Shown piece after piece: positions 1 to 64,000 of a stretch of DNA of 64,000 nt. The stretch is from assembly GCA_027489035.1 (NCBI GenBank), contig JAIYAN010000024.1:1-64000 (forward strand), read 5' to 3'. The translations under genes were made by a program, and so were the position numbers. The notes under the pieces are model-generated. The model had not been told where the DNA came from and did not search any database. It was given only the letters and a program-made list of their open reading frames with translations. The first letter of the stretch is position 1. Every line of letters begins with the position of its first letter. The stretch is from Chitinophagaceae bacterium (lineage in GTDB: Bacteria > Bacteroidota > Bacteroidia > Chitinophagales > Chitinophagaceae).

Positions 1-1
1 C

Positions 2-160
2 AATTTATATGTCATTGAAGAATTTTCACACAAGGAAATTGCTCAAATGCTGGGAATCAATGAGAGTACAAGTAAAACGCAATACAGAAAAGCAAAAATC
101 AAACTCAAAGAAATGCTACTCAACAATAAAAATAGTTTTTATGGAAAGTATAGAAAATAA
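2..160 (+). CDS. ECF-type RNA polymerase sigma factor, C-terminal fragment
   Basis: Only the last 52 codons are inside the window; the gene begins upstream. The fragment reads as sigma region 4.2: a helix-turn-helix with the pattern EEFSHKEIAQMLGINEST followed by SKTQYRKAKIKLKEML, which is typical of ECF sigma factors, where this helix binds the -35 box. The next gene starts inside it at 141 and encodes a single-span membrane protein, as expected for a sigma/anti-sigma pair. The frame is firm. The exact sigma subgroup cannot be told from this piece. Confidence 0.8.
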   Translation, partial: NLYVIEEFSHKEIAQMLGINESTSKTQYRKAKIKLKEMLLNNKNSFYGKYRK

Positions 161-800
161 AATAATCCGGGACAAAATAAACACCATTGAAAATCTGCCC
201 AAAGATTATACGCCATCTCTTGATTCAAAATTTGAATTGTTGATGGCAGGCATTCCCGAACCTTCTAAAAAAAGAAAAAGAATATGGATAATTATTCCAT
301 GGGGCGTTGCAGCAGGAGTTGCTTTTTTGGTAGTTTTAAATCAATCGTCGAATGAAAAGAAAATTATCACATCGAAAGCTCCCACACGCAAACAAATTAC
401 TTTACAAAATGATTATGTAGTAAAAACAGATAATCAAAGAAAAGTCATAGTCAACAAGAAAAATCCAACTCAAAATATTAAACCTGTTGAAACCGATACG
501 ATTTATAAAAAAGAAAATATTGTTTTTATTCAGGAGCCCAATAAAACAGCTGAATACATAATACCCCCAATCATTAATGATTCTGTTACCAATACTGCAA
601 TTGTAAAATTTGAAAAAACTAGTCAAACAAAATTAAAAAAACATCGATTTGCCGAAATCGATTTTAATGATAATTCTACAACTGAGCCCGTGTTAGAATC
701 AACAGCAAAAAGATTAAAAGTAGAATTCAAATTCAATATAAATAATAACATAGTTCAAACACCTTCTGTTAAGCCACTTCATTTCAAAAAAGACTTTTAA
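141..800 (+). CDS. Anti-sigma-factor-like single-pass membrane protein
   Basis: The open frame extends upstream to position 9, but the ATG at 141 (MESIENKIIRDKI) fits best, because it overlaps the sigma-factor end by 20 bp and removes a stretch antisense to nothing and in the wrong frame of the sigma gene. The 219-residue product has a short cytoplasmic part, a K/R-rich stop at about residues 48-53, one membrane segment (IIIPWGVAAGVAFLVVL, about 55-71) and a long low-complexity periplasmic tail. This layout and the coupling to a sigma gene suggest it holds the sigma factor at the membrane. No anti-sigma zinc motif is visible, so the role is inferred from context. Confidence 0.65.
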   Translation: MESIENKIIRDKINTIENLPKDYTPSLDSKFELLMAGIPEPSKKRKRIWIIIPWGVAAGVAFLVVLNQSSNEKKIITSKAPTRKQITLQNDYVVKTDNQRKVIVNKKNPTQNIKPVETDTIYKKENIVFIQEPNKTAEYIIPPIINDSVTNTAIVKFEKTSQTKLKKHRFAEIDFNDNSTTEPVLESTAKRLKVEFKFNINNNIVQTPSVKPLHFKKDF

Positions 801-815
801 ACCACAATCAAAATC

Positions 816-1829
816 ATGAAAAAATCAATAGTCATTTCCATTTTATTTTATTTCGTTTTTTTAAATCCCATAAGCACATTAGCTTCAAATTCACCCGCAG
901 ATACTTTAATAGTAAGATTAGGTGGCAATAACCAGGTAAGAGTGATTTGTGCTTCGTTTGATGACTTATATAAATATTCAAGAGCAGATTCTTTAGTTTC
1001 TGTTTTTAGCACAGATATTAAAAAGTCATTTCAGGATAAGGATTATACAGAATGGCCTCAAGTGATGCATTATTTAGTTAAGGGAGATGGTAAGCGTCGA
1101 TTGAAAATACAGAGCAATGAATTTACAGAAGAGGAGTTTAATCTTGAAAATGAAAAATACAGACTAAATGAGAATCTCCCTCCATTTCATTATATCATAT
1201 ACGATTTAAGTAAGTCAGTGGAATTGCATATTTATTTAGATTCTGCGGAAAAGATCAATTTATTTCAACAAATTAGTATTGATAGTGCGATTCATAAATT
1301 AACTCAAAATAAAAAAACTTGTGATTGTGAGCAGAATTATAAAATAGAAATAGTTTATGAAAATGATTCATTCAAACTCGGAAAATCCAAAGGAAATAAA
1401 ATTTATAGCATAAGTTTTTCACCAGATGTAAATGCATATCTCATTGGAAATCGTTTGGTACCTACCGTAGGTGGAAGTTTAGATTTAATTCTAAAAACTA
1501 AGTATGCAAAACCTGTATTGTTATTAGGAGTATCAATAGTTGGTTATGGTTTTTATGACCTTAATAATGGAGTTTTTAATGTGTCAGCAAATGCTGGATA
1601 TAATTTTAGAATGGGATATAATTTAAATGAAAAAAAAGGAAACACGGCTTGGAGTGGTTTTGAGGTGGGTATAATTAAGGGCAAACAGACCAATGAATTA
1701 GGCTTTAAAGGTCAGGCTTTTCGTTTAAATATGTTTACAGAAATTAACGGAATAGGGTTCAGCTTTGGAGCTATCATTGATGCTAAAAAAACTTCCGTTC
1801 CTATAATTGGAATTAGGTTGCCGTTTTAG
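816..1829 (+). CDS. Secreted protein of unknown function, probable outer-membrane C-terminal part
   Basis: The 337-residue product has a signal peptide (MKKSIVISILFYFVFLNPIS, cleavage probably after the Ala of STLAS). The middle is polar and unrecognised; it holds a CDC pair at about residue 170. The last 150 residues are rich in alternating hydrophobic and Gly/Tyr/Asn positions and end in RLPF, a pattern typical of beta-barrel strands ending in an aromatic residue. It starts 15 bp after the anti-sigma-like gene, so it probably belongs to the same transcript and may be a target or partner of that sigma system. The family is not recognised. Confidence 0.6.
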   Translation: MKKSIVISILFYFVFLNPISTLASNSPADTLIVRLGGNNQVRVICASFDDLYKYSRADSLVSVFSTDIKKSFQDKDYTEWPQVMHYLVKGDGKRRLKIQSNEFTEEEFNLENEKYRLNENLPPFHYIIYDLSKSVELHIYLDSAEKINLFQQISIDSAIHKLTQNKKTCDCEQNYKIEIVYENDSFKLGKSKGNKIYSISFSPDVNAYLIGNRLVPTVGGSLDLILKTKYAKPVLLLGVSIVGYGFYDLNNGVFNVSANAGYNFRMGYNLNEKKGNTAWSGFEVGIIKGKQTNELGFKGQAFRLNMFTEINGIGFSFGAIIDAKKTSVPIIGIRLPF

Positions 1830-1998
1830 AATTGATATCTAAGTCACAATTGTTTATTCCAGACTCAACTATAATTAACATATATTTCTGTTTTTTTTTA
1901 TTTTATAGGTATAAATTTAACATACTAAATTTCAAATTAATAAGATGAATCAAATTCACTTGTTTCTAAAAACCTTTAATAAACATAAAAGAGAAAAT

Positions 1999-2823
1999 AT
2001 GAAAAAATTATTTTTTGTACTTAGCGTATTTACATTGTCTTCTTTTTCAGAAATTGGCAACCCCACATTTGAATTGAAAAACATCAAAAAAAATTTTGTA
2101 AAAGTAAAAAGCGATTTATATGTTTCTAAATATGAAGTATCCAATTTAGACTACCGTAATTTTCTTGCTGACATGTTGAATGATAATAAAATTGAGGTGT
2201 ATAGAAATTGCTTGCCAGACACTTTAGTATGGAAAGATAAATTAAAAAATACAGAGCCATTTGTTCAGTTTTACTTTCGCAATTCAAGCTATGACAATTA
2301 TCCTGTTGTAGGAATAAGTTACGAATCTGCAATTGAATATTGCAATTGGCTAACAGAGAAATACAATAATGATTCAAAGAAAAAATATAAAAAAGTATTG
2401 TTTAAATTGTTAAGCAAGGAAGAGTGGACTTTTGCTGCAAATAATGGAGACGCATCAAAAGCGTATACTTGGGGAAGTGGGTTTATGCAAAACAATCGCA
2501 AAGAATATTTGTGTAATTATAAACACAGCTCTTTATATTTTGACTCTTTAACGAAAAAGCAAAATGAAATTCAAGATATAAATCATACATCAATGACTCA
2601 AAAGACAATGATAACCGCTTCAATTAATTCATTTTACCCCAACTCTTTTGGTATATATAATATGTGTGGAAATGTTGCTGAAATGATTGAAGAAAAAGGA
2701 ATTTCAAAAGGAGGCAGTTTTGACGACACTGATAATAAAGTAAGCATATCAAGCGAAAAAATATACACTAAATCACAAGCTGACATTGGATTTCGTGTAG
2801 CAATGAAAATCATCGAGGAGTAG
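1999..2823 (+). CDS. Secreted FGE-sulfatase (SUMF1-like) domain protein
   Basis: The frame is open from 1945, but the ATG at 1999 gives a clean signal peptide (MKKLFFVLSVFTLSSFSE), so it is preferred; the product is 274 residues. Formylglycine-generating-enzyme fold landmarks follow in order: VSKYEVSNLDYRNFL near the N-terminus, YPVVGISYESAIEYCNWL in the middle, FKLLSKEEWTFAA, then FGIYNMCGNVAEMIEE, KGGSFDD and the closing IGFRVAM. In Bacteroidota, secreted members include the gliding/type IX secretion proteins GldJ and GldK, but nothing here shows enzyme activity. I see no type IX secretion genes in the window. A relic of the same domain end lies near 9.6 kb. Confidence 0.75.
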   Translation: MKKLFFVLSVFTLSSFSEIGNPTFELKNIKKNFVKVKSDLYVSKYEVSNLDYRNFLADMLNDNKIEVYRNCLPDTLVWKDKLKNTEPFVQFYFRNSSYDNYPVVGISYESAIEYCNWLTEKYNNDSKKKYKKVLFKLLSKEEWTFAANNGDASKAYTWGSGFMQNNRKEYLCNYKHSSLYFDSLTKKQNEIQDINHTSMTQKTMITASINSFYPNSFGIYNMCGNVAEMIEEKGISKGGSFDDTDNKVSISSEKIYTKSQADIGFRVAMKIIEE

Positions 2824-3049
2824 GATTATGTGGATGAAATTTTTGGTACAACTTGCGCTGAGTTGATTAATTGAAAAAGCAGATGGACTTATTGATGAGG
2901 TTGCCTGAATCTATTGATATCGATTTTTTTAATATCTAAGGCAACAATTGGCAATTCAAATGAATCTATTATTTTGATAAGATAGACCTTACAACATAAT
3001 AGTGCCGGTTCAAACTTATTTTTATTATTAACTCACTCAATTTTACAAA

Positions 3050-3550
3050 ATGAAAATTTACACTGCAATTGTATTATTATTTTTATCTACTCTTTTCTTG
3101 AGTTGCACTAAGGAATATGATTGTTTGGACAATCCAATTGTACCTCTTTTTATTAATTTCTCCTCCAATGACCTTGACACTTTGACACTCAGAAAATTCA
3201 AGGCAGAAGATAATTTTCATACATTGATAGATACCATTTCAATCATAACGGATAGTAATGAGATATTCAGCTATTATGATTCAAGTGCAGGAGCAGCATT
3301 GATATTACACAAAGAAATTGGGATTCGAAACGGATATGACTGGCAACTCTGCATTCCATCGAAAAACAAAACAATTTGTATATCTAAAATCATCAGTGAA
3401 AAAAATCAAGGGAAAAGAGGTTGGGGAATTTTTAGCATGGACCCATCACGGCCTTGTATTAACAAAATCTATTCATGCAGGATTGACAGCAGTTTTATTG
3501 ATTTTTCAGATAATAACAATAACCAATACTATTTCAATATCAACAACTGA
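3050..3550 (+). CDS. Hypothetical lipoprotein
   Basis: The 166-residue product begins with a lipoprotein signal (LLFLSTLFLSC, lipid-anchored Cys at residue 19) followed by TKEYDCLDN. The rest is a small polar domain with three further cysteines (in QLCIPS, TICISK and RPCINK, plus YSCRID), which may form disulfides in the periplasm. I recognise no family. The TKEYDC start resembles the RKEYTT start of the next lipoprotein and the KKDYYS start of the third, suggesting a set of co-expressed surface or periplasmic lipoproteins. The 226 bases before it hold no gene that I can see. Confidence 0.55.
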   Translation: MKIYTAIVLLFLSTLFLSCTKEYDCLDNPIVPLFINFSSNDLDTLTLRKFKAEDNFHTLIDTISIITDSNEIFSYYDSSAGAALILHKEIGIRNGYDWQLCIPSKNKTICISKIISEKNQGKRGWGIFSMDPSRPCINKIYSCRIDSSFIDFSDNNNNQYYFNINN

Positions 3551-3639
3551 TGGCATTACAGATGAAAATGTTTGATTTTTTAGGGGAAATTCAAGAAATT
3601 GTAGAGCATATTTGTTATTAAGTTTCTAAAACGATTATC

Positions 3640-4308
3640 ATGAAAAAAATACATTTATTAAAAATAGCGCTTGGGTGCCTTATTCTATTAATTAGTAGTT
3701 GTAGAAAAGAATATACCACCAATGTCAATGGTGTTGTTCAAAATAAAATAACTGGAGAAGGAGTTGAAGGAATTCCAGTTGAAATTTTAGGATGCAGCTT
3801 TTCTGGTTCGTCTTACAAATGCCTAGAACTGATTAATAGGACAGTTACAGACCAGAATGGCCGTTACGCTATGTCGGTAGAATCTGGTAAATGGAAACAG
3901 TTCAAAATTAAAATCAGAACTAATAATATTTGGGCATATTTTCAAGAAGATGATCAAGATCTTGTAACTGGAAGTAACAATACAATAGATTTTTCTCTAT
4001 ATCCAATTAAAAAATTAAAAGCTCATGTAACAGTTCAACGACACAATCGGAATTGGCTAGTTTTAGGAATTGAAAATGCCGTACAATATAACAATTTTTG
4101 GGAATACTTATTATATGATGATTCAAATCCAATAAATGATTTTGACAGTACTTTCATATTTAATATTGTGGCTGGAAGACAATACCAAATGAAGGCTATA
4201 CTAAGTGACAAAACAGCTCCTGACACATATATTAATCATGAATCATTTTATAAGCCTTTTACAGTAAATAATGTGGACACTACTTTAATTGACTTTATTG
4301 TACAATAA
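3640..4308 (+). CDS. Lipoprotein with carboxypeptidase-regulatory-like domain
   Basis: The 222-residue product has a lipobox (LILLISSC, Cys about residue 21). Residues 28-90 read as a carboxypeptidase D regulatory-like beta-sandwich: VNGVVQNKITGEGVEGIPVE, then RTVTDQNGRYAMSVESGKW. These domains are common on Bacteroidota surface proteins as an Ig-like module. The C-terminal half carries another beta-rich segment ending in PFTVNNVDTTLIDFIVQ. It sits in a co-directional run of lipoproteins with gaps of about 90 bp. The precise function is unknown. Confidence 0.65.
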   Translation: MKKIHLLKIALGCLILLISSCRKEYTTNVNGVVQNKITGEGVEGIPVEILGCSFSGSSYKCLELINRTVTDQNGRYAMSVESGKWKQFKIKIRTNNIWAYFQEDDQDLVTGSNNTIDFSLYPIKKLKAHVTVQRHNRNWLVLGIENAVQYNNFWEYLLYDDSNPINDFDSTFIFNIVAGRQYQMKAILSDKTAPDTYINHESFYKPFTVNNVDTTLIDFIVQ

Positions 4309-4396
4309 GTAGATGTAGAAACAAACTAAGGCTCTGGAGTACACAGGGAACAAATGAGACGTGCTTGATGATTTTTAGAACATAAAATTTAAAGAA

Positions 4397-5005
4397 ATGA
4401 AGAATAAATCATTGTTGATTATTCTCTTATTATTTACTCATCTTTTGATTTCAAATACCTGCAAAAAAGATTATTATTCAGGTTCTGAAAATGTGAGATT
4501 AAGTGCAACATTAAATGATTCCGCTGATGTTATTAGTTTGGGAGATACATTAAAAGTTAAACTAACAATACCTGATATCGTAGTCAGCGAAAGTGGCCAA
4601 GTGATAAATGTAAATTCAGTTCAGCAGGGGCTTTATACTTTTAATTTTTACCAATTCGACACGTTGACACGTAGGGCAACGAGAATAAGAAATTCCGATG
4701 CCATATCTGTATCTAAGGGCACAATCGACAGTTATCTTTCCAGCGTTTATGTTTCAACAACTAATTATCCGTATGAATCTATATTGAATATTGTTCCAGC
4801 AACCAAAGGAATATATTATTTAGAGATTCATGATAAAGGCTCATTTAAGGTCAATAACAACTTTGAATCATTTTTAAAAGTCAATTTTAAAGTACAAAAC
4901 ATTCATAATGATATAATGACTCAATATTCAAGTGCTGATGTTGGAAATGCAATGTTGGAATCTCAAATCAATGGAATTGGCTTTTATGTTTTTAAAGTGA
5001 ACTGA
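4397..5005 (+). CDS. Hypothetical lipoprotein, paralogue of the 5741 product
   Basis: The 202-residue product has a signal segment (LLIILLLFTHLLISNTC) with a probable lipid-attachment Cys at residue 22. It aligns by eye with the product of the gene at 5741: SLGDTLKVKLTIPDIVV against HIGDTIRFYMKIPDTMV, IVPATKGIYYLEI against IIPSTVGKYIFNV, and both end in an aromatic-rich YVFKVN / YCFEVK strand after an NIHND / NLHHD motif. The two therefore form a local paralogous pair separated by one small barrel-like gene. The function is not known. Confidence 0.6.
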   Translation: MKNKSLLIILLLFTHLLISNTCKKDYYSGSENVRLSATLNDSADVISLGDTLKVKLTIPDIVVSESGQVINVNSVQQGLYTFNFYQFDTLTRRATRIRNSDAISVSKGTIDSYLSSVYVSTTNYPYESILNIVPATKGIYYLEIHDKGSFKVNNNFESFLKVNFKVQNIHNDIMTQYSSADVGNAMLESQINGIGFYVFKVN

Positions 5006-5056
5006 TGTAGGTTAACGGACAAAAAAGCCAATCATTTAAATCAATAAAAATTATTC

Positions 5057-5662
5057 ATGAAAAAAATCTTGTTGTTTCTATTTTTTCCCGCATTTTGTTT
5101 CGCTCAGAAATCTAAAAATGTAGATGCATATCGTGATCGCATTGACAATAACATTTATCGGGTTGTTGCAACACAGTATGCACCCGGCTATTTATATTCA
5201 TTAAGTTTTCAGTATGAAAAAAGAATAAAAAAATCGCTGACAATGTTAGCGCAAATGGGCACAGGTATAGATGTGCAACATTTTGGAAACTTAGATAATC
5301 GTTTAAATAAAAAATATCAATATGCCTTTTCTGCTTTTGGATCGGTGGAATCAAGGTATTATTTTAATCTGGCTCATCGAATTAAAAAGGAAAAAGCGGT
5401 TCACAATTTTTCAGCATTTTATCTTTCGCTACAAGAATTTATACTTTCCAATCCTTTCATTTTTGTGAATCAAACTGCAGGGAATTCAACTCAAGGAAAT
5501 ATTCAAACCTTCTTCAATTTAGGTTGGCAAAAGCAATATCAATCTCTTTATTTGCATGTTTACGGAGGCCCATCATTATCCAAAAAATCATTTAGCAAAT
5601 ATGAAAACAATAAATACATTGATGAATGGCAAATTGGAATTGCAATTGGGTTGGTATTTTAA
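5057..5662 (+). CDS. Secreted protein, probable small outer-membrane beta-barrel
   Basis: The 201-residue product begins with a signal peptide ending in FCFAQ. The rest shows alternating aromatic strands (YLYSLSFQYEKRI, LTMLAQMGTGIDV, YAFSAFGSVESRYYF, QSLYLHVYGGPSL) and ends in IGIAIGLVF with a terminal Phe, a classic outer-membrane-barrel ending. It lies between the two paralogous lipoproteins, so a barrel-lipoprotein partnership is possible but only inferred. Confidence 0.55.
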   Translation: MKKILLFLFFPAFCFAQKSKNVDAYRDRIDNNIYRVVATQYAPGYLYSLSFQYEKRIKKSLTMLAQMGTGIDVQHFGNLDNRLNKKYQYAFSAFGSVESRYYFNLAHRIKKEKAVHNFSAFYLSLQEFILSNPFIFVNQTAGNSTQGNIQTFFNLGWQKQYQSLYLHVYGGPSLSKKSFSKYENNKYIDEWQIGIAIGLVF

Positions 5663-5740
5663 TTTAAAATTTAAACAAACAGAAGCATGATGAAAATCTA
5701 TGTTGCTTCATTTTTAATATTTCAACACCTGTTTTAAGGC

Positions 5741-6376
5741 ATGAAGAATCATAAAATAAATTTAACTGCTTCTCTTTTTATTTTTCTTTCCATATTGCAA
5801 TCTTGCGACCCAGAAAGGTTTTGTACAGAGCCAAAATGTGCGTATAGTCCTGTAAGCACTGAAATTCAAGGCACGCTAAGTGGAAAATTAGATTCAATAA
5901 TTCATATTGGTGACACCATTCGTTTTTATATGAAAATACCGGATACAATGGTTACGAATTATGGTAACATCGTTTTTGGAAATTTACTTACAAATAGCTT
6001 TTTTGGATTTAATATTCAATCATTTGACAGCATTGGCAATGATTTGCACTTGTATGGGAATAAAATAAATAATCCGTTATTAGTTAAATACGATGTAATG
6101 CCTGGTGGAACTAACACTTGGAATTATGCAACAAGAGAATTTGAGTGTTTGATAATTCCATCAACTGTAGGAAAATATATTTTTAATGTTACAACAGGTA
6201 GAATAGAAATGAAAGCCAATGATAATAAATCTTGGCTCATCAATCCTATAATATCCCCAAACATAGTAAACCTACATCATGATTTTTATGTGAGCTGGTA
6301 TCCTCCCTCTTATCAAAGCCAAGCAGATAGTGAAATGAGAGATTTGAAATACAGGTATTGTTTTGAAGTAAAATAA
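5741..6376 (+). CDS. Hypothetical lipoprotein, paralogue of the 4397 product
   Basis: The 211-residue product has a lipobox (IFLSILQSC, Cys about 22) followed by DPERFCTEPKC. The body matches the 4397 product over most of its length (see that entry). The start region has a second peculiarity: the 26 bases from 5733 to 5758, covering the ATG and the first six codons (MKNHKI), are identical to 6418-6443 at the start of the next gene, and similarity continues about 20 bases further upstream. This points to a local duplication of the initiation region. The function is unknown. Confidence 0.6.
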   Translation: MKNHKINLTASLFIFLSILQSCDPERFCTEPKCAYSPVSTEIQGTLSGKLDSIIHIGDTIRFYMKIPDTMVTNYGNIVFGNLLTNSFFGFNIQSFDSIGNDLHLYGNKINNPLLVKYDVMPGGTNTWNYATREFECLIIPSTVGKYIFNVTTGRIEMKANDNKSWLINPIISPNIVNLHHDFYVSWYPPSYQSQADSEMRDLKYRYCFEVK

Positions 6377-6424
6377 AAAAGTCAGGTAACTACGTTTTCA
6401 ATATTTTAAAAACTGTATTAAGGC

Positions 6425-7618
6425 ATGAAGAATCATAAAATAATTTTTTCGGGATTTTTTTTATTGACAATATTGTTTCTTTCATTTAATGTGTTTAGTC
6501 AATCAAACGCAAATAGAGTAGTGTTGGAAGAGACGATAAAAAAATACAAATCACACTCAGCTATTACTTATGATGTGGATTTCGCAATTAAATTTTTTGA
6601 CGACGAAGCTTTAAATTACGTCCATAGTAACGTAAATATCATCAAGGATAAAATTGATACAATTTTTAATTCAAAGTTTTCTTACGGTCGTGTTGACACC
6701 TCAATAAATGTAATAAAATATTATAACTATCCTTACCTGTATGTTATTGATTTGACGAATAAAAAGATAGAGCGTAGCGATGCATCAAAAGGACAAATTT
6801 ATGATGTAACTGGAAACATAGATGGAGATGTGTTAAAATCTAATTTTGCATCAGTTGAAAAACTTGAAAAGAAATTAAACGACCCTGAAAACAATGTAAC
6901 ATATTTAGACACATCCAACTTTTTAAAAATCACAATAAACTATCCTGATAAAGATGAAATATACGGATGTGAAGAATCTATTTATATTGATAAGGAAAAA
7001 AAAATAATTACTAAAAAATCATATCAGGCGAAATACAAAGATCAAATACAAAGAAATTCATGGCTTTTCAAAAACATTGTATTTGACGAAATTGGTGAAT
7101 CGAATTTAAAGAGCAATATGAATAAATACTTGGATAGTTTTCCGATTGAAGATTATAAGCCTCCCACAGATGAAGATTACAAGTTGTTAGATACTGGCAT
7201 GCTTGCTCCAAAAATCTCAGGTACAATATTTCCTAATTATGAGAAAGTATCAGCACTCAATTTTGAAAAAATAACCTTGATTGACTTTTGGTACACGTCA
7301 TGTATGCCATGTATTAATGCAATACCCCATTTAAATAAATTGTACAAAAAGTATGGAAATAAAATTGATGTAATTGGAATAAATCCTTACGAAGTAAGCA
7401 AGAAAGACAGTGAAAAAATATATAACTTTCTTCGCCGAACTCCAATAGATTATCCAATTTATTTAGTCGATACTATCCCTTCAGATTATAATATCAAAGC
7501 TTATCCAACTTTATACATCATTGACAAAAAGGGTTTAGTAAGGTATTCGAAAATCGGTCTTTCTGAAAATATGTATAATGAATTGGATGAAGTAATATCT
7601 GATTTATTAAAAAAATAA
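6425..7618 (+). CDS. TlpA-like thioredoxin-fold periplasmic protein
   Basis: The 397-residue product has a signal peptide (FLLTILFLSFNVFSQ). The N-terminal 250 residues form an unrecognised beta-rich part. From about residue 255 a TlpA/ResA-like thioredoxin fold follows: APKISGTIF, then LIDFWYTSCMPCINAIPHL with the CxxC redox pair (CMPC), later IDVIGINPYE, and the cis-Pro region YNIKAYPTLYIIDKKG. Such proteins reduce or shuffle disulfides outside the cytoplasm and often serve cytochrome maturation or surface lipoproteins. The neighbouring lipoproteins contain several cysteines and could be clients (inference). Its initiation region duplicates that of the gene before it. Confidence 0.8.
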   Translation: MKNHKIIFSGFFLLTILFLSFNVFSQSNANRVVLEETIKKYKSHSAITYDVDFAIKFFDDEALNYVHSNVNIIKDKIDTIFNSKFSYGRVDTSINVIKYYNYPYLYVIDLTNKKIERSDASKGQIYDVTGNIDGDVLKSNFASVEKLEKKLNDPENNVTYLDTSNFLKITINYPDKDEIYGCEESIYIDKEKKIITKKSYQAKYKDQIQRNSWLFKNIVFDEIGESNLKSNMNKYLDSFPIEDYKPPTDEDYKLLDTGMLAPKISGTIFPNYEKVSALNFEKITLIDFWYTSCMPCINAIPHLNKLYKKYGNKIDVIGINPYEVSKKDSEKIYNFLRRTPIDYPIYLVDTIPSDYNIKAYPTLYIIDKKGLVRYSKIGLSENMYNELDEVISDLLKK

Positions 7619-7644
7619 TTTTAAACTAAAATCAAATGTTTGAG

Positions 7645-7667
7645 AAATCTTATAAATTATAAGATTT
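7645..7667. terminator. Perfect 10-bp hairpin after the TlpA-like gene
   Basis: The arms AAATCTTATA and TATAAGATTT pair perfectly around a 3-base loop, 27 bp after the stop codon. There is no clean T-tract immediately after it, so it may act as a transcript-end stabiliser rather than a strong intrinsic terminator. A weaker inverted repeat (GCAATTT...AAATTGC, 7702-7727) follows before the next gene. Confidence 0.4.
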
Positions 7668-7834
7668 GACAAATAATTATCCGCCTTTTTAATTTTATGT
7701 AGCAATTTCTTTTTTGTAACAAATTGCAACATTTTCAACCAAACAAATAACATTTAATTTGTATCTTCAATCTTCATGTTTTCTTTAAACATTTAATCAG
7801 ATATACGAAATCAAAAAATAAAAACAGCAAAAAA

Positions 7835-9265
7835 ATGAACAGCAATATTAAAAAAAACATTATTAAGGCTTTACTGCTTTTCACAATTTTCGTTAGTCCA
7901 ATATTATCTATCGCTCAGGACTTTAGAATTTTAAAACAAATATCCCTTGATGAAAATTCTTCTGTTTCTACACTTAAATATGGAAGAAATGAATTTGGGA
8001 TCGGAATCCTTAATAATAAAGGCATAATGACAAATGAACAGAAATTTAATTTGTCTCCAAAAGATATTGGAATAATGGGCGATAATATATTTTTAATTGC
8101 AGCCCAAATGAAAAACGGTATAAAAATAACAGGTTATAGTGCTTTACTTTTTAATAAAAAGTCATTGGCTCCATCAGGTGAAAAAGAACTGATTACCAAA
8201 CAGAATTCAAGCCGGATATCTTCCACATTATTAAAAGACCCGTTAAACAATTTGCACTATGTTTTGCTTCGTGAAACAAAGTATAATGATGGCTTTAGTT
8301 TTTTTGGTCCTTCTATTTACGATACTAAATTCTTAGAATCTGAATCTATTCAGCTCCTTTCCTTTAATAATAAATTAGAATCTAGGCCAATAGAAATAAA
8401 AACAGAGGCAATCAACGCTTATTTTGCAGATGCCTGTTCAGATGTGAAAAAGAATATTTATTTATGTTCTTTTACTACGGACGCCATTATGATTGAAAAA
8501 TTTGACAGTACAGGTAAGTTTCTGTCTAAATTAACCTCGCCTTTTTCAGTATGGAAAAATCCAAGTTTCGATATTTTAATGAACATTGATAATAGTAATC
8601 CACAGTCTGTAATCATTGCCACCAAATGTTTGAATCAAAATAAGAAAATGGCGCATAATGTGAAATGCTTTGATTTTGCAAATAATAAAGTCATTGAAAC
8701 AGGTGAAATCTTAATGAATAAAGATTATTGTCGTGCATTGAAAAGCCCTAATGAAGAAGCAGAGGGCAAAAACTTTTCATCTATTGAAGATTTAAAACCG
8801 GTACAAATTTTTCAAGACTCTGCTAGAGTAATTGTGGAAAATGAAATATTATACGATGAGTTTGGTGGTAAAGATAACCCTACCGAATATAATAGAAGAG
8901 GTAGTATTATTACAGTATATAACAAAAAGACTCTTGAAGTAATAAAAGATTTTGTAATCAATAAGAGATTCGGAACATTTGTAGAACAAAGCGAAGGAAT
9001 AAACGCTCACCTTGTTGGCAATAATTTGTATGCGGTTACTTGCGAAAGCTCAGGGTTGAATTCATATAAAACTTGTGTATATAAAATCAACTTGACATCA
9101 GGAGAAGTAATAAAAAATGAAATTGAAAAAGAAGATGTTGGAAAAGGAAAATTGACTTTTCCTTCCCAAGTTGCCTGGTTTAAAAACAAATTTGCCGTGC
9201 CCTTTTTCGGATTAACGACATTTACATCTAAAACTGAAACAGTGATTTTGTTGAGGTTTTATTAG
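7835..9265 (+). CDS. Large secreted protein of unknown function
   Basis: The 476-residue product has a lysine-rich N-terminus and a signal segment (ALLLFTIFVSPILSIAQ, cleavage after the Ala). The mature part is a mix of beta-prone blocks with repeated phrases such as QIFQDSARVIVENEILYDEF and GINAHLVGNNLYAVTCESSG, which could be propeller-like, but I cannot assign a family. It is preceded by a 216-bp gap with two hairpins, so it is probably a separate transcript from the lipoprotein run. Confidence 0.55.
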   Translation: MNSNIKKNIIKALLLFTIFVSPILSIAQDFRILKQISLDENSSVSTLKYGRNEFGIGILNNKGIMTNEQKFNLSPKDIGIMGDNIFLIAAQMKNGIKITGYSALLFNKKSLAPSGEKELITKQNSSRISSTLLKDPLNNLHYVLLRETKYNDGFSFFGPSIYDTKFLESESIQLLSFNNKLESRPIEIKTEAINAYFADACSDVKKNIYLCSFTTDAIMIEKFDSTGKFLSKLTSPFSVWKNPSFDILMNIDNSNPQSVIIATKCLNQNKKMAHNVKCFDFANNKVIETGEILMNKDYCRALKSPNEEAEGKNFSSIEDLKPVQIFQDSARVIVENEILYDEFGGKDNPTEYNRRGSIITVYNKKTLEVIKDFVINKRFGTFVEQSEGINAHLVGNNLYAVTCESSGLNSYKTCVYKINLTSGEVIKNEIEKEDVGKGKLTFPSQVAWFKNKFAVPFFGLTTFTSKTETVILLRFY

Positions 9266-9364
9266 AAAATCTATTAACACCAATTGAAATTTATTTCAAA
9301 AACATCCAAATTGGCTGAGCGATTGTATGGGATATCCACGTTAATAATAAAAAATCCAAATACT

Positions 9365-9538
9365 ATGTTTAAAAATAAAATTTTAATTGCCGTTGTTCTC
9401 ATAATCCTAACCTTTATTTTCGGCAATCTATCTAATTGGATTGAGGATAGACAAACGTTTCTAATTATTAGAAACTCGATGTTAGGTCTAGAATTCTTTT
9501 TCTTAGTATTCCTAATAATTAGAAAGTACAAAAAATAG
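9365..9538 (+). CDS. Small membrane protein, 57 residues
   Basis: A longer open frame starts at 9284, but the ATG at 9365 (MFKNKILIAVVLIILTFIFG) begins directly with a membrane segment and is preferred. A second hydrophobic stretch (LEFFFLVFLII) ends in a positive tail RKYKK. The phrase FLIIR occurs twice and at DNA level reflects a palindrome (GTTTCTAAT-N-ATTAGAAAC, 9457-9475) with a partial second copy near 9511. No family is recognised. The opposite strand is also open here, so coding status is uncertain. Confidence 0.35.
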   Translation: MFKNKILIAVVLIILTFIFGNLSNWIEDRQTFLIIRNSMLGLEFFFLVFLIIRKYKK

Positions 9539-9562
9539 AATAGAAACTCTAAACCAAAGAAA

Positions 9563-9691
9563 CTAAGTGAATTTGGTGTTTTTTCTTTTGATAATCATAA
9601 CTAGCCTGGAATCTCCTTCTGGGCAAACTCGAAATCCAATAATGGTAAGATTTTCATACTTTTTCACATCTTCTGACGCGGATTTACTTGC
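9563..9691 (-). pseudogene. Relic of an FGE-sulfatase domain C-terminus
   Basis: This stretch has no start codon. The minus strand reads SASEDVKKYENLTIIGFRV followed by CPEG, then SRLVMIIK and a stop at 9563. The IGFRV phrase with preceding charged residues is the normal end of SUMF1/FGE-sulfatase domains; compare ADIGFRVAM at the end of the intact gene at 1999. It lies immediately after, and in the same frame as, the double stop of the 82-residue gene. I interpret it as the remains of a lost domain. Confidence 0.35.
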
Positions 9692-9694
9692 TTA

Positions 9695-9943
9695 TTAAAA
9701 AGCGTATAAACTAATGAAATACTTGTAACGTGCTCCTGGGATGAATAATTTCCAGAAGTCTTTTTTTTCAATGATATGCCTGCTTAACAATCTGAAATAA
9801 TCAGTTATAGTTCTATAAACAAAAACATAAATAAAAAAAGAGAAAACAAAAACTGTAGCATCTATATTGTCTGATTTTATAAGATAAAATAAAAAAATCA
9901 GTGGTGTAAAAATGGTAAGGTAATAAACGATTGAATTTTTCAT
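9695..9943 (-). CDS. Small membrane protein, 82 residues
   Basis: The product has two hydrophobic segments (IVYYLTIFTPLIFLFYLI and ATVFVFSFFIYVFVYRTI) followed by a basic amphipathic tail (DYFRLLSRHIIEKKDFWKLF). It is the third co-directional gene after the PadR-type regulator and the 221-residue membrane protein, with a 52-bp gap, and is probably in the same operon. It ends in tandem stops. The family is not recognised. Confidence 0.45.
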   Translation of the reverse strand: MKNSIVYYLTIFTPLIFLFYLIKSDNIDATVFVFSFFIYVFVYRTITDYFRLLSRHIIEKKDFWKLFIPGARYKYFISLYAF

Positions 9944-9995
9944 TTTTTTATTTTTAAATTGTTAGCAATTTTTTTCTTTTTCGAAATATTCAGTT

Positions 9996-10661
9996 CTATT
10001 TCGAAAAAATAGAAGGGTAAAGTAATTTAGCCTCACTTCTTATGATGTAGTATAACTTAAATGAGATTAATTTAACTAACACACCCAAACTTAAGTATAA
10101 TGAAAAAGCTATAGGTGACATCTGGTGATTCGTCAATACTAAGACTACATTAAAATCAAAAACAACTTCAACAGAAAAATAAGTGCTCCCGATATGCAAA
10201 ATAAGTAATCGTTTAAACAGACGACTATCTTTTAGAATATAGATATAATATACTACTGTGATAAGTGCAAAAATTCCTAAGAAAAGTTCGTGAAGTATGC
10301 TATAATCAACAGAATATGCTACTGTAGTTATCAATGATATTATCATTACTAAAAGCAATGCATTGGGCCACATAAACAAATTTCGAAACTCATTCCACCA
10401 TCTGTTTTTCGCCATTTTAGCGAGTTGAATTTGACGTTCTTGTACAATCTTAGCAAAACCAAAAATGCCAAATCCAGTATATATTTTTTCTAAAGCCAAA
10501 TCAAATGTCAATTTCGAATCAGCAGCCATTTCATCCTCGATGCAGGAAGCGAGATGGTCAACTATTTCAATTTGAAGGTCGTACCAATGAACCATTTTTT
10601 TCTCTGCAAATCGAAACAGTTTGTTTATTTCAACTTCTGAAAGTTTAATTTGATTTTCCAT
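9996..10661 (-). CDS. PadR-linked multi-pass membrane protein
   Basis: The 221-residue product has a soluble N-terminal helical domain (EVEINKLFRFAEKKMVHWYD, then EIVDHLASCIEDEMAADSKL) like the prefix domain found on membrane proteins paired with PadR regulators. At least four membrane segments follow from about residue 95 (ALLLVMIISLITTVAYSV, FLGIFALITVVYYIYIL, YFSVEVVFDFNVVLVL, FSLYLSLGVLVKLISF). It starts 12 bp after the PadR stop codon, so it is co-transcribed and likely controlled by that repressor. Substrate or signal is unknown. Confidence 0.6.
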   Translation of the reverse strand: MENQIKLSEVEINKLFRFAEKKMVHWYDLQIEIVDHLASCIEDEMAADSKLTFDLALEKIYTGFGIFGFAKIVQERQIQLAKMAKNRWWNEFRNLFMWPNALLLVMIISLITTVAYSVDYSILHELFLGIFALITVVYYIYILKDSRLFKRLLILHIGSTYFSVEVVFDFNVVLVLTNHQMSPIAFSLYLSLGVLVKLISFKLYYIIRSEAKLLYPSIFSK

Positions 10662-10673
10662 TTTATTCTTAAG

Positions 10674-11012
10674 TTAAAAAACAGGTTTAAGTTGTAATAT
10701 ACTTTGGAGGTCATTGATAAAATTGAAGATGTCTGATAGTTTTTTCTTTGCTTCTTTTTTACCGGTGCTTGTTAATTGGTAATATTTTCTTGGTCTGTTT
10801 TCAAACTGTTCAATTGTGGATTCAATAAAACCCTCAGCTTCCAATTTATGCAGTGCAGGATAAAGTGCACCTTCGGTTATCAGCAAACTGCCATTAGTTA
10901 TTTCTTTTACTTTTTTAGTCATTTCATATCCATACATCCGATTATTATCATTTAATAATTTCAAAATAACTGTTGTTAGAGTTCCTTTTAATAATTGGCT
11001 GTTTTCTTTCAT
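10674..11012 (-). CDS. PadR-family transcriptional regulator
   Basis: The 112-residue product is a winged helix of the usual PadR size: LLKGTLTTVILKLLNDNNRM, then YGYEMTKKVKEITNG, LLITEGALYPALHKLEAEGF, and IESTIEQFENRPRKYYQLTS with the wing and the KxYYxLT signature. PadR proteins usually repress their own operon and a membrane-protein neighbour. A minus-strand -7-like box (TATCTTTG, 11018-11025) lies only 6 bases before the start codon, so the transcript may be nearly leaderless. A small inverted repeat TTAC...GTAA sits around 11026-11039 and could be part of the operator (inference). Confidence 0.85.
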   Translation of the reverse strand: MKENSQLLKGTLTTVILKLLNDNNRMYGYEMTKKVKEITNGSLLITEGALYPALHKLEAEGFIESTIEQFENRPRKYYQLTSTGKKEAKKKLSDIFNFINDLQSILQLKPVF

Positions 11013-11252
11013 GTTGACAAAGATAATTACTTTAGCGTAACATACATAATAAACTTAGGTATAAGTCCATTATTCTTAATTTTTGAGTTTTGTAAATCGA
11101 TAATATGATACAAGTATTCTTAAAGATTCCAATAATGAAGTAATAAAAAAAGACTAACAAAAAAATCACACAACTATATTTCAAATTTTATTACCCCACA
11201 TTAAACCCGTAATATTCCGTATTTTGCAACTATGTACTTGAATATTTAATTA

Positions 11253-13724
11253 ATGGACAAAAAGAGTTTATCAGAACGCGACATTTGCACAAAGTTTATT
11301 ACTCCTGCGGTTGAAAAATCGGGGTGGAATATGCACACGCAGCTATTAGAAGAAGTGTCTTTTACGGATGGTAAAATTTATGTTAGAGGTAAATTAACTG
11401 CTCGTGGTACACAGAAACGTGCCGATTATATTCTTTATTACAAGCCGAATATTCCAATTGCGATTATCGAAGCAAAAGACAATAAGCATTCTGTAAGAGC
11501 TGGAATTCAACAGGCTTTAGATTATGCCAAAATACTTGATATTCCATGTGTGTTTAGCAGCAATGGTGACGGATTTTTATTTCACGACAGAACTGCTACA
11601 GATGGTAATATTGAAACAGAATTGGATATAGATAGCTTCCCAACACCGGAACAACTTTGGGAACGCTATAAAAAGTATAAGGGAATTGAAACGCCAGAAT
11701 CCGAAAAAATAGCAATTCAAGATTATTACTTTGATGGTACAAGCCGAAAACCAAGATACTATCAACAAATTGCCGTAAACAGAACAGTTGAAGCAATTGC
11801 AAACGGTCAAAGTCGAATACTGCTTGTTATGGCGACTGGTACTGGAAAAACTTATACGGCTTTTCAAATAATTTACAGACTATGGAAATCAAGAAGTAAA
11901 AAAAGAATTTTATTTCTCGCAGATAGAACAGCTTTGATTGACCAAACAAGAAAAGGAGACTTCAAGCATTTTAAAGATAAAATGACTATCATCAAAAAGA
12001 AAGTGGTTTCTACTAAAGATGGTAAGGATGAATTGGTATCGAATAAAAAAAGAGGGATTGATTCAGAAGATAAAGCTTATGAAGTTTTTCTTGGATTGTA
12101 TCAAGGATTAACCAACAATGAACCAGGAATTGAAGATGCTTTCAAAGATTTTTCACCTGACTTTTTTGACTTAATTGTAATTGATGAGTGCCACAGGGGA
12201 AGTGCAAAAGAAGACAGCTCGTGGCGTGAAATATTATCCTATTTCAATAAAGCTACCCATATTGGTTTAACTGCCACTCCAAAAGAAACTAAAGAAACAA
12301 GCAATACCGAATATTTTGGCGAACCTGTTTATACCTATTCCTTGAAGCAAGGTATCGACGATGGATTTCTTGCACCTTATCGTGTAGTTAGAGTAGGCTT
12401 AAATGTTGATGCTGAAGGCTGGCGACCCAATCAAGGCAAAACAGATAAAGATGGTAATCCTGTTGAAGATAGAATTTATAACCGTAAAGATTTTGATCGA
12501 AATTTAGTAATAGAAGAGCGAACAGAATTGGTTGCTAAAAAACTAACCGAGTTTTTAAAAGGTTACGACCGTCTTGCAAAAACTATCGTCTTTTGTGTAG
12601 ATATTGACCACGCTGAAAGAATGCGAACAGCTTTGGCTAAACAAAATGCCGACCTTGTTGCAGAAAATTACAAATACATCATGCAGATTACTGGTGACAA
12701 TGATGAAGGGAAACGTGAATTAGATAATTTCATAAACCCCGAAGAAAAATATCCAGTAATAGCTACAACTTCCGAATTGATGACTACTGGAGTTGATGCA
12801 CAAACCTGTAAAGTAATTGTGTTGGATGCCAATATCAATTCAATGACCAAGTTCAAACAAATTATTGGACGTGGTACGCGTATTAATGAAGAGTTTGGCA
12901 AAATGTATTTTACCATTCTTGATTTTAGAAATGCAACAGACTTGTTTGCGGATAAAGATTTCGATGGCGACCCAATTCGTGTAAAACCAGTTGCAGAAGA
13001 TGAAGATTTATCATTGGTAGTAATTGAAGAAGAAGAAAATACAGTAACCGTTTTAGACCAAGAATCAGGTGAAGAAATAAAGTTTGATAAAGTCAAAATA
13101 AGATACCCAGGTGGTTCAGATTTAAATGGAAATTGGTTAGCAAGAGACCCTAAACAACCCAGAGAAAAGGTATATGTAAATGGAGTAGATGTGTCTGTTT
13201 TGGTAAGCCGTGAAATGTATTTCGATCAGCATGGAAAACCAATAACAACAAGTTTAAAAGACCATACCAAAGAAATCATTAAAGAAAACTTTGCTTCGCT
13301 TGATGAATTTTTAAATAAATGGAACACTACCGACCGCAAAGAAGCCATCATAGCAGAATTGCAAGAACAAGGTGTAATGGTGGAAGCTTTGTATGATGCC
13401 GTAAACAAAGAAGTTGATTTGTTCGATTTGATTTGTCACGTAGCTTTTGACCAACCACCATTAACAAGAAAAGAAAGAGCTAACAATGTGAAAAAGCGAA
13501 ACTACTTTACAAAATATGGCGACCAAGCCAAAAAAGTTTTGGAAGCATTATTAGACAAGTATTCAGATGAAGGAATCACAAATATTGAAAGCATTGAAGT
13601 ATTGAGAATAAATCCATTTGATGCATTTGGTTCACCAGTTGAGATTATCAACGAATTTGGAAGCAAAGAAAAATATTTACAAGCCGTAAAAGAATTAGAA
13701 TTTGAATTATACAAATCAGCATAA
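11253..13724 (+). CDS. hsdR: Type I restriction enzyme, R subunit
   Basis: The 823-residue product is an ATP-driven translocase and nuclease. The N-terminal endonuclease domain shows the D...ExK nuclease triad (Asp58 in RADYIL; Glu73 and Lys75 in IIEAKD). The SF2 motor follows: Walker A ATGTGKT at 194-200, DECH box 311-314, TATP 340-343, and motif VI QIIGRGTRI near 540. The C-terminal part resembles the EcoAI/EcoEI-type R subunit that docks onto MTase. It is the first gene of the operon and shares one base (ATAATG) with the next gene, so translation is coupled. The frame is intact throughout, so the system is probably active. Confidence 0.93.
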   Translation: MDKKSLSERDICTKFITPAVEKSGWNMHTQLLEEVSFTDGKIYVRGKLTARGTQKRADYILYYKPNIPIAIIEAKDNKHSVRAGIQQALDYAKILDIPCVFSSNGDGFLFHDRTATDGNIETELDIDSFPTPEQLWERYKKYKGIETPESEKIAIQDYYFDGTSRKPRYYQQIAVNRTVEAIANGQSRILLVMATGTGKTYTAFQIIYRLWKSRSKKRILFLADRTALIDQTRKGDFKHFKDKMTIIKKKVVSTKDGKDELVSNKKRGIDSEDKAYEVFLGLYQGLTNNEPGIEDAFKDFSPDFFDLIVIDECHRGSAKEDSSWREILSYFNKATHIGLTATPKETKETSNTEYFGEPVYTYSLKQGIDDGFLAPYRVVRVGLNVDAEGWRPNQGKTDKDGNPVEDRIYNRKDFDRNLVIEERTELVAKKLTEFLKGYDRLAKTIVFCVDIDHAERMRTALAKQNADLVAENYKYIMQITGDNDEGKRELDNFINPEEKYPVIATTSELMTTGVDAQTCKVIVLDANINSMTKFKQIIGRGTRINEEFGKMYFTILDFRNATDLFADKDFDGDPIRVKPVAEDEDLSLVVIEEEENTVTVLDQESGEEIKFDKVKIRYPGGSDLNGNWLARDPKQPREKVYVNGVDVSVLVSREMYFDQHGKPITTSLKDHTKEIIKENFASLDEFLNKWNTTDRKEAIIAELQEQGVMVEALYDAVNKEVDLFDLICHVAFDQPPLTRKERANNVKKRNYFTKYGDQAKKVLEALLDKYSDEGITNIESIEVLRINPFDAFGSPVEIINEFGSKEKYLQAVKELEFELYKSA

Positions 13725-14410
13725 TGGAAAAACTTTCACAGATACTCATTAAAGATGGGAGTAAAAATTTTGGAGATGCAATTATTAAGAGTTTTGAGGA
13801 GCTTGGACTTGGTGTATTATCAAAATCCGACTTTGAAGCTTATATGTTACATAATCTATTACTCAATATTAATAAGTCAAAATATAAGAACAATTATGAT
13901 TTAATGAGAGTTTTAAAAATAACTCCTAATAAATTAAGAAGTTTAGAAATGATTAGGTCTGCAAAGTTTCTAAATCTTGATTTAAAAAATGAGGATAATT
14001 GGAAATTAATTTTCAATGCTTTGGAAGGGAAAAAATTAGAAACTGAGGATAAGGAAAATGGTAAGGTAAGGATATATATTGATGATTTACATGTGCATAG
14101 GTTAATTGAAAGGTTCATAGTTGAAGGAGGGTCTTCAATTGATTATACTTTGAATAAAAACCAGTTGGTTCTTAAGTATTCGGAATTCCTGAATCTTTTA
14201 AATAATATACTATTTCAAGCTAAATCAAGTCCATTGCTTGAAGCCATAAATAAAGACAAAAGTGAATTGAAAATTAATAAAGATTTTGACAAATTGGAAA
14301 ACATATTCAGAGATCTCAAGGAGTCTTTCAAGGATAAAACCTACGAAAAAATCGCTGAAGAAGCATTAACTACAATTATCAAAATTGCAAGGAAAAAAAT
14401 TGGAATATGA
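13724..14410 (+). CDS. Unrecognised protein coupled between hsdR and hsdM
   Basis: The 228-residue product matches no family that I know. The first 80 residues look helical and may hold a helix-turn-helix (NYDLMRVLKITPNKLRSLEM). The middle is a charged segment (GKVRIYIDDLHVHRLIERFI), and the end is a long amphipathic helix rich in Lys/Asp (FDKLENIFRDLKESFKDKTY) that could bind DNA or another subunit. It overlaps hsdR by 1 bp and hsdM by 4 bp, so it is made together with both subunits. Its place in the operon suggests an accessory or immunity-type role in restriction (inference). Confidence 0.75.
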   Translation: MEKLSQILIKDGSKNFGDAIIKSFEELGLGVLSKSDFEAYMLHNLLLNINKSKYKNNYDLMRVLKITPNKLRSLEMIRSAKFLNLDLKNEDNWKLIFNALEGKKLETEDKENGKVRIYIDDLHVHRLIERFIVEGGSSIDYTLNKNQLVLKYSEFLNLLNNILFQAKSSPLLEAINKDKSELKINKDFDKLENIFRDLKESFKDKTYEKIAEEALTTIIKIARKKIGI

Positions 14411-15843
14411 GTAACATAGGAGGCGTAATAAAAAGCATACAGTCCATCATGTGGCAAGACACAGGATTGAATGGTGATGCACAACGGATTGAGCAATTGG
14501 GTTGGATGCTATTTTTGAAAATATTTTCAGATAAAGACAAAGAATTAGAGTTACTTGACGACAAATACAAATCTCCAATTCCTGACAAATTTCATTGGGT
14601 AAAAGAAAAAGGCAATTGGGCTGGCGATGATGAAGGAATGACCGGTGATGAATTATTAAATTTTGTTGACAGAGAATTGTTTCCTGCATTACGCAATTTA
14701 GATTTAAGCACAGGCAACCAACGTGCAGTAATTGTTCGTGAAGTATTTGATGGCAACAACAATTATATGAAAAGCGGTATCAACATTCGTAAGGTGTTGA
14801 ACAAGCTCAACGAAATTGATTTTAATATTGCTAAAGACCGTCACGCCTTTGGAGAATTGTACGAAACCATTTTAAAGGAATTACAAAGTGCCGGAAAAAG
14901 CGGAGAGTTTTATACACCTCGTGCCATTACACAATTTATTACCGAAACAATAAATCCTCAATTGGGTGAAAAGGTGCTTGACCCTGCTTGCGGAACAGGC
15001 GGTTATTTAACTTGTGCCATTGAACATTTAAAAGCTCAAGCTAAAAATGTTGAACAACGCAAAAGCATTGAACAAAATATTGCTGGTTGGGAATACAAGC
15101 CTTTGCCTTATTTATTGGCTACTACCAATTTGATTTTACACGATATTGAAATACCCAATATAAAATTTGGCGATGCTTTAGACCAACCATTAAGCAACTT
15201 TACCGAAAAGCACCGGGTAAATGTAATATTGGCAAACCCACCGTTTGGTGGTATTGTAGCCAATAACAACGAAACTAATTTTCCGCAAACTTACCGTACA
15301 AAGGAAAGTGCAGACTTGTTTTTGATTTTAATGATTCATTTATTAAAGCAAGATGGAAGAGCAGGAATAGTTTTGCCGGATGGAAGTTTAACAGGCGATG
15401 GTGTAAAACAACGCATACGCCAGAGGCTTTTGGAAGAATGCAATCTGCACACCATTATACGTTTACCAAATTCTGTGTTTCAGCCTTATGCAACGGTAGC
15501 TACTAACTTATTATTTTTTGATAAAGGCAAACCAACCAAAGATATTTGGTATTACGAACACCGTATGCCCGAAGGATATAAAGCTTACAATAAAACAAGA
15601 CCTATACAAGCAAAGGAATTTGAACCCATTAAAAAATGGTGGAATAAACGTAAAGAAAGTGATATCTGTTGGAATGTAAATATTAAAGAAATAATTGAAA
15701 ATAGTTACGATTTAGATATTAAAAACCCAACCAAAGCTTTGGTAGATGAAGAATATTGCAGTTTTGAATTAATGGAAATGCTTCATTCTTCATTTGGAAA
15801 AAGCAATGAATTACTGAAACAAATAAGAAATGCAGTAAAATGA
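14407..15843 (+). CDS. hsdM: Type I DNA methyltransferase, M subunit
   Basis: The 478-residue product transfers a methyl group from S-adenosylmethionine to adenine N6. It has the HsdM N-terminal helical domain (GGVIKSIQSIMWQDTGLNGD), the SAM-binding motif I LDPACGTGGYL (191-201) and the catalytic NPPF motif (277-280). Length is normal for the family. It overlaps the upstream unknown gene and the downstream hsdS by ATGA junctions, giving tight subunit coupling. Together with HsdS it would protect host DNA at the asymmetric bipartite site that HsdS recognises. Confidence 0.94.
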   Translation: MSNIGGVIKSIQSIMWQDTGLNGDAQRIEQLGWMLFLKIFSDKDKELELLDDKYKSPIPDKFHWVKEKGNWAGDDEGMTGDELLNFVDRELFPALRNLDLSTGNQRAVIVREVFDGNNNYMKSGINIRKVLNKLNEIDFNIAKDRHAFGELYETILKELQSAGKSGEFYTPRAITQFITETINPQLGEKVLDPACGTGGYLTCAIEHLKAQAKNVEQRKSIEQNIAGWEYKPLPYLLATTNLILHDIEIPNIKFGDALDQPLSNFTEKHRVNVILANPPFGGIVANNNETNFPQTYRTKESADLFLILMIHLLKQDGRAGIVLPDGSLTGDGVKQRIRQRLLEECNLHTIIRLPNSVFQPYATVATNLLFFDKGKPTKDIWYYEHRMPEGYKAYNKTRPIQAKEFEPIKKWWNKRKESDICWNVNIKEIIENSYDLDIKNPTKALVDEEYCSFELMEMLHSSFGKSNELLKQIRNAVK

Positions 15844-17531
15844 CTAGAGGAAGAAAACCAAAATCAAAAGAGACTGTATTAAATTGGCAGCAATTTTTTA
15901 ACAAGAATGTTGGTACATATCTCCAAATTATAAGTGTAGATTCAAGCAAGACGAACCATGAAAAAAGTGAAACTGCATCTGAATTATTAATTAAAATTGA
16001 AGCAGAAAAGAAAGAACTTATTTTAAATAGGAAATTAAGATTAAATAATTCAAAACCCAAATCCAAGATTATTGAACTACGTTATGAAATACCAAATAGT
16101 TGGAATTGGTTTTTTCTTTCAGATGTAGCTTTTTATCAAGAGGGACCGGGTATTCGAACATTTCAATATCGCACTGAAGGCATAAAATTATTAAATGTAA
16201 CCAATATTACTCAAGATAAATTGAGATTAGATTTAACTTCAAGGCATATTGACAAAGATGAATATGAGCAAAAATATAAGCATTTTAAAATTGAGGAAGG
16301 CGATATACTTTTTGCAAGTTCAGGTGGTTCATGGGGCAAAATTTGTTGGTATGAAGGTTCTAAAGAAGATTTGATTTTGAACACAAGTACAATGAGAATA
16401 AAAACTTTTTCCGAAAAGCTATTGTTGAATAACTACCTCTATTTGTTTTTAAAAACTGACTTTTTTAGGAATCAACTTATTCCACAATTAATGGGCATGC
16501 AACCAAATTTTGGGTCGACTCATTTTAATTCAGTATCGATTCCCGTACCTCCAATATCTGAACAAATAAAAATATTGAATTTTTTAGAGGATTTTGAAAA
16601 TAATAATCTAAAAAATAATGGTTACTATTTTAATGTAGAGGTAGAACAAAAAATTATTAATCTTCATAAATCTCAATTAGCTGGTTCAGACATATCAAGT
16701 GAATTATTTCATCAACTCACTTTAGTAAAAAAACTCCGTCAGCAATTATTACAAGATGCTGTGCAAGGCAAATTAGTTGAGCAAAATAAAAAGGATGAAA
16801 CAGCAAGTGTATTGCTAAAAAAGATAAAAGCCGAAAAAGAAAAACTGATTGCAGAAAAGAAACTCAAAAAAGAGAAAGAACTACCACCTATTAAACCAGA
16901 AGAAATCCCTTTTGAAATTCCTGATAATTGGGTGTGGTGTAGATTGGGGGAGATTTGCACTAAAATTGGTTCAGGTAGCACCCCAAAGGGAAGCAATTAT
17001 TCAAATAGCGGGAAACCGTTTTTTCGTTCACAAAATATTTATGACAGCGGGTTGATATATGATGATATAAAATTTATATCTAATCAAGTTCATAAGCAAA
17101 TGAATGGTACAACAGTGTTTGCAAATGATATTCTACTGAATATTACTGGCGGCTCAATGGGAAGATGTGCTTTAGTTCCAATGGATTTTGAAGAAGGGAA
17201 TGTTAGTCAGCACGTTTGTATTATAAGACCACTAATGGTTGACAACTATTTCTATCATGCTATTACTTTGTCTCCATTTTTTCAAAAATTTATTTTTTCC
17301 TCAACTACAGGTGCAGGGCGAGAAGGGTTACCTAAATATAATCTAGAACAATTTATAATACCACTTCCTCCAATTACAGAACAAAGTCGCATTGTTCGAA
17401 AATTAAATGACCTAATGCAATATTGCAATGAGTTGGAAGCAAGTATCAAACAAAGTGAATCACAAAATAAAAAATTACTACAACAGGTTTTGAGGGAGGC
17501 GTTGAGGATGCCAAAAGTTGAAATTGTTTAA
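15840..17531 (+). CDS. hsdS: Type I specificity subunit
   Basis: The 563-residue product carries two target-recognition domains, each opened by an IPxxWxW-like phrase (IPNSWNWFFLSDVAF near residue 80; IPDNWVWCRLGEI near 360) and closed by PPISEQIKI or PPITEQSRI leading into a coiled coil. A helical segment is repeated: ETASELLIKIEAEKKELI at the N-terminus and ETASVLLKKIKAEKEKLI in the centre, the usual pseudo-twofold layout that sets the spacing of the half-sites. At 563 residues it is longer than many HsdS proteins. The recognition sequence cannot be predicted by eye. Confidence 0.9.
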   Translation: MTRGRKPKSKETVLNWQQFFNKNVGTYLQIISVDSSKTNHEKSETASELLIKIEAEKKELILNRKLRLNNSKPKSKIIELRYEIPNSWNWFFLSDVAFYQEGPGIRTFQYRTEGIKLLNVTNITQDKLRLDLTSRHIDKDEYEQKYKHFKIEEGDILFASSGGSWGKICWYEGSKEDLILNTSTMRIKTFSEKLLLNNYLYLFLKTDFFRNQLIPQLMGMQPNFGSTHFNSVSIPVPPISEQIKILNFLEDFENNNLKNNGYYFNVEVEQKIINLHKSQLAGSDISSELFHQLTLVKKLRQQLLQDAVQGKLVEQNKKDETASVLLKKIKAEKEKLIAEKKLKKEKELPPIKPEEIPFEIPDNWVWCRLGEICTKIGSGSTPKGSNYSNSGKPFFRSQNIYDSGLIYDDIKFISNQVHKQMNGTTVFANDILLNITGGSMGRCALVPMDFEEGNVSQHVCIIRPLMVDNYFYHAITLSPFFQKFIFSSTTGAGREGLPKYNLEQFIIPLPPITEQSRIVRKLNDLMQYCNELEASIKQSESQNKKLLQQVLREALRMPKVEIV

Positions 17532-17542
17532 TGAATTAACTA

Positions 17543-18712
17543 ATGAAAATAACATTACCTAATTTGGATTTCCCTGTTATGAAAGCGCCCAACCTGACTC
17601 CAAAAACATTTGACAAGTATGAAGAAATCAATCGTTTAATAATTGTTGGTAATGGCTTCGATTTGGCACATGGTTTAAAGTCCAGTTTCAAAGATTTTAT
17701 ATACGACTACAGTTTAAAAATAATAAAACGTGTTGTTTTAGGTTTGAAGTATGATGACATTTTAGTTTCAATTACTGCGAATGCTCAATTTTCAGATGCT
17801 GAAACTTTTCTTGGCAAGCTGTCTCCAGAAGAGGCGTTTATTACATTTATGAACTTATCAAATCATCCACACATCAATAAGCCAATTTGGAAATCCAAAT
17901 TTTTCAAATCAATCATCTCAGATTTACAAAACAAAAAATGGGTAGATATTGAGGTTGGATATTTTGACCAACTAAAAGATAAAAACCTACTTAATAATGA
18001 GCAGGAAGTTAAAGTTCTAAATGAAGAATTTGCATACATAAAAACATGTTTTATATCCTATTTGAAAGAAGAGGTAAATAAAATTATTTTTACAACCAAT
18101 CCTGATTTATTAGCCCAATTTTTACAACCAATTAAAATTCCTGAAGCAAGGCCAAACACAATTGAAAAGGAAATGCTGCCACTTAAAACTTGTATTTTAA
18201 ATTTCAATTACACCTCTATAGCATCTTTGTATGGTCAAGGACTTAATTCATCTGCATATAATTACATTCCGATACACGGTCAACTTCAAATAGACGAAAC
18301 TTCTTCGCAAGAACCAGTTTTTGGGTTTGGAGATGAAATGGATGAGGATTACATAAAATTTGAGTTATTAAGAAACGACGATGTTTTTCAACACATAAAG
18401 TCGTTTAAGTATTTACAATATAATCATTACCGAAATCTAATTGAATTTATAGAAAGTAATCCTTTTCAGGTTCAGATTTTTGGTCACTCATGTGGATTAT
18501 CTGATCGAACATTATTGAATACAATTTTTGAACATGAAAATTGTATATCAATAAAACCATTTTATTATGAAAATGATGGCTCAAATGATTATGAACAAAA
18601 AAGCTATTCTATTGCTCGTCATTTTAAATCAAAGTCTGAACTTCGAGTAAAGGTGGTCAATAAAGAATATTGTGAAGCTATGGTTCAACCAATTGCTATT
18701 CAATCGAAGTAA
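17543..18712 (+). CDS. abiH: AbiH-family abortive infection protein
   Basis: The 389-residue product shows the AbiH hallmark near the N-terminus, LIIVGNGFDLAHGLKSSF (GNGFD at 36-40), a central LNFNYTSIASLYG, then YIPIHGQL with VFGFGDEMDEDY, and a C-terminal QIFGHSCGLSDRTLL. AbiH proteins are phage-defence factors whose mechanism is poorly known; the GNGFD motif is thought to bind a nucleotide. It starts 11 bp after hsdS, so it is probably transcribed with the restriction operon, a common arrangement in defence islands. Confidence 0.85.
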   Translation: MKITLPNLDFPVMKAPNLTPKTFDKYEEINRLIIVGNGFDLAHGLKSSFKDFIYDYSLKIIKRVVLGLKYDDILVSITANAQFSDAETFLGKLSPEEAFITFMNLSNHPHINKPIWKSKFFKSIISDLQNKKWVDIEVGYFDQLKDKNLLNNEQEVKVLNEEFAYIKTCFISYLKEEVNKIIFTTNPDLLAQFLQPIKIPEARPNTIEKEMLPLKTCILNFNYTSIASLYGQGLNSSAYNYIPIHGQLQIDETSSQEPVFGFGDEMDEDYIKFELLRNDDVFQHIKSFKYLQYNHYRNLIEFIESNPFQVQIFGHSCGLSDRTLLNTIFEHENCISIKPFYYENDGSNDYEQKSYSIARHFKSKSELRVKVVNKEYCEAMVQPIAIQSK

Positions 18713-18900
18713 TAATCTATAAATAATACCAACAATTCAAATTAGATTTTAAAAAATTGAAATGACAGAACAATACGAAATTTGGTTTACTACACTCGCA
18801 AAGGACAGAGAAAACTTATATTATCTTAAGAATTTTCAAGACGATTTTTATCACTAAAGAAGTTGTTTATTTTAAAGCAAATAAATATTATTAAAGAATA

Positions 18901-19086
18901 CTGCCAATATTCTTTAATTAATTCTTACGCATTAGCATTTCCTAATTCTCAAACGTTACTTAAATTTAAATATCCAATATTATTTTTGATTTAAGGCGAT
19001 TTTACAAAACCTCTATTATATGAAGCATTAGCATTTTGAGGATTTATTTCAATAGCTTTGTTATTATCTGCGTTAGCATGTAGAAC
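18901..19086 (-). pseudogene. Decayed tetratricopeptide-repeat (TPR) gene
   Basis: The 427-bp gap after abiH is not empty. The minus strand reads, in a single frame, ANADNNKAIEINPQNANASY then NRG, a clear TPR consensus (KAIEINP...A..YNRG). After a stop it continues NIGYLNLSN, stop, ELGNANA, stop, ELIKEYWQ. The last piece is the usual closing helix of Bacteroidota TPR proteins (ELGNA.AQELI..YC). Three in-frame stops and shortened helices show that it is a relic. The rest of the gap (18713-18900 and 19087-19139) holds nothing else that I can support. Confidence 0.65.
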
Positions 19087-19139
19087 ACTCGAAATCAATT
19101 ATTTTTTGTTGAAACATTTCTTAATATAAATAAAATGAT

Positions 19140-20135
19140 ATGGCATTTATTTTAAAAAAACATTTATTTATAATCGCACTTTTCGCTTTGCTTTTTTTCT
19201 CAAATAACGTTTTTGCGCAAAGTTATAGAGGTCTGATTTCTCAAACGTTTATGCAGATTGCAGAAAAAGGCAATGTGATAAAAACAAATAAGCCGTTGAT
19301 AATTATATATAATCGAAATTATTGTAGTTTATATATTGGGGACAAAATCTCTTATTTCCCTGTAGAATCCTATTCAACAAGTATAAAGGAAGGGAATATT
19401 GAAGAAAGTTTTCTAAGTGGGGAAACATCAACCACAACATTTGGCTGGTATTTGATTAGAATATTGCATAATAATAATGGAGAGAGTGACATAACTATAA
19501 ATTTACCATCCATACCAGGAGGTGCTGCATATTTTGTTCAAAAAGCCAAAATTTATTCCGAAAATGGAAAGGTTAGCGGTAAGGTATTTGTGAATAATTG
19601 GGAACAGCTAAACAAAGATTTTAACTATAATGACAGTCTACATAAAATCAATGAGAAAAGAAAACTAGACGAACTGGCAAAAGCAAAATACGATGATTCC
19701 GTAAAAATTGCTTCAAAGGAAAAGGAAAAAAAAGAGAAGGAAGAAAGGAATAAAATAATTCTTGAAGAAAAATTAAACACTGGTAATAATGAATATGTTT
19801 TTAAATCTCGAGATGCTCAAAGCTATTTAACAAAAAAGATTGATTCTGCTGTTAGTGTGAACATAAGGCATATTTCTAAAATCGGGAAAATAAAGCTATA
19901 CATAAATCGAAATGGAAATATTGATTCTTGTACTAATGTCTATCCTTTTGAAAGCTACATTTCCAAAATTAATGAGATTGTAATGGGATTGAATTTAAAG
20001 GTTGCCCCTTTTTCAATAGATGGAAAAGCATACCATTCTTATGCAATAGTTGATTTAATGATCGATGAATACTTTTATGAAAACAATAAAAATCAAAATA
20101 AAAAATCAAAAGGATTAGGGGTAATGGGCTGGTAG
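19140..20135 (+). CDS. Secreted protein with coiled coil and possible TonB-C-like end
   Basis: The 331-residue product has a signal peptide (LFIIALFALLFFSNNVFAQ). Residues 30-160 form an unrecognised domain. A strongly charged coiled coil follows (KRKLDELAKAKYDDSVKIA, then KEKEKKEKEERN). The C-terminal 100 residues (IGKIKLYINRNGNIDSC... and AYHSYAIVDLMID) resemble a TonB C-terminal-type alpha/beta domain in which a short strand precedes an N.NG.ID turn; this is a tentative match. It stands alone between the restriction island and the convergent STAS/GHKL operon. Confidence 0.55.
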   Translation: MAFILKKHLFIIALFALLFFSNNVFAQSYRGLISQTFMQIAEKGNVIKTNKPLIIIYNRNYCSLYIGDKISYFPVESYSTSIKEGNIEESFLSGETSTTTFGWYLIRILHNNNGESDITINLPSIPGGAAYFVQKAKIYSENGKVSGKVFVNNWEQLNKDFNYNDSLHKINEKRKLDELAKAKYDDSVKIASKEKEKKEKEERNKIILEEKLNTGNNEYVFKSRDAQSYLTKKIDSAVSVNIRHISKIGKIKLYINRNGNIDSCTNVYPFESYISKINEIVMGLNLKVAPFSIDGKAYHSYAIVDLMIDEYFYENNKNQNKKSKGLGVMGW

Positions 20136-20386
20136 AAGGATTGCTAAAACTGAGTTTGCCGGTTATTCACCATCTTAACTCGGTAGGAGTCCAATCGAAA
20201 GCTATTTGTTTTTTGTTTCAACTTTGTATTGTCTGATTCATAATTGTGCCAACGTTTTGCAGTTACAAAAAGTTGGCGATTTTCGGAGATGAAAACTCAC
20301 GGCCACCAATGAACTTGAGACGAAGCATAAAGCTTCATTTAGCCACTGTATCGCCATTTTCTTGTAGGTGCTGGCGGTAGGTTTTC
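20136..20386. other. Non-coding spacer with a 28-nt hairpin between convergent genes
   Basis: No ORF is supported here. At 20249-20276 the arms CCAACGTTTTG and CAAAAAGTTGG pair at 10 of 11 positions around CAGTTA. The rest is unusually GC-rich for the window and continues into the stop of the minus-strand gene at 20387 (TAGGTTTTCTCATTTTCGG). From memory, similar spacers flank accessory genes in other Bacteroidota, but I cannot verify this. It could be a bidirectional terminator or a recombination-associated cassette boundary. Confidence 0.35.
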
Positions 20387-20995
20387 TCATTTTCGGTTTA
20401 TTTTCATTGCAAGTTGAAAAATTAATTTGTCAAAGTCAATGGAAGCTGCTTCTATTTTTCCTATTTTCTCAAGTCTAAGTGTTTGTATACCGTCCTTGGT
20501 TGCTTGATTTGCTCTTGAATTTGCAGTCCTTGGCGTATCTGTAAAAAGCTCCCAAATCTCTGATATTTTCTGCCTGATTTTGGAAGCTGTTTCGTCATTG
20601 TTTGCTATTATACTATTTTCCTCAGCAAGTGCCAAGATTGAGTTTACTCTAGTCCGAAGTGTTTTAAAGCAGGAATTTGTAAGTGGCGTTTCAAAATCTT
20701 CACATTCTAAAAGTTTATTGGTTTTTGTATTATATTCCAATTGAAAGTCTTTCAGATAGTTAATTATTAACTCCTTCTCCGATTTTTCTTGGTCGTTCTT
20801 TTTTGACAGAGTTCTGGTTATATAAATTGCAAGAAATATATTAACTCCAATAGATAATATTTCCATAGGGTTTATCTCAAAACTTACATCATTGGCAAAG
20901 TAGAGATTTGAATATTTTTTGAAAATTATAATAAAAATTACACCTGCTCCAAATCCAAATATGGATGCAATAGCGCTCTTATTGTCTTTCTGCAT
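20387..20995 (-). CDS. Two-span membrane protein of the STAS/GHKL operon
   Basis: The frame is open from 21022, but the ATG at 20995 (MQKDNKSAIASIFGFGAG) overlaps the upstream gene by only 17 bp and begins just before the first membrane segment, so it is preferred; the product is 202 residues. Two membrane segments (IASIFGFGAGVIFIIIF and EILSIGVNIFLAIYIT) are followed by a cytoplasmic helical domain of about 140 residues with many Glu/Lys and a central cysteine pair. The family is not recognised. The overlap with the STAS-like gene indicates that the three proteins are made together, perhaps as a membrane-bound effector or sensor. Confidence 0.6.
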   Translation of the reverse strand: MQKDNKSAIASIFGFGAGVIFIIIFKKYSNLYFANDVSFEINPMEILSIGVNIFLAIYITRTLSKKNDQEKSEKELIINYLKDFQLEYNTKTNKLLECEDFETPLTNSCFKTLRTRVNSILALAEENSIIANNDETASKIRQKISEIWELFTDTPRTANSRANQATKDGIQTLRLEKIGKIEAASIDFDKLIFQLAMKINRK

Positions 20996-21311
20996 CTTGT
21001 ATATATTGTTTAATATCGTCAATTAAATAATCCTCTTCTTCAGATTTGAAGTCAAGTAGACTTAACACCTGCTGTTTTCCATATGTCCTTGCAAGTCCAC
21101 CAAAAACCTCCTCAAGCCAAGAAGTTCCATAGCCAATTGTGCCATCAAGGTCCACATGGATTTTTTGGCTACTAGACATTGCTATTTTAAAATTCGGTTC
21201 GAGAATATCTTCTCTGAATTCTTGCCCTGAATGTGCCTTTTTCCCCTCATCCCTGTAACGAGAACCGGGTGTTTTAGAAAAGTCACAAACTCTAATTTTT
21301 ATGCTATCCAT
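20979..21311 (-). CDS. STAS-like (DUF4325) protein
   Basis: The frame is open from 21344; the ATG at 21311 (MDSIKIRVCDFSKTPGSRYR) is preferred, as it overlaps the upstream gene by 13 bp. The 110-residue product has the DUF4325 features: a GxRYRxEG-like start, EFREDILEPNF, the central strand KIHVDLDGTIGYGTSWLEEV with the conserved YGTSWLEE, and FGGLARTYG. Proteins of this type are STAS-like partners of GHKL ATPases, resembling the SpoIIAA/SpoIIAB anti-anti-sigma pairs. Here the ATPase is the gene directly upstream. Confidence 0.75.
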   Translation of the reverse strand: MDSIKIRVCDFSKTPGSRYRDEGKKAHSGQEFREDILEPNFKIAMSSSQKIHVDLDGTIGYGTSWLEEVFGGLARTYGKQQVLSLLDFKSEEEDYLIDDIKQYIQDAERQ

Positions 21312-22381
21312 TTTATGTTGATATTTTTTTCGTTTAACTCCCAAGTAACAAAAGTTCCACTAAATTCTTCTTTCAATTTGACATATTTGTTATTACTTAC
21401 ATCAGCAAATACATTATTACTGATTACTTTTAGGTTGCTTATTTGGTTTCGTGATAAAACTTCTCTAATCCCAGGCAATCCCTTTCCTCTAAAATGTTGA
21501 CCTGTCACTGTTAAGTGCATTTGTCCTTCTAAAAGCAACTTAAATATCTCGTCATTATCACCATGTATCAATCTATTTTTTATTTTTTCAAACCAACCAA
21601 ACCATTTATTGTCGTTGGGTTTATGTTTTAAACTTTCAAAGATGCCAACACCATAATCAATAAAAATAAATGAAACCTTTTTGTTTGGGTTGTCGTGATT
21701 AACTGATAACCACCAATGTTTTTCCCCTTTTTTGTTAATATCAGCGTGATTATTTGTGTTTTGCATTAATTCAAGTATGGTCCTTTGAAGCCCTTTGCAA
21801 GTTCGTCTCTCACCCCAAATAGTAGTAGACGCTTCTGCCATTACCAAATAGCCAAGTTCCGAATTCACTTCCTTGTTTGCCCTTGTAAATATTTGATTTT
21901 CTTTTCCTAAAGCGTATTCAAGTTTTTGTCCTATTGGTTTATTCAAATATTTAAAAAAGTCTGAGTTAATTAATAGTTTCGCTAAATCGTCATTCCGAGG
22001 AAAGTTACCATTAAATTTTATGTTTCGTGTCTTAAATGAAAACATTACTGAAACCAAAATGGTCACCGCAGAATAATCCAAATAAGTGATGTCTTTTAGA
22101 TTAATAAAAACGCTAGAATTATTAAGATACAATCTTTCGAGTTTATTAATGAACTTGATGGTTTCTTCAGGTTTTTCAATAAACGAAAAATGTTTGGGGG
22201 CAGTTATTTTAGTATAATCTGAAATTAATTTCTCTTCCTGTCTTAACTCCTTGCTCTTACCTTGTCCATTGAAGTTTTTGCTTATGCCTTTCTGTTTTGA
22301 TAAAATTCGTCTCTTCAAAAGTCTTTTTGCTCGACTTTTGTTTCGTTTTTTATATCTTGATGTAGTGTATAATTTCTTCAA
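21299..22381 (-). CDS. STAS domain fused to GHKL (HATPase) ATP-binding protein
   Basis: The 360-residue product starts with a very basic tail (about 20 of the first 45 residues Lys/Arg). Residues 65-130 look STAS-like (SVFINLKDITYLDYSAVTIL). Residues 195-355 hold a GHKL ATPase: N-box ELMQNTNNHA (Glu204, Asn208, His212), G1 box DYGVGI (242-247), G2 box RGKGLPGI (298-305), and a final SGTFVTWEL strand. Such ATPases include histidine kinases and anti-sigma kinases; there is no phosphoacceptor His domain here, so a SpoIIAB-like or switch function fits better. It is the first gene of a tight three-gene operon. Confidence 0.75.
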   Translation of the reverse strand: MKKLYTTSRYKKRNKSRAKRLLKRRILSKQKGISKNFNGQGKSKELRQEEKLISDYTKITAPKHFSFIEKPEETIKFINKLERLYLNNSSVFINLKDITYLDYSAVTILVSVMFSFKTRNIKFNGNFPRNDDLAKLLINSDFFKYLNKPIGQKLEYALGKENQIFTRANKEVNSELGYLVMAEASTTIWGERRTCKGLQRTILELMQNTNNHADINKKGEKHWWLSVNHDNPNKKVSFIFIDYGVGIFESLKHKPNDNKWFGWFEKIKNRLIHGDNDEIFKLLLEGQMHLTVTGQHFRGKGLPGIREVLSRNQISNLKVISNNVFADVSNNKYVKLKEEFSGTFVTWELNEKNINIKWIA

Positions 22382-22734
22382 TTATCGTCATTTTAAACTT
22401 ACCGCCAACTATCTTATCTCCAAAATACATTTCGCCTCCCCAACTCAAACATAACACATTTTTATAAATAGACGATATAAGTCGGGATAAATAATGCGGA
22501 TAATTTGATGTGCATTGTCTAATGATTTCCAAGTCCTCCAGAGCCTCCCAAAAGTTCGAAATTTGATAGATAAAAAATCTGTTTAAGAAATTTATCTAAT
22601 CATTGCAGTCACTATTTTTTGATTAGAGTGTAAGGGCATAGATTAACAATGATTGGAAATTTATGGTAATAGTCTTTTTTGGTGAGCCATATATCTACTT
22701 TTTCTCCAACAACAGAAATAATACCTTTTATCAT
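22350..22734 (-). other. Two short open frames upstream of the GHKL gene, possible gene remnants
   Basis: On the minus strand, 22612-22734 encodes a 40-residue ATG-started frame (MIKGIISVVGEKVDIWLTKK...). A second frame, open from 22595 to its stop at 22350 without an ATG, reads FWEALEDLEIIRQCTSNY and later LCLSWGGEMYFGDKIVGGKF; it could start at the TTG at 22532 and overlaps the GHKL gene by 32 bp. Both look protein-like but are short, so they may be pieces of one broken gene or a leader peptide. I see nothing else between 22735 and 22788. Confidence 0.25.
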
Positions 22735-22788
22735 CGGTCGAAAAATTTCAGCCAACTACGCTAATTAGAATAACTTGTCATTATGAGT

Positions 22789-23091
22789 TTATCTCCTGCC
22801 ATTAAAATTTTCTTGCTCTTTTTCTTTTTTGGCTTTAAACTTTTTTATTGCATAAACCGCAACTCCCACCACAGCTATACCCCAAAGTAAGTGCCAGATT
22901 GTAAAACCCTTCTTCGATTGGGGCACAGCAATTACGGGTGGGGGTGGTGGTATTTCGGGAATTATAGGTGTATGAATAACGCTTTCAACTACTTCTATTA
23001 CTGGCGGAGGGGCCACGGGTAACTCAGGTGCGTTTCTTAAAGCATTCAAATAATCAACTTTATCTGATAATATCTCTTTTATAACTTCCAT
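22789..23091 (-). CDS. Proline-rich single-span membrane protein
   Basis: The 100-residue product has a short helical N-terminus, a long Pro/Val/Ile-rich stretch (PELPVAPPPVIEVVESV, then IPEIPPPPPVIAVP), one membrane segment (IWHLLWGIAVVGVAVYAI, about 69-86) and a basic charged tail. The proline rod may span or extend from the membrane. It overlaps the zinc-ribbon gene by 13 bp and is surely co-transcribed with it. I do not recognise the family. Confidence 0.55.
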   Translation of the reverse strand: MEVIKEILSDKVDYLNALRNAPELPVAPPPVIEVVESVIHTPIIPEIPPPPPVIAVPQSKKGFTIWHLLWGIAVVGVAVYAIKKFKAKKEKEQENFNGRR

Positions 23092-23438
23092 ATTTTAACG
23101 GTTTGGTTTGTGAATAATACATAGGCGTAGCGTATCAACTTTTTCGCTTGGATATGCTCAATAGTTATTAATTCGGAGTAGGTATCCCATACAAAACCAC
23201 GGTCTATAAATACCTTTGCGGAAAAAGGTTTTGAGCCATACAAACCATAGGTTTCATTTGCCGTATTGTCAAGAAACAATAGGATTTTTTGAAGGGTTTT
23301 GTTTCTGTTTTTTTCTGCTGCTACAACGCTCTTGTTGTAATCGTAGCATTCATCACTGCAATAAACGGTATTGCCGTTTTTATCTTCTGGTAGTTCGCCG
23401 TCACAGATGGGGCAAAATCTTAGTGTTTTTTTCTTCAT
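23079..23438 (-). CDS. Small zinc-ribbon protein
   Basis: The 119-residue product opens with a four-cysteine zinc ribbon (FCPICDGELPEDKNGNTVYC, then SDEC), a form common in small nucleic-acid-binding or adaptor proteins. A helical middle (AAEKNRNKTLQKILLFLDNT) and a beta-rich end (FIDRGFVWDTYSELITIEHI) follow. It is the first gene of a two-gene unit with the proline-rich membrane protein. Its promoter region has a -7-like box (TATCTTTG, 23456-23463) and, further upstream, the TTCGTA half-site array, so it is probably tightly regulated. Confidence 0.55.
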   Translation of the reverse strand: MKKKTLRFCPICDGELPEDKNGNTVYCSDECYDYNKSVVAAEKNRNKTLQKILLFLDNTANETYGLYGSKPFSAKVFIDRGFVWDTYSELITIEHIQAKKLIRYAYVLFTNQTVKIWKL

Positions 23439-23455
23439 TTCTTTGGATTTAGAAA

Positions 23456-23482
23456 CAAAGATAAAATCGATATTTAAACAAA
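23456..23482 (-). promoter_or_regulatory. Promoter-like boxes before the zinc-ribbon gene
   Basis: Read on the minus strand, a TTTG box (23479-23482) is followed after 15 bases by TATCTTTG (23456-23463), which fits the Bacteroidota -33/-7 pair apart from short spacing (19 is usual). The -7 box ends 17 bases before the start codon. Confidence 0.4.
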
Positions 23483-23511
23483 ACCCTTTACTGTATTGAT
23501 TTTCAGGAGAA

Positions 23512-23561
23512 TTCGTATACTAATATACGAACCATTCGTACATTTTTGTACGAATTCGTAC
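23512..23561. promoter_or_regulatory. Array of TTCGTA half-sites, probable operator
   Basis: Five half-sites TTCGTA/TACGAA lie in 50 bp. Two make perfect palindromes: TTCGTATA and TATACGAA around CTAA (23512-23531), and ATTCGTAC and GTACGAAT around six bases (23534-23555). A single half-site TTCGTAC follows at 23555-23561. The forward half-sites start 23 and 20 bp apart, about two helix turns, so a regulator could bind along one face. The array lies just upstream of the promoter-like boxes of the zinc-ribbon gene and after the stop side of the gene ending at 23591. Confidence 0.6.
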
Positions 23562-23590
23562 ATTATGGAGTTTATGACGCCAAAAGATAT

Positions 23591-24628
23591 TTAAATACCT
23601 TCCTCAGGTAGATATTTATCCCAAGGAATTTTGATTTTAGTACTCCTTTCGCCACTCATATTTGATGCGATATTATACATCCCTTTTTCAGAAAAAAGGG
23701 CCTTCTCATATTCCTTTAGATAGCATGCAAAAAATAAAACATAATCGCGCTTATTTTTGCCGCTATGTTTCAGATAAAGTAAATGTATTGCATGGTCAAT
23801 TGTTTTTGTTGGGAATTTTTTGTTTGTATTTAGTCTAAATTTTTCTACAGGAATTTCCTTTGGTATTACTAGACCATTTGCAAAAATTTTATTAACGGTC
23901 TTTTCATCTAAAAAAGGAATTCGATCATCAAATTTTTCGTGGTATAAAAAGGAAAAAAAATGTCGAATTTGCTCATCTGTTAACTTCCCAGGAATTTTAA
24001 ATCCTTTTCTGCTTTCAATATATTTTTTAAATTCAATCTCTTCTTTTTCTGTATTTGGGCTTTTCTTTTTTTCAGGTTTTTCAACGACTATTTCCTCTTT
24101 TGAGTCAGATTTTCTATCTATCCATTTTTCTATTTCTTCGTTGAAGTTTGGCGGTAAAAGATAGAAATTGCCGTCAATTGATAGCAATTCTTGTAAAAAG
24201 TCGTCCAAAGATTGCTCGTCACCGTAAAAATTATCATAAACCTGAAAACTCAAAAATTCATTAATTGGAAGACCATTAGATTTAAGTTCTCCAATTTTTA
24301 AAGAAAATAAAATGCGGAATGTTTCCTCATTCGTATTCTCTCTGAAGATGTAGAGAATTTTTTCCAAATCATAAAAAGCTCCATCATTTTCAAAAAAATC
24401 CAGAATATACGTTCCATCCCATTCCGCATTTATTCTTGCATATTTTTCATAATTGCTATTATATTCTCCTTCGTGTGGTGGATTCAAAAAAGGTTTAGTC
24501 TCTGAATCAAGAACAGCTTTTTTAATGTGGGTATAAATTTCTCTTGCATTGTAGTTAACGATAGTATTTTGCCTTAATTGATCATTCACAAATTGAACGA
24601 TTGAGCTGATTTCTATGTGATAATCCAT
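23591..24628 (-). CDS. Unrecognised protein downstream of abiEii
   Basis: The 345-residue product matches no family that I know. The N-terminal 165 residues are acidic with a regular strand/helix pattern (EISSIVQFVNDQLRQNTIV, YILDFFENDGAFYDLEKI). A Lys/Glu-rich linker follows (SKEEIVVEKPEKKKSPNTEK), then a C-terminal helical domain of about 130 residues (LTDEQIRHFFSFLYHEKF, DHAIHLLYLKHSGKNKRDYV). It starts 28 bp after abiEii on the same strand, so it is probably the third gene of the abiE operon. Its role is unknown. Confidence 0.6.
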   Translation of the reverse strand: MDYHIEISSIVQFVNDQLRQNTIVNYNAREIYTHIKKAVLDSETKPFLNPPHEGEYNSNYEKYARINAEWDGTYILDFFENDGAFYDLEKILYIFRENTNEETFRILFSLKIGELKSNGLPINEFLSFQVYDNFYGDEQSLDDFLQELLSIDGNFYLLPPNFNEEIEKWIDRKSDSKEEIVVEKPEKKKSPNTEKEEIEFKKYIESRKGFKIPGKLTDEQIRHFFSFLYHEKFDDRIPFLDEKTVNKIFANGLVIPKEIPVEKFRLNTNKKFPTKTIDHAIHLLYLKHSGKNKRDYVLFFACYLKEYEKALFSEKGMYNIASNMSGERSTKIKIPWDKYLPEEGI

Positions 24629-24656
24629 CTTTTTAATTTTTACTTATGTTTCTATG

Positions 24657-25460
24657 TTAGATTTTTAATTTTTTCAAGTGTCTATTTACTTCCCTTTCTA
24701 CTTGTTCAAAATCTGGCAATTCTTTTATTTGGTCCTGTAACGAACTTTTCCAGCGTGCTTTATATTGAGGGATTCTTTCGGTCATCTTTTTGTTAAAATC
24801 AACCGCATTTATATTTTTGCTGTTGCATTTTGTTTTGAACTCCGCGTTGTAAAAATCAATATCCATTCCGTGTTGTTCCAGTAAATACCAAATGTCATAA
24901 TAGTCTCGCGCCTGCATCCTTTGCATTACAGAACGCATTTTTTCAACCAATACTTCTTCAAGCGGGTAACACAATAATTGATGGTCTTCCATATCAGAAT
25001 AACCAATAAACGCACTTTTCATTATTGGCGCAAAAACCAATTGCTCACTTCTGGATATATCTACCTTTACACTTTTGTTGTTTCCTTGTCCGCCAAGTGG
25101 ACCTACATAGCTGATGTAAAAATTGATGCCGCCATCTTCATGCTCATTATTATCAATAATATCCAAAGGAATGTTTGCTTCTTCTTTCACATATGCAAAT
25201 GTTTCTCTGAATAAAGAAAATATGAGTTCATTGGTTGTATAATTATCCAGCAATGTAAAATCCAGGTCTTCGGAAAAACGGTAGTCTTCAAAATATATTT
25301 TCTTTAAAACAGTTCCACCTTTAAACACAATTAATTTTGATAATTCTTTGTGCTGAGCAATTCCTTTTAATATCCAGGAAAGCACATAATCTTTTTCAAT
25401 TTGTTGGTCACGCACTTCGGCATTTCTTGCCTTTTGCTGTATTTCGGATGGCTTTATCAT
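24657..25460 (-). CDS. abiEii: AbiEii-type nucleotidyltransferase toxin
   Basis: The 267-residue product carries the nucleotidyltransferase signature of AbiEii/AbiGii toxins near residues 45-70: VFKGGTVLKKIYF (GG motif) followed by RFSEDLDFTLL with the metal-binding SEDLDF. Further on, VEKMRSVMQRMQARDYYDIW is the conserved KMxA..R..RDYYDIW block. Family members are type IV toxin-antitoxin toxins; related MenT enzymes add nucleotides to tRNA. The start overlaps the end of abiEi by 4 bp, the usual antitoxin-first order. Confidence 0.88.
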   Translation of the reverse strand: MIKPSEIQQKARNAEVRDQQIEKDYVLSWILKGIAQHKELSKLIVFKGGTVLKKIYFEDYRFSEDLDFTLLDNYTTNELIFSLFRETFAYVKEEANIPLDIIDNNEHEDGGINFYISYVGPLGGQGNNKSVKVDISRSEQLVFAPIMKSAFIGYSDMEDHQLLCYPLEEVLVEKMRSVMQRMQARDYYDIWYLLEQHGMDIDFYNAEFKTKCNSKNINAVDFNKKMTERIPQYKARWKSSLQDQIKELPDFEQVEREVNRHLKKLKI

Positions 25461-26278
25461 GTAATGATGGCATTTAGTATGGTATCAGTATCTATATTTT
25501 TTTGTACACTCCAACGAGCATTTCTTTTTCCTTCTTTAGGCAGTTCTGTGTCGAGCACAACATAAGATGCTGTTTTTATTTTTTGTAGTTTTTCTATGAT
25601 TGGATTTTCTATTTTCAATAATTCCAATAAAAAACCCAATCTCTTTATTACAGCTTGTGAGCCAAATTTTATTGTGTATTCTAAAAGTGTATCAAAGTTG
25701 ATTTTTGTCTTGGATGCATAAATAGCTTTTGCCACCTCAACAATCCCTCCGGCATATTCGGGTTTAAACAAACAATCAACAATCGTCTTTTCCAAATCAG
25801 AACAAAGCACTTTATTAAAACTATCTATCCATATTTTCTTCGAACCAAAAAAATGTGTTGCGTTGTGATACACAAATTGAAAGGAGACATTTTTAATTTT
25901 CAACTCCGCGGGTTTAATTTGCTTTGACACAACTATTTGTTCTTTCAGTGATGGTTGTGTTATCAGATTATGAATCTGTAAGGCAGAATAATAACCGATA
26001 TAATATTTTGCATTGTTTACTAAATGCTCGGCTAATAAATGCCAGTCAGGCATAAACTTACTTGACTCGGCTTCATATGGAATAATATAAAAAACACCTT
26101 CTTTAATACGCATCAACAATCCTCTTTTCGACATATCACTCAACAACTCACGCACGGTATTGGTTTTTGAGTTAGGCAGTGCCTGATATGCTTGGTTATT
26201 GTCAAAGCAAACCTGGTTCTTACCGTTAAAGTAGGTAAGCAGTTCATTTGATTGTTTTGATATTAACTTATCTTTCAT
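25457..26278 (-). CDS. abiEi: AbiEi-type antitoxin
   Basis: The frame is open from 26317; the ATG at 26278 (MKDKLISKQSNELLTYFNGK) is preferred, because it lies just downstream of the operator-like palindrome and removes a 13-residue extension. The 273-residue product has an N-terminal winged helix (TVRELLSDMSKRGLLMRIKE, GVFYIIPYE) and a C-terminal domain with HNATHFFGSKKIW and the SDLEKTIVDCLFKPEY motif that marks AbiEi proteins. It represses its own promoter and neutralises the partner toxin without direct binding in studied cases. Confidence 0.85.
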   Translation of the reverse strand: MKDKLISKQSNELLTYFNGKNQVCFDNNQAYQALPNSKTNTVRELLSDMSKRGLLMRIKEGVFYIIPYEAESSKFMPDWHLLAEHLVNNAKYYIGYYSALQIHNLITQPSLKEQIVVSKQIKPAELKIKNVSFQFVYHNATHFFGSKKIWIDSFNKVLCSDLEKTIVDCLFKPEYAGGIVEVAKAIYASKTKINFDTLLEYTIKFGSQAVIKRLGFLLELLKIENPIIEKLQKIKTASYVVLDTELPKEGKRNARWSVQKNIDTDTILNAIIT

Positions 26279-26286
26279 AGTTGATT

Positions 26287-26305
26287 TGTCAGATTTGAAC
26301 TGACA
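26287..26305. promoter_or_regulatory. Palindrome before abiEi, probable autoregulatory operator
   Basis: TGTCAG and CTGACA form a perfect 6-bp inverted repeat with a 7-base centre, 8 bp upstream of the abiEi start. Characterised AbiEi antitoxins bind inverted repeats in their own promoter region, so this is the expected site; only one such repeat is obvious here. Confidence 0.5.
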
Positions 26306-26400
26306 ATAAAGATACAAATAATAATTTAATTTGAGTATTCTTGTACTTAAAGTTTATTCGAATCATCCAATTCCCCCCTCGATAGCAATCACTTTCAAAC

Positions 26401-27395
26401 TTTGACGTTTGGCCGTATCCAGTTTACTTACGCTCCTAAATAAATATACTGAGTAGATCGAAATCGTAAAATGGAAAAAACTGCCAATCAATTTTTCGAA
26501 GATTGGATTTCCCAAATGGGTAATATTAAACGAAAAACCAGCAATAATATTCAGCTCATTTCGAACCCGTGAAATTGCAACTATTACCTATTGATTTTTC
26601 GACATTTTGTAGCTCAAAAAGGTAAATTATTTTCCTAAAACCCTGAAAATATATTCGGAGTGCATCAAATTAATAAAATGAAAAAAACTGCCTTGGATTT
26701 TTCGACGTTCTGGTGCTCAAAAGGGTAAATTAATTCACGTAAACTCAGCAAAAATATCCGGAACGCATCTAATTATTAAAATGAAAAAAACTGCCTTTTA
26801 TTTTTCGACTTTTTGGAGCTCAAAAAGGTAAATTAATTCACGAAAAACCTGAAAAAATATCCTGAGTACATCGAAATCATAAAATGGAAAAAACTGCCAA
26901 TCAATTTTTCGAAGATTGGATTTCCAAAATGGGTAATATTTCACGAAAAGCCTCCAATAATATTCAGCGCATTTCGAATCCGTGAAATTGCAACTATTAC
27001 CTATTGATTTTTCGACATTCTGGTGCTCAAAAGGGTAAATTAATTCACGTAAAACCTGAAAAAATATCCTGAGTAAATCGAAATCGAAAACTGCCTATCA
27101 ATTTTTCGAAGATTGGATTTCCAAAATGGGTAATAATTCACGAAAAACCTGCAATAATATTCAGCGCATTTCGAACCCGTGAAATTGCAACTATTACCTA
27201 TTGATTTTTCGACATTTTGGAGCTCAAAAAGGTAAATTAATTCACATAAACCCAGCAAAAATATCCGAAGCGCATGTAATTCTTAAAATGGGAACAACTG
27301 CCTCTGATTATTCGACATTTGGGAGCTCAAAAAAGCATAATTTTTTTCAATAAAATCCGAGCATTTTTATTCTCTCTTTTTTAAAATAAACATTC
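26401..27395. repeat. Tandem array of about 103-bp repeats in two subtypes
   Basis: About nine monomers follow each other, marked by TTTTTCGA starts near 26493, 26595, 26698, 26801, 26904, 27007, 27102, 27204 and 27307, i.e. steps of 102-103 bp with one of 95. A degenerate monomer precedes (26401-26492). Subtype alpha continues GAAGATTGGATTTCC and ends AACTATTACCTATTGA; subtype beta continues GACATTTTGGAGCTC and ends AAAAAAACTGCC. The order is alpha, beta, beta, beta, alpha, beta, alpha, beta, partial beta. Two alpha copies contain TTCACG...CGTGAA inverted repeats. No gene is supported inside. Confidence 0.85.
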
Positions 27396-27439
27396 CTTGT
27401 TAAGCTTTAAATTTTTTTCCAGATTTGATTTTTGTTTCT

Positions 27440-27447
27440 TACATTTG
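27440..27447 (+). promoter_or_regulatory. TACATTTG -7-like box before the MerR-like gene
   Basis: It is an exact match to the Bacteroidota -7 consensus TAnnTTTG, but no TTTG lies 19 bases upstream. It ends 5 bases before the ATG at 27453, so transcription would begin at or near that ATG; either the message is leaderless or translation starts at the later ATG at 27498. Confidence 0.45.
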
Positions 27448-27452
27448 TCTAT

Positions 27453-28424
27453 ATGAATAGACGTAAAATTCTTACAAAGGAAGTAGATGCTTTAAACATG
27501 TCAAATGTAGAAAATCAACTTCTTGAAAACAGTCAAATGATTGCCGAGTTAATGGAAAAATTCTTTACCAGGGATTTATCTATTACAGATGCCAACATTG
27601 GTGTAGATAGAAAATTGCTTTATTCATGGAAAAAACATGAATTACTTCCATTCGCACAAAAGGAAAAGTCTTGGGGAAGATTCAGTTTCGTAGAAGTTTG
27701 CTGGTTGAAGTTATTATTGGAACTCCGGTCAGTTGGAGTAGGGTTAGACAAACTTCGTGAGGTTAAGGAATTCTTCTTTCCTAAAAATTTCGTGAACGAC
27801 TTTTTTACAAAATCCGAAACCGAATTTCCAAACAAAGAATTGGAAAAAGAAATTAAAGAGAAGATTGAATTTAAAGATGGGAAACCAGTTTTTGAAAATG
27901 AACATCTGGATATTTTAAAAGAAGCAAGCTTTTCACTTTTTACAAGCTTTTTATTGGCAACAATTTTAACCCGCAGTAATTATTGTATTTACATTGATTC
28001 AAACGGCAAAATTGATGCCTTAGAGCTCAATGCTTTATTAAATGACCCAATTGAAAATCTCCAGTCATTATTTGATCAATTGTCCAACAATACTGTTGTT
28101 TTCGTTAATCTTAAAAAAATAATTGCTGATTTATCCGGTACACATGAGCACTTTTCTAAGAATCTTGGTTTTGGAACTTTGATGTCAGAAAATTCAGTTT
28201 CGTCACTTAAAAATTTATTCTTAAGTAACCAGATTGACGAAATCACTATTAGAGTAAATCAAAGCGGAAGACCTACGGTTAGAATAAAAAAATATAAAAG
28301 TTTTGATCAGCTTAAAAAAGAAGTTGAAGGACTAAAAAAGAAAGGAACTTTCAAAGACATGCTTATTAAAACCAGAGACGGTAACATCCAATATTTCGAA
28401 CAAATTGAATTGGTAAAACTTTAA
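27453..28424 (+). CDS. MerR-like helix-turn-helix protein
   Basis: The product is 323 residues from the ATG at 27453; the ATG at 27498 (MSNVENQLLENSQ) is an alternative. Residues about 40-105 form a MerR-type winged helix: LSITDANIGVDRKLLYSWKK, then LLPFAQKEKSWGRFSFVEVC and LLLELRSVGVGLDKLREVKE. The remaining 200 residues are an unrecognised effector part (LQSLFDQLSNNTVVFVNLKK). It lies between the 103-bp repeat array and the recombinase genes on the same strand, so it may control excision or the repeat region (inference). Confidence 0.65.
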   Translation: MNRRKILTKEVDALNMSNVENQLLENSQMIAELMEKFFTRDLSITDANIGVDRKLLYSWKKHELLPFAQKEKSWGRFSFVEVCWLKLLLELRSVGVGLDKLREVKEFFFPKNFVNDFFTKSETEFPNKELEKEIKEKIEFKDGKPVFENEHLDILKEASFSLFTSFLLATILTRSNYCIYIDSNGKIDALELNALLNDPIENLQSLFDQLSNNTVVFVNLKKIIADLSGTHEHFSKNLGFGTLMSENSVSSLKNLFLSNQIDEITIRVNQSGRPTVRIKKYKSFDQLKKEVEGLKKKGTFKDMLIKTRDGNIQYFEQIELVKL

Positions 28425-28509
28425 AAAATGTACTGAAGTTCTCAGTCGTATTTATAAAATGAGCGTAATGTGAGACAAACTCACTTACAATCCCAATCAT
28501 TGAAAAACA

Positions 28510-28686
28510 ATGAGGGATTCTATAACAAAACATCGGATAAAAAACGAAACCACCGATGCGAAAAAACAAGAATTTGAATTAGAGAATAACCGAAATATCG
28601 CTACAATTGATGAGCAGCTTGATACGTTTGCTGATATCATCGTTGCATTATTACTAAAAGAAAATTACGATGATGAAAATGAATAA
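28510..28686 (+). CDS. Small acidic protein coupled to the recombinase, 58 residues
   Basis: It starts at an ATG (MRDSITKHRIKNETTDAKKQ) and ends DEQLDTFADIIVALLLKENY then DDENE. The last 17 bp overlap the beginning of the recombinase gene, so the two are translationally coupled. The product is a charged N-terminus followed by one amphipathic helix. Small genes in this position could be recombination directionality or accessory factors, but I recognise no family. Confidence 0.5.
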   Translation: MRDSITKHRIKNETTDAKKQEFELENNRNIATIDEQLDTFADIIVALLLKENYDDENE

Positions 28687-30400
28687 CAAATCTGCGCTGG
28701 AGGAATTAATGGCTAAAAGGCTTAACCCTGTTTCGAAAGTGGTGGCTCCACGAAACGGAAATGTTTGTTTTACTTACGATAGGGTATCGTCAAGAGACCA
28801 AATGGTAAACGGTAATAGTTTGGCTTGGCAATTCGAAAGATTGGATGAACATGCCTTAAAAAACAACTTAGTAATCAAAAATAGATATGGTGGAACTTAC
28901 GAATCTGCAAAAACGGATGAACGAAAAGAGTTCAAAAGAATGTTATCGGATATTGCGAAAGACAAATCCGTTTCTGCAATATTGATTTATAGTTACGACC
29001 GATTTTCGCGTTCTGGTGCAAATGGAATATTTCTGTTGGAGAATTTAAAGAAACTAGGTGTCAAGATTATCGCAGTCACACAGGAAGTAGATTCATTTAC
29101 ACCCACAGGAAGTTTTCAGGAAAACCTATACATGCTTTTAAGCAAACTCGATAATGATATGCGTCGGGATAAAAGTATATCGGGAACAAAGTCGATGATT
29201 AAAAAAGGATATTGGCCATATGCCACACCTCGCGGATACACTAATACGGTAAAGTATGCAACCGCAGACAAACATATCTATATTGTCAATGATGAGGGTA
29301 AAATGCTTCGCAGAGCCTTTGAATGGAAAGCATCGGGTAAATTCACCAATCAGCAAATTATCGACAAATTAGCGTTGAAAGGAATAGCAGTCACACTCCG
29401 TTACATTGCTTGGATTTTTGCGAATCCTTTTTATTGTGGGTATGTGTATAGTTCATTATTACCCGGCGAATTAATTCCCGGAAAACATCCAGCATTAATC
29501 AATGATGATACTTTTTTAAAAGCAAATAACATCAGTAAGCAAAATGCAATCAGCGGTGTACCAAAAAAATTAAATGTGGATGAATTACCATTGAAAGTTT
29601 TTGTGAGGGATATGTTTAGCAACTCTCCATTTACCGGCTATCAAAATAAAAAGAAAAAACTGTTTTATTACAAGACAAGAGATGCAGGAACCAATATCAA
29701 TATTTCAGCAAAAAAATTGAATAGCCATTTCGAAAAATTACTTCAGTCGTTTGAGTACGATAATTCGGGAAGGGAAAAATTAAAGACAATATTGAATCAA
29801 AAATTGTCACAGCATTTTGATGATAATAAAGTTGATGAGGTGGTAAATAAAAAACGTGTAACCGAATTACAAAACAACATTGATAAAATGGAGGAGCGTT
29901 TTGTTTTGAATGAAATCACGAAAGAGCAGTACGATAAATTCTCATCAAAATACAGAGATGAACTCGCTCAATTGAAGAAAGAAACGAAGACATATGCCGA
30001 GATGAGTTCGAACCTTGAAAAAGCAGTTGAAAAAGGTTTGAACATCGCTGAAAATATAAGCCAGTTATGGATTTCATCAGATTACTATGAGAAGCAACAA
30101 TTACAATACTTGGTGTTTCCGGAAGGAATGTTGTATGACAAGAAAAACGATACAGTTCGAACCATTAGAGTTAATACCTTGTTCCGTGAAATCGCAGTAC
30201 AGACAAGGGTTTTAGATGAAACAAAAAATGACAACCCGTTTTTGGATTGTCATTTTGGAAGTAATGTCGGGACGACTGGATTTGAACCAGCGACCACACG
30301 CCCCCCAGACGTGTGCGCTACCGGGCTGCGCTACGTCCCGAATCGATTGCGTGCAAATGTAATTTCATCATGCCAAATTTCAAAATCAATCGTCGAGTAA
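28670..30400 (+). CDS. Large serine recombinase (resolvase/integrase)
   Basis: The 576-residue product has a resolvase catalytic domain: FTYDRVSSRDQ with the nucleophile Ser40, and ILIYSYDRFSRSGANGIFLL with the DRxSR arginines. A Recombinase domain follows (KKGYWPYATPRGYT, FEWKASGKFTNQQIIDKLAL, AWIFANPFYCGYV), then a coiled coil (about 415-460). The zinc ribbon that normally lies between them is present in outline (DMFSNSPFTGYQ..KLFYYKT) but lacks its cysteines. Residues about 533-557 are antisense to the tRNA-Pro gene (TGFEPATTRPPDV), so the present C-terminus was created at the integration site. Confidence 0.88.
   Translation: MMKMNNKSALEELMAKRLNPVSKVVAPRNGNVCFTYDRVSSRDQMVNGNSLAWQFERLDEHALKNNLVIKNRYGGTYESAKTDERKEFKRMLSDIAKDKSVSAILIYSYDRFSRSGANGIFLLENLKKLGVKIIAVTQEVDSFTPTGSFQENLYMLLSKLDNDMRRDKSISGTKSMIKKGYWPYATPRGYTNTVKYATADKHIYIVNDEGKMLRRAFEWKASGKFTNQQIIDKLALKGIAVTLRYIAWIFANPFYCGYVYSSLLPGELIPGKHPALINDDTFLKANNISKQNAISGVPKKLNVDELPLKVFVRDMFSNSPFTGYQNKKKKLFYYKTRDAGTNINISAKKLNSHFEKLLQSFEYDNSGREKLKTILNQKLSQHFDDNKVDEVVNKKRVTELQNNIDKMEERFVLNEITKEQYDKFSSKYRDELAQLKKETKTYAEMSSNLEKAVEKGLNIAENISQLWISSDYYEKQQLQYLVFPEGMLYDKKNDTVRTIRVNTLFREIAVQTRVLDETKNDNPFLDCHFGSNVGTTGFEPATTRPPDVCATGLRYVPNRLRANVISSCQISKSIVE
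30267..30340 (-). tRNA. tRNA-Pro (anticodon GGG)
   Basis: The 74-nt cloverleaf reads: acceptor CGGGACG/CGTCCCG, D stem GCGC/GCGC, anticodon stem CACGT/GCGTG with loop CTGGGGG (anticodon GGG), T stem GCTGG/CCAGT with loop TTCAAAT, discriminator A; CCA is not encoded. The 3' end faces the recombinase gene, which overlaps it on the opposite strand, so the tRNA 3' part is the probable attachment site. The gene is intact, meaning integration restored its 3' end. Confidence 0.95.
30354..30384 (-). promoter_or_regulatory. Promoter of tRNA-Pro
   Basis: Read on the minus strand, TTTG (30381-30384) is followed after exactly 19 bases by TACATTTG (30354-30361), the canonical Bacteroidota -33/-7 pair. 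The -7 box ends 13 bases before the mature tRNA 5' end, so a short leader is expected. The promoter lies on the chromosome side, outside the integrated element. Confidence 0.75.
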
Positions 30401-30643
30401 AATCAATGTCTAAATCGCAAAAATCTAATTTTAAATTAAAATGTATAAAATGCATTGCAGTTTGTAGAACATATGGCTTTATTGTCCGATAAATTAATTT
30501 TAATTGGTAAGGTCTTTTCTTTTTTCGAATAATAATAAACTCATTTTAAATTGTTAAAAATAGTTAACTTGAATTTTATTGTTTTCATATTGATAGTAAA
30601 TTGAGTAGGGTACATTACTTTTGAGCAAATAAAATTTTAAACT

Positions 30644-32173
30644 ATGAGCATTGGCTGGATTATTTTTTTAGTGAGCACTATTTTATGGCATTACGGTTTG
30701 TTTGAAATGTTTAAAAAAGCAGGAATTGCACCTTGGAAAGCATTAATTCCCTTTTATAACACTTGGTGTATTGTAAATATTATGGAGACAAAAAAATGGT
30801 GGTTTTATCTACAATTTATACCAATTGTAGGTCAGTTCATCACCATTTGGTTGATGATAAAATTTGTCGAGCATTTTGGTCGTTTTGGTTTCTTACATCA
30901 TGCCGCAGCAGTACTAGTACCATTTGCATATTTTCCATATTTAGGATTATCAAAGAATGAAAAATTTGCAGGCAAAAAAGTAGTGGATAATTATAAAAAA
31001 TCAGGTACACGCGAATGGGTAGATGCCGCTTTTTTTGCAATTGTTGCAGCTACTATTATCAGGACTTTTGTTTTTGAAGCATACACAATTCCAACTCCTT
31101 CAATGGAAAAAACCTTGTTGGTTAACGATTTCTTATTCGTTAGCAAATTTAGTTACGGACCAAGGGTGCCTAACACGCCAATTGCCATGCCTTTTGTACA
31201 TCATACCATGCCAATTACAGGAGGAAAATCTTATGTAGAATGGATTAAAATTCCATATAAAAGATGGTTTGCACAACCTGTGAAAAGAAATGATGTTACC
31301 GTATTTAATTTCCCAGTAAACGATACGTTAATCAATGATGAAGTGAATTTTGGCAGTAGGGTTACCTATTATGAAGCCGTTCGTCAACTTGGTATCGAAA
31401 CTGTGGATCAAAATTACCATGATATAATCATTACAAGACCAGTTGATAAAAGAGAAAACTTTATTAAGCGTTGTGTAGCCATTGGTGGTGATGAATTGAA
31501 AATCGTAAATGGCAAAGTTTTTATCAACAACAAACCACAAGATTTTTTTCCTGCATCAGAGAGGTATTATAAACTCGAAGCTCCAGCCAATACCACAATT
31601 GATCAGGATTTACTGAATTCAATTGGCATTAAAATGCATGTTGGTGATGATATTGGAGATGTAAGAGATTTAGGTTCGCCGAATGTACAATTGGTAAACA
31701 TCACAAACGAAGAAAAGAAATCACTTAAGTTACCTGCAGGATATAAATTGACTGATTTTATCATGGAGCCAGATCCTCAAATTTTCCCTTATTACAGTAC
31801 AGAGATTTGTGAAAAAAATACCGGTTACAAATGGTCTGCCGATAATTTTGGTCCATTGGTTGTTCCACAAAAAGGCATGTCGATTCCTTTAAATGCAGAT
31901 AATTTGATTCGTTATCAAAGATGTATTGCTGTTTATGAAGGAAATAATGTCGAAAACAAAAATGGCGATATATATATCAATGGTGTAAAAGCTAATTCGT
32001 ATACATTTAAAATGAATTATTTCTGGATGATGGGAGACAACAGACACAATTCATTAGATAGTCGTTATTGGGGTTTCGTTCCAGAAGATCATATCGTAGG
32101 AAAAGCTTCAATGATTTGGTTTAGTTGGGAAAATGGACCAAGATGGAAGCGTTTGTTTAACCTAATTAAATAG
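30644..32173 (+). CDS. lepB: Signal peptidase I
   Basis: The 509-residue product removes signal peptides from exported proteins at the inner membrane. The N-terminus holds two extra membrane segments in a DUF5684-like block (IGWIIFLVSTILWHYGLF, QFIPIVGQFITIWLMI). The peptidase follows: anchor segment about 125-140, catalytic Ser153 in IPTPSMEKTL, and catalytic Lys275 in FIKRCVAIGGDE. The final GDNRHNSLDSRYWGFVPEDH is the conserved box. A long insertion between boxes is usual in Bacteroidota. A TACTTTTG -7-like box (30616-30623) precedes it. The cdd gene starts 5 bp after its stop. Confidence 0.93.
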   Translation: MSIGWIIFLVSTILWHYGLFEMFKKAGIAPWKALIPFYNTWCIVNIMETKKWWFYLQFIPIVGQFITIWLMIKFVEHFGRFGFLHHAAAVLVPFAYFPYLGLSKNEKFAGKKVVDNYKKSGTREWVDAAFFAIVAATIIRTFVFEAYTIPTPSMEKTLLVNDFLFVSKFSYGPRVPNTPIAMPFVHHTMPITGGKSYVEWIKIPYKRWFAQPVKRNDVTVFNFPVNDTLINDEVNFGSRVTYYEAVRQLGIETVDQNYHDIIITRPVDKRENFIKRCVAIGGDELKIVNGKVFINNKPQDFFPASERYYKLEAPANTTIDQDLLNSIGIKMHVGDDIGDVRDLGSPNVQLVNITNEEKKSLKLPAGYKLTDFIMEPDPQIFPYYSTEICEKNTGYKWSADNFGPLVVPQKGMSIPLNADNLIRYQRCIAVYEGNNVENKNGDIYINGVKANSYTFKMNYFWMMGDNRHNSLDSRYWGFVPEDHIVGKASMIWFSWENGPRWKRLFNLIK

Positions 32174-32178
32174 TACTA

Positions 32179-32670
32179 ATGCACAAACAAACCATTCAGT
32201 TTGAGTATGAGGTTTTTGAATCAATTGAAGAACTTACAACTGAAGACAAAAAGTTAATGGAGGATGCAAGAAAAGCGACAGCTTTAGCATACGCTCCATA
32301 TAGCAAATTTAAAGTTGGTGCTCTAGCCATTTTAAATAATGGCGAAATCATAAAAGGTTCTAATCAGGAAAATGCTTCTTATCCAGTTGGTGTATGCGCG
32401 GAAAGAGTGCTTTTAGGAAATGCTGCAACGTTATTTCCAGAAATGCCCATAAAATCGCTTTATATATCTTACCACAATACAATAGGGCAAAGCGATGAAC
32501 CCATTTCTCCTTGTGGCATGTGTCGTCAGGCCATTTCAGAATACGAGCATAGAACCCATCAAAAAATCCGTTTGATTATTAGCGGTATGGAAGGAAAGGT
32601 TTTTATTTTTGAACACGCATCTTTACTTTTGCCACTTTCATTTAGTCCAGTAAATTTGTTGGGAGAATAA
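32179..32670 (+). CDS. cdd: Cytidine deaminase
   Basis: The 163-residue product hydrolyses cytidine and deoxycytidine to uridines in pyrimidine salvage. It shows YAPYSKFKVGALAIL, the substrate-binding NQENASYPVGVCAERVLL with the catalytic Glu of CAE, and PCGMCRQAISEY. The three cysteines (CAE, PCGMC) are the zinc ligands of the tetrameric class. Length is somewhat above the 130-140 typical, with a short N-terminal extension (KQTIQFEYEVFESIEEL). It is co-transcribed with lepB. Confidence 0.92.
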   Translation: MHKQTIQFEYEVFESIEELTTEDKKLMEDARKATALAYAPYSKFKVGALAILNNGEIIKGSNQENASYPVGVCAERVLLGNAATLFPEMPIKSLYISYHNTIGQSDEPISPCGMCRQAISEYEHRTHQKIRLIISGMEGKVFIFEHASLLLPLSFSPVNLLGE

Positions 32671-32793
32671 TTCAAAAAGGAAAAGTAAAAAGTGAAAAGT
32701 AAAAAATCTTACTTGTTAACTTCGTCGAAAATTTAAAATTAAAATGCATTTTTTTGAATTTTTATTTTTGAATTTTTAATTAATATCTACAAA

Positions 32794-33516
32794 ATGAAAC
32801 AACAGGTATATTTTGAAGATTGGGGAATGATAGATTATAAATCTGCCTGGGATTTACAAGAGCATATTTTGCAAAAAAATGTAACCTTAAAAACCAATTG
32901 GCGCAATCAAAATACAACTCAAGGCATATCAACATTACCTACCACACATCATTTGATTTTTTGCGAACATGAGCATGTATACACCTTAGGAAAAAGTGGA
33001 GACATCGGAAATGTGTTGCTGAACGAAGCTGAATTAGATCAACAGAAAATTCAATTTTTTAAAACCAATAGAGGTGGAGATATAACTTATCATGGAGCCG
33101 GACAATTGGTTGGATATCCCATTCTGGATTTAGAAAAATTTAAAACAGACATCGGACTTTACCTTAGAAATATCGAAGAAGTAATTATTTTGTCAATAAA
33201 AGAGTTTGGCATAATTGGACAACGTAGCAAAGGTGAAACTGGTGTTTGGATTGATGCGGATATTCCTGGAAAGGAAAGAAAAATATGTGCGATGGGTGTA
33301 AGATGCAGTCGTTGGATTACTATGCATGGATTTGCATTAAATGTAAATACCGATTTAAATTATTTTTCAAACATTATACCATGCGGCATTCAAGGGAAAA
33401 ATGTAACGTCTGTTGAAAAAGAAATAAATCGAAAAGTTGATCCCGAAGAAATCAAATCTATTGTAAAACAAAAGTTTGAAAAAGTGTTTGATGTTTCCCT
33501 TATTACGGAAGCTTGA
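32794..33516 (+). CDS. lipB: Octanoyltransferase
   Basis: The 240-residue product moves octanoate from acyl carrier protein to the lipoyl domains of 2-oxo-acid dehydrogenases, the first step of lipoate synthesis; LipA, also in this window, finishes it. The signature RGGDITYHGAGQLVGYPILD is present, as are the active-site Lys in RKICAMGVR and Cys in NIIPCGIQGKNVTS. The insertion GETGVWID before the lysine segment is normal. The gene stands alone, 3 bp from the convergent gene end at 33520, leaving no room for a terminator between them. Confidence 0.93.
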   Translation: MKQQVYFEDWGMIDYKSAWDLQEHILQKNVTLKTNWRNQNTTQGISTLPTTHHLIFCEHEHVYTLGKSGDIGNVLLNEAELDQQKIQFFKTNRGGDITYHGAGQLVGYPILDLEKFKTDIGLYLRNIEEVIILSIKEFGIIGQRSKGETGVWIDADIPGKERKICAMGVRCSRWITMHGFALNVNTDLNYFSNIIPCGIQGKNVTSVEKEINRKVDPEEIKSIVKQKFEKVFDVSLITEA

Positions 33517-33519
33517 TGA

Positions 33520-34374
33520 CTAGTTGTTTTTCACTTTGTCCTTCGCTAAAAACACTTTGTTCTTTTCTATCAGCACACCATCTTCATATAACTCAAAATT
33601 AAACCAACCAGGGTGTACAAAATTTGATTTCTCAATAAACAAATAATCATCTGGAACTTGCTTAATCTCAAATACTTGTTTTTCTTTTTCGTCAAAAAAC
33701 TTTAAACCATACTTTTTATTAGCTGTGTTTTGCAAATTGATAACAACCACATTTAGTTTGTTGGTATAAATATGTAAACTAGGAAATGCTGTTTCAATTG
33801 ATTTTTTTAAATCTGTTTTAATGGATTTTTCTAAGTTTATGTTACCCTTTATGGAGTCTGTTTTTTTAATTAGATTTATTTTTTCATTTGGCTTTAGCAA
33901 TATCATATCAGTAGAATCATAGCTTTCAGCAGGATCAAGATTAGTTTCTACTTTTGTTTCTTCTTTTATAATTTCTTTTTTGATTGTCTTAATTGGCATT
34001 GCCGTAACATCTAATTCTATTAATTCGATAGGATTAATAATTGGACGTGCCGATTTTCCGATTTCATATTCGCCGTTCTCAAATGTTATGGTGACTCTAT
34101 AAAACATTCTATCGTAAGGAGGCGTTAAATCGGGATAACCATTTTCAAGATTTAAAGGATTTAATACAGTTCCAATTGTAGAGAAGTTTTTCAAACTATC
34201 ATAAGAGCGTTGAATGAAAATGTTTTGAATGGGCTTTTTATATTCATTTAACCAGCTTACAATTACTTTCTTGTTCAAATTGTTTACCGTAATATTAGGT
34301 AGTGCATTTTGGGCAAAAACAAACGTTGAGCAAAATAAGAAAAAAGATAAAAATAGATAGTTCAACGTTTTCAT
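33520..34374 (-). CDS. Secreted protein with fibronectin-III-like N-terminal fold
   Basis: The 284-residue product has a signal peptide (YLFLSFFLFCSTFVFAQ). Residues 25-110 (NITVNNLNKKVIVSWLNEYK, NIFIQRSYDSLKNFSTIGT, FYRVTITFENGEYEIG) look like a fibronectin type III beta-sandwich. A charged spacer (IKKEIIKEETKVETNLDPAE) and a second domain with ASLHIYTNKLNVVVINLQ follow. A minus-strand TATATTTG -7-like box lies at 34415-34422. The function is unknown; it is exported and probably surface or periplasmic. Confidence 0.6.
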   Translation of the reverse strand: MKTLNYLFLSFFLFCSTFVFAQNALPNITVNNLNKKVIVSWLNEYKKPIQNIFIQRSYDSLKNFSTIGTVLNPLNLENGYPDLTPPYDRMFYRVTITFENGEYEIGKSARPIINPIELIELDVTAMPIKTIKKEIIKEETKVETNLDPAESYDSTDMILLKPNEKINLIKKTDSIKGNINLEKSIKTDLKKSIETAFPSLHIYTNKLNVVVINLQNTANKKYGLKFFDEKEKQVFEIKQVPDDYLFIEKSNFVHPGWFNFELYEDGVLIEKNKVFLAKDKVKNN

Positions 34375-34439
34375 ATCGTATCAAACAAAAAATGTCTTCT
34401 TAAAAAATGTATTGCAAATATATAACCATAGCTTTTGAA

Positions 34440-35345
34440 TTAAAAAACTAATGTTCCTTTTGGTAGTGATAAATTTCCTTGTAATCCTCCTGTGTGGATA
34501 CTGATAATTTTGCTTTCTTTGGGAAAATAACCGGCATTGATTTTATCCCAAATTCCGTAAATCATTTTACCTGTGTATACAAAATCGGTGGGTATATTAT
34601 TTTCTACATAAAATGCATTCATAAATTGTAAAAGGACTTCGTTTTTTTTGGCATAGCCACCAAAATGATAATCATTAAACACTTCGAAATTTATTGGTGT
34701 TTGAGATGCTAATAAATCAGACATATTTTTTTCTAAATCATGAAAGCCTTTAAGCACAGGAACTGCAATGATTTTTGCTTGTGATTTTTTATTGTAAAGC
34801 AAGCCAGATAATGTGCAACCTGTTCCTACAGCAGTGGTGATGTAACTGGGGTTTAATGAAGATATCGCTTCCATGATATGCGAAGCTCCTTTTGTGCCGC
34901 TATTTCCATACCCACCTTCTGGAATAAAAAAGCAATGTTTCTTGTCAAATGAAACATATTGCTGAATATTGTTTTCATTTATAAGAGGGTAATCTTCCCG
35001 AGAAATATATGCTAATTGCATTCCCCATGCTTCACATTGTGTTAAAGTATGTGATTGGTGTTTGGCTTTTTCACCCCTTACCAAACCAATGCTTTTTAAA
35101 CCATTTAATTGTGCATAATATGCAGAAGCTACAAGATGATTTGAATAGGCACCGCCTTTGGTTACTAAAATTGTTTTATTATTAGTTATTGCATCTTGAA
35201 CATAAAAATAAAGCTTGTATAATTTGTTCCCTGATACAATGGGATGTATCAAATCTAAGCGGGCTATCAACCACTCAATTCCAAGCATATCCAATGTTTC
35301 ATGCTTTACAGAATCAAATTTTATGTCTAATAATTTAATATCCAT
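34440..35345 (-). CDS. PLP-dependent D-cysteine desulfhydrase / ACC deaminase-like enzyme
   Basis: The 301-residue product shows the family's lysine region VSGNKLYKLYFY (the Lys that binds pyridoxal phosphate), the TKGGAYSNHLVASAYYA phosphate-binding block and the TAVGTGCTLSGLL loop near 170. Members deaminate 1-aminocyclopropane-1-carboxylate or desulfurate D-cysteine; the substrate cannot be told from sequence. Length fits the short Bacteroidota form. It is divergent from the nucleotidyltransferase gene with a short intergenic space. Confidence 0.8.
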   Translation of the reverse strand: MDIKLLDIKFDSVKHETLDMLGIEWLIARLDLIHPIVSGNKLYKLYFYVQDAITNNKTILVTKGGAYSNHLVASAYYAQLNGLKSIGLVRGEKAKHQSHTLTQCEAWGMQLAYISREDYPLINENNIQQYVSFDKKHCFFIPEGGYGNSGTKGASHIMEAISSLNPSYITTAVGTGCTLSGLLYNKKSQAKIIAVPVLKGFHDLEKNMSDLLASQTPINFEVFNDYHFGGYAKKNEVLLQFMNAFYVENNIPTDFVYTGKMIYGIWDKINAGYFPKESKIISIHTGGLQGNLSLPKGTLVF

Positions 35346-35479
35346 TTTATTAATTGATTACAATTGATTTCAGTAATTTAGCAGAAATTAAAAGTAAACG
35401 CAATTTAGTTTTATTAATATCAAATAACTCAAGGAATAAAATTCTTTCGTCAATAAAAAGTCAACTATTTAAGTATAAA

Positions 35480-36382
35480 ATGAAACCGACATTATTAATT
35501 TTAGCCGCAGGAATGGCAAGCAGATACGGCAGTATGAAACAAACAGAAGGCTTTGGTCCTTCAGGAGAAACCATCATGGATTACTCCATTTATGATGCCA
35601 TTAAAGCTGGGTTTGGAAAAGTTGTATTTATCATCAGAAAAGATTTTGCAGAAAACTTCAAACAAAATTTTGGAAATAAACTAATCGGTAAAATTGAAGT
35701 GGATTATGTATATCAGGAAATGAGCTCGTTTGTTAATGTAACAGATATTCCTGCTGATAGAACAAAACCATGGGGAACTGGACATGCGGTGTTATGTGCG
35801 ATGGATGCAGTTAGAGAGCCCTTTGCAGTTATCAACGCTGATGATTACTACGGAGAGGATGCATTTGTAAAAGCTGCTGAATTTTTAACCCAAAAATGCA
35901 ATGAGCATACCTATGCAATTATTGGTTATCAATTGGACAAAACATTAAGTGAAAATGGAACTGTAAGTAGAGGCGTTTGCGAAGTTGATGTAGAACATAA
36001 TTTAATTTCCATTAAAGAAAGAACCAAAATTTATAAAGCTGAATCAGGTAAAGTGATATTTGAAGAAGCAGGAAATGAATTTGAAGTTTCTGGAAATTCA
36101 AGCGTGTCTATGAATTTTTGGTGCTTTCATCCCAATATTTTTGAATCTTCTAAAGCACTTTTTGAAGCATTTGTTCCTCAAAATAAAGAAAATATTAAAG
36201 CCGAATTTTTCATTCCTATTGTTGCAGATGCCTTTATTCAAGATGCATCAAATTCAATTAAAGTGATACCAACTACTTCTCAATGGTTTGGTGTGACGTA
36301 CAAAGAAGATGCACCAAGTGTAAAAGCAAGCATAGATCATTTAATTGAAACTAAGGTTTACCCAACATCATTGTGGGCATAG
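35480..36382 (+). CDS. Sugar-nucleotide-type nucleotidyltransferase
   Basis: The frame is open from 35354, but the ATG at 35480 (MKPTLLILAAGMASRYGSMK) starts at the Rossmann-like strand, so the product is 300 residues. The LAAGMASRYGSMK motif binds NTP; KPWGTGHAVLCAMDAV, FAVINADDYYGED and the NGTVSRGVC segment follow as in sugar-phosphate nucleotidyltransferases. The sugar is not identifiable. A strong intrinsic terminator closes the gene at 36411-36439. Confidence 0.8.
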   Translation: MKPTLLILAAGMASRYGSMKQTEGFGPSGETIMDYSIYDAIKAGFGKVVFIIRKDFAENFKQNFGNKLIGKIEVDYVYQEMSSFVNVTDIPADRTKPWGTGHAVLCAMDAVREPFAVINADDYYGEDAFVKAAEFLTQKCNEHTYAIIGYQLDKTLSENGTVSRGVCEVDVEHNLISIKERTKIYKAESGKVIFEEAGNEFEVSGNSSVSMNFWCFHPNIFESSKALFEAFVPQNKENIKAEFFIPIVADAFIQDASNSIKVIPTTSQWFGVTYKEDAPSVKASIDHLIETKVYPTSLWA

Positions 36383-36410
36383 TTTAATAAATAACTTAAT
36401 TATTTTTGGA

Positions 36411-36439
36411 AGCCAATCGTTCAACAGGTTGGCTTTTTT
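36411..36439 (+). terminator. Intrinsic terminator of the nucleotidyltransferase gene
   Basis: AGCCAA and TTGGCT pair across a 12-base loop and are followed by a run of five or more T (GGCTTTTTTA). It begins 29 bp after the stop codon. Confidence 0.7.
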
Positions 36440-36462
36440 ATTTAGGGTCTATTTTTTCACAA

Positions 36463-36519
36463 CCCACGGTTTTAACCGTGGGCTACAGAAACGATTTTCC
36501 GACAACCGTTTTAACGGTT
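36463..36519. repeat. REP-like double hairpin
   Basis: Two palindromes lie 21 bases apart: CCCACGGTTTTAACCGTGGG (36463-36482) and AACCGTT-TT-AACGGTT (36504-36519). The first recurs as CCCACGGTTTCAACCGTGGG at 47960-47979 and as a decayed copy near 48083. Hairpins of this kind are scattered in Bacteroidota genomes and are often linked to REP-associated transposases, none of which is visible in this window. Confidence 0.7.
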
Positions 36520-36531
36520 TATTGGTCTGAA

Positions 36532-36996
36532 TTACAAACCAATTTTATCTTTAAAAACTTTTGCTGCAATTTTATCTATAGGCAAACTCAGCAAATCGGG
36601 TGAAAATATGTGTTGGGGTATAAATCTAAAACTTTCTGTTTGTCCGGTTTCGGCATGTTTTTTTAATTGCCCTTCATCAAAGTCAAATGCAGTTTCTTTT
36701 AATTTGATTTTAATGGGTTCCAAAGCACGAACAATATAATAGATGGACATCATCTGGTGTTGGGGATTGAACATGCTTGGTTGATAATAATCGGTGGTAT
36801 ATAAATGTTCAACTACTTCAATACTAAGATCCATTTCTTCTTTAAATTCTCTTATCAAACACTCAAGTGTGCCTTCTCCAAATTCTAAACCACCGCCACA
36901 AAATTTCGTGTAGTATTTTCCTTTGATTAACTCATCGCTAACCAAAATTTCTTGATTATTATTGATTAACAAACCATAAACCCTGATATTAAACAT
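36532..36996 (-). CDS. Nudix hydrolase
   Basis: The 154-residue product has a complete Nudix box, GGGLEFGEGTLECLIREFKE followed by EMDL (GX5EX7REUXEEXGU pattern, with Met-Asp-Leu closing). Nudix enzymes hydrolyse nucleoside diphosphates linked to other groups; the substrate here is unknown. It lies 2 bp after corA on the same strand (corA stop at 36999), so the two share a transcript. Confidence 0.82.
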   Translation of the reverse strand: MFNIRVYGLLINNNQEILVSDELIKGKYYTKFCGGGLEFGEGTLECLIREFKEEMDLSIEVVEHLYTTDYYQPSMFNPQHQMMSIYYIVRALEPIKIKLKETAFDFDEGQLKKHAETGQTESFRFIPQHIFSPDLLSLPIDKIAAKVFKDKIGL

Positions 36997-36998
36997 GG

Positions 36999-37937
36999 TT
37001 ATTTCTTTAATCTTCTTACATAATTATATAATGCAAATCCAAGTATGAAAAAACATATCATCACAGGTATCCAAAATGCATAAGGTGAATGCTGGAAGGG
37101 GAGTGGTACATTCATGCCATAAATACTGGCAATTAAAACCGGGATACTTAAAAAAATGGTTAATGTAGTTAATCTTTTCAACACCTCGTTTTGGTTGTTG
37201 CTAATGATGCTTGCAAACGCATCTAAAGAACTACTTAAGATATTAGTATACGTTTGTGCGGTTTCCAACGCCTGAGAAGTTTCGATAATTAAATCATCTA
37301 AAAAATCTTTTTCATCTTCGTTTAATCCTAAGAAATCGGTACGTGCCATTTTCATCATCAACAACTCGTTGCTTCTGAGCGCAGTTACGAAATATACCAA
37401 ACTCTTTTGAATACGCATCAATTGCAGCAATTCCTCGTTTCTATTGGCATCGTAAAGTTTCTGTTCAAGAATATTTCTTCGTTGGTTTATTTCTTTAAGA
37501 TATTCTTGGAAGTTCATCGTGATCTTCTCAAATACCTTCAATGCCATCATGTTTTTTTTATCTGGATGGCGATTTTGAAAACTGTTTAAGAATTTTTTTA
37601 TGGCCTCATTTTCAAATGAATTTACCGTTACAATTTGTCCGTTCGTTAAAATGATACAAATGGGAATTGTAATGTAAAAGGCATCACTTTCATTGAATGA
37701 ATTGTTTTCAGTTGGCGTTTTGATGACAATCAATTTCACATTGTCAGACAATTCGTATCGACTTCTTTCATCAATATCCAATGAATCCTTTAAAAAATCG
37801 ATTGGGATATCCAACTCCTCACTCAACTCCGAAAATTCTTCTTGACGAAGTGGAGGTAAAATATTCACCCAAGTGCCATCCGATGGTTTATCAATGGCGA
37901 TGGTTTGATGATCTACTATTTTAAAAAATTGTACCAA
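36999..37937 (-). CDS. corA: CorA-type magnesium transporter
   Basis: The 312-residue product has the acidic cytoplasmic N-terminal domain (WVNILPPLRQEEFSELSEEL), long stalk helices (IQKSLVYFVTALRSNELLMM) and two C-terminal membrane segments with the selectivity motif YGMNVPLPF in the loop, followed by FWIPVMICFFILGFALYNYV and a basic RRLKK tail. It transports Mg2+ or related divalent ions through the inner membrane as a pentamer. Length is typical. Confidence 0.9.
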   Translation of the reverse strand: MVQFFKIVDHQTIAIDKPSDGTWVNILPPLRQEEFSELSEELDIPIDFLKDSLDIDERSRYELSDNVKLIVIKTPTENNSFNESDAFYITIPICIILTNGQIVTVNSFENEAIKKFLNSFQNRHPDKKNMMALKVFEKITMNFQEYLKEINQRRNILEQKLYDANRNEELLQLMRIQKSLVYFVTALRSNELLMMKMARTDFLGLNEDEKDFLDDLIIETSQALETAQTYTNILSSSLDAFASIISNNQNEVLKRLTTLTIFLSIPVLIASIYGMNVPLPFQHSPYAFWIPVMICFFILGFALYNYVRRLKK

Positions 37938-38071
37938 ATTAAAGCTTGGGTTTTAAAGGGTGTTTGGCTTTATCAAATGAAATAAACCATAATTTTCAAG
38001 CAAACTTAAGTTGAAAAATTAGCAATTGAAAGTAGACAAGATTAAATAAACGTCAATTTATCAATCAACAA

Positions 38072-40630
38072 TTATTTTTTCTTTTTTGGTGCTGCTTTTT
38101 TAACCGCTGCCTTTTTCTTAGCCGGTGCTTTTTTATCAAATGCTTTTGGCTCTTGCTGAAGAATCATTTTTTTAATGGTTTCTAAATCAATAACCGCCAA
38201 TTCTTCTGGTGTATATTTTCCATTTGCTCCTTGTCCGGTAAGTTTAAGCATTTTCTTTCCAAAGCGAATAAATGCGCCCCATCTGCCATTTTCTAAAGCA
38301 ATTTTTTCTTCTGGCCATTGTTGTATAAATCTATTTGATTCTTTTTCAATTTTCTTTTCAATTAGCTCATTGCAATCTTGCTGAGTAAGTATATCGAAAT
38401 TATATGCCCTTGGTATGTTGATGAATAAATCGTTCCATTTTATAAACGGGCCGAATCTGCCTTTCCCTTTTGTAATGGGCTTTTGATCGTAAAATCCTAT
38501 AGGTGCATCTTCTACTTGCTTTGCATGAATGATTTCAATTGCTCTAGCAATATCTACACTTGTTGGCTCTTCACCTTTTGGAATGGAAACAAATTGTTCA
38601 CCCCATTTTACATAAGGTCCAAAACGGCCAATATTTACTGATACTTCCATGCCTTCATGTTCACCAAGCGTAAGCGGTAATTTGAATAAGTCAAGTGCTT
38701 CTTCAAATGTGATGGTTTCTATACTTTGACTTGCTTTTAATTTGGCAAAACGTGGCTTTTCTTCATCGGTTTGAGCCCCAATTTGCACCATTGGGCCATA
38801 TCTACCCATACGGGCAATCATTGGTTTACCATCTTCCGTAACGCCCAACATACGCTCTCCAACAGCACGTTCTGCAGTTTCTAATGTATGCGAAACGCCG
38901 GTGTGGAAAGGGGTGTAGAAGTTTTCTACCATTTTGTTCCAAATGATTTTGCCTTCTGCGATATCATCAAATTCCTTTTCAATATTTGCTGTAAACGAAT
39001 AATCCATTACATTTTTAAAATGTTGGCTTAAGAAATCCGTTACCACCAAACCCAAATCCGTTGGGAATAGTTTTGATTTTTCTGCACCAGTATTTTCTTG
39101 TTCGGTTACTTTTTCAATTTTGTCATTCTTTAATTTGATAATCCTGAAGTTTCTTTTAACTGCTTCCTTATCTTTTTTCTCAACATAGGTTCTTTTAATA
39201 ATCGTCGAAATCGTTGGTGCGTAAGTACTTGGACGACCAATACCCAATTCTTCCATTTTTTTAACCAGTGATGCTTCGGTGTATCGTGCCGAATGTTTGG
39301 TGTATTTTTCTGTTGCCGTCATTTGGTTGAATGCCAATTGTTGACCAACCGTTAGATTTGGTAAGCGACTTTCTCCTTCTTCTGATTCTGTTTCTTCATC
39401 ATCGGTACTTTCTAAATACACTTTTAAAAAGCCATCAAATTTCAACACTTCTCCTGTAGCAGTTAGTTGTTGTTGATTTGTACTGATATTTATTTTAGCT
39501 GTAGTTTTTTCAAATTCAGCATCACTCATTTGAGAAGCGATGGTTCTTTTCCATATAAGTTCGTAAAGTCTGTTTAGTTCAGGATCGTTTACGGTATGGT
39601 TTTCCATATATGTAGGACGAATCGCCTCATGCGCTTCCTGAGCGCTCTCATTTTTGTTTTTGTATTTTCTTATTTGTAAGTATTTGCCACCATAACTTTT
39701 GTTGATTTCTGCGGTAATGCCCTCCATAGCGGTATCACTCAAATTCACACTATCGGTTCTCATGTAAGTGATTTTACCGCTTTCGTATAATTTCTGTGCA
39801 AGCAACATGGTTTTACTTACCCCATAACCCAATTTTCTACTGGCTTCTTGTTGTAAAGTTGAAGTGGTAAAAGGTGGTGCAGGGGTTCTTTTACCAGGAC
39901 GAACTTGGATATCGTTAACAATATAATTAGCGCCAATACAAGAATTCAAGAATTTTTCTGCATCTTCAGATTCATTGTATTTTCCACCTTCAGCTTTAAA
40001 AGCTACGGTTTTATTGTTTAAATCTGTTGCAGATAAAGACGCTTCAATTTTAAAACTAGCAACGGCGTTGAAATTATTTATTTCACGTTCTTTTTCAACG
40101 ATTAATTTTACGGCAACACTCTGAACTCTACCCGCACTTAATCCTCCTTTTTGACCAATTTTACGCCATAAAACCGGACTTAACTCAAAACCAACAATAC
40201 GATCTAAAACACGTCTGGCTTGTTGTGCATTAACCAAATTCATGTTGATTAATCTTGGATTTTGAACCGCTTTTTGAATGGCAGGTTTTGTAATCTCATG
40301 AAAAACAATACGTTTTGTAGTAGCTGGATCCAAATTTAAAACTTCCGCTAAATGCCAGCTAATGCTTTCACCTTCGCGGTCCTCATCGGAAGCTAACCAA
40401 ACCTCATCGGATTTTTTTGCAATCGCCCTTAATTCCTTAACCACCCGTTCCTTTTCATCAGGGATAATATATTTAGGTAAAAAATGATTGTTGATATCTA
40501 TACCCATATCGTTTTTTTCCAAATCACGAATGTGTCCATAACAACTTTTCACCTCAAAATCCTTCCCTAAAATGGCTTCAATAGTTTTCGCTTTAGCCGG
40601 GGACTCCACAATTAATAAGTTTTTTGCCAT
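38072..40630 (-). CDS. topA: DNA topoisomerase I
   Basis: The 852-residue product relaxes negatively supercoiled DNA. It opens with the Toprim domain (LLIVESPAKAKTIEAILGKD; DEDREGE near 80), and the active-site Tyr lies in ITYMRTDSVNLSD near residue 300. The C-terminal third has topoisomerase I repeats built on GRFGPYVKWG, GRFGPFIKWN and GRWGAFIRFG instead of the four-cysteine zinc fingers of E. coli. The protein ends in a Lys/Ala tail (KKAAVKKAAPKKKK) that should bind DNA. The gene is intact and stands alone. Confidence 0.95.
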   Translation of the reverse strand: MAKNLLIVESPAKAKTIEAILGKDFEVKSCYGHIRDLEKNDMGIDINNHFLPKYIIPDEKERVVKELRAIAKKSDEVWLASDEDREGESISWHLAEVLNLDPATTKRIVFHEITKPAIQKAVQNPRLINMNLVNAQQARRVLDRIVGFELSPVLWRKIGQKGGLSAGRVQSVAVKLIVEKEREINNFNAVASFKIEASLSATDLNNKTVAFKAEGGKYNESEDAEKFLNSCIGANYIVNDIQVRPGKRTPAPPFTTSTLQQEASRKLGYGVSKTMLLAQKLYESGKITYMRTDSVNLSDTAMEGITAEINKSYGGKYLQIRKYKNKNESAQEAHEAIRPTYMENHTVNDPELNRLYELIWKRTIASQMSDAEFEKTTAKINISTNQQQLTATGEVLKFDGFLKVYLESTDDEETESEEGESRLPNLTVGQQLAFNQMTATEKYTKHSARYTEASLVKKMEELGIGRPSTYAPTISTIIKRTYVEKKDKEAVKRNFRIIKLKNDKIEKVTEQENTGAEKSKLFPTDLGLVVTDFLSQHFKNVMDYSFTANIEKEFDDIAEGKIIWNKMVENFYTPFHTGVSHTLETAERAVGERMLGVTEDGKPMIARMGRYGPMVQIGAQTDEEKPRFAKLKASQSIETITFEEALDLFKLPLTLGEHEGMEVSVNIGRFGPYVKWGEQFVSIPKGEEPTSVDIARAIEIIHAKQVEDAPIGFYDQKPITKGKGRFGPFIKWNDLFINIPRAYNFDILTQQDCNELIEKKIEKESNRFIQQWPEEKIALENGRWGAFIRFGKKMLKLTGQGANGKYTPEELAVIDLETIKKMILQQEPKAFDKKAPAKKKAAVKKAAPKKKK

Positions 40631-40971
40631 AATATATATGTATAAAAATGCTTTTTTTGTTATTAAAATTGCTGAAAATAAATAGCAAATTCCGATGCAA
40701 TATTAGATTAATTTTGAAAAAACAAAACTATTTATCTTAAACAGTCAATTGGAAAACATAGAATTTATATGAATTATATCATGTATTAAGACTCTTTTAA
40801 TTTCGTATATGTAGCGTGAAATACAGCACTGAATTGATTTTTATTGATTTTTAAAATTGTGTTTTTTTAGTTAATTGTTTTTTCATCAATAAAAATGTGT
40901 TTTTTCACGAATGAGTGTTTTCTTTGATTGGGTTTTATGTTTTTGATTTTTTAATTTTTAATTTAATAAGC
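40631..40971. other. Intergenic region between topA and the DUF2520 gene
   Basis: This 341-bp divergent spacer is very AT-rich. I see no ORF, RNA gene or long repeat. It must hold both promoters, but no exact TAnnTTTG box with a partner could be placed with confidence. Confidence 0.5.
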
Positions 40972-41733
40972 ATGCAGGTTGTAATTATTGGTTCAGGAAA
41001 CACGGCCACTGTATTGGGCAAGTTGCTCAAAGAGAATGGTTTTCGTATTAGCCAAGTAATCAGCAGAAATATAGCGTATGCAGAAATTTTAGCCAATGAG
41101 CTTAGTTGTCCTTTTGGAGATTTATCATCATCAATAAATGAAACTGCTGACATGTATTTAATTGCCGTTTCGGATAAATTTATTCATGAGGTGGTGAATT
41201 ACATTCCTAAAAACAACAAACTGATTTTACACACCGCTGGTTCAGTTTCCATAAAAGTGTTAGAAAATGTTACCAATCAATTTGGCGTTTTATATCCCCT
41301 TCAAAGTTTGAGAAAAGAAATTGCTAATTCTCCCGAAATTCCTTTTTTGATAGATGGGAATGATCAAGAAGTAGTGGATAAAATTAAGCTAATCGCACAA
41401 AAAATATCAAGTAAAGTGGCAATTGCTAATGATGATATGCGATTAAAACTTCATCTTACTGCCGTTTTTGTAAATAATTTCACCAACCATTTATATACAA
41501 TGGCTGCCGATTATTGTAAAAAAGAGCAATTGGAATTTGATTTGTTGAAGCCACTTATTTTTGAAACGGCCAATCGATTAAAATCGGTTCAACCCATCGA
41601 TGTTCAAACTGGTCCTGCAATCAGAAACGATGCTTATACCATTGAGCGACATAACCAATTATTGCAAAACTATCCTGATTTGAAGGAGATGTATATTTAT
41701 TTTACGAAACAGATTTCTTCGTTTTACTTATAA
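40972..41733 (+). CDS. Rossmann-like DUF2520 protein
   Basis: The frame is open from 40915, but the ATG at 40972 (MQVVIIGSGNTATVLGKLLK) starts at the dinucleotide-binding strand, so the product is 253 residues. It has the GSGNTA glycine motif, NELSCPFGDLSSSINE, YLIAVSDKFIHEVVNYI, and the helical DUF2520 domain (LHLTAVFVNNFTNHLYTMAA, ETANRLKSVQPIDVQTGPAI). These resemble ketopantoate or pyrroline reductase-type oxidoreductases; the substrate is unknown. Its end overlaps the convergent gene by 10 bp. Confidence 0.8.
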   Translation: MQVVIIGSGNTATVLGKLLKENGFRISQVISRNIAYAEILANELSCPFGDLSSSINETADMYLIAVSDKFIHEVVNYIPKNNKLILHTAGSVSIKVLENVTNQFGVLYPLQSLRKEIANSPEIPFLIDGNDQEVVDKIKLIAQKISSKVAIANDDMRLKLHLTAVFVNNFTNHLYTMAADYCKKEQLEFDLLKPLIFETANRLKSVQPIDVQTGPAIRNDAYTIERHNQLLQNYPDLKEMYIYFTKQISSFYL

Positions 41734-42347
41734 GGAATCACAATATCAGTTTGAACTTTATACGGATCTTTTACATTCCCCTTTTCATCTATAGGATCAT
41801 CAACGTAAATTTCATAAGCTGCTCCATTTGCTTTTTTATGAGCATCCGCAATCCATTCTTTTAAGGCTTGATATGCTTGCACCGTTTCTTCGTAAGGTCC
41901 ATAAAAATGTGCAACTACAACCCTTGTTCCGCCCATCTTTTTGAAATAAGCCCCTTTGGGTAATTTGGCCATTTTTTTAGCAACTGGTATTCCTGCTTCA
42001 AAAAAGAATGGTGCTTTCTGACTTTTATACCATGCCATTGGAGGTCCAATTGGACTTATCTTAGATTTCTTTAAAAAGCTGTCTATTTTTTGACCATAAA
42101 TAACACCAAGCTTTTCACTCAATCTTATGGTATTTATTGCGCTGTCTCTAAAACATAAAACATAAAAACTATTTTCTGTTGTGTCTGTTATATTTATAAT
42201 TGGAGCACTTCTTGTAATGGTGTCGTTTTTGCCAAGAGGTACGTCTTTTTTTACCAAAACAGTTGGCTTTGCCTTGTCATTATTTTTGTCATCATTACAA
42301 GCAATTAAAAAAATTCCAAGTAAGAAAATTGAAAAATACAATTTCAT
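41724..42347 (-). CDS. Lipoprotein with GyrI/AraC effector-binding-like domain
   Basis: The 207-residue product has a lipobox (IFLLGIFLIAC, Cys about 17) followed by a polar Lys/Asp stretch. Residues 70-205 look like a GyrI/SRPBCC-type effector-binding domain: KLPKGAYFKKMGGTRVVVAH, FYGPYEETVQAYQALKEWIA, YEIYVDDP. A secreted lipidated form is unusual for this fold, which is often cytoplasmic. The ligand is unknown. Confidence 0.6.
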   Translation of the reverse strand: MKLYFSIFLLGIFLIACNDDKNNDKAKPTVLVKKDVPLGKNDTITRSAPIINITDTTENSFYVLCFRDSAINTIRLSEKLGVIYGQKIDSFLKKSKISPIGPPMAWYKSQKAPFFFEAGIPVAKKMAKLPKGAYFKKMGGTRVVVAHFYGPYEETVQAYQALKEWIADAHKKANGAAYEIYVDDPIDEKGNVKDPYKVQTDIVIPYK

Positions 42348-42477
42348 AAATTATGATTTTAATGGGTTAAGATCAATTCATTGGCAATGTAATGAATTAG
42401 TTTAAAAAAAATAGTTTTCAATATTGATTTTATGGAATTGGTATTTTCATGTAGGTTTGCATCTCGAAATAATCCAT

Positions 42478-42813
42478 ATGTATAATATTACTTTCAAATT
42501 TGAACAAAAAGGGTTGGAGCCCATTACTCTAGAAAACATTGAATCTGATCAATCTATTTTAGAAGTTGCCTTAAAAAACCATATCGAATTACATCACAAT
42601 TGCGGTGGCGTTTGTGCTTGTAGCACTTGTCATTTATATGTTGAGCATGGCGATAACTTAATAGAAGAACTATCAGATAAAGAAGAAGATTTTATAGATC
42701 GTGCAGTAAATCCACGTATAAATTCAAGATTGGGATGTCAATGCATGTTATTAGATGGAACCGGTAATATTACCGTTACATTACCTGATCAAACTCAATT
42801 TTTAGGAGAATAA
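42478..42813 (+). CDS. fdx: 2Fe-2S ferredoxin (ISC / adrenodoxin type)
   Basis: The frame is open from 42424; the ATG at 42478 (MYNITFKFEQKGLEPITLEN) gives the usual 111-residue protein. Cluster ligands lie in NCGGVCACSTCHLYV and later in LGCQCML. The arrangement matches the ferredoxin that donates electrons to Fe-S cluster assembly. Its neighbour iscX supports that role, though iscS/iscU are not in this window. Confidence 0.87.
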   Translation: MYNITFKFEQKGLEPITLENIESDQSILEVALKNHIELHHNCGGVCACSTCHLYVEHGDNLIEELSDKEEDFIDRAVNPRINSRLGCQCMLLDGTGNITVTLPDQTQFLGE

Positions 42814-42824
42814 AAAAATAAACC

Positions 42825-43064
42825 ATGAATTTCGAATTGCCGATTAACTGGAATGATTATGAAGATATTGCCATGAAATTACATGAGCGTTTTGGCGATG
42901 ATTTTGGCGAAAGTCAGATTTATCGCATTCGTTTTACCGATTTACACAAATGGGTTTTGGAGATTCCAAATTTCGCCGGAAAAGCCGAAGAAAGCAATGA
43001 AGGTCATTTGGAAATGATTCAAAGCTCTTGGGTTTACGAATGGCGCGATGCAAGAAAAGGATAA
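42825..43064 (+). CDS. iscX: IscX-like Fe-S assembly protein
   Basis: The 79-residue product matches the small acidic IscX pattern: WNDYEDIAMKLHERFGDDF, YRIRFTDLHKWVLEIPNFAG (the RFTDLHKWV block is diagnostic) and SNEGHLEMIQSSWVYEWRD. IscX binds IscS and tunes iron delivery. It starts 11 bp after the ferredoxin stop, an ISC-type pairing. Confidence 0.88.
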   Translation: MNFELPINWNDYEDIAMKLHERFGDDFGESQIYRIRFTDLHKWVLEIPNFAGKAEESNEGHLEMIQSSWVYEWRDARKG

Positions 43065-43103
43065 TAAATCTTTACTTGAAAATTACCGGTACTAATTTTT
43101 CAG

Positions 43104-43628
43104 ATGAATATATTGCAACAATTTAAACCAATAAAACTTATTGTGATGGACGTTGACGGCGTGCTCACAGATGGCAAAATATTGTTGCTCGAATCACTTG
43201 AAATGGCGAGGACGATGAATGTAAAGGATGGTTATGCCATGCAACTTGCCATTAAAAAAGGTTATCAAATTGTCATCATTTCTGGCGCTACTGATGGTGG
43301 TGCAGTGTCAAATCGGTTGAAAAAATTAGGCATCGACGAAGTACATCAAGGCATAAAAAACAAAGCATATTTATTATCTGAAATAATAAACAAAGGGAAT
43401 TTTACAAAAGAGCAAGTTTTATTTATTGGTGATGATATTCCCGATTATCAAGCCATGAAATTGGTGGGATTGGCTTGTTGTCCTGCAGATGCCGTCTCCG
43501 AAATTAAATCCATTTCTCATTATATTTCTCCTATTAATGGTGGCGAAGGTTGTGTGCGCGATATTATAGAAAAAGTACTCAAATTAAATGGCCATTGGGA
43601 TTTAGATACGACGGTAACTTCAAAATAA
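43104..43628 (+). CDS. kdsC: 3-deoxy-D-manno-octulosonate 8-phosphate phosphatase
   Basis: The 174-residue product is a small HAD phosphatase: VMDVDGVLTDGKILL (nucleophile Asp), MNVKDGYAMQLAIKKGYQIV, ISGATDGGAVSNRLKKLGI, and FIGDDIPDYQAMKLVGLACC with the Mg2+-binding GDD. This pattern is KdsC, which makes Kdo for lipopolysaccharide inner core. The closing GGEGCVRDIIEKVL is typical. It lies in a co-directional block with ubiA-like and maf. Confidence 0.9.
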   Translation: MNILQQFKPIKLIVMDVDGVLTDGKILLLESLEMARTMNVKDGYAMQLAIKKGYQIVIISGATDGGAVSNRLKKLGIDEVHQGIKNKAYLLSEIINKGNFTKEQVLFIGDDIPDYQAMKLVGLACCPADAVSEIKSISHYISPINGGEGCVRDIIEKVLKLNGHWDLDTTVTSK

Positions 43629-43638
43629 ATTAATAGTA

Positions 43639-44583
43639 ATGATGCAATTGTTACGGGCATTTTTTAAATTAATCAGATGGCCGAACCTATTTTTTATTGC
43701 ACTTACACAATGTTTATTCTACACCCAATTAGGTAATAAATTTGCCATTTATGATTTTGAATTTATTTTCAGAGCAACTCAGTTGCCTTTTATTTTGTTG
43801 GTTATTGCCTCTGTTTTAATCGCAGCCGGTGGTTATATTATTAATGATTATTTCGATCTTCATATAGATGGTGTGAACAAGCCCAAAAGTTTAGTTATTG
43901 ATAAAATTATAAAAAGACGCTGGGCTATTTTATGGCATTTGTTTTTTTCCATCGCAGGTATCATTTGCAGTGCATTCGTAAGTTATTTTACCCATCAATG
44001 GCTTATCGTAATCATCAACAGCATTACTGTTTTATTACTATGGTTCTATTCTACCCATTTCAAAAAGAAATTGCTTTTAGGCAATGTGGTGGTTTCGTTT
44101 TTAACGGCCTGGGTAATTTTGGTCATCTATTTATTCTGCATTCCTCCATTTAAAATGGGACAATTTTTAATTCAAAACAATGAAATTAACCTTAGTAAAT
44201 TGTACAAGTTTACCGTTGTGTATGCCGGATTTGCATTTATTATTTCACTAATAAGAGAAGTGGTAAAAGACCTTGAAGACATGCAAGGAGATGCACAATT
44301 TGGATGTAGAACCATGCCAATCGTTTGGGGGGTACCTGCCACTAAAGTATTTGCCGGCGTTTGGATTATAGTAGCCGTAATGGGTTTGCTGATCATTCAA
44401 GGTTATTCTTGGCAATTGGGAAATCCTTTAATTGCGGGTTTAAGTTTTTTATTGATTTCATTACCATTGTTGATTGTATTAAAAAAATTAAAAGAAGCAA
44501 CTCAGCCAAATCAATATCATAAATTAAGCAGTTTACTCAAACTCATCATGTTGGCTGGGATTTTATCCATGGCGTTTTTATAA
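43639..44583 (+). CDS. UbiA-family prenyltransferase
   Basis: The 314-residue multi-span membrane protein has the first Asp-rich motif NDYFDLHIDGVNKPKS and the second REVVKDLEDMQGDAQFGCRT, both of which bind prenyl diphosphate. Nine or so membrane segments are visible. In this phylum such genes are often annotated as geranylgeranylglycerol-phosphate geranylgeranyltransferase-like, but the acceptor is uncertain. It starts 10 bp after kdsC and ends 8 bp before maf. Confidence 0.85.
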   Translation: MMQLLRAFFKLIRWPNLFFIALTQCLFYTQLGNKFAIYDFEFIFRATQLPFILLVIASVLIAAGGYIINDYFDLHIDGVNKPKSLVIDKIIKRRWAILWHLFFSIAGIICSAFVSYFTHQWLIVIINSITVLLLWFYSTHFKKKLLLGNVVVSFLTAWVILVIYLFCIPPFKMGQFLIQNNEINLSKLYKFTVVYAGFAFIISLIREVVKDLEDMQGDAQFGCRTMPIVWGVPATKVFAGVWIIVAVMGLLIIQGYSWQLGNPLIAGLSFLLISLPLLIVLKKLKEATQPNQYHKLSSLLKLIMLAGILSMAFL

Positions 44584-44591
44584 ATTATATT

Positions 44592-45146
44592 ATGCAACAG
44601 AAAATCATTTTAGCTTCTCAATCGCCCAGAAGAAAACAACTTTTAGAATGGGCTGAAATTGATTTTGACGTTTTGGTAAGCGATTCGGATGAAACTTATC
44701 CTGAAGGATTGAGCTTTTCTGAAGTAGCCATACATATTGCAAAAAACAAAGCGCTTAAAGTATTGGAAATGCATAATCCAACTTTCCCAATTCTTGCCGC
44801 TGATACCATTGTAGTTTGTGAAAATGAAATTATTGGAAAGCCAACAGATGAAGCAAACGCTATAGAAATTATCAATAAATTATCCGGTAAAAAACATCAG
44901 GTAATCACCGGCGTGTATATTCATAAGCCCGAAAATCCCATTGCTTTTGCTGATGTAACAACAGTTACATTTTATGAGCTAACCCAATCCCAAATTGAGT
45001 TTTATGTGAAAAAATACAAACCTTATGATAAAGCTGGAGCTTATGCCATACAAGAATGGATAGGGGTGGTGGGCATTAAATCGATTGAAGGTGATTTTTA
45101 TAATGTAATGGGACTTCCCGTTAGTAGAGTGGTGCAACATTTGTGA
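44592..45146 (+). CDS. maf: Maf-like nucleotide pyrophosphatase
   Basis: The 184-residue product has the Maf signature ILASQSPRRKQLL near the N-terminus, DTIVVCENEIIGKP in the middle and YDKAGAYAIQEWIGV near 150. Maf enzymes hydrolyse dTTP/UTP or methylated nucleotides to monophosphates as house-cleaning. The KAGAY.IQ motif favours the dTTP/UTP class. It is the last gene of the block. Confidence 0.9.
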   Translation: MQQKIILASQSPRRKQLLEWAEIDFDVLVSDSDETYPEGLSFSEVAIHIAKNKALKVLEMHNPTFPILAADTIVVCENEIIGKPTDEANAIEIINKLSGKKHQVITGVYIHKPENPIAFADVTTVTFYELTQSQIEFYVKKYKPYDKAGAYAIQEWIGVVGIKSIEGDFYNVMGLPVSRVVQHL

Positions 45147-45273
45147 TATTTCGCACATTTTTTGTTGATTATTTTCTCTTTCTTGTAAAGTGATTTTCTA
45201 GACTTTTATGGGTTCAAAAACGTTTTTATTCTAAACGTATTTTTATTGTTTTGTGTTGATAAAAAATAAATCA

Positions 45274-46593
45274 ATGCAAATGAATGAAAAACTACTCCAA
45301 TACATTTGGCAATATCAATTGTTTAATAAAACAGATATTCAAACTTCAGATCATCAGCAGTTGCAAATCTTACAGCCAGGAATACACAACAAAAATCAAG
45401 GACCTGATTTTTTGGAATCGAGAATTAAATTAAATAATACTTTATGGGTAGGCAGCATTGAAATTCATATTAATTCTGCTGATTGGGAATTGCATAAACA
45501 TAGTGATGATGTGCATTACAACAATGTAATCTTACATGTGGTTTGGAACTTGGATGCTTCTATTCATTTTCCATTCCCAACATTATGTTTAAAACCACTC
45601 GTTCCAAAAATGCTATTATCAAAATACGATCAGATTCATCAGTTAAGTACATTCATTCATTGTGAAAAAAATATACATCATGTAGAACCTATAATTTGGG
45701 AAAAATGGAAAGAGCGTTTGGTGGTGGAACGTTTGGAATCGAAATCGCAGATAATGTATGAGCTTTTAAAAAAAGCAAATGGAAATTGGGAAGAAATGAG
45801 TTATTGGGTTTTGGCAAAATATATGGGTGGTAAAATAAACGGAGAAGCTTTTGAACAAACGGCAATGTCTTTACCATTAAACATCTTGGTTCGGCATAAA
45901 GAATCTTTGTTTCAGTTAGAAGCATTGTTGTTTGGACAAGCGGGATTACTTACGCCAGATAACAAGGAGGAATATCCCCAACAATTATTGAAAGAGTACT
46001 TGTATTTGAAAAAGAAATATAATCTTCGACAACCCAAAATTTTGATTCATTTTTTAAGGATGCGTCCGGCAAATTTTCCAACCATTCGACTGGCTCAATT
46101 GGCTTATTTTTTTCATTTTCAAGACAAGATTTTGTCGAAAATTATTTCCATAAATAATACAAATTCTTTGATGAATTTATTCACAATGCAAACCTCTGAA
46201 TACTGGAATACGCATTATCGATTTAATGAAAAGTCGTCATTTTTAAATAAAATAACGGGTTCACAACAAATTAATTTACTATTGATAAATGTTGGCGTAA
46301 ATCTATTATTTGCTTATGGTAATTATCATCAGTTTGAACAGCTTAAGTCAACTGCAATAGATTGGTTGTCGCAAATGAGTTCCGAAAAAAATGAAATTAC
46401 CAATGGATTTATGCAATTGGGTATAAGTCACAAATCTGCTTATGACTCACAAGCATTTATTCAGTTGAGAACAAAATACTGTGAAGAAAAAAAATGTTTG
46501 GATTGTGCCATTGGAAATGCCATTTTTAGAAAAGACATCGTATTAACATTAGATCCAGTTATAAACAATGGAAATGTCCATATCGGGATTTAA
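45274..46593 (+). CDS. DUF2851 family protein
   Basis: The frame is open from a GTG at 45253, but the ATG at 45274 (MQMNEKLLQYIWQYQLFNK) or the one at 45280 fits the family better. The 439-residue product has the DUF2851 landmarks: LQILQPGIHNKNQGPDFLES, WVGSIEIHINSADWELHKHS, NNVILHVVWNLD, and the C-terminal EKKCLDCAIG. The function of the family is not established; its N-terminal half resembles a nuclease fold. It overlaps the convergent OsmC gene by 45 bp. Confidence 0.8.
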   Translation: MQMNEKLLQYIWQYQLFNKTDIQTSDHQQLQILQPGIHNKNQGPDFLESRIKLNNTLWVGSIEIHINSADWELHKHSDDVHYNNVILHVVWNLDASIHFPFPTLCLKPLVPKMLLSKYDQIHQLSTFIHCEKNIHHVEPIIWEKWKERLVVERLESKSQIMYELLKKANGNWEEMSYWVLAKYMGGKINGEAFEQTAMSLPLNILVRHKESLFQLEALLFGQAGLLTPDNKEEYPQQLLKEYLYLKKKYNLRQPKILIHFLRMRPANFPTIRLAQLAYFFHFQDKILSKIISINNTNSLMNLFTMQTSEYWNTHYRFNEKSSFLNKITGSQQINLLLINVGVNLLFAYGNYHQFEQLKSTAIDWLSQMSSEKNEITNGFMQLGISHKSAYDSQAFIQLRTKYCEEKKCLDCAIGNAIFRKDIVLTLDPVINNGNVHIGI

Positions 46594-46953
46594 GCTTTTT
46601 TTTACTGGGCAACTAGCACAAACAAGTTCCATTAGGTTTTTTTCTTTTTCACCTAGTCCTCTTGTGGGAATATGTAAAGCGATTTCAATTTTTCCGATTC
46701 TTCTGGGGTCGCTAATCATGTGTTTGGTTACGTCAACCTTGGTTCCGGAAATATCTATATCCATCGATTCTGCTTTTATGCCCATTGTCGTGATGATACA
46801 AGTAGCCAAGGAAACACAAAGCATATCGGTAGGACTAAACCTTTCGCCTTTACCTTTGTTATCTGTTGGGGCATCGGTTTCAATAATCGAACCACTTTGT
46901 AAATGAGTACATGTGCATCTTAAATGCCCTTCATAAAGAATTGAAGCTGTCAT
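46549..46953 (-). CDS. OsmC-family protein
   Basis: The 134-residue product has the OsmC layout: TDAPTDNKGKGERFSPTDML, LCVSLATCIITTMGIKAESM with the first reactive Cys, and LMELVCASCPVKKSL with the second. OsmC/Ohr proteins reduce organic hydroperoxides through this Cys pair. The extra cysteines (CTCTH, CASC) are additional. It overlaps the DUF2851 gene tail to tail. Confidence 0.82.
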   Translation of the reverse strand: MTASILYEGHLRCTCTHLQSGSIIETDAPTDNKGKGERFSPTDMLCVSLATCIITTMGIKAESMDIDISGTKVDVTKHMISDPRRIGKIEIALHIPTRGLGEKEKNLMELVCASCPVKKSLNPDMDISIVYNWI

Positions 46954-47069
46954 ATTTTAATAATTTAGTTATAAAAAATAGAAATAAATCAAACGATCAT
47001 AAAGTTGGATATCCAAGTTCAGCAACATCGTTGTATTTTTACCTAAATTTACTTAAGTAAATACAAAAC

Positions 47070-47861
47070 ATGAAGCATTTATTTTTTTTAATGATAAGTA
47101 TTGGTTTTTTTATTACCACATTTGGTCAAGAAAAGTCAACCAATAAAAAAACACATAGACAAGAGAAGCAGCAGCGAATTGATGCTATTGTAAAGCAAGA
47201 AGAGGAGGGTGTTTTAAAATTTAAAAAACAATTCGTTGCAGGGTTTAAATTAACCAATGATGGAGCAGGAGGTTTTCTAGAATTTGCAAAAGCTCAAACA
47301 AAAACAAAGGGTTTGTTATTTCAATTGGAATTTACAGAAAGAAAGCATGTAAAGGAAGAGAAATTGCAAAATGAGTTGTCATCAACAAGTCCGCTTATTT
47401 ATGGAAAGATTAATTATTTTTACCCGATAAAATTGGGTGTACAAAAACAATATTTATTGGGAAACAAAAGCAATAAAAATGGGGTAAGTGTAACTGCGAA
47501 TTTTGGAGGAGGATTAAGTTTGGGATTATTAAGGCCATACTTAGTGGAAGTAGATAAAGGAAATGGCGATTATGCTTTTGTAGGATATAATTCTCCGGAT
47601 AGCAATTATTTTTTAAATGGACCAATTGTTGGCGGACCTAGTTTGAGTTATGGCTGGAATCAGTTAAAAATAGTACCTGGAATTTATTTAAAACCAGCTA
47701 TAAGATTCGATTATGGCAAGTATAATGAAATGGTAAGTGCAGTTGAAATTGGAGCCACAGCTGAATATTATTTCAAAAAAATACAGCAAATGATAAATGT
47801 AAAGCAACATAAGTTTTTTTTAGGTGCTTATGTAGCGGTGATTTTTGGAAGGAGGAAGTAG
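47070..47861 (+). CDS. Secreted protein, possible outer-membrane beta-barrel
   Basis: The 263-residue product has a signal peptide (FFLMISIGFFITTFGQ). A charged Lys/Gln segment follows, then alternating strands (FVAGFKLTNDGAGGFLEF, NGVSVTANFGGGLSLGLLRP, GIYLKPAIRFDYGKY) ending in AYVAVIFGRRK. The strand pattern suggests an outer-membrane barrel, though the final residue is not aromatic. It is a lone gene, followed by the repeat-rich stretch before lipA. Confidence 0.55.
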   Translation: MKHLFFLMISIGFFITTFGQEKSTNKKTHRQEKQQRIDAIVKQEEEGVLKFKKQFVAGFKLTNDGAGGFLEFAKAQTKTKGLLFQLEFTERKHVKEEKLQNELSSTSPLIYGKINYFYPIKLGVQKQYLLGNKSNKNGVSVTANFGGGLSLGLLRPYLVEVDKGNGDYAFVGYNSPDSNYFLNGPIVGGPSLSYGWNQLKIVPGIYLKPAIRFDYGKYNEMVSAVEIGATAEYYFKKIQQMINVKQHKFFLGAYVAVIFGRRK

Positions 47862-47865
47862 GGTG

Positions 47866-48105
47866 GTAGGGAATATTAAATAAGGAATTAAAAAAAAGGA
47901 ATAAGGAAGTGAAAGTATACAACATTTTAAATGCCAAATTCTATCAAAATTTTATGGAGCCCACGGTTTCAACCGTGGGATTGAAAATGTCAGGGAATAA
48001 TAAATAAGGAATAATAAATAAGGAATAAGGAAGTGAAAGTAATCAACATTTTACATGCCAAATTCTTAAAATATTTTATTAGTTCACGGTTTCTACCGAA
48101 GTTAA
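47866..48105. repeat. Tandem duplication of a block of about 124 bp containing REP-like hairpins
   Basis: The phrases AATAAGGAAT, GGAATAAGGAAGTGAAAGTA, CAACATTTTA and ATGCCAAATTCT recur at a distance of 123-124 bp (for example 47898 and 48022). The first copy holds a perfect CCCACGGTTTCAACCGTGGG hairpin (47960-47979); the second holds a decayed version near 48083-48100. No gene is supported in 47862-48227. Confidence 0.7.
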
Positions 48106-48133
48106 AATAACAACAAACAACAATAATCTTTTA

Positions 48134-48215
48134 AACCTGCGAAGCTTATTAAACCAGCGAAGCGATTTGAACTTTTTGAACCAGCGAAGCGAATTGAACC
48201 AGCGAAGCGAATTAA
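48134..48215. repeat. Four degenerate 18-mers in 9-bp phase upstream of lipA
   Basis: Copies of TTAAACCAGCGAAGCGAA occur with starts about 18, 27 and 18 bp apart, i.e. multiples of 9. The array ends 12 bp before the lipA ATG. Inverted copies lie downstream of lipA. Confidence 0.65.
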
Positions 48216-48227
48216 ACATTTTATATC

Positions 48228-49145
48228 ATGTCTTGTGGAACAGTAATAGAAGAAAATGCATCTCCGTTAAAAAAACCCAATTGGCTTAGGGTGAAATTAC
48301 CCATTGGCGAAGAGTATAAGCATGTTAGAAATTTAGTGGACACCCATAAATTACACACCATTTGTGAAAGTGGCAATTGTCCAAACATGGGCGAATGTTG
48401 GGGAGAAGGCACGGCAACGTTCATGATTTTGGGAAATATATGTACAAGAAGTTGTGGGTTTTGCGCGGTAGCCACGGGCCGTCCGGACGCTGTAGATTGG
48501 GATGAACCACAACGCGTAGCAGAAGCGATTCATTTAATGCGGGTAAAACATGCGGTGATTACTTCGGTAGATAGAGATGAATTGAAAGACGCAGGAAGCA
48601 TCATTTGGTATAATACAATAAAGGCAGTAAAAGCACTTAATTCCAATACAACATTGGAAACGCTAATTCCAGATTTCAAATCCAATAAAGAGCAGATACA
48701 ACGTATTATTGACGCTGCTCCAGAAGTGGTAAGTCATAATATTGAAACTACAGAACGCCTTACACGTCAAGTACGCATACAAGCTAAGTATTGGCAAAGT
48801 ATGGAAACCTTGAAGATCTTAAAAGATGGCGGCATGCGTACTAAAAGCGGCATCATGCTGGGTTTGGGTGAAGTAAAAGAAGAAGTCATTCAAACCATGC
48901 GAGATTTGCACAACAGTGGGGTTGATGTAATTACCATTGGACAATATTTACAACCAACAAAAAAACATCTACCGGTTGAGCGATTCGTACATCCGGACGA
49001 ATTCGCCGAATACCGCGAAATTGGATATCAAATTGGATTGGATTATGTAGAAAGTGGTCCATTGGTTCGTTCATCTTATCATAGTGAAAAGCATGTAATT
49101 CCTGGGTATGGCAGGGCGAAGTGGATGGAAGAGAATGCTCTTTAG
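48228..49145 (+). CDS. lipA: Lipoyl synthase
   Basis: The 305-residue product is a radical-SAM enzyme that inserts two sulfurs into protein-bound octanoate. It carries both clusters' ligands: [16 protein letters not shown] for the auxiliary cluster and [15 protein letters not shown] for the SAM cluster. [19 protein letters not shown] and SGIMLGLGE follow, and the serine end [11 protein letters not shown] is present. It depends on LipB, also encoded in the window, for its substrate. It is flanked by repeats on both sides and is not in an operon. Confidence 0.95.
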
Positions 49146-49421
49146 TTTAAAACACTTCGTTGGTTTAATTCGCTTCGCGGGTTTAATGGTTTAAGATTGA
49201 TTGAATCGCAAAATGAAATGCATACAATAACCCCAGCGGGGTGGCAAGAAATCACAAAATTTTTGAAACACGAAGGCACGAGGACGCAAAAACACTTAGT
49301 TATTTTATACGAACGAAGTTGCTAATTAACATCCTTAAACCATTAAACCAGCGCAGCTCTTTAAACTCAACAAACCTCACAAACCTCATAAACCTCATAA
49401 ACCTCCCAAACCTCAAAAACC
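49146..49421. repeat. Repeat-rich spacer between lipA and ribF
   Basis: Three kinds of repeat lie here. First, 49148-49190 holds inverted copies of the 18-mer found before lipA (GTTTAATTCGCTTCGCGGGT). Second, a CCCCAGCGGGG palindrome is at about 49231-49241. Third, a 9-bp tandem array AAACCTCAT with about six copies (49372-49425) runs into the ribF stop codon, preceded by TTAAACCAT/TAAACCAGC copies in the same phase. No gene is supported. Confidence 0.65.
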
Positions 49422-50345
49422 TCAAAAACTTGCCTTTTCCCGATCATCATTCAACTGCATCACCAGCGCATCAACTGAATCGAATTTAATCTCATCTCTA
49501 ATTTTAAATTTGAAAAAAACGGTTATTTTTTTTCCATATATCATTTCAGCGAAATCGAAAATATTCACTTCGATGTTTTTTTCGTAGCCATCAAATGTAG
49601 GTTTAGTACCCATATTCATCATTCCTTTATATTGAATATTAATACCTTCAATTTTTATATCAACCGCATAAACACCTTCAGCTGGAATTAATTTTTCATT
49701 ATCTAAAATTGATAAGTTAGCTGTAGGAAAACCAATGGTTCTTCCACGTTTTTCACCATCTATTACTATTCCTGAAAAAAAGTAGTTATAGCCTAAAAGT
49801 GCATTTGCTTGTTCTACATTACCTAAAAGCAATTGTTTTCTAATTTGTGTACTGCTTATTTTAATATGTGCTAAAATATGCTCAGGAACTTCCATTACCG
49901 TATAACCAAATTCACTTGAATACTTCTCCAGCATATTGAAATCTCCAATTCTATTTTTTCCAAATCGGTGGTCGTAACCAATAATTAAAGTATAGGGATG
50001 AAATGATTTAATTAAAAATTCCTTTATATAATTTTCTGCACTTAATTCTGCAAATTCCGTTGTAAATGGAGTCACTACCAGATGATCAACGCCTGCTTCA
50101 CTTAATAAATTCACTTTTTCTTCTAACGTATTCAATAAAAGTACCGCCTCACTGTTGTTGCCAACAACATGTTTGGGATGTGGGAAAAAAGTTAACACAA
50201 TTGAAGTTCCATTCAAGCCTTTTGCCTCATTTACCAATTGTTCAATAATTTTTCGATGCCCCAAATGAACGCCATCAAAAGTACCAATGGTTAAAACAGC
50301 ACGTTCAAATTGAGGTAGCTCCAATATGTTATGGTGTACTTTCAT
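49422..50345 (-). CDS. ribF: Riboflavin kinase / FAD synthetase
   Basis: The 307-residue bifunctional protein makes FMN then FAD. The N-terminal adenylyltransferase shows IGTFDGVHLGHRKII and YDHRFGKNRIGD with SSTQIRKQLLLG; the C-terminal kinase shows the FFSGIVIDGEKRGRTIGFPT motif with the PTAN ending. Its stop codon lies inside the 9-bp tandem repeat. A minus-strand TAGTTTTG -7-like box (50361-50368) precedes the gene; purM is divergent. Confidence 0.92.
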   Translation of the reverse strand: MKVHHNILELPQFERAVLTIGTFDGVHLGHRKIIEQLVNEAKGLNGTSIVLTFFPHPKHVVGNNSEAVLLLNTLEEKVNLLSEAGVDHLVVTPFTTEFAELSAENYIKEFLIKSFHPYTLIIGYDHRFGKNRIGDFNMLEKYSSEFGYTVMEVPEHILAHIKISSTQIRKQLLLGNVEQANALLGYNYFFSGIVIDGEKRGRTIGFPTANLSILDNEKLIPAEGVYAVDIKIEGINIQYKGMMNMGTKPTFDGYEKNIEVNIFDFAEMIYGKKITVFFKFKIRDEIKFDSVDALVMQLNDDREKASF

Positions 50346-50418
50346 TTATTTATATTGGTGCAAAACTAATTGATAATTTATAAATGATAATTTCATTTTT
50401 CAAACTTAAATTTGCACC

Positions 50419-51591
50419 ATGAGTTTATATAATCAACGTGGTGTTTCAGCACACAAAGAAGACGTATTATCTGCTACAAAAAATTTAAGCAAAGGACTTT
50501 TTAATAATGCTTTTTGCAAGATTTATCCAGATTATTTGGGCATGGATGATTCATTTGTAAATGTTATGCATGCTGATGGAGCAGGTACCAAAAGCATTTT
50601 GGCTTATTTATACTGGAAAGAAACCGGAGATATTTCCATTTGGAAAGGAATTGCCCAAGATGCTATAGTTATGAATTTGGATGACTTGCTTTGTGTGGGT
50701 ATTTACGACAATTTAGTTTTTAACTCTACGATTGATAGAAACAAACATTTAATTACGGGCGAAGTGCTGGATCAAATCATCAATGGTAGTCAAGCTTTTT
50801 TTGATTTATTGGCTTCATATGGTGTAAATATTCATTATCTCGGAGGCGAAACCGCCGATGTAGGCGATGTGGTTAGAACCATTGCAGTAAATGGCACCAT
50901 GACAAGCAGATGGAAAAAAGATAAAATCATTTCTAATGATAAAATAAAAGCTGGAGATGTAATTGTGGGTTTGGCTAGTTTTGGTCAAGCTAGCTATGAA
51001 ACTGAATATAACAGCGGAATTGGCAGCAACGGATTAACATCCGCTCGTCATGATTCGCTTAGTAAATATTATGCTGAAAATTTCAAAGAAAGCTACGATA
51101 CAAATTTGAATGAAAATGTAGTTTATATCGGGAAAAACAAACTTTCAGATCCAATTGAAAACGAAACTAATCAGCATTTAAACATTGGAAAAATGTTGTT
51201 GAGCCCTACAAGAACGTATGCGCCCATTATCATTCAATTGTTGGAAAATCATTTTGAAAAAATTCATGGAATGATTCATTGTAGTGGCGGGGGACAAACA
51301 AAATGCATGAAGTACATGTCGGAAAATATTAAAATCATCAAAGACAATTTATTTACGCCTCCACCTGTATTTCAACTTATACAAAAAAACAGTGGCAGCA
51401 ATAATAAAGAAATGTATGAAGTGTTCAACATGGGATGTAGGCTTGAAATTTATTGCAGTCCAGAACATGCTGAAGAAATCATTGCAACTTCTAGATCATT
51501 TAATGTAGATGCACAAATTATTGGAAGGGTAGAAACAGATGTTAAAAATTCATTAGAAATTCATTTACCCAATGAAGTAATTGTTTATTAA
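50419..51591 (+). CDS. purM: Phosphoribosylformylglycinamidine cyclo-ligase (AIR synthase)
   Basis: The 390-residue product is the longer Bacteroidota type of PurM, acting in the fifth step of purine synthesis. It shows MHADGAGTKSILAYLYWKET, MNLDDLLCVGI, HYLGGETADVGDVVRTIAVN, VIVGLASFGQASYETEYNSG and the C-terminal HCSGGGQTKC. A TAAATTTG -7-like box (50407-50414) ends only 4 bases before the ATG, so the message may be leaderless; the -33 partner is not clear. Confidence 0.82.
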   Translation: MSLYNQRGVSAHKEDVLSATKNLSKGLFNNAFCKIYPDYLGMDDSFVNVMHADGAGTKSILAYLYWKETGDISIWKGIAQDAIVMNLDDLLCVGIYDNLVFNSTIDRNKHLITGEVLDQIINGSQAFFDLLASYGVNIHYLGGETADVGDVVRTIAVNGTMTSRWKKDKIISNDKIKAGDVIVGLASFGQASYETEYNSGIGSNGLTSARHDSLSKYYAENFKESYDTNLNENVVYIGKNKLSDPIENETNQHLNIGKMLLSPTRTYAPIIIQLLENHFEKIHGMIHCSGGGQTKCMKYMSENIKIIKDNLFTPPPVFQLIQKNSGSNNKEMYEVFNMGCRLEIYCSPEHAEEIIATSRSFNVDAQIIGRVETDVKNSLEIHLPNEVIVY

Positions 51592-51645
51592 TCGTTGTTG
51601 CTTTAAATTTGAAATAGTTTTATTTAAAAACACAAAAACATACTC

Positions 51646-52335
51646 ATGTCTAAATCGGTTATAGAATTAAAAAATGTAAATATCTACCAAGGTCAAAGTT
51701 TAATATTAAGTGATGTGAATATTTCTATTGAAAAAGGAGAGTTTGTTTATTTAGTGGGGAAGACAGGATCTGGTAAAAGTAGTTTACTAAAAACACTATA
51801 TGGCGATTTAGAATTATCATCTGGAGAAGGATGGGTTGCAGGTCATAACCTTAAAACGCTAACTTGGAAAACCGTTCCATTTTTAAGAAGAAATTTAGGC
51901 GTAGTTTTTCAAGATTTCCAATTGATGACGGATAGAAATGTAAATGATAATTTGAAGTTTGTACTAAAAGCTACAGGATGGAAAGATGAAGCTCTTATAA
52001 ACGAAAAGATAGCCGATGTTTTGGAAAAAGTAAATCTTAAATCAAAAGGCTTCAAAATGCCATTTGAACTTAGTGGCGGAGAGCAGCAGAGAATAGATAT
52101 TGCCAGAGCACTTTTAAATTCTCCCAAATTGATATTAGCAGATGAACCCACTGGGAACTTAGATCCAGAAACAAGTGATGAAATCATGCAGCTCCTATTT
52201 CACATTTGCAGAGATTTCGATACCAGTATAATTATGGCAACACACGATTATATGGTAATCAATAAATTTCCAGCAAGAACAATTAAAACCGAAAATGGAA
52301 AAGTGTGGGATAATGCTACGATAACCATGAAATAG
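51646..52335 (+). CDS. ftsE: Cell-division ABC ATPase
   Basis: The 229-residue product has Walker A (VGKTGSGKSSLLK), signature ELSGGEQQRIDIARAL and Walker B (LILADEPTGNLDPETSDEIM), with the FtsE-type N-terminus. FtsE works with the membrane partner FtsX to activate peptidoglycan hydrolases at the septum; FtsX is not adjacent here, as is common in Bacteroidota. A related lipoprotein-release ATPase cannot be fully excluded. It ends 65 bp before the convergent glycosyltransferase genes. Confidence 0.82.
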   Translation: MSKSVIELKNVNIYQGQSLILSDVNISIEKGEFVYLVGKTGSGKSSLLKTLYGDLELSSGEGWVAGHNLKTLTWKTVPFLRRNLGVVFQDFQLMTDRNVNDNLKFVLKATGWKDEALINEKIADVLEKVNLKSKGFKMPFELSGGEQQRIDIARALLNSPKLILADEPTGNLDPETSDEIMQLLFHICRDFDTSIIMATHDYMVINKFPARTIKTENGKVWDNATITMK

Positions 52336-52400
52336 CCTTAGAATAGTCTCAATATCAGACTGGAATGATAATAAAGGCTACACATGTGGCTAAAATCAAA

Positions 52401-53525
52401 CTATGTTAACCATGAAATAATCGTTTTCGCATTTTTTTGATTGTCGTATGTATCCATTATAATTTTTGCGCGATTCTGTAACATCGATTCTGTAAATTCT
52501 TGGTAAAACAAATGCTTAATTTTTAATGTGAAATCTTCAGCAGTTTCAGCCAGTTCACATAATGTTTCTATACCAGAACCCATAATGCCTGCTTGATTGA
52601 CCAAACAATGCCGACCATTAAAAATGGCATGTAACAATTTTAATTTTACACCTGTTCGATTAAATGAAGGCAAAATATTGATTTGTGCTTTTTTTATTAA
52701 ATCATTCATTTCGTGTTCTGATGGGTTTTCCACTAAACAAGTATGATTATATTGATAAACCAATTTCTTTAATCTATCTGAAGGATTTCTTCCAGCAATT
52801 ACAAATGGAATTTCTAATTTATTAAATACATGCGTCAGTAACCATTCTACTGCTTTCTCATTTTCATTAACGGATAAATTGCCGTGATACAAACAGTAAC
52901 TTCCCAGCCCAGTAAAGCTTGTAGTTTTATTTCGAGGAATAAATACAGGCAAAAATTGAATGTTGTTTAATTTATACTCCAAATTAAATATCTCAACATC
53001 CGAATGCGATACTGCCCAAAAATCAGCCATTGACACCAATTTTTTCTCATAGTGTTTTAATAGAAAAGATTCCATTTTAAAATAACATTTCCGAAAAAAA
53101 TTGCGTTCATTTTTTGCCAACTCTGAATAATAAGTATGCTCAATGTTGTGCAACCTTATTTTTACTTTTCTATTTTTAAGTGCTCCACTGAATAATGGAT
53201 ATGTACAATGTATGCCTTCTAATAAAATAGGGTAGTTGTCTTTTTGAAGATTTTCGATGAGCAAACGGCTTCTCCGGGATTGAACAATAAATGGAATACT
53301 AAAATGTAAAAACGAAAATTGATTTTTTCTGGGATAATAATTAACCGTTTTACAGTAACGCTCTAAAATATTTTGTTCATTTCTATTTTTTGTAAAACAA
53401 TGTAAATGAATAGATATGCCTTGGTCATGTAAACTTTTAATTTTATAAAATAGATCAACAACACCGCCAAAATCAACTGGCCATGGAACATCGTGTGTAA
53501 CAATATGAATATGTTTATTGCTCAA
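52401..53525 (-). CDS. Glycosyltransferase, GT-B type
   Basis: The 374-residue product has a GT-B fold: HIVTHDVPWPVDFGGVVDLF at the N-terminus and, in the C-terminal half, SYCLYHGNLSVNENEKAVEW, IPFVIAGRNPSDRLKKLVY and QINILPSFNRTGVKLKLLHA, where the donor would bind. It is the last of three co-directional genes and overlaps the upstream glycosyltransferase by 11 bp. The acceptor and sugar are unknown; a surface polysaccharide role fits the context. Confidence 0.75.
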   Translation of the reverse strand: MSNKHIHIVTHDVPWPVDFGGVVDLFYKIKSLHDQGISIHLHCFTKNRNEQNILERYCKTVNYYPRKNQFSFLHFSIPFIVQSRRSRLLIENLQKDNYPILLEGIHCTYPLFSGALKNRKVKIRLHNIEHTYYSELAKNERNFFRKCYFKMESFLLKHYEKKLVSMADFWAVSHSDVEIFNLEYKLNNIQFLPVFIPRNKTTSFTGLGSYCLYHGNLSVNENEKAVEWLLTHVFNKLEIPFVIAGRNPSDRLKKLVYQYNHTCLVENPSEHEMNDLIKKAQINILPSFNRTGVKLKLLHAIFNGRHCLVNQAGIMGSGIETLCELAETAEDFTLKIKHLFYQEFTESMLQNRAKIIMDTYDNQKNAKTIISWLT

Positions 53526-54609
53526 AAATATTTTTATAAAATTGAATTAATTTCTTTGATTCGTTTTCCCAATTATAAACCATTTTAGCCTTGACGCAAT
53601 TTTGAACAAGGTTGTTATATTTTTTTTCATCCGTCAAAAGTGCATTAATGGCTTTAGAAATTTCATTTTGATCCAGATTGTCAATTAAAACAGCAATTTC
53701 AAATTGATCATTTATGTGCTTATACTCCGGAAAATTCATTGAAACTTGAGGAATTCCAGCGTGCATGTAGTCAAAAAACTTGTTTGCTAAAGAATAATAT
53801 TGATTTAATCCTGTGTTTTCAACCAAATTTAAACCAATATAATATTGAGCGGTTATTTCATGCAGTTCTTGTGGGGATACTTTGCCTTTGATAACTACTT
53901 TATCCTCTAAACAATGATTCTGTATAATTGTTTTTAATTGACCCATAAAATTACCATCCCCATAAATGTGAAGCAACCCATCAACATTTTTCATCGCTGG
54001 AATTAAATATTCCAAACCTCGAGCTTCATTAACTGCTCCTTGATATAAAATTAATTTATCTTTTTTAGGAGAAATTTCACTTGGAATTTTAGTTGAGGTG
54101 GCGTTCATTATTACCTCATATTTTATTTTATATAATTTCCCAAAAGTATTACTGATACTAAAGCAAACGGTATATCCATTTTTAAATTTTGGAAGAAAAG
54201 TATTTTCAATAAAATGCCAAATTTTATAAACTTTAGGCCTTGTAATGATTTCTTTTTGCTGAGAAAAGTATTCATGTGCATCATAAACCAATGCTTTATT
54301 TTTTAGTTTTCCTGCAAAAAAAACGGGCATTATCGTATCTAAATCTATGGCACAAAACAAATCCGCTTTTTTGAAAAGCAAGGTGAAAAATAACTTGATA
54401 TTATATTCTGCATAAAAACCAAACCCTTTTTTGAAAAAGCATTTAATTCTTTGTTGATTGAAATTTTTATCAATCAATTTGGGAGAATTTGAAAATTGTA
54501 CACCAATTAATGAAACATTGTACCCTTCATTACAAAGCGTTTCACAAATACGAGTCATTCGCTGGTCGTAATTGAGTTCATTGGTAACTGTAAATACTAA
54601 ATGCTTCAA
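53515..54609 (-). CDS. Glycosyltransferase family 4-like protein
   Basis: The 364-residue GT-B product starts with FTVTNELNYDQRMTRICETL and has LILYQGAVNEARGLEYLIPA, VDGLLHIYGDGNF and QYYSLANKFFDYMHAGIPQV, the donor-site block of GT4-like enzymes. It overlaps the oxidoreductase gene by 4 bp and the next glycosyltransferase by 11 bp, so the three form one operon. The product sugar is unknown. Confidence 0.78.
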   Translation of the reverse strand: MKHLVFTVTNELNYDQRMTRICETLCNEGYNVSLIGVQFSNSPKLIDKNFNQQRIKCFFKKGFGFYAEYNIKLFFTLLFKKADLFCAIDLDTIMPVFFAGKLKNKALVYDAHEYFSQQKEIITRPKVYKIWHFIENTFLPKFKNGYTVCFSISNTFGKLYKIKYEVIMNATSTKIPSEISPKKDKLILYQGAVNEARGLEYLIPAMKNVDGLLHIYGDGNFMGQLKTIIQNHCLEDKVVIKGKVSPQELHEITAQYYIGLNLVENTGLNQYYSLANKFFDYMHAGIPQVSMNFPEYKHINDQFEIAVLIDNLDQNEISKAINALLTDEKKYNNLVQNCVKAKMVYNWENESKKLIQFYKNIFEQ

Positions 54610-55616
54610 TTTGTAAGCGGAATTTGCTGATAAATATTTTCTATAAATGTAACGGTTTTCAGCGCTGAGTTCCCGTCAATATGTTTACTTTCTTCACCAT
54701 TTAATGCCAAAATTAAATTATCGTACACTTTGTTGTGATTACTCATAGATCCTTTATATGCTCCATAGTCGTTTGCCAACTGATTGGGTGCCAACGCTTT
54801 TAAATCAATAATCTGGGGTATCTGATATAGTAATTCTTGCATGTATTCGCCTCCAAGCTTTATGGTTGCGTTTTCTGCAACAATCGATAATGACACTTCT
54901 TGATTTTTTGAAAAAGCATTTACCGTATAATGAATGCTTCCAATTGCACCAGATTTCATTTTTACCGAAATGGCACCTGTATCTTCAAAATCAATGTCTT
55001 TATTTGATAAATTGGACCTGAATCCGGAAAAGCTTTCCGCATCATCATTTAACATCCAAAGTAATACATCAATATAATGACTAAATTGGGTAAATAAAGT
55101 TCCACCATCTTGCTCATTTGTACCACGCCAATTCTCCGAATAGTATTGATTGGGTCGATTCCAAACGCAATTCAATTGAAAACTATATATTTTCCCTAAC
55201 GCACCAAAGTCAATTTGCTTTTTTAATGACTCGATAACTGGTGTATATCTTGAAGATTTTACGACAAATAGTTTTTTTTGATTCGTCGCTGCAGCTTGAA
55301 TCATATTTTCAGCATCTATAGTGTTGATGGCTAATGGTTTTTCACACAAAACATGTTTTCCTGAATTTAAAGAAAGTATCGTTTGTTGCGCATGCAGATA
55401 ATTGGGTGTACAGATACAAATCACGTCCACATTGGATTCTACAGCCAGTAATTCCGAAATATTGTTATATGATTTGCAGTTGAATTCAGTAGCCAATTGT
55501 TGCGCACGCTGAAAATCAACATCACAAACGGCAATTAATTTACCAACCCTTGCAATCTGTTCGGCATGTCTTTTGGCTATTTTTCCGCAACCAATAATGG
55601 CAAAACTTAATGTCAT
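54606..55616 (-). CDS. Gfo/Idh/MocA-family NAD(P)-dependent oxidoreductase
   Basis: The 336-residue product has the N-terminal Rossmann motif AIIGCGKIAKRHAEQIARVG, VICICTPNYLHAQQ, and the catalytic-site HVLCEKPLAINTIDAENM, followed by NQYYSENWRGTNEQDGGTLF in the substrate domain. Such enzymes often act on sugar nucleotides (for example UDP-GlcNAcA dehydrogenases), which fits the two glycosyltransferases behind it. It is the first gene of the operon, divergent from rpsO. Confidence 0.85.
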   Translation of the reverse strand: MTLSFAIIGCGKIAKRHAEQIARVGKLIAVCDVDFQRAQQLATEFNCKSYNNISELLAVESNVDVICICTPNYLHAQQTILSLNSGKHVLCEKPLAINTIDAENMIQAAATNQKKLFVVKSSRYTPVIESLKKQIDFGALGKIYSFQLNCVWNRPNQYYSENWRGTNEQDGGTLFTQFSHYIDVLLWMLNDDAESFSGFRSNLSNKDIDFEDTGAISVKMKSGAIGSIHYTVNAFSKNQEVSLSIVAENATIKLGGEYMQELLYQIPQIIDLKALAPNQLANDYGAYKGSMSNHNKVYDNLILALNGEESKHIDGNSALKTVTFIENIYQQIPLTN

Positions 55617-55693
55617 AATACAAATTTGCAGCTTTTAAATTGAGTTATTGAATATTTATTCTAAAAATCTTACCGAATTACAAATTGAATCAT

Positions 55694-55701
55694 TACATTT
55701 G
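55694..55701 (+). promoter_or_regulatory. TACATTTG -7-like box before rpsO
   Basis: It is an exact TAnnTTTG match, 51 bases before the rpsO start, leaving a leader of roughly 45 bases. No TTTG lies 19 bases upstream, so the -33 half is weak or absent. Confidence 0.5.
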
Positions 55702-55752
55702 CATCCGATAAAAACAGAATTAAAACACAGGGTTTTAAAAAAAAACAAAGAA

Positions 55753-56025
55753 ATGTCTCATTTAACAAGCGAAAGAAAGATTACCATTTTCCAAACTTAC
55801 GGAGGTAATGCTACAAACACAGGATCAATTGAAGGACAAGTTGCTATGCTTACAGAGCGTATCAATCACATTTCAAATCATCTAAAAGTAAACAAAAAAG
55901 ATTTCTCATCACAAAGAGGTTTGATGATGATGGTTGGTAAGCGCAAGCGTTTATTGACTTATTTAAGCAAGCACGATCTTAGTGGATACAGATCTCTTAT
56001 TGAGAAATTAGGTCTTCGTAAATAA
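55753..56025 (+). CDS. rpsO: Ribosomal protein S15
   Basis: The frame is open from 55648, but S15 begins at the ATG at 55753 (MSHLTSERKITIFQTYGGNA), giving 90 residues as in the family. GSIEGQVAMLTERINHISNH, KDFSSQRGLMMMVGKRKRLL and YRSLIEKLGLRK are diagnostic. S15 binds 16S rRNA early in 30S assembly. pnp follows after a hairpin-rich gap, the same order as in many bacteria. Confidence 0.95.
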   Translation: MSHLTSERKITIFQTYGGNATNTGSIEGQVAMLTERINHISNHLKVNKKDFSSQRGLMMMVGKRKRLLTYLSKHDLSGYRSLIEKLGLRK

Positions 56026-56053
56026 TTTTATTTTCATTTACAAATTTGAATAT

Positions 56054-56080
56054 TTCCCAACTGTATTTTACCGTTGGGAA
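56054..56080 (+). terminator. Hairpin after rpsO
   Basis: TTCCCAAC and GTTGGGAA pair perfectly around an 11-base loop, 28 bp after the rpsO stop. The following bases are only moderately T-rich (TTGTTCTTTG), so it may terminate partially and let pnp be read through. Confidence 0.5.
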
Positions 56081-56111
56081 TTGTTCTTTGTATATGTTTA
56101 ATTTTCATCAT

Positions 56112-56130
56112 CAGCGAAATGGTTTCGCTG
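56112..56130 (+). promoter_or_regulatory. Hairpin in the pnp leader
   Basis: CAGCGAAA and TTTCGCTG pair perfectly around TGG, 16 bp before the pnp start. In E. coli a leader hairpin between rpsO and pnp is cut by RNase III and mediates pnp autoregulation; this one sits in the same place but is much shorter. It also shares the CCAGCGAA core with the repeats near lipA. Confidence 0.4.
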
Positions 56131-56146
56131 GTTAAATATTTAATAC

Positions 56147-58291
56147 ATGTCATTTTTACAATCAAAATCCGTTACATTCGATATTGGCGGTGGTCGTATG
56201 GTTACGATCGAAACAGGGAAAATGGCACGTCAAGCAGACGGTGCCGTTACAGTAAGACAAGGAAATTGTATCATTTTAGCAACTGTTGTTGCCAATAAAG
56301 AACCAAAAGCGGGACAAAATTTTTTCCCATTATCAGTAGATTATCAAGAAAAATTTGCTTCTGCAGGTAGAGTCCCTGGTTCATTCTTTAAAAGAGAAGC
56401 AAGATTAAACGATTACGAAATTTTAACTTCAAGATTAATTGATCGTGCTTTACGCCCACTTTTTCCAGAAGATTATTTATGCGATGTTCAGGTTTTGGTA
56501 AGTTTAATTTCTTCTGATGATGAAGTTTTGCCAGATGCATTAGCTTGTTTAGCTGCTTCAGCTGCACTTGCCGTTTCAGATATTCCAGTTATGGAAATTA
56601 TTTCTGAAGTTAGAATTGGCAGAGTAAATGGAGAAATGGTGATAAACCCAACGCGTTCTCAAATGAAAGAAAGTGATTTGGAATTTATCATTGCGGCAAC
56701 CAACAAAAACATAATGATGGTTGAAGGTGAAAGTAACGAATGTCAAGAAGAAGATTTGATTCAAGCGTTGGAAATAGCACATGATGCGATTAGAATTCAA
56801 GTTAAAGCTCAGGAAGAATTAAGAGGTTTAGTTGGCATTACTTCAAAAAGAGAATATACGAAACCATACAGAAACGAAGATTTGTACGAAAAAATCAAAT
56901 CGTTTGCTTCTGAAAAAATGTATCAAATATCTTCATCTGCTTCTGCAAAACACGAACGCAGTGATGCATACAAAGAATTACATAAAGAAGTAGTTGAATT
57001 CTTAGGTGAATTACCTGATGAAGACAAAGCATTGGTAGGACATTATTTTGGTGATCTTCAATATTATGTTGTAAGAGACATGATATTAAACGATCGTAAA
57101 AGATTGGATGGAAGAGGAACGGAAGACATCAGACCATTAGAAATGGAAATTGATTTATTACCAACTCCGCATGGTTCTGCATTATTTACAAGAGGTGAAA
57201 CTCAATCACTTACAACAGTTACTTTAGGAACTCCTTTAGATGAATTGCTGGTTGAAAGTGCGCATTCTTCTGAATATTCTAAATTCATCTTACATTATAA
57301 CTTCCCTCCGTTTAGTACTGGCGAAGTAAAAATGATGAGAGGTGTTGGTAGAAGAGAAGTTGGACACGGTAACTTAGCTATGCGTTCATTGAAGAAAATG
57401 ATGCCTGGAAGCGACTATCCTTACACCGTTCGTGTAGTAAGTGATATCTTGGAAAGTAATGGATCATCTTCTATGGCTACCGTTTGTGCGGGTTCATTGG
57501 CATTAATGGATGCGGGTGTTCCTTTGAAAAAACATGTAAGTGGCGTTGCAATGGGACTTATCACCAAAGGCGATCAGTTTGCCGTATTAACAGATATCTT
57601 AGGAGACGAAGATCATTTGGGTGATATGGATTTTAAAGTAACTGGAACTAGAGATGGTATTTGTGGCGTTCAAATGGATATTAAAGTAGATGGTTTAAGC
57701 ATGGATGTAATGCGTCAAGCATTAAGTCAGGCTAAAAAAGGACGTTTACATATTTTAGATGCAATGCATGCTTGCACCTTAGCACCAAGAGAAGATGTGA
57801 AACCACATGCACCTCGTATGGTAAAATTGATTATTGACAAAGAATATATCGGTGCTGTAATCGGACCAGGTGGTAAAGTAATTCAAGAAATTCAACGTGA
57901 AACAGGTACAACCATTAATATTGAAGAGGTTGATAACCATGGTGAAGTAAGCATTTTCTCTAAAGAAAAAGCCACTTTAGATAGAGCGGTACAATGGATA
58001 AACGGTATCGTTGCGGTTCCAGAAGTAGGACAAGCTTATGAAGGAACTATTAAGAGCATTAAAGAATTTGGTGCCTTTGTTGAGTTCTTGCCTAAGAAAG
58101 AAGGTTTGTTACACATTAGTGAAATAAGCTGGAAACGTCTTGACAGCATGGAAGGTTTATTTAAAGAAGGTGAAAAAGTAAAAGTTAAATTACTTGAAGT
58201 AGATCCAAGAACAGGTAAATTCAAATTGAGCAGAAAAGCATTAATGCCAAAACCAGAAGCACCAGCAAAGCCTCAAGGAGAAAACAACTAA
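56147..58291 (+). CDS. pnp: Polyribonucleotide nucleotidyltransferase
   Basis: The 714-residue product degrades RNA 3' to 5' by phosphorolysis. The two RNase PH domains are present (RQGNCIILATVVANKEPKAG; GETQSLTTVTLGTPLDELLV with SDILESNGSSSMATVCAGSL), followed by a KH domain (KEYIGAVIGPGGKVIQEIQ) and an S1 domain (GQAYEGTIKSIKEFGAFVEF). Length is normal and the gene is intact. A strong terminator follows. Confidence 0.96.
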   Translation: MSFLQSKSVTFDIGGGRMVTIETGKMARQADGAVTVRQGNCIILATVVANKEPKAGQNFFPLSVDYQEKFASAGRVPGSFFKREARLNDYEILTSRLIDRALRPLFPEDYLCDVQVLVSLISSDDEVLPDALACLAASAALAVSDIPVMEIISEVRIGRVNGEMVINPTRSQMKESDLEFIIAATNKNIMMVEGESNECQEEDLIQALEIAHDAIRIQVKAQEELRGLVGITSKREYTKPYRNEDLYEKIKSFASEKMYQISSSASAKHERSDAYKELHKEVVEFLGELPDEDKALVGHYFGDLQYYVVRDMILNDRKRLDGRGTEDIRPLEMEIDLLPTPHGSALFTRGETQSLTTVTLGTPLDELLVESAHSSEYSKFILHYNFPPFSTGEVKMMRGVGRREVGHGNLAMRSLKKMMPGSDYPYTVRVVSDILESNGSSSMATVCAGSLALMDAGVPLKKHVSGVAMGLITKGDQFAVLTDILGDEDHLGDMDFKVTGTRDGICGVQMDIKVDGLSMDVMRQALSQAKKGRLHILDAMHACTLAPREDVKPHAPRMVKLIIDKEYIGAVIGPGGKVIQEIQRETGTTINIEEVDNHGEVSIFSKEKATLDRAVQWINGIVAVPEVGQAYEGTIKSIKEFGAFVEFLPKKEGLLHISEISWKRLDSMEGLFKEGEKVKVKLLEVDPRTGKFKLSRKALMPKPEAPAKPQGENN

Positions 58292-58312
58292 TTAATTTTT
58301 TTTTAAATATAC

Positions 58313-58349
58313 AGCTGTTGCATTCATTTAGTTTGCAACAGCTTTTTTT
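58313..58349 (+). terminator. Intrinsic terminator of pnp
   Basis: AGCTGTTGCA and TGCAACAGCT form a perfect 10-bp stem with an 11-base loop and a run of seven T, ending 3 bp before the prmA start codon. Confidence 0.85.
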
Positions 58350-58352
58350 ATT

Positions 58353-59186
58353 ATGGCACATTTAGAATACAATATAAACACAGAAAACGCGGAACAAGCA
58401 GAAATGCTTCTTGCTTTGATAATGCCCTATAATTTTGAAGGATATCTTCAAGAAGAGGCCTCGTTAAAAGCATACGTGAATCAAAACGATTTTGATGCTG
58501 AAGCGTTTGAAGCATTTTTAAAAGAATCAAACCTAAGCTTCAATAAATCATCAATCCAACATGAAAATTGGAACGCTAAATGGGAAAGTAGTTTTGAACC
58601 TATAGTTGTCCCATATATTGATAGTCCTGAAATATTTGCTTGTGTTCGAGCGAATTTTCATCCTATGAACAATGATGCCAAATTTGACTTACTTATCACG
58701 CCAAAAATGAGTTTTGGTACCGGACATCATCCCACAACTTTTCAAATGATTCAAGAAATGAGTGTTTTGAATTTTGAAAATAAAATTGTTTTAGATTATG
58801 GAACTGGCACGGGTGTTTTGGCTGTTTTAGCTGAAAAATTGGGTGCTCAAAAAGTAGTCGCTATTGATTATGATGTTCTTTGTTATGATAACACAGTTGA
58901 AAATATTGAAGCAAACCATTGTAAAAAAATAATCCCCGTTTTAGATAGTCATTGTACTAATAACAATGAAAAAGTAGATATCTTACTTGCAAATATTAAT
59001 TTGAATGTTATCATTTCAGAATTAAAAAACATATTAGAAGCAACTTCTCAGGGAACACAAATTCTATTTAGTGGCATTTTGATTGAGCATAAAGAGATAA
59101 TCTACAACGCTTTAGTTGAGCATCATTTCCAAAATATTCAAATGAAATCCAAAGAAAATTGGCTTGTAATTTATTGCACACGATGA
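58353..59186 (+). CDS. prmA: Ribosomal protein L11 methyltransferase
   Basis: The 277-residue product has the PrmA core: MSFGTGHHPTTFQMIQEM, VLDYGTGTGVLAVLAEKLGA with the SAM-binding glycines, VVAIDYDVLCYDNTVENIEA, and DILLANINLNVIISEL with the NIN-type catalytic loop. It trimethylates L11 in other bacteria. The N-terminal 100 residues form the L11-recognition part. It starts 3 bp after the pnp terminator T-run, so it must have its own promoter or read-through. Confidence 0.88.
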   Translation: MAHLEYNINTENAEQAEMLLALIMPYNFEGYLQEEASLKAYVNQNDFDAEAFEAFLKESNLSFNKSSIQHENWNAKWESSFEPIVVPYIDSPEIFACVRANFHPMNNDAKFDLLITPKMSFGTGHHPTTFQMIQEMSVLNFENKIVLDYGTGTGVLAVLAEKLGAQKVVAIDYDVLCYDNTVENIEANHCKKIIPVLDSHCTNNNEKVDILLANINLNVIISELKNILEATSQGTQILFSGILIEHKEIIYNALVEHHFQNIQMKSKENWLVIYCTR

Positions 59187-59237
59187 TAATCAGTCAAGCA
59201 ATATTATTTAATTGTTAAGAATTTGAACTTTTTTTTC

Positions 59238-59278
59238 TATTTTTGATTTATTGTTTTTTAGGTTGATCATCCTAAAAA
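59238..59278 (+). promoter_or_regulatory. Promoter-like box and hairpin in the plsY leader
   Basis: TATTTTTG (59238-59245) matches the -7 consensus, with ATTG 23 bases upstream. Just after it, TTTTTAGG and CCTAAAAA make a perfect 8-bp hairpin around TTGATCAT (59255-59278), inside the predicted leader. It may be a terminator for prmA or a leader structure of plsY. Confidence 0.4.
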
Positions 59279-59352
59279 TAAGAATCTCACTTTTAAATGC
59301 GTTTTGTTTTCAGGTCATTTGAAGTGAATAATTGTAACAATAACAGATAAAC

Positions 59353-60000
59353 ATGAAAGAATTTTTATTAATCATAACTGCTTATTTAATAGGATCTATA
59401 CCTACTGCATTAATCATCAGTCGTCAATATTTTGGAATAGATATTAGAGAATACGGAAGTGGTAATATGGGCGCTACCAATGCTTTCAGAATATTAGGCG
59501 CTAAGTATGGTACTATAATTATGGTATTGGATGTTTTAAAAGGGATGTTGGCCGTTGGACTTTTTTATTTAATGCCATTTTACATTAGTAATGAATTTGA
59601 ACGCACCAATTTTATGATTGCGCTGGGATTATCAGCTGTAATAGGACATATTTTACCGGTATTTGCAGATTTTAAAGGCGGAAAGGGTGTAGCAACCTTA
59701 TTGGGTATGATTTTGGCAATCCAACCTGTAATTGCCCTAACATGTATTGGTGTTTTCTTAATTGTTTTATTTCTAACCAGATATGTTTCTTTAAGCTCTA
59801 TTTTAGGTGCAGTGATGCTTCCAATCTGTGTTTTGTGGATTTGGAATGAAGATGAGTTAACCTATCGGATTTTTGCTTTATTGGTTGCAGCAATGGTGAT
59901 CATCACCCATCAAAAAAACATCAGCCGTATTATAAAAGGTGCTGAAAATAGGGTTCCTATTCTAAAATATCGCGACAGAAAAAATAAAAATAAAAACTAG
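59353..60000 (+). CDS. plsY: Acyl-phosphate:glycerol-3-phosphate acyltransferase
   Basis: The 215-residue membrane protein has the three PlsY motifs: REYGSGNMGATNAFRILG, FADFKGGKGVATLLG and, near the C-terminus, IITHQKNISRIIKGAENRVP. It performs the first acylation in phospholipid synthesis using acyl-phosphate. About five to seven membrane spans are visible. It is a lone gene. Confidence 0.93.
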   Translation: MKEFLLIITAYLIGSIPTALIISRQYFGIDIREYGSGNMGATNAFRILGAKYGTIIMVLDVLKGMLAVGLFYLMPFYISNEFERTNFMIALGLSAVIGHILPVFADFKGGKGVATLLGMILAIQPVIALTCIGVFLIVLFLTRYVSLSSILGAVMLPICVLWIWNEDELTYRIFALLVAAMVIITHQKNISRIIKGAENRVPILKYRDRKNKNKN

Positions 60001-60046
60001 TTTTTCTCGGTTTAAAAAACAATTTCTTTCATTTAAAAAATCTACA

Positions 60047-60835
60047 GTGCGCATTTTTAGCGTGTTTATTTTCATATTTTTTATTTCTTGCGAAAGGAAT
60101 GCGATTACAGGAAGACGTCAACTCAATCTTTTTCCAGAAGCTGATTTACAAAAGCAAGCACTTACAGAATATCGAAGTTTTCTAAACAAAAACAAAGTAA
60201 TACCAGCTGGAAGCAGCAAGCAAGCTGAAATGGTAAAAAGGGTAGGGCTTCGAATTTCCAATGCAATTACAAATTATTATAATCAAAAAGGTTTAAGCAA
60301 TGAATTGGCAGGATATAATTGGGAATTTAATTTGGTAAATAGTCCTGAAATTAATGCATGGTGTATGCCAGGTGGAAAAGTAGTAGTTTACACAGGCATA
60401 CTTGATGTTACAAAAAATGAAAATGCATTGGCAATTGTTTTGGGCCATGAAATAACGCATGCTGTAGCCCATCATGGAAACGAAAGAATAAGTCAGGCAT
60501 TTGTCGCACAGGGCATTCAGGTTGCAGGCGATGCGTTTACTAAAAACAATAAAGAAACGAATGCGGTGTTTAATGCAGTATTTATTCCTGGCTCACAACT
60601 GGGAGTACTGTTACCAAATTCGAGAAACCATGAATTAGAGGCTGATCGTTTTGGAATTATTTTTGCCGCAATGGCTGGTTATGACCCAAGAGAGTCTGTT
60701 CTTTTTTGGGGTAGAATGGATAGCCAAACTAAAAATCACATTCCTGAGTGGCTTGCAACACATCCTTCGAATACCAAAAGAATTCAAAAATTAAATGAAT
60801 TTATGGACGAAGCGATGGCATTTTACAAACCATAA
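60047..60835 (+). CDS. M48-family metallopeptidase lipoprotein
   Basis: It uses a GTG start (no in-frame ATG before the signal): RIFSVFIFIFFISC with the lipid Cys at 15. The 262-residue product has the zinc motif VLGHEITHAVAHHGNERISQ (HEITH) and the third ligand in NHELEADRFG, as in Oma1/LoiP-like M48 peptidases. These outer-membrane-facing enzymes take part in envelope quality control. It starts 46 bp after plsY. Confidence 0.85.
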   Translation: MRIFSVFIFIFFISCERNAITGRRQLNLFPEADLQKQALTEYRSFLNKNKVIPAGSSKQAEMVKRVGLRISNAITNYYNQKGLSNELAGYNWEFNLVNSPEINAWCMPGGKVVVYTGILDVTKNENALAIVLGHEITHAVAHHGNERISQAFVAQGIQVAGDAFTKNNKETNAVFNAVFIPGSQLGVLLPNSRNHELEADRFGIIFAAMAGYDPRESVLFWGRMDSQTKNHIPEWLATHPSNTKRIQKLNEFMDEAMAFYKP

Positions 60836-60869
60836 GAATGATAAAATCTACAATTAATCTTCAATTTTA

Positions 60870-60900
60870 TTTGAATTAGGCTATAAATTGTTTACTTTTG
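60870..60900 (+). promoter_or_regulatory. Canonical Bacteroidota promoter
   Basis: TTTG (60870-60873) is followed after exactly 19 bases by TACTTTTG (60893-60900), the full -33/-7 consensus. It lies about 85 bases before the DUF3052-like gene at 60985. Confidence 0.7.
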
Positions 60901-60984
60901 CATTCTGTTTTTAAAAGAAATCAAATCATTATTCAATTCATTTTATCTTGAATAATTTTTTTTACTAAAAAATGTTTTCTCATT

Positions 60985-61440
60985 ATGGCTATTCAAACAG
61001 TGCTTGAAAAACTTCAATATAACAACGAGAAAAATATTCTAATACAAGGCTTACCCTCTTCGGTTGAGAAACAATTCATGAAAATTTCATTTTCTAAAAG
61101 TGTTACGCCTTTGCTTCGTGTAAAAAAAGTAGACTTCGCTTTGGTTTTTGCGGTTAGTCAAAAACAACTTAACGATATCATTACAGAAATTATGCCCGCG
61201 CTTCATTTGAATACAAAATTGTGGGTTGCTCATCCAAAACCAACCGCTAAAATAGCTTCTGATTTATGCAGGGTGCTTCATTGGCAGGTTATTGAAGATT
61301 TCCAATTGGAAGCCATGGATCAAATTGAGATGGATAATGTTTGGTGTGCAACAAATTTTAAAATAGAAGGCGAAAATCATTCTATTAGCAATAGCGTACC
61401 ACGTTATAAATTAGCCAATACAGAAATGGAAATGGTATAG
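60985..61440 (+). CDS. DUF3052-like protein
   Basis: The 151-residue product resembles DUF3052: DFALVFAVSQKQLNDIITEI, LNTKLWVAHPKPTAKIASDL and AMDQIEMDNVWCATNFK follow the family's D..hVF.....L, LW...PK and D..W pattern. The function of the family is not established. It ends 3 bp from the convergent dnaG gene. Confidence 0.6.
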   Translation: MAIQTVLEKLQYNNEKNILIQGLPSSVEKQFMKISFSKSVTPLLRVKKVDFALVFAVSQKQLNDIITEIMPALHLNTKLWVAHPKPTAKIASDLCRVLHWQVIEDFQLEAMDQIEMDNVWCATNFKIEGENHSISNSVPRYKLANTEMEMV

Positions 61441-61443
61441 GTT

Positions 61444-63381
61444 TTATTTATAAATCACCATTCCTGTTTGTTGGGTAATATCTTTCTCCATTTTCTTTAA
61501 CATTTGATGGACTTGAATGCAAACAAATTGCTGTTCAGGGTCGTTTGTTTTTTCTAATTCCGCCTGATTCTCATTAATCAGTTTTTTGATTTTTCTCAAT
61601 TGAAGATAATTTAAAGTTGAACTTACTTCTTCCTTATACAAATCTTCTCTTGTAGCAATATATCCTTGGTAGTAATATTTCCAATTTGGACTAATTTCAG
61701 TTTCTTCTTCCATTAATTTGATAACCATATTTTTTATGGTTTCATCTTCATGGTATAAAAAAAACTTTGCGTTTGGTGCTAAGCCTTCATTATTGGCTCT
61801 TCTATATTCTTCAATTATTGTAATCAGCAATTTATTTTCAATCATCTGGTTTATCTCTAGTTCGTCTAAAGCGGAGATGATATAATTGGCCACTTTTGTA
61901 TTTTCGTCCCAAAGCTTTTGTCCAAATTCTATTAAACTTCTCACCAATGCTTGTTCTTGACGTTCGTCTTTATTGAGTAAATCATCAACATTGTTTAAAA
62001 AATCGGTTGGCAATTCGGGCTCAACTTCAGAAGTATTTATACCATTGGATTTAGTTTCTTCTTTACTAATTCGGTTTCGAATGATGTTATTCACCAACGC
62101 ATTAAATCCAGCTTCTTCAATTTTAAGAATTTCAGAAACATTTCTAATGTAATCCTGACGCTTTGTAAAATCTTCGGATTTATTAATTTTTGAGATGGTT
62201 TCTGCAATTTGGTTTACAACAGCAGATTTTTTAGCAGAATCTCCTTTTGCATCTTTTAAAGCAATTTCAAGTTGGAAAAGTATAAAATCCTTTTTCTCCT
62301 TTTTTACAAATTCAATAAATGCCTCTTTTCCGATTTTATTTACATAACTATCTGGATCTTCATTGTCTGGAATCAATACCAATTTCACTTCAAGTCCTTC
62401 TTCAACGGCTAAATCCAAACCTCGAAGGGCCGCTTTTATACCTGCGCCATCTCCATCATAGATAATGGTTAGGTTTTTGGTGTATTTTTTTATTAAGCGA
62501 AGTTGATCTATTGTTAGCGATGTACCTCCACTAGCCACTACATTTTCAATCCCGGCTTGATGCAAACTCACTACATCGGTGTAGCCCTCAACCAACAAAC
62601 ATTCATTGGTTTTATCGATAGCTCCCTTTGCAAAATAAGCCCCATATAATACTTTACTTTTTACATAAATTTCCGTTTCAGGTGTATTGATGTATTTAGG
62701 GGATTTGTCATTAGATTTAATCACCCTTGCGCCAAAACCAAGTACTTTACCACTTTGATTGTGAATGGGGAAAATAATACGACCTCGGTAATTATCAGAC
62801 AAGCGCTCATCCCTGTTGGCAACAAGTCCTGTTCTTACCAAAAGTTCTTGATTATATTGAGCCGAAATTGCGGCTTGTGTAAAACCGTCTCTTGCTTGTG
62901 GATTATATCCCAATTGAAACTTCTTGATGGTGTCTTCATTAAAACCTCTCGATTTTAAATAACTTAAAGCAATGTCTGTTCCTTCTTCTAATTCAAATAA
63001 AGCTTTTGAAAAATAATCTCGTGCAAAATGATTGATAATAAATAAACTTTCTGATGCTTGTTGTAAAATTTTAAATTCGGGAGAGGTTTCAGTTTCTTCA
63101 ATATCGACATTATACTTTGCAGCAAGCCAACGAAGCGCTTCAACATAGCTATATTTCTCGTGATCCATAACAAAACTTATGGAATTGCCACTTTTGCCGC
63201 AACCAAAACACTTATAAATTTCTTTCGAAGGAGAAACGGTAAATGAAGGTGATTTTTCATTATGAAACGGACAATTTCCCAAATAATTAGTACCTCTTTT
63301 TTTTAATTTTACAAAGGTGCTGATGATATCGACAATGTCAATTCTACTCTGAATTTGTTGTATGGTTTCTTTGCTAATCAA
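61444..63381 (-). CDS. dnaG: DNA primase
   Basis: The 645-residue product has the N-terminal zinc ribbon (Cys37, His40, Cys58, Cys61 in CPFHNEKSP and CFGCGKSGN), the Toprim core LLVEGYTDVVSLHQAGIENV with YDGDGAGIKAALRGL, and a C-terminal helicase-binding region. It makes RNA primers for replication. A minus-strand TAAATTTG -7-like box (63473-63480) lies upstream, leaving a leader of about 85 bases. Confidence 0.95.
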   Translation of the reverse strand: MISKETIQQIQSRIDIVDIISTFVKLKKRGTNYLGNCPFHNEKSPSFTVSPSKEIYKCFGCGKSGNSISFVMDHEKYSYVEALRWLAAKYNVDIEETETSPEFKILQQASESLFIINHFARDYFSKALFELEEGTDIALSYLKSRGFNEDTIKKFQLGYNPQARDGFTQAAISAQYNQELLVRTGLVANRDERLSDNYRGRIIFPIHNQSGKVLGFGARVIKSNDKSPKYINTPETEIYVKSKVLYGAYFAKGAIDKTNECLLVEGYTDVVSLHQAGIENVVASGGTSLTIDQLRLIKKYTKNLTIIYDGDGAGIKAALRGLDLAVEEGLEVKLVLIPDNEDPDSYVNKIGKEAFIEFVKKEKKDFILFQLEIALKDAKGDSAKKSAVVNQIAETISKINKSEDFTKRQDYIRNVSEILKIEEAGFNALVNNIIRNRISKEETKSNGINTSEVEPELPTDFLNNVDDLLNKDERQEQALVRSLIEFGQKLWDENTKVANYIISALDELEINQMIENKLLITIIEEYRRANNEGLAPNAKFFLYHEDETIKNMVIKLMEEETEISPNWKYYYQGYIATREDLYKEEVSSTLNYLQLRKIKKLINENQAELEKTNDPEQQFVCIQVHQMLKKMEKDITQQTGMVIYK

Positions 63382-63472
63382 TGACTAAAAGTATAAAATT
63401 AAAAACAGTTATAAAGAAAATAATAAAAATAAAACGAATCAATAAACATTGAGAAATACGAATTTTATTACT

Positions 63473-63480
63473 CAAATTTA
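63473..63480 (-). promoter_or_regulatory. TAAATTTG -7-like box before dnaG
   Basis: On the minus strand the sequence TAAATTTG matches the -7 consensus, located 92 bases before the dnaG start in the gap after the MATE gene. No TTTG lies at the standard distance. Confidence 0.35.
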
Positions 63481-63521
63481 GATTTATTACAATGAAGTAA
63501 ATTACCAATTTATTGCCGAAT

Positions 63522-64000
63522 TTATTCTGAATTATTGGTATTTTTTTGCCAACGTTTTGAAAACATATATCCCGAAGTAAGCAATAAAATTGAACACCAA
63601 TATACAAATTCATTACTCCAAGCCATAGCTAAGGATATGTAATTATATTTCATAAAATAAAAGGTGTAAATTAAATAAAGGGTAATGGTTATGATTTCAA
63701 TGGCTAAACTGACTTTTGTTTTTCCAGTTCCTGTAACAGCATTTAACCATACAATAGAAAGGCTCATAAAAATCATACCTAATGAAACCACTCGGATAAC
63801 TGGGATTCCTATTTCCATAAATGATTGATCTTGTCCAAACAACGAAAAGAAAATTAATGGTTTAATATTCAGTAATACAACAATCAAAAAGCATGAGCCC
63901 AAACTCCACAATGAAATGCGTTTTACGGTTGGGATTACCCATTCTTGTTTGCCCTGACCAATTAAATTAGCCACCATATTGTTGCATGTTCCAGCAAAAG
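63522..64000 (-). CDS. MATE-family efflux transporter, C-terminal part
   Basis: The gene enters from beyond the window; the last 158 or so codons are visible. They read FAGTCNNMVANLIGQGKQEW, a MATE N-lobe/C-lobe repeat phrase, then several membrane segments (SLGSCFLIVVLLNIKPLIFF, VSLGMIFMSLSIVWLNAVTG, ITITLYLIYTFYFM) and a C-terminal EFVYWCSILLLTSGYMFSKR with a basic tail. MATE proteins export drugs or metabolites using ion gradients; the substrate is unknown. Confidence 0.75.
   Translation of the reverse strand, partial: FAGTCNNMVANLIGQGKQEWVIPTVKRISLWSLGSCFLIVVLLNIKPLIFFSLFGQDQSFMEIGIPVIRVVSLGMIFMSLSIVWLNAVTGTGKTKVSLAIEIITITLYLIYTFYFMKYNYISLAMAWSNEFVYWCSILLLTSGYMFSKRWQKNTNNSE

Follow-up and report, generated by a model that had tools for sequence, protein, structure and literature searches.

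SCC elements (CcrB) are serine-recombinase cassette islands with varied cargo. Serine-recombinase islands carry defence and other cargo, and the control of their integrases is often unknown. According to the available sections of their description, the ssrA-specific islands of Dehalococcoides (DsiB) carry a CcrB-like serine recombinase (PMC3146451). At the level of DNA structure, the phasing of A-tracts at about 10-11 bp goes along with curvature, and genome-wide periodicity of this kind is described for prokaryotes in the available part of that report (PMC3940949). Intergenic tandem repeats of Planctomycetota are described, again in the part available, as variable, with slippage, regulation or recombination named as possible roles (PMC9426551). 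Both the island type and, for prokaryotes in general, phased A-tracts and curvature are therefore known already. Among the titles and abstract beginnings covered by our literature search, no array of the kind reported below was found in islands with a large serine recombinase (LSR), which does not prove its absence from print.

The locus was studied in a stretch of 64,000 nucleotides from a Chitinophagaceae bacterium (hereafter the window). Our tentative reading is that its tandem array may be an intrinsically curved, non-coding satellite, serving as the cis-region upstream of a MerR-like gene in some of the serine-recombinase islands that target tRNA-Pro. Computed for the array were the structure of its repeats, its constant position directly 5' of one MerR allele, the joint presence and absence of the two, the phasing of its A-tracts and its predicted curvature. 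The features of the locus are the following:

24634..26340, minus strand: cargo AbiEi/AbiEii block, right limit taken from the join in locus L129 (G051)
26402..26437, minus strand: roughly twelve codons similar to a tyrosine recombinase gene at its 3' end, truncated where the array begins
about 26436..27365, plus strand: tandem array of some nine units of about 103 bp after a partial unit tail (TRF, segmentation, profile)
26475..26577, plus strand: unit 1, alpha (segmentation, as for all units)
26578..26680, plus strand: unit 2, beta
26681..26783, plus strand: unit 3, beta
26784..26887, plus strand: unit 4, beta
26888..26990, plus strand: unit 5, alpha, TTCACG...CGTGAA kept
26991..27084, plus strand: unit 6, beta, 94 bp
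27085..27187, plus strand: unit 7, alpha, TTCACG...CGTGAA kept
27188..27290, plus strand: unit 8, beta
27291..27365, plus strand: unit 9, truncated beta'
27366..27452, plus strand: leader from the array to the MerR-like gene, with a TAnnTTTG-like presumed -7 box and the left half of GTCTATATGAATAGAC at its end
27453..28424, plus strand: MerR-like regulator, 323 aa (Pfam MerR_1)
28510..28686, plus strand: 58-aa ORF, present in all five islands compared
28670..30264, plus strand: LSR, the integrase (Pfam Resolvase and Recombinase)
30266..30340, minus strand: tRNA-Pro(GGG), the target site, with the island junction at its 3' end (GTCGGGA)

TRF reported a period of 103 at 26593-27333 (7.3 copies) and one of 197 at 26477-27266 (3.9 copies, score 870). 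Segmentation by cuts at the TTTTTCGA anchor gave nine units with lengths of 103, 103, 103, 104, 103, 94, 103 and 103 bp plus a truncated last unit of 75 bp, and a profile of 19 units from three arrays placed a partial unit tail at 26436-26473. The nine monomers in the order alpha-beta-beta-beta-alpha-beta-alpha-beta-beta' that an earlier note had described were thus recovered, the subtypes being assigned by us from the identity table. Identity was 91-93% among the alpha units of the window, 75-87% among the beta units 2, 3, 4, 6 and 8, and 53-68% between alpha and beta, and unit 9 was 99% identical to the last unit of a second array, L009. The array that the earlier note had placed at 26401..27395 is real but slightly shorter, at about 26436-27365. 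The TTCACG...CGTGAA inverted repeats ascribed to two alpha copies are indeed present in two of the three alpha units of the window, but occur in only 3 of 24 units across the three arrays. We agree that the array is neither CRISPR nor coding: the units of about 103 bp are continuous and without spacers, which rules out a CRISPR array, and the sole ORF of at least 60 aa overlapping it is one of 72 aa on the minus strand.

The array sits between variable cargo, AbiE in this case, and a core formed by the MerR-like gene, the 58-aa ORF and the LSR; the MerR-like gene and the recombinase that the earlier note had placed after the array are both there as described. For the MerR-like protein, the match to Pfam MerR_1 has an E-value of 8.9e-4 and 19.8 bits, under the curated cut-off of 21.6, and a MerR_1 match at E<=0.1 was obtained for 8 of 18 MerR-like homologues. 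A profile of the 18 homologues matched solved MerR-family regulators with a best E-value of 4.9e-7. An AlphaFold model of the protein, made from three near-identical sequences, had a pLDDT of 42.7 and was set aside. The 58-aa ORF, which has a length of 59-60 aa in the third array-bearing island, L010, and overlaps the start of the LSR, gave no match in Pfam; as a guess, it could be a recombination directionality factor. The LSR is intact, with resolvase and recombinase domains. Its nearest NCBIfam families are XisF and CcrB, both far below cut-off; with an E-value of 3.9e-18 and 65.4 bits for CcrB against an equivalog cut-off of 900, SCC/CcrB membership was rejected.

The end of the LSR abuts a tRNA gene in the window, in L009 (tRNA-Pro(TGG)) and in L010 (tRNA-Pro(GGG)). 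In a wider set of 20 loci, 19 had an LSR match and 17 of these 19 an antisense tRNA downstream (Pro, Leu, Arg, Met, Ala or Val), at a distance of up to about 90 bp in 16 of the 17 and of 441 bp in L077; downstream of the LSR of L070 and L071, no antisense tRNA was found. In L129 (G051), an AbiE block 96% identical to that of the window is joined directly to a 156-bp match to the LSR 3' end, at which the contig stops, and the window has array, MerR and LSR at this very point. The AbiE block, the core abutting tRNA-Pro and the L129 join make an integrative island at a tRNA gene, a known kind of island, the best reading of the whole locus. Neither this setting nor the phased A-tracts described below figured in the earlier note.

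Several further observations concern the island and its relatives. The frame of the LSR has no stop ahead of tRNA-Pro and reads into the antisense strand of the latter (window 30240-30340), and the C-terminus of the integrase thus depends on the integration site. Defence-like cargo occupies 17543-26317 of the window, with an AbiH-like gene, the AbiEi/AbiEii pair and other genes between them. Other tandem repeats of the window, with periods of 124, 45, 27, 18, 14, 9 and 7 bp, lie at 47868-48223 and 49362-49429. L065 contains a tandem array with a period of 477 bp (9140-11265, 4.5 copies), about 4 kb from merR on the reverse strand, which is perhaps a coding repeat. Orphan LSR 3' ends of about 150-275 bp occur at L129:7382-7537 (at the contig end), L128:2421-2567 and L113:12250-12523; those of L129 and L128 start within 6 bp of each other, that of L113 further upstream. 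Such 3' ends of the LSR gene may serve non-autonomous cargo units as a right boundary. Finally, a site of about 45 bp, TTTGTCGGGATGATTACCGGGAGTTCGAACTTTTTGGAGGAT, which resembles the antisense tRNA-Pro 3' end and was found in 17 distinct copies, is present in L110, L111, L113, L114, L060, L061, L010, L129 and G000:C18 and C20 (L171-L176). Often preceded by a terminator-like hairpin, this site delimits small cargo units, among them AbiE and a pair that we read as toxin-antitoxin-like; such units are perhaps a cassette-like island system moved by the LSR.

In its own genome, the array is present at one locus only. A search with the unit profile detected arrays in 3 of 90 genomes of the same genus, the own genome included, while 19 others yielded nothing beyond weak matches of 17-23 bits; among 396 genomes at the level of the order, the own array was the only one, and weak matches, at 20.7-25.1 bits, came from five other genomes, one of them with two matches and the rest with one each. 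Both searches used stricter filters, and the weak matches of 17-25 bits were taken as noise. A generic dispersed repeat is thereby ruled out. Of the very short matches in G035, G012 and G043, L004 and L006 looked unrelated by eye, and that of L005 falls on the tyrosine-recombinase-like 3' end at 26402-26437. No match was obtained for the array among phages by distant blastn, for MerR among plasmids by tblastn or for MerR in IMG/VR, all of them collections that may lack records close to the window's genome.

The other two arrays, L009 (G048) and L010 (G056), lie, as that of the window, directly upstream of the same MerR allele, the proteins being 99% and 96% identical, respectively, to that of the window, and the right edge of the array is fixed at about 87 bp before merR. 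Two sister islands, L060 and L061, have an LSR 96% and 91% identical to that of the window, but differ in the MerR-like protein, with about 45% identity, and an array of long units was found in neither. In blastn, their identity to the window sets in no earlier than the last ~87 bp of merR. Since the array is missing where the LSR is near-identical but MerR differs, array and MerR allele seem to move as a block, being exchanged jointly on the background of a shared LSR. In the wider set, a MerR-like gene is present in 16 of the 20 loci, and TRF found no array with units of more than 60 bp before it in any of the 16, the upstream sequence being short in some contigs; repeats with a short period (10-20 bp) occur near the gene in some loci, including L060 and L063.

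The left edge is more variable. In all three islands, the adjoining gene to the left, on the minus strand, is N-terminally incomplete at or near this edge: the window shares at 26402-26437 a tyrosine-recombinase-like 3' end with L005, whose gene we read as such from its frame; the ORF left of the array in L009 (2624-3316) begins within a weakly matched Piwi domain (24.0 bits against a cut-off of 28.9); and in L010, the last ~35 residues remain of a small ORF that L060 has in full. Together with left flanks that differ between L009, L010 and the window at large scale, these clipped genes could indicate a recombination seam, i.e. that the array is a tolerant junction at which cargo is swapped against the MerR-LSR core. 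We consider such a seam quite improbable, since the array begins at a different unit phase in each of the three islands, islands without array vary in cargo as well, the two short pieces that L010 shares with the window (82 and 52 bp, window positions 22402 and 20322) lie away from the array, and no recombination intermediate was seen. As a possibility, a seam between cargo and core is compatible with the main readings and does not exclude them.

The earlier note had also proposed a repeated structured RNA, and this proposal was not supported. RNAalifold predicted no pairs over 19 of the 24 units, no Rfam match to the array was found at E-values up to 5, and, based on 20 shuffles each, the folding z-scores were 0.18 and 0.86 for the two strands of the window and 1.31 for the plus strand of L009. 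Short hairpins in alpha units and the plus strand of L010, which alone folded better than its 20 shuffles (z -2.48), speak for an array of structured RNAs, but with no conserved pairs and no folding excess in the window or L009 we rejected it and give it hardly any credence. Over 24-31 kb, Rfam matched tRNA-Pro and gave one sub-threshold match outside the array.

Similarly, the iteron-like look of the array and the fact that the island family does have attachment sites (17 distinct copies at other loci) would fit an array for partition, replication or attachment of the island. This reading is very improbable in our view: the core contains no recognisable rep or par gene, sister islands do without the array, and its likeness to an attachment-site arm (ATTACC...TTCGA...TTTTGGAG) lies within chance, as 68 of 300 shuffles were as good in the mean per unit; an origin of the array from attachment sites was dropped for this reason. 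For the best single alignment, 8 of 500 shuffles were as good in the window, 27 of 500 in L009 and 208 of 500 in L010. In the window itself, where the best match has an E-value of 0.69, no attachment-site copy was recognisable; as the window starts where its contig does, the opposite end of the island may lie outside.

The joint presence and absence of array and MerR allele, the MerR-type DNA-binding domain of the regulator and conserved words common to the units, such as the anchor used for segmentation, would also be expected for a sequence-specific binding array with one operator for the MerR-like protein in each unit. A site linked to the regulator, in line with the regulator-binding role put forward in the earlier note, has indirect support from this association, but no sequence-specific operator emerged. 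The TTCACG...CGTGAA dyad is confined to the few units mentioned above, and the units are mostly 15-50% different between arrays while the MerR protein is 96-99% identical across the islands. Moreover, the palindrome GTCTATATGAATAGAC, which is perfect in the window, L009 and L010 and imperfect in L060 and L061, spans the start codon of merR outside of the array and is the likely autoregulatory site. Operators in the units are thus improbable. The TAnnTTTG-like box at the end of the leader is presumably the -7 box of the Bacteroidetes promoter consensus. Within the array, no promoter matched the Bacteroidetes consensus exactly, and the idea of a promoter of this type in each unit was dropped; matches with one mismatch, counted without a control run, were mostly on the minus strand.

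The arrays were analysed for the phasing of A-tracts and for curvature. Over the 19 full-length units, the A/T-tract amplitude at 10.0, 10.3 and 10.5 bp was higher than in 200 of 200 shuffles. In a wedge model, the predicted curvature over 103 bp was 70, 86 and 77 degrees in the three arrays compared to shuffle means of 43-48, and it exceeded all 200 shuffles in each array. As the units are related, shuffling each of them separately overstates the significance. The predicted curvature was also higher than in all 819 background blocks of 800 bp, which overlap by half and are mostly coding, for the three arrays, two wedge models and three window sizes of the calculation, and higher than in all 320 background blocks at GC<=34%. 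The combination of predicted curvature and A-tracts phased every 10-11 bp or so is a property of the arrays as a whole, the result for single units being mixed: the consensus unit gave a p-value of 0.009 with its tallest peak at 6.4 bp in a scan of 6-16 bp, two of eight single units tested were significant, and alpha and L010 units have few tracts.

Predicted curvature was also high in the 303 bp upstream of merR, which ranked within the top 0.4-3.1% among 3367 background blocks for all five islands of the clade, including the two without array. For the other loci, this region was in the top 5% in only 1 of 13 tested, and 12 of the 18 MerR-like loci tested were outside the top 5%. Shuffles of the own composition gave a weaker signal for these regions, with values as high in 9 (window), 27 (L009), 34 (L010), 25 (L060) and 3 (L061) of 300 shuffles each.

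The main and serious rival to curved DNA is a neutral satellite that grew through slippage and unequal crossing-over where the DNA is free of constraint and hitchhikes with the MerR-like gene, the A-tract phasing being inherited from the founder sequence. Accordingly, the number of units (9 in the window, 8 and 7 in the other islands) and their subtype vary between islands, and sister islands with a near-identical LSR do without the array. In addition, the array is more diverged than the neighbouring merR, as satellites are: the aligned part of the array differs by 22% between window and L009 and by 27% between window and L010, compared to 6.1% and 15.3% at the fourfold sites of merR. Part of this gap could be due to merR having been exchanged recently, and measured against the fourfold sites of the LSR (18.7% and 44.9%, respectively) the array is not clearly fast, being slightly more diverged in L009 and less diverged in L010. 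Against a neutral satellite, furthermore, the A-tract phasing was higher than in all 400 neutral simulations along the unit tree, which used a simple model rooted on the consensus and kept gaps fixed; each of the three arrays, diverged as they are, has an extreme predicted curvature; and the array is kept in all three islands with this MerR allele. On balance, we consider a purely neutral origin possible but somewhat unlikely.

If the curved-DNA reading that we tentatively prefer applies, the array would be bent DNA in front of the merR promoter, which a nucleoid-associated protein and/or the MerR-like protein could read, and this would set the expression of the merR-orf58-LSR core and hence integration or excision. 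The phase of the A-tracts would matter more than the exact sequence, so that units could be homogenised and replaced fast while the shape of the DNA persists. We infer every step from curvature to expression. A bolder version, which we regard as rather unlikely, would have the satellite under selection for DNA shape and not for sequence, and the control region swapped as a block with the MerR-like regulator, governing a cargo-collecting LSR at tRNA genes. If true, the locus would be a compact test case for whether curvature of the DNA, and not a motif, can be what is conserved in a bacterial control region, and for how mobile elements exchange a regulator along with its control region.

Compared to known systems, the locus resembles the intergenic repeats of Planctomycetota, as far as these are described in the available text, in being intergenic and variable, but is tied to one allele of one mobile element (PMC9426551). 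Unlike the genome-wide A-tract periodicity outlined in the available part of PMC3940949, it is a 0.9-kb satellite local to the core of one mobile element. With the Dehalococcoides ssrA islands, it shares a CcrB/XisF-type recombinase at the island end beside the 3' end of an RNA gene; for the island family, direct-repeat att sites, tandem accretion and islands without integration module are further likenesses, and the available sections of that report describe no such array (PMC3146451). It differs from these islands in its tRNA targets, its core of MerR-like gene, 58-aa ORF and LSR, and the curved satellite upstream. It is also similar to SCC as a serine-recombinase island with varied cargo whose LSR matches NCBIfam CcrB, but differs in the score of this match (65.4 bits against 900), the tRNA target, the single LSR in the core and the Chitinophagaceae-type host. 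A parallel for the exchange proposed here of array and MerR-like regulator is that of phage repressors and their operators, which are likewise swapped together.
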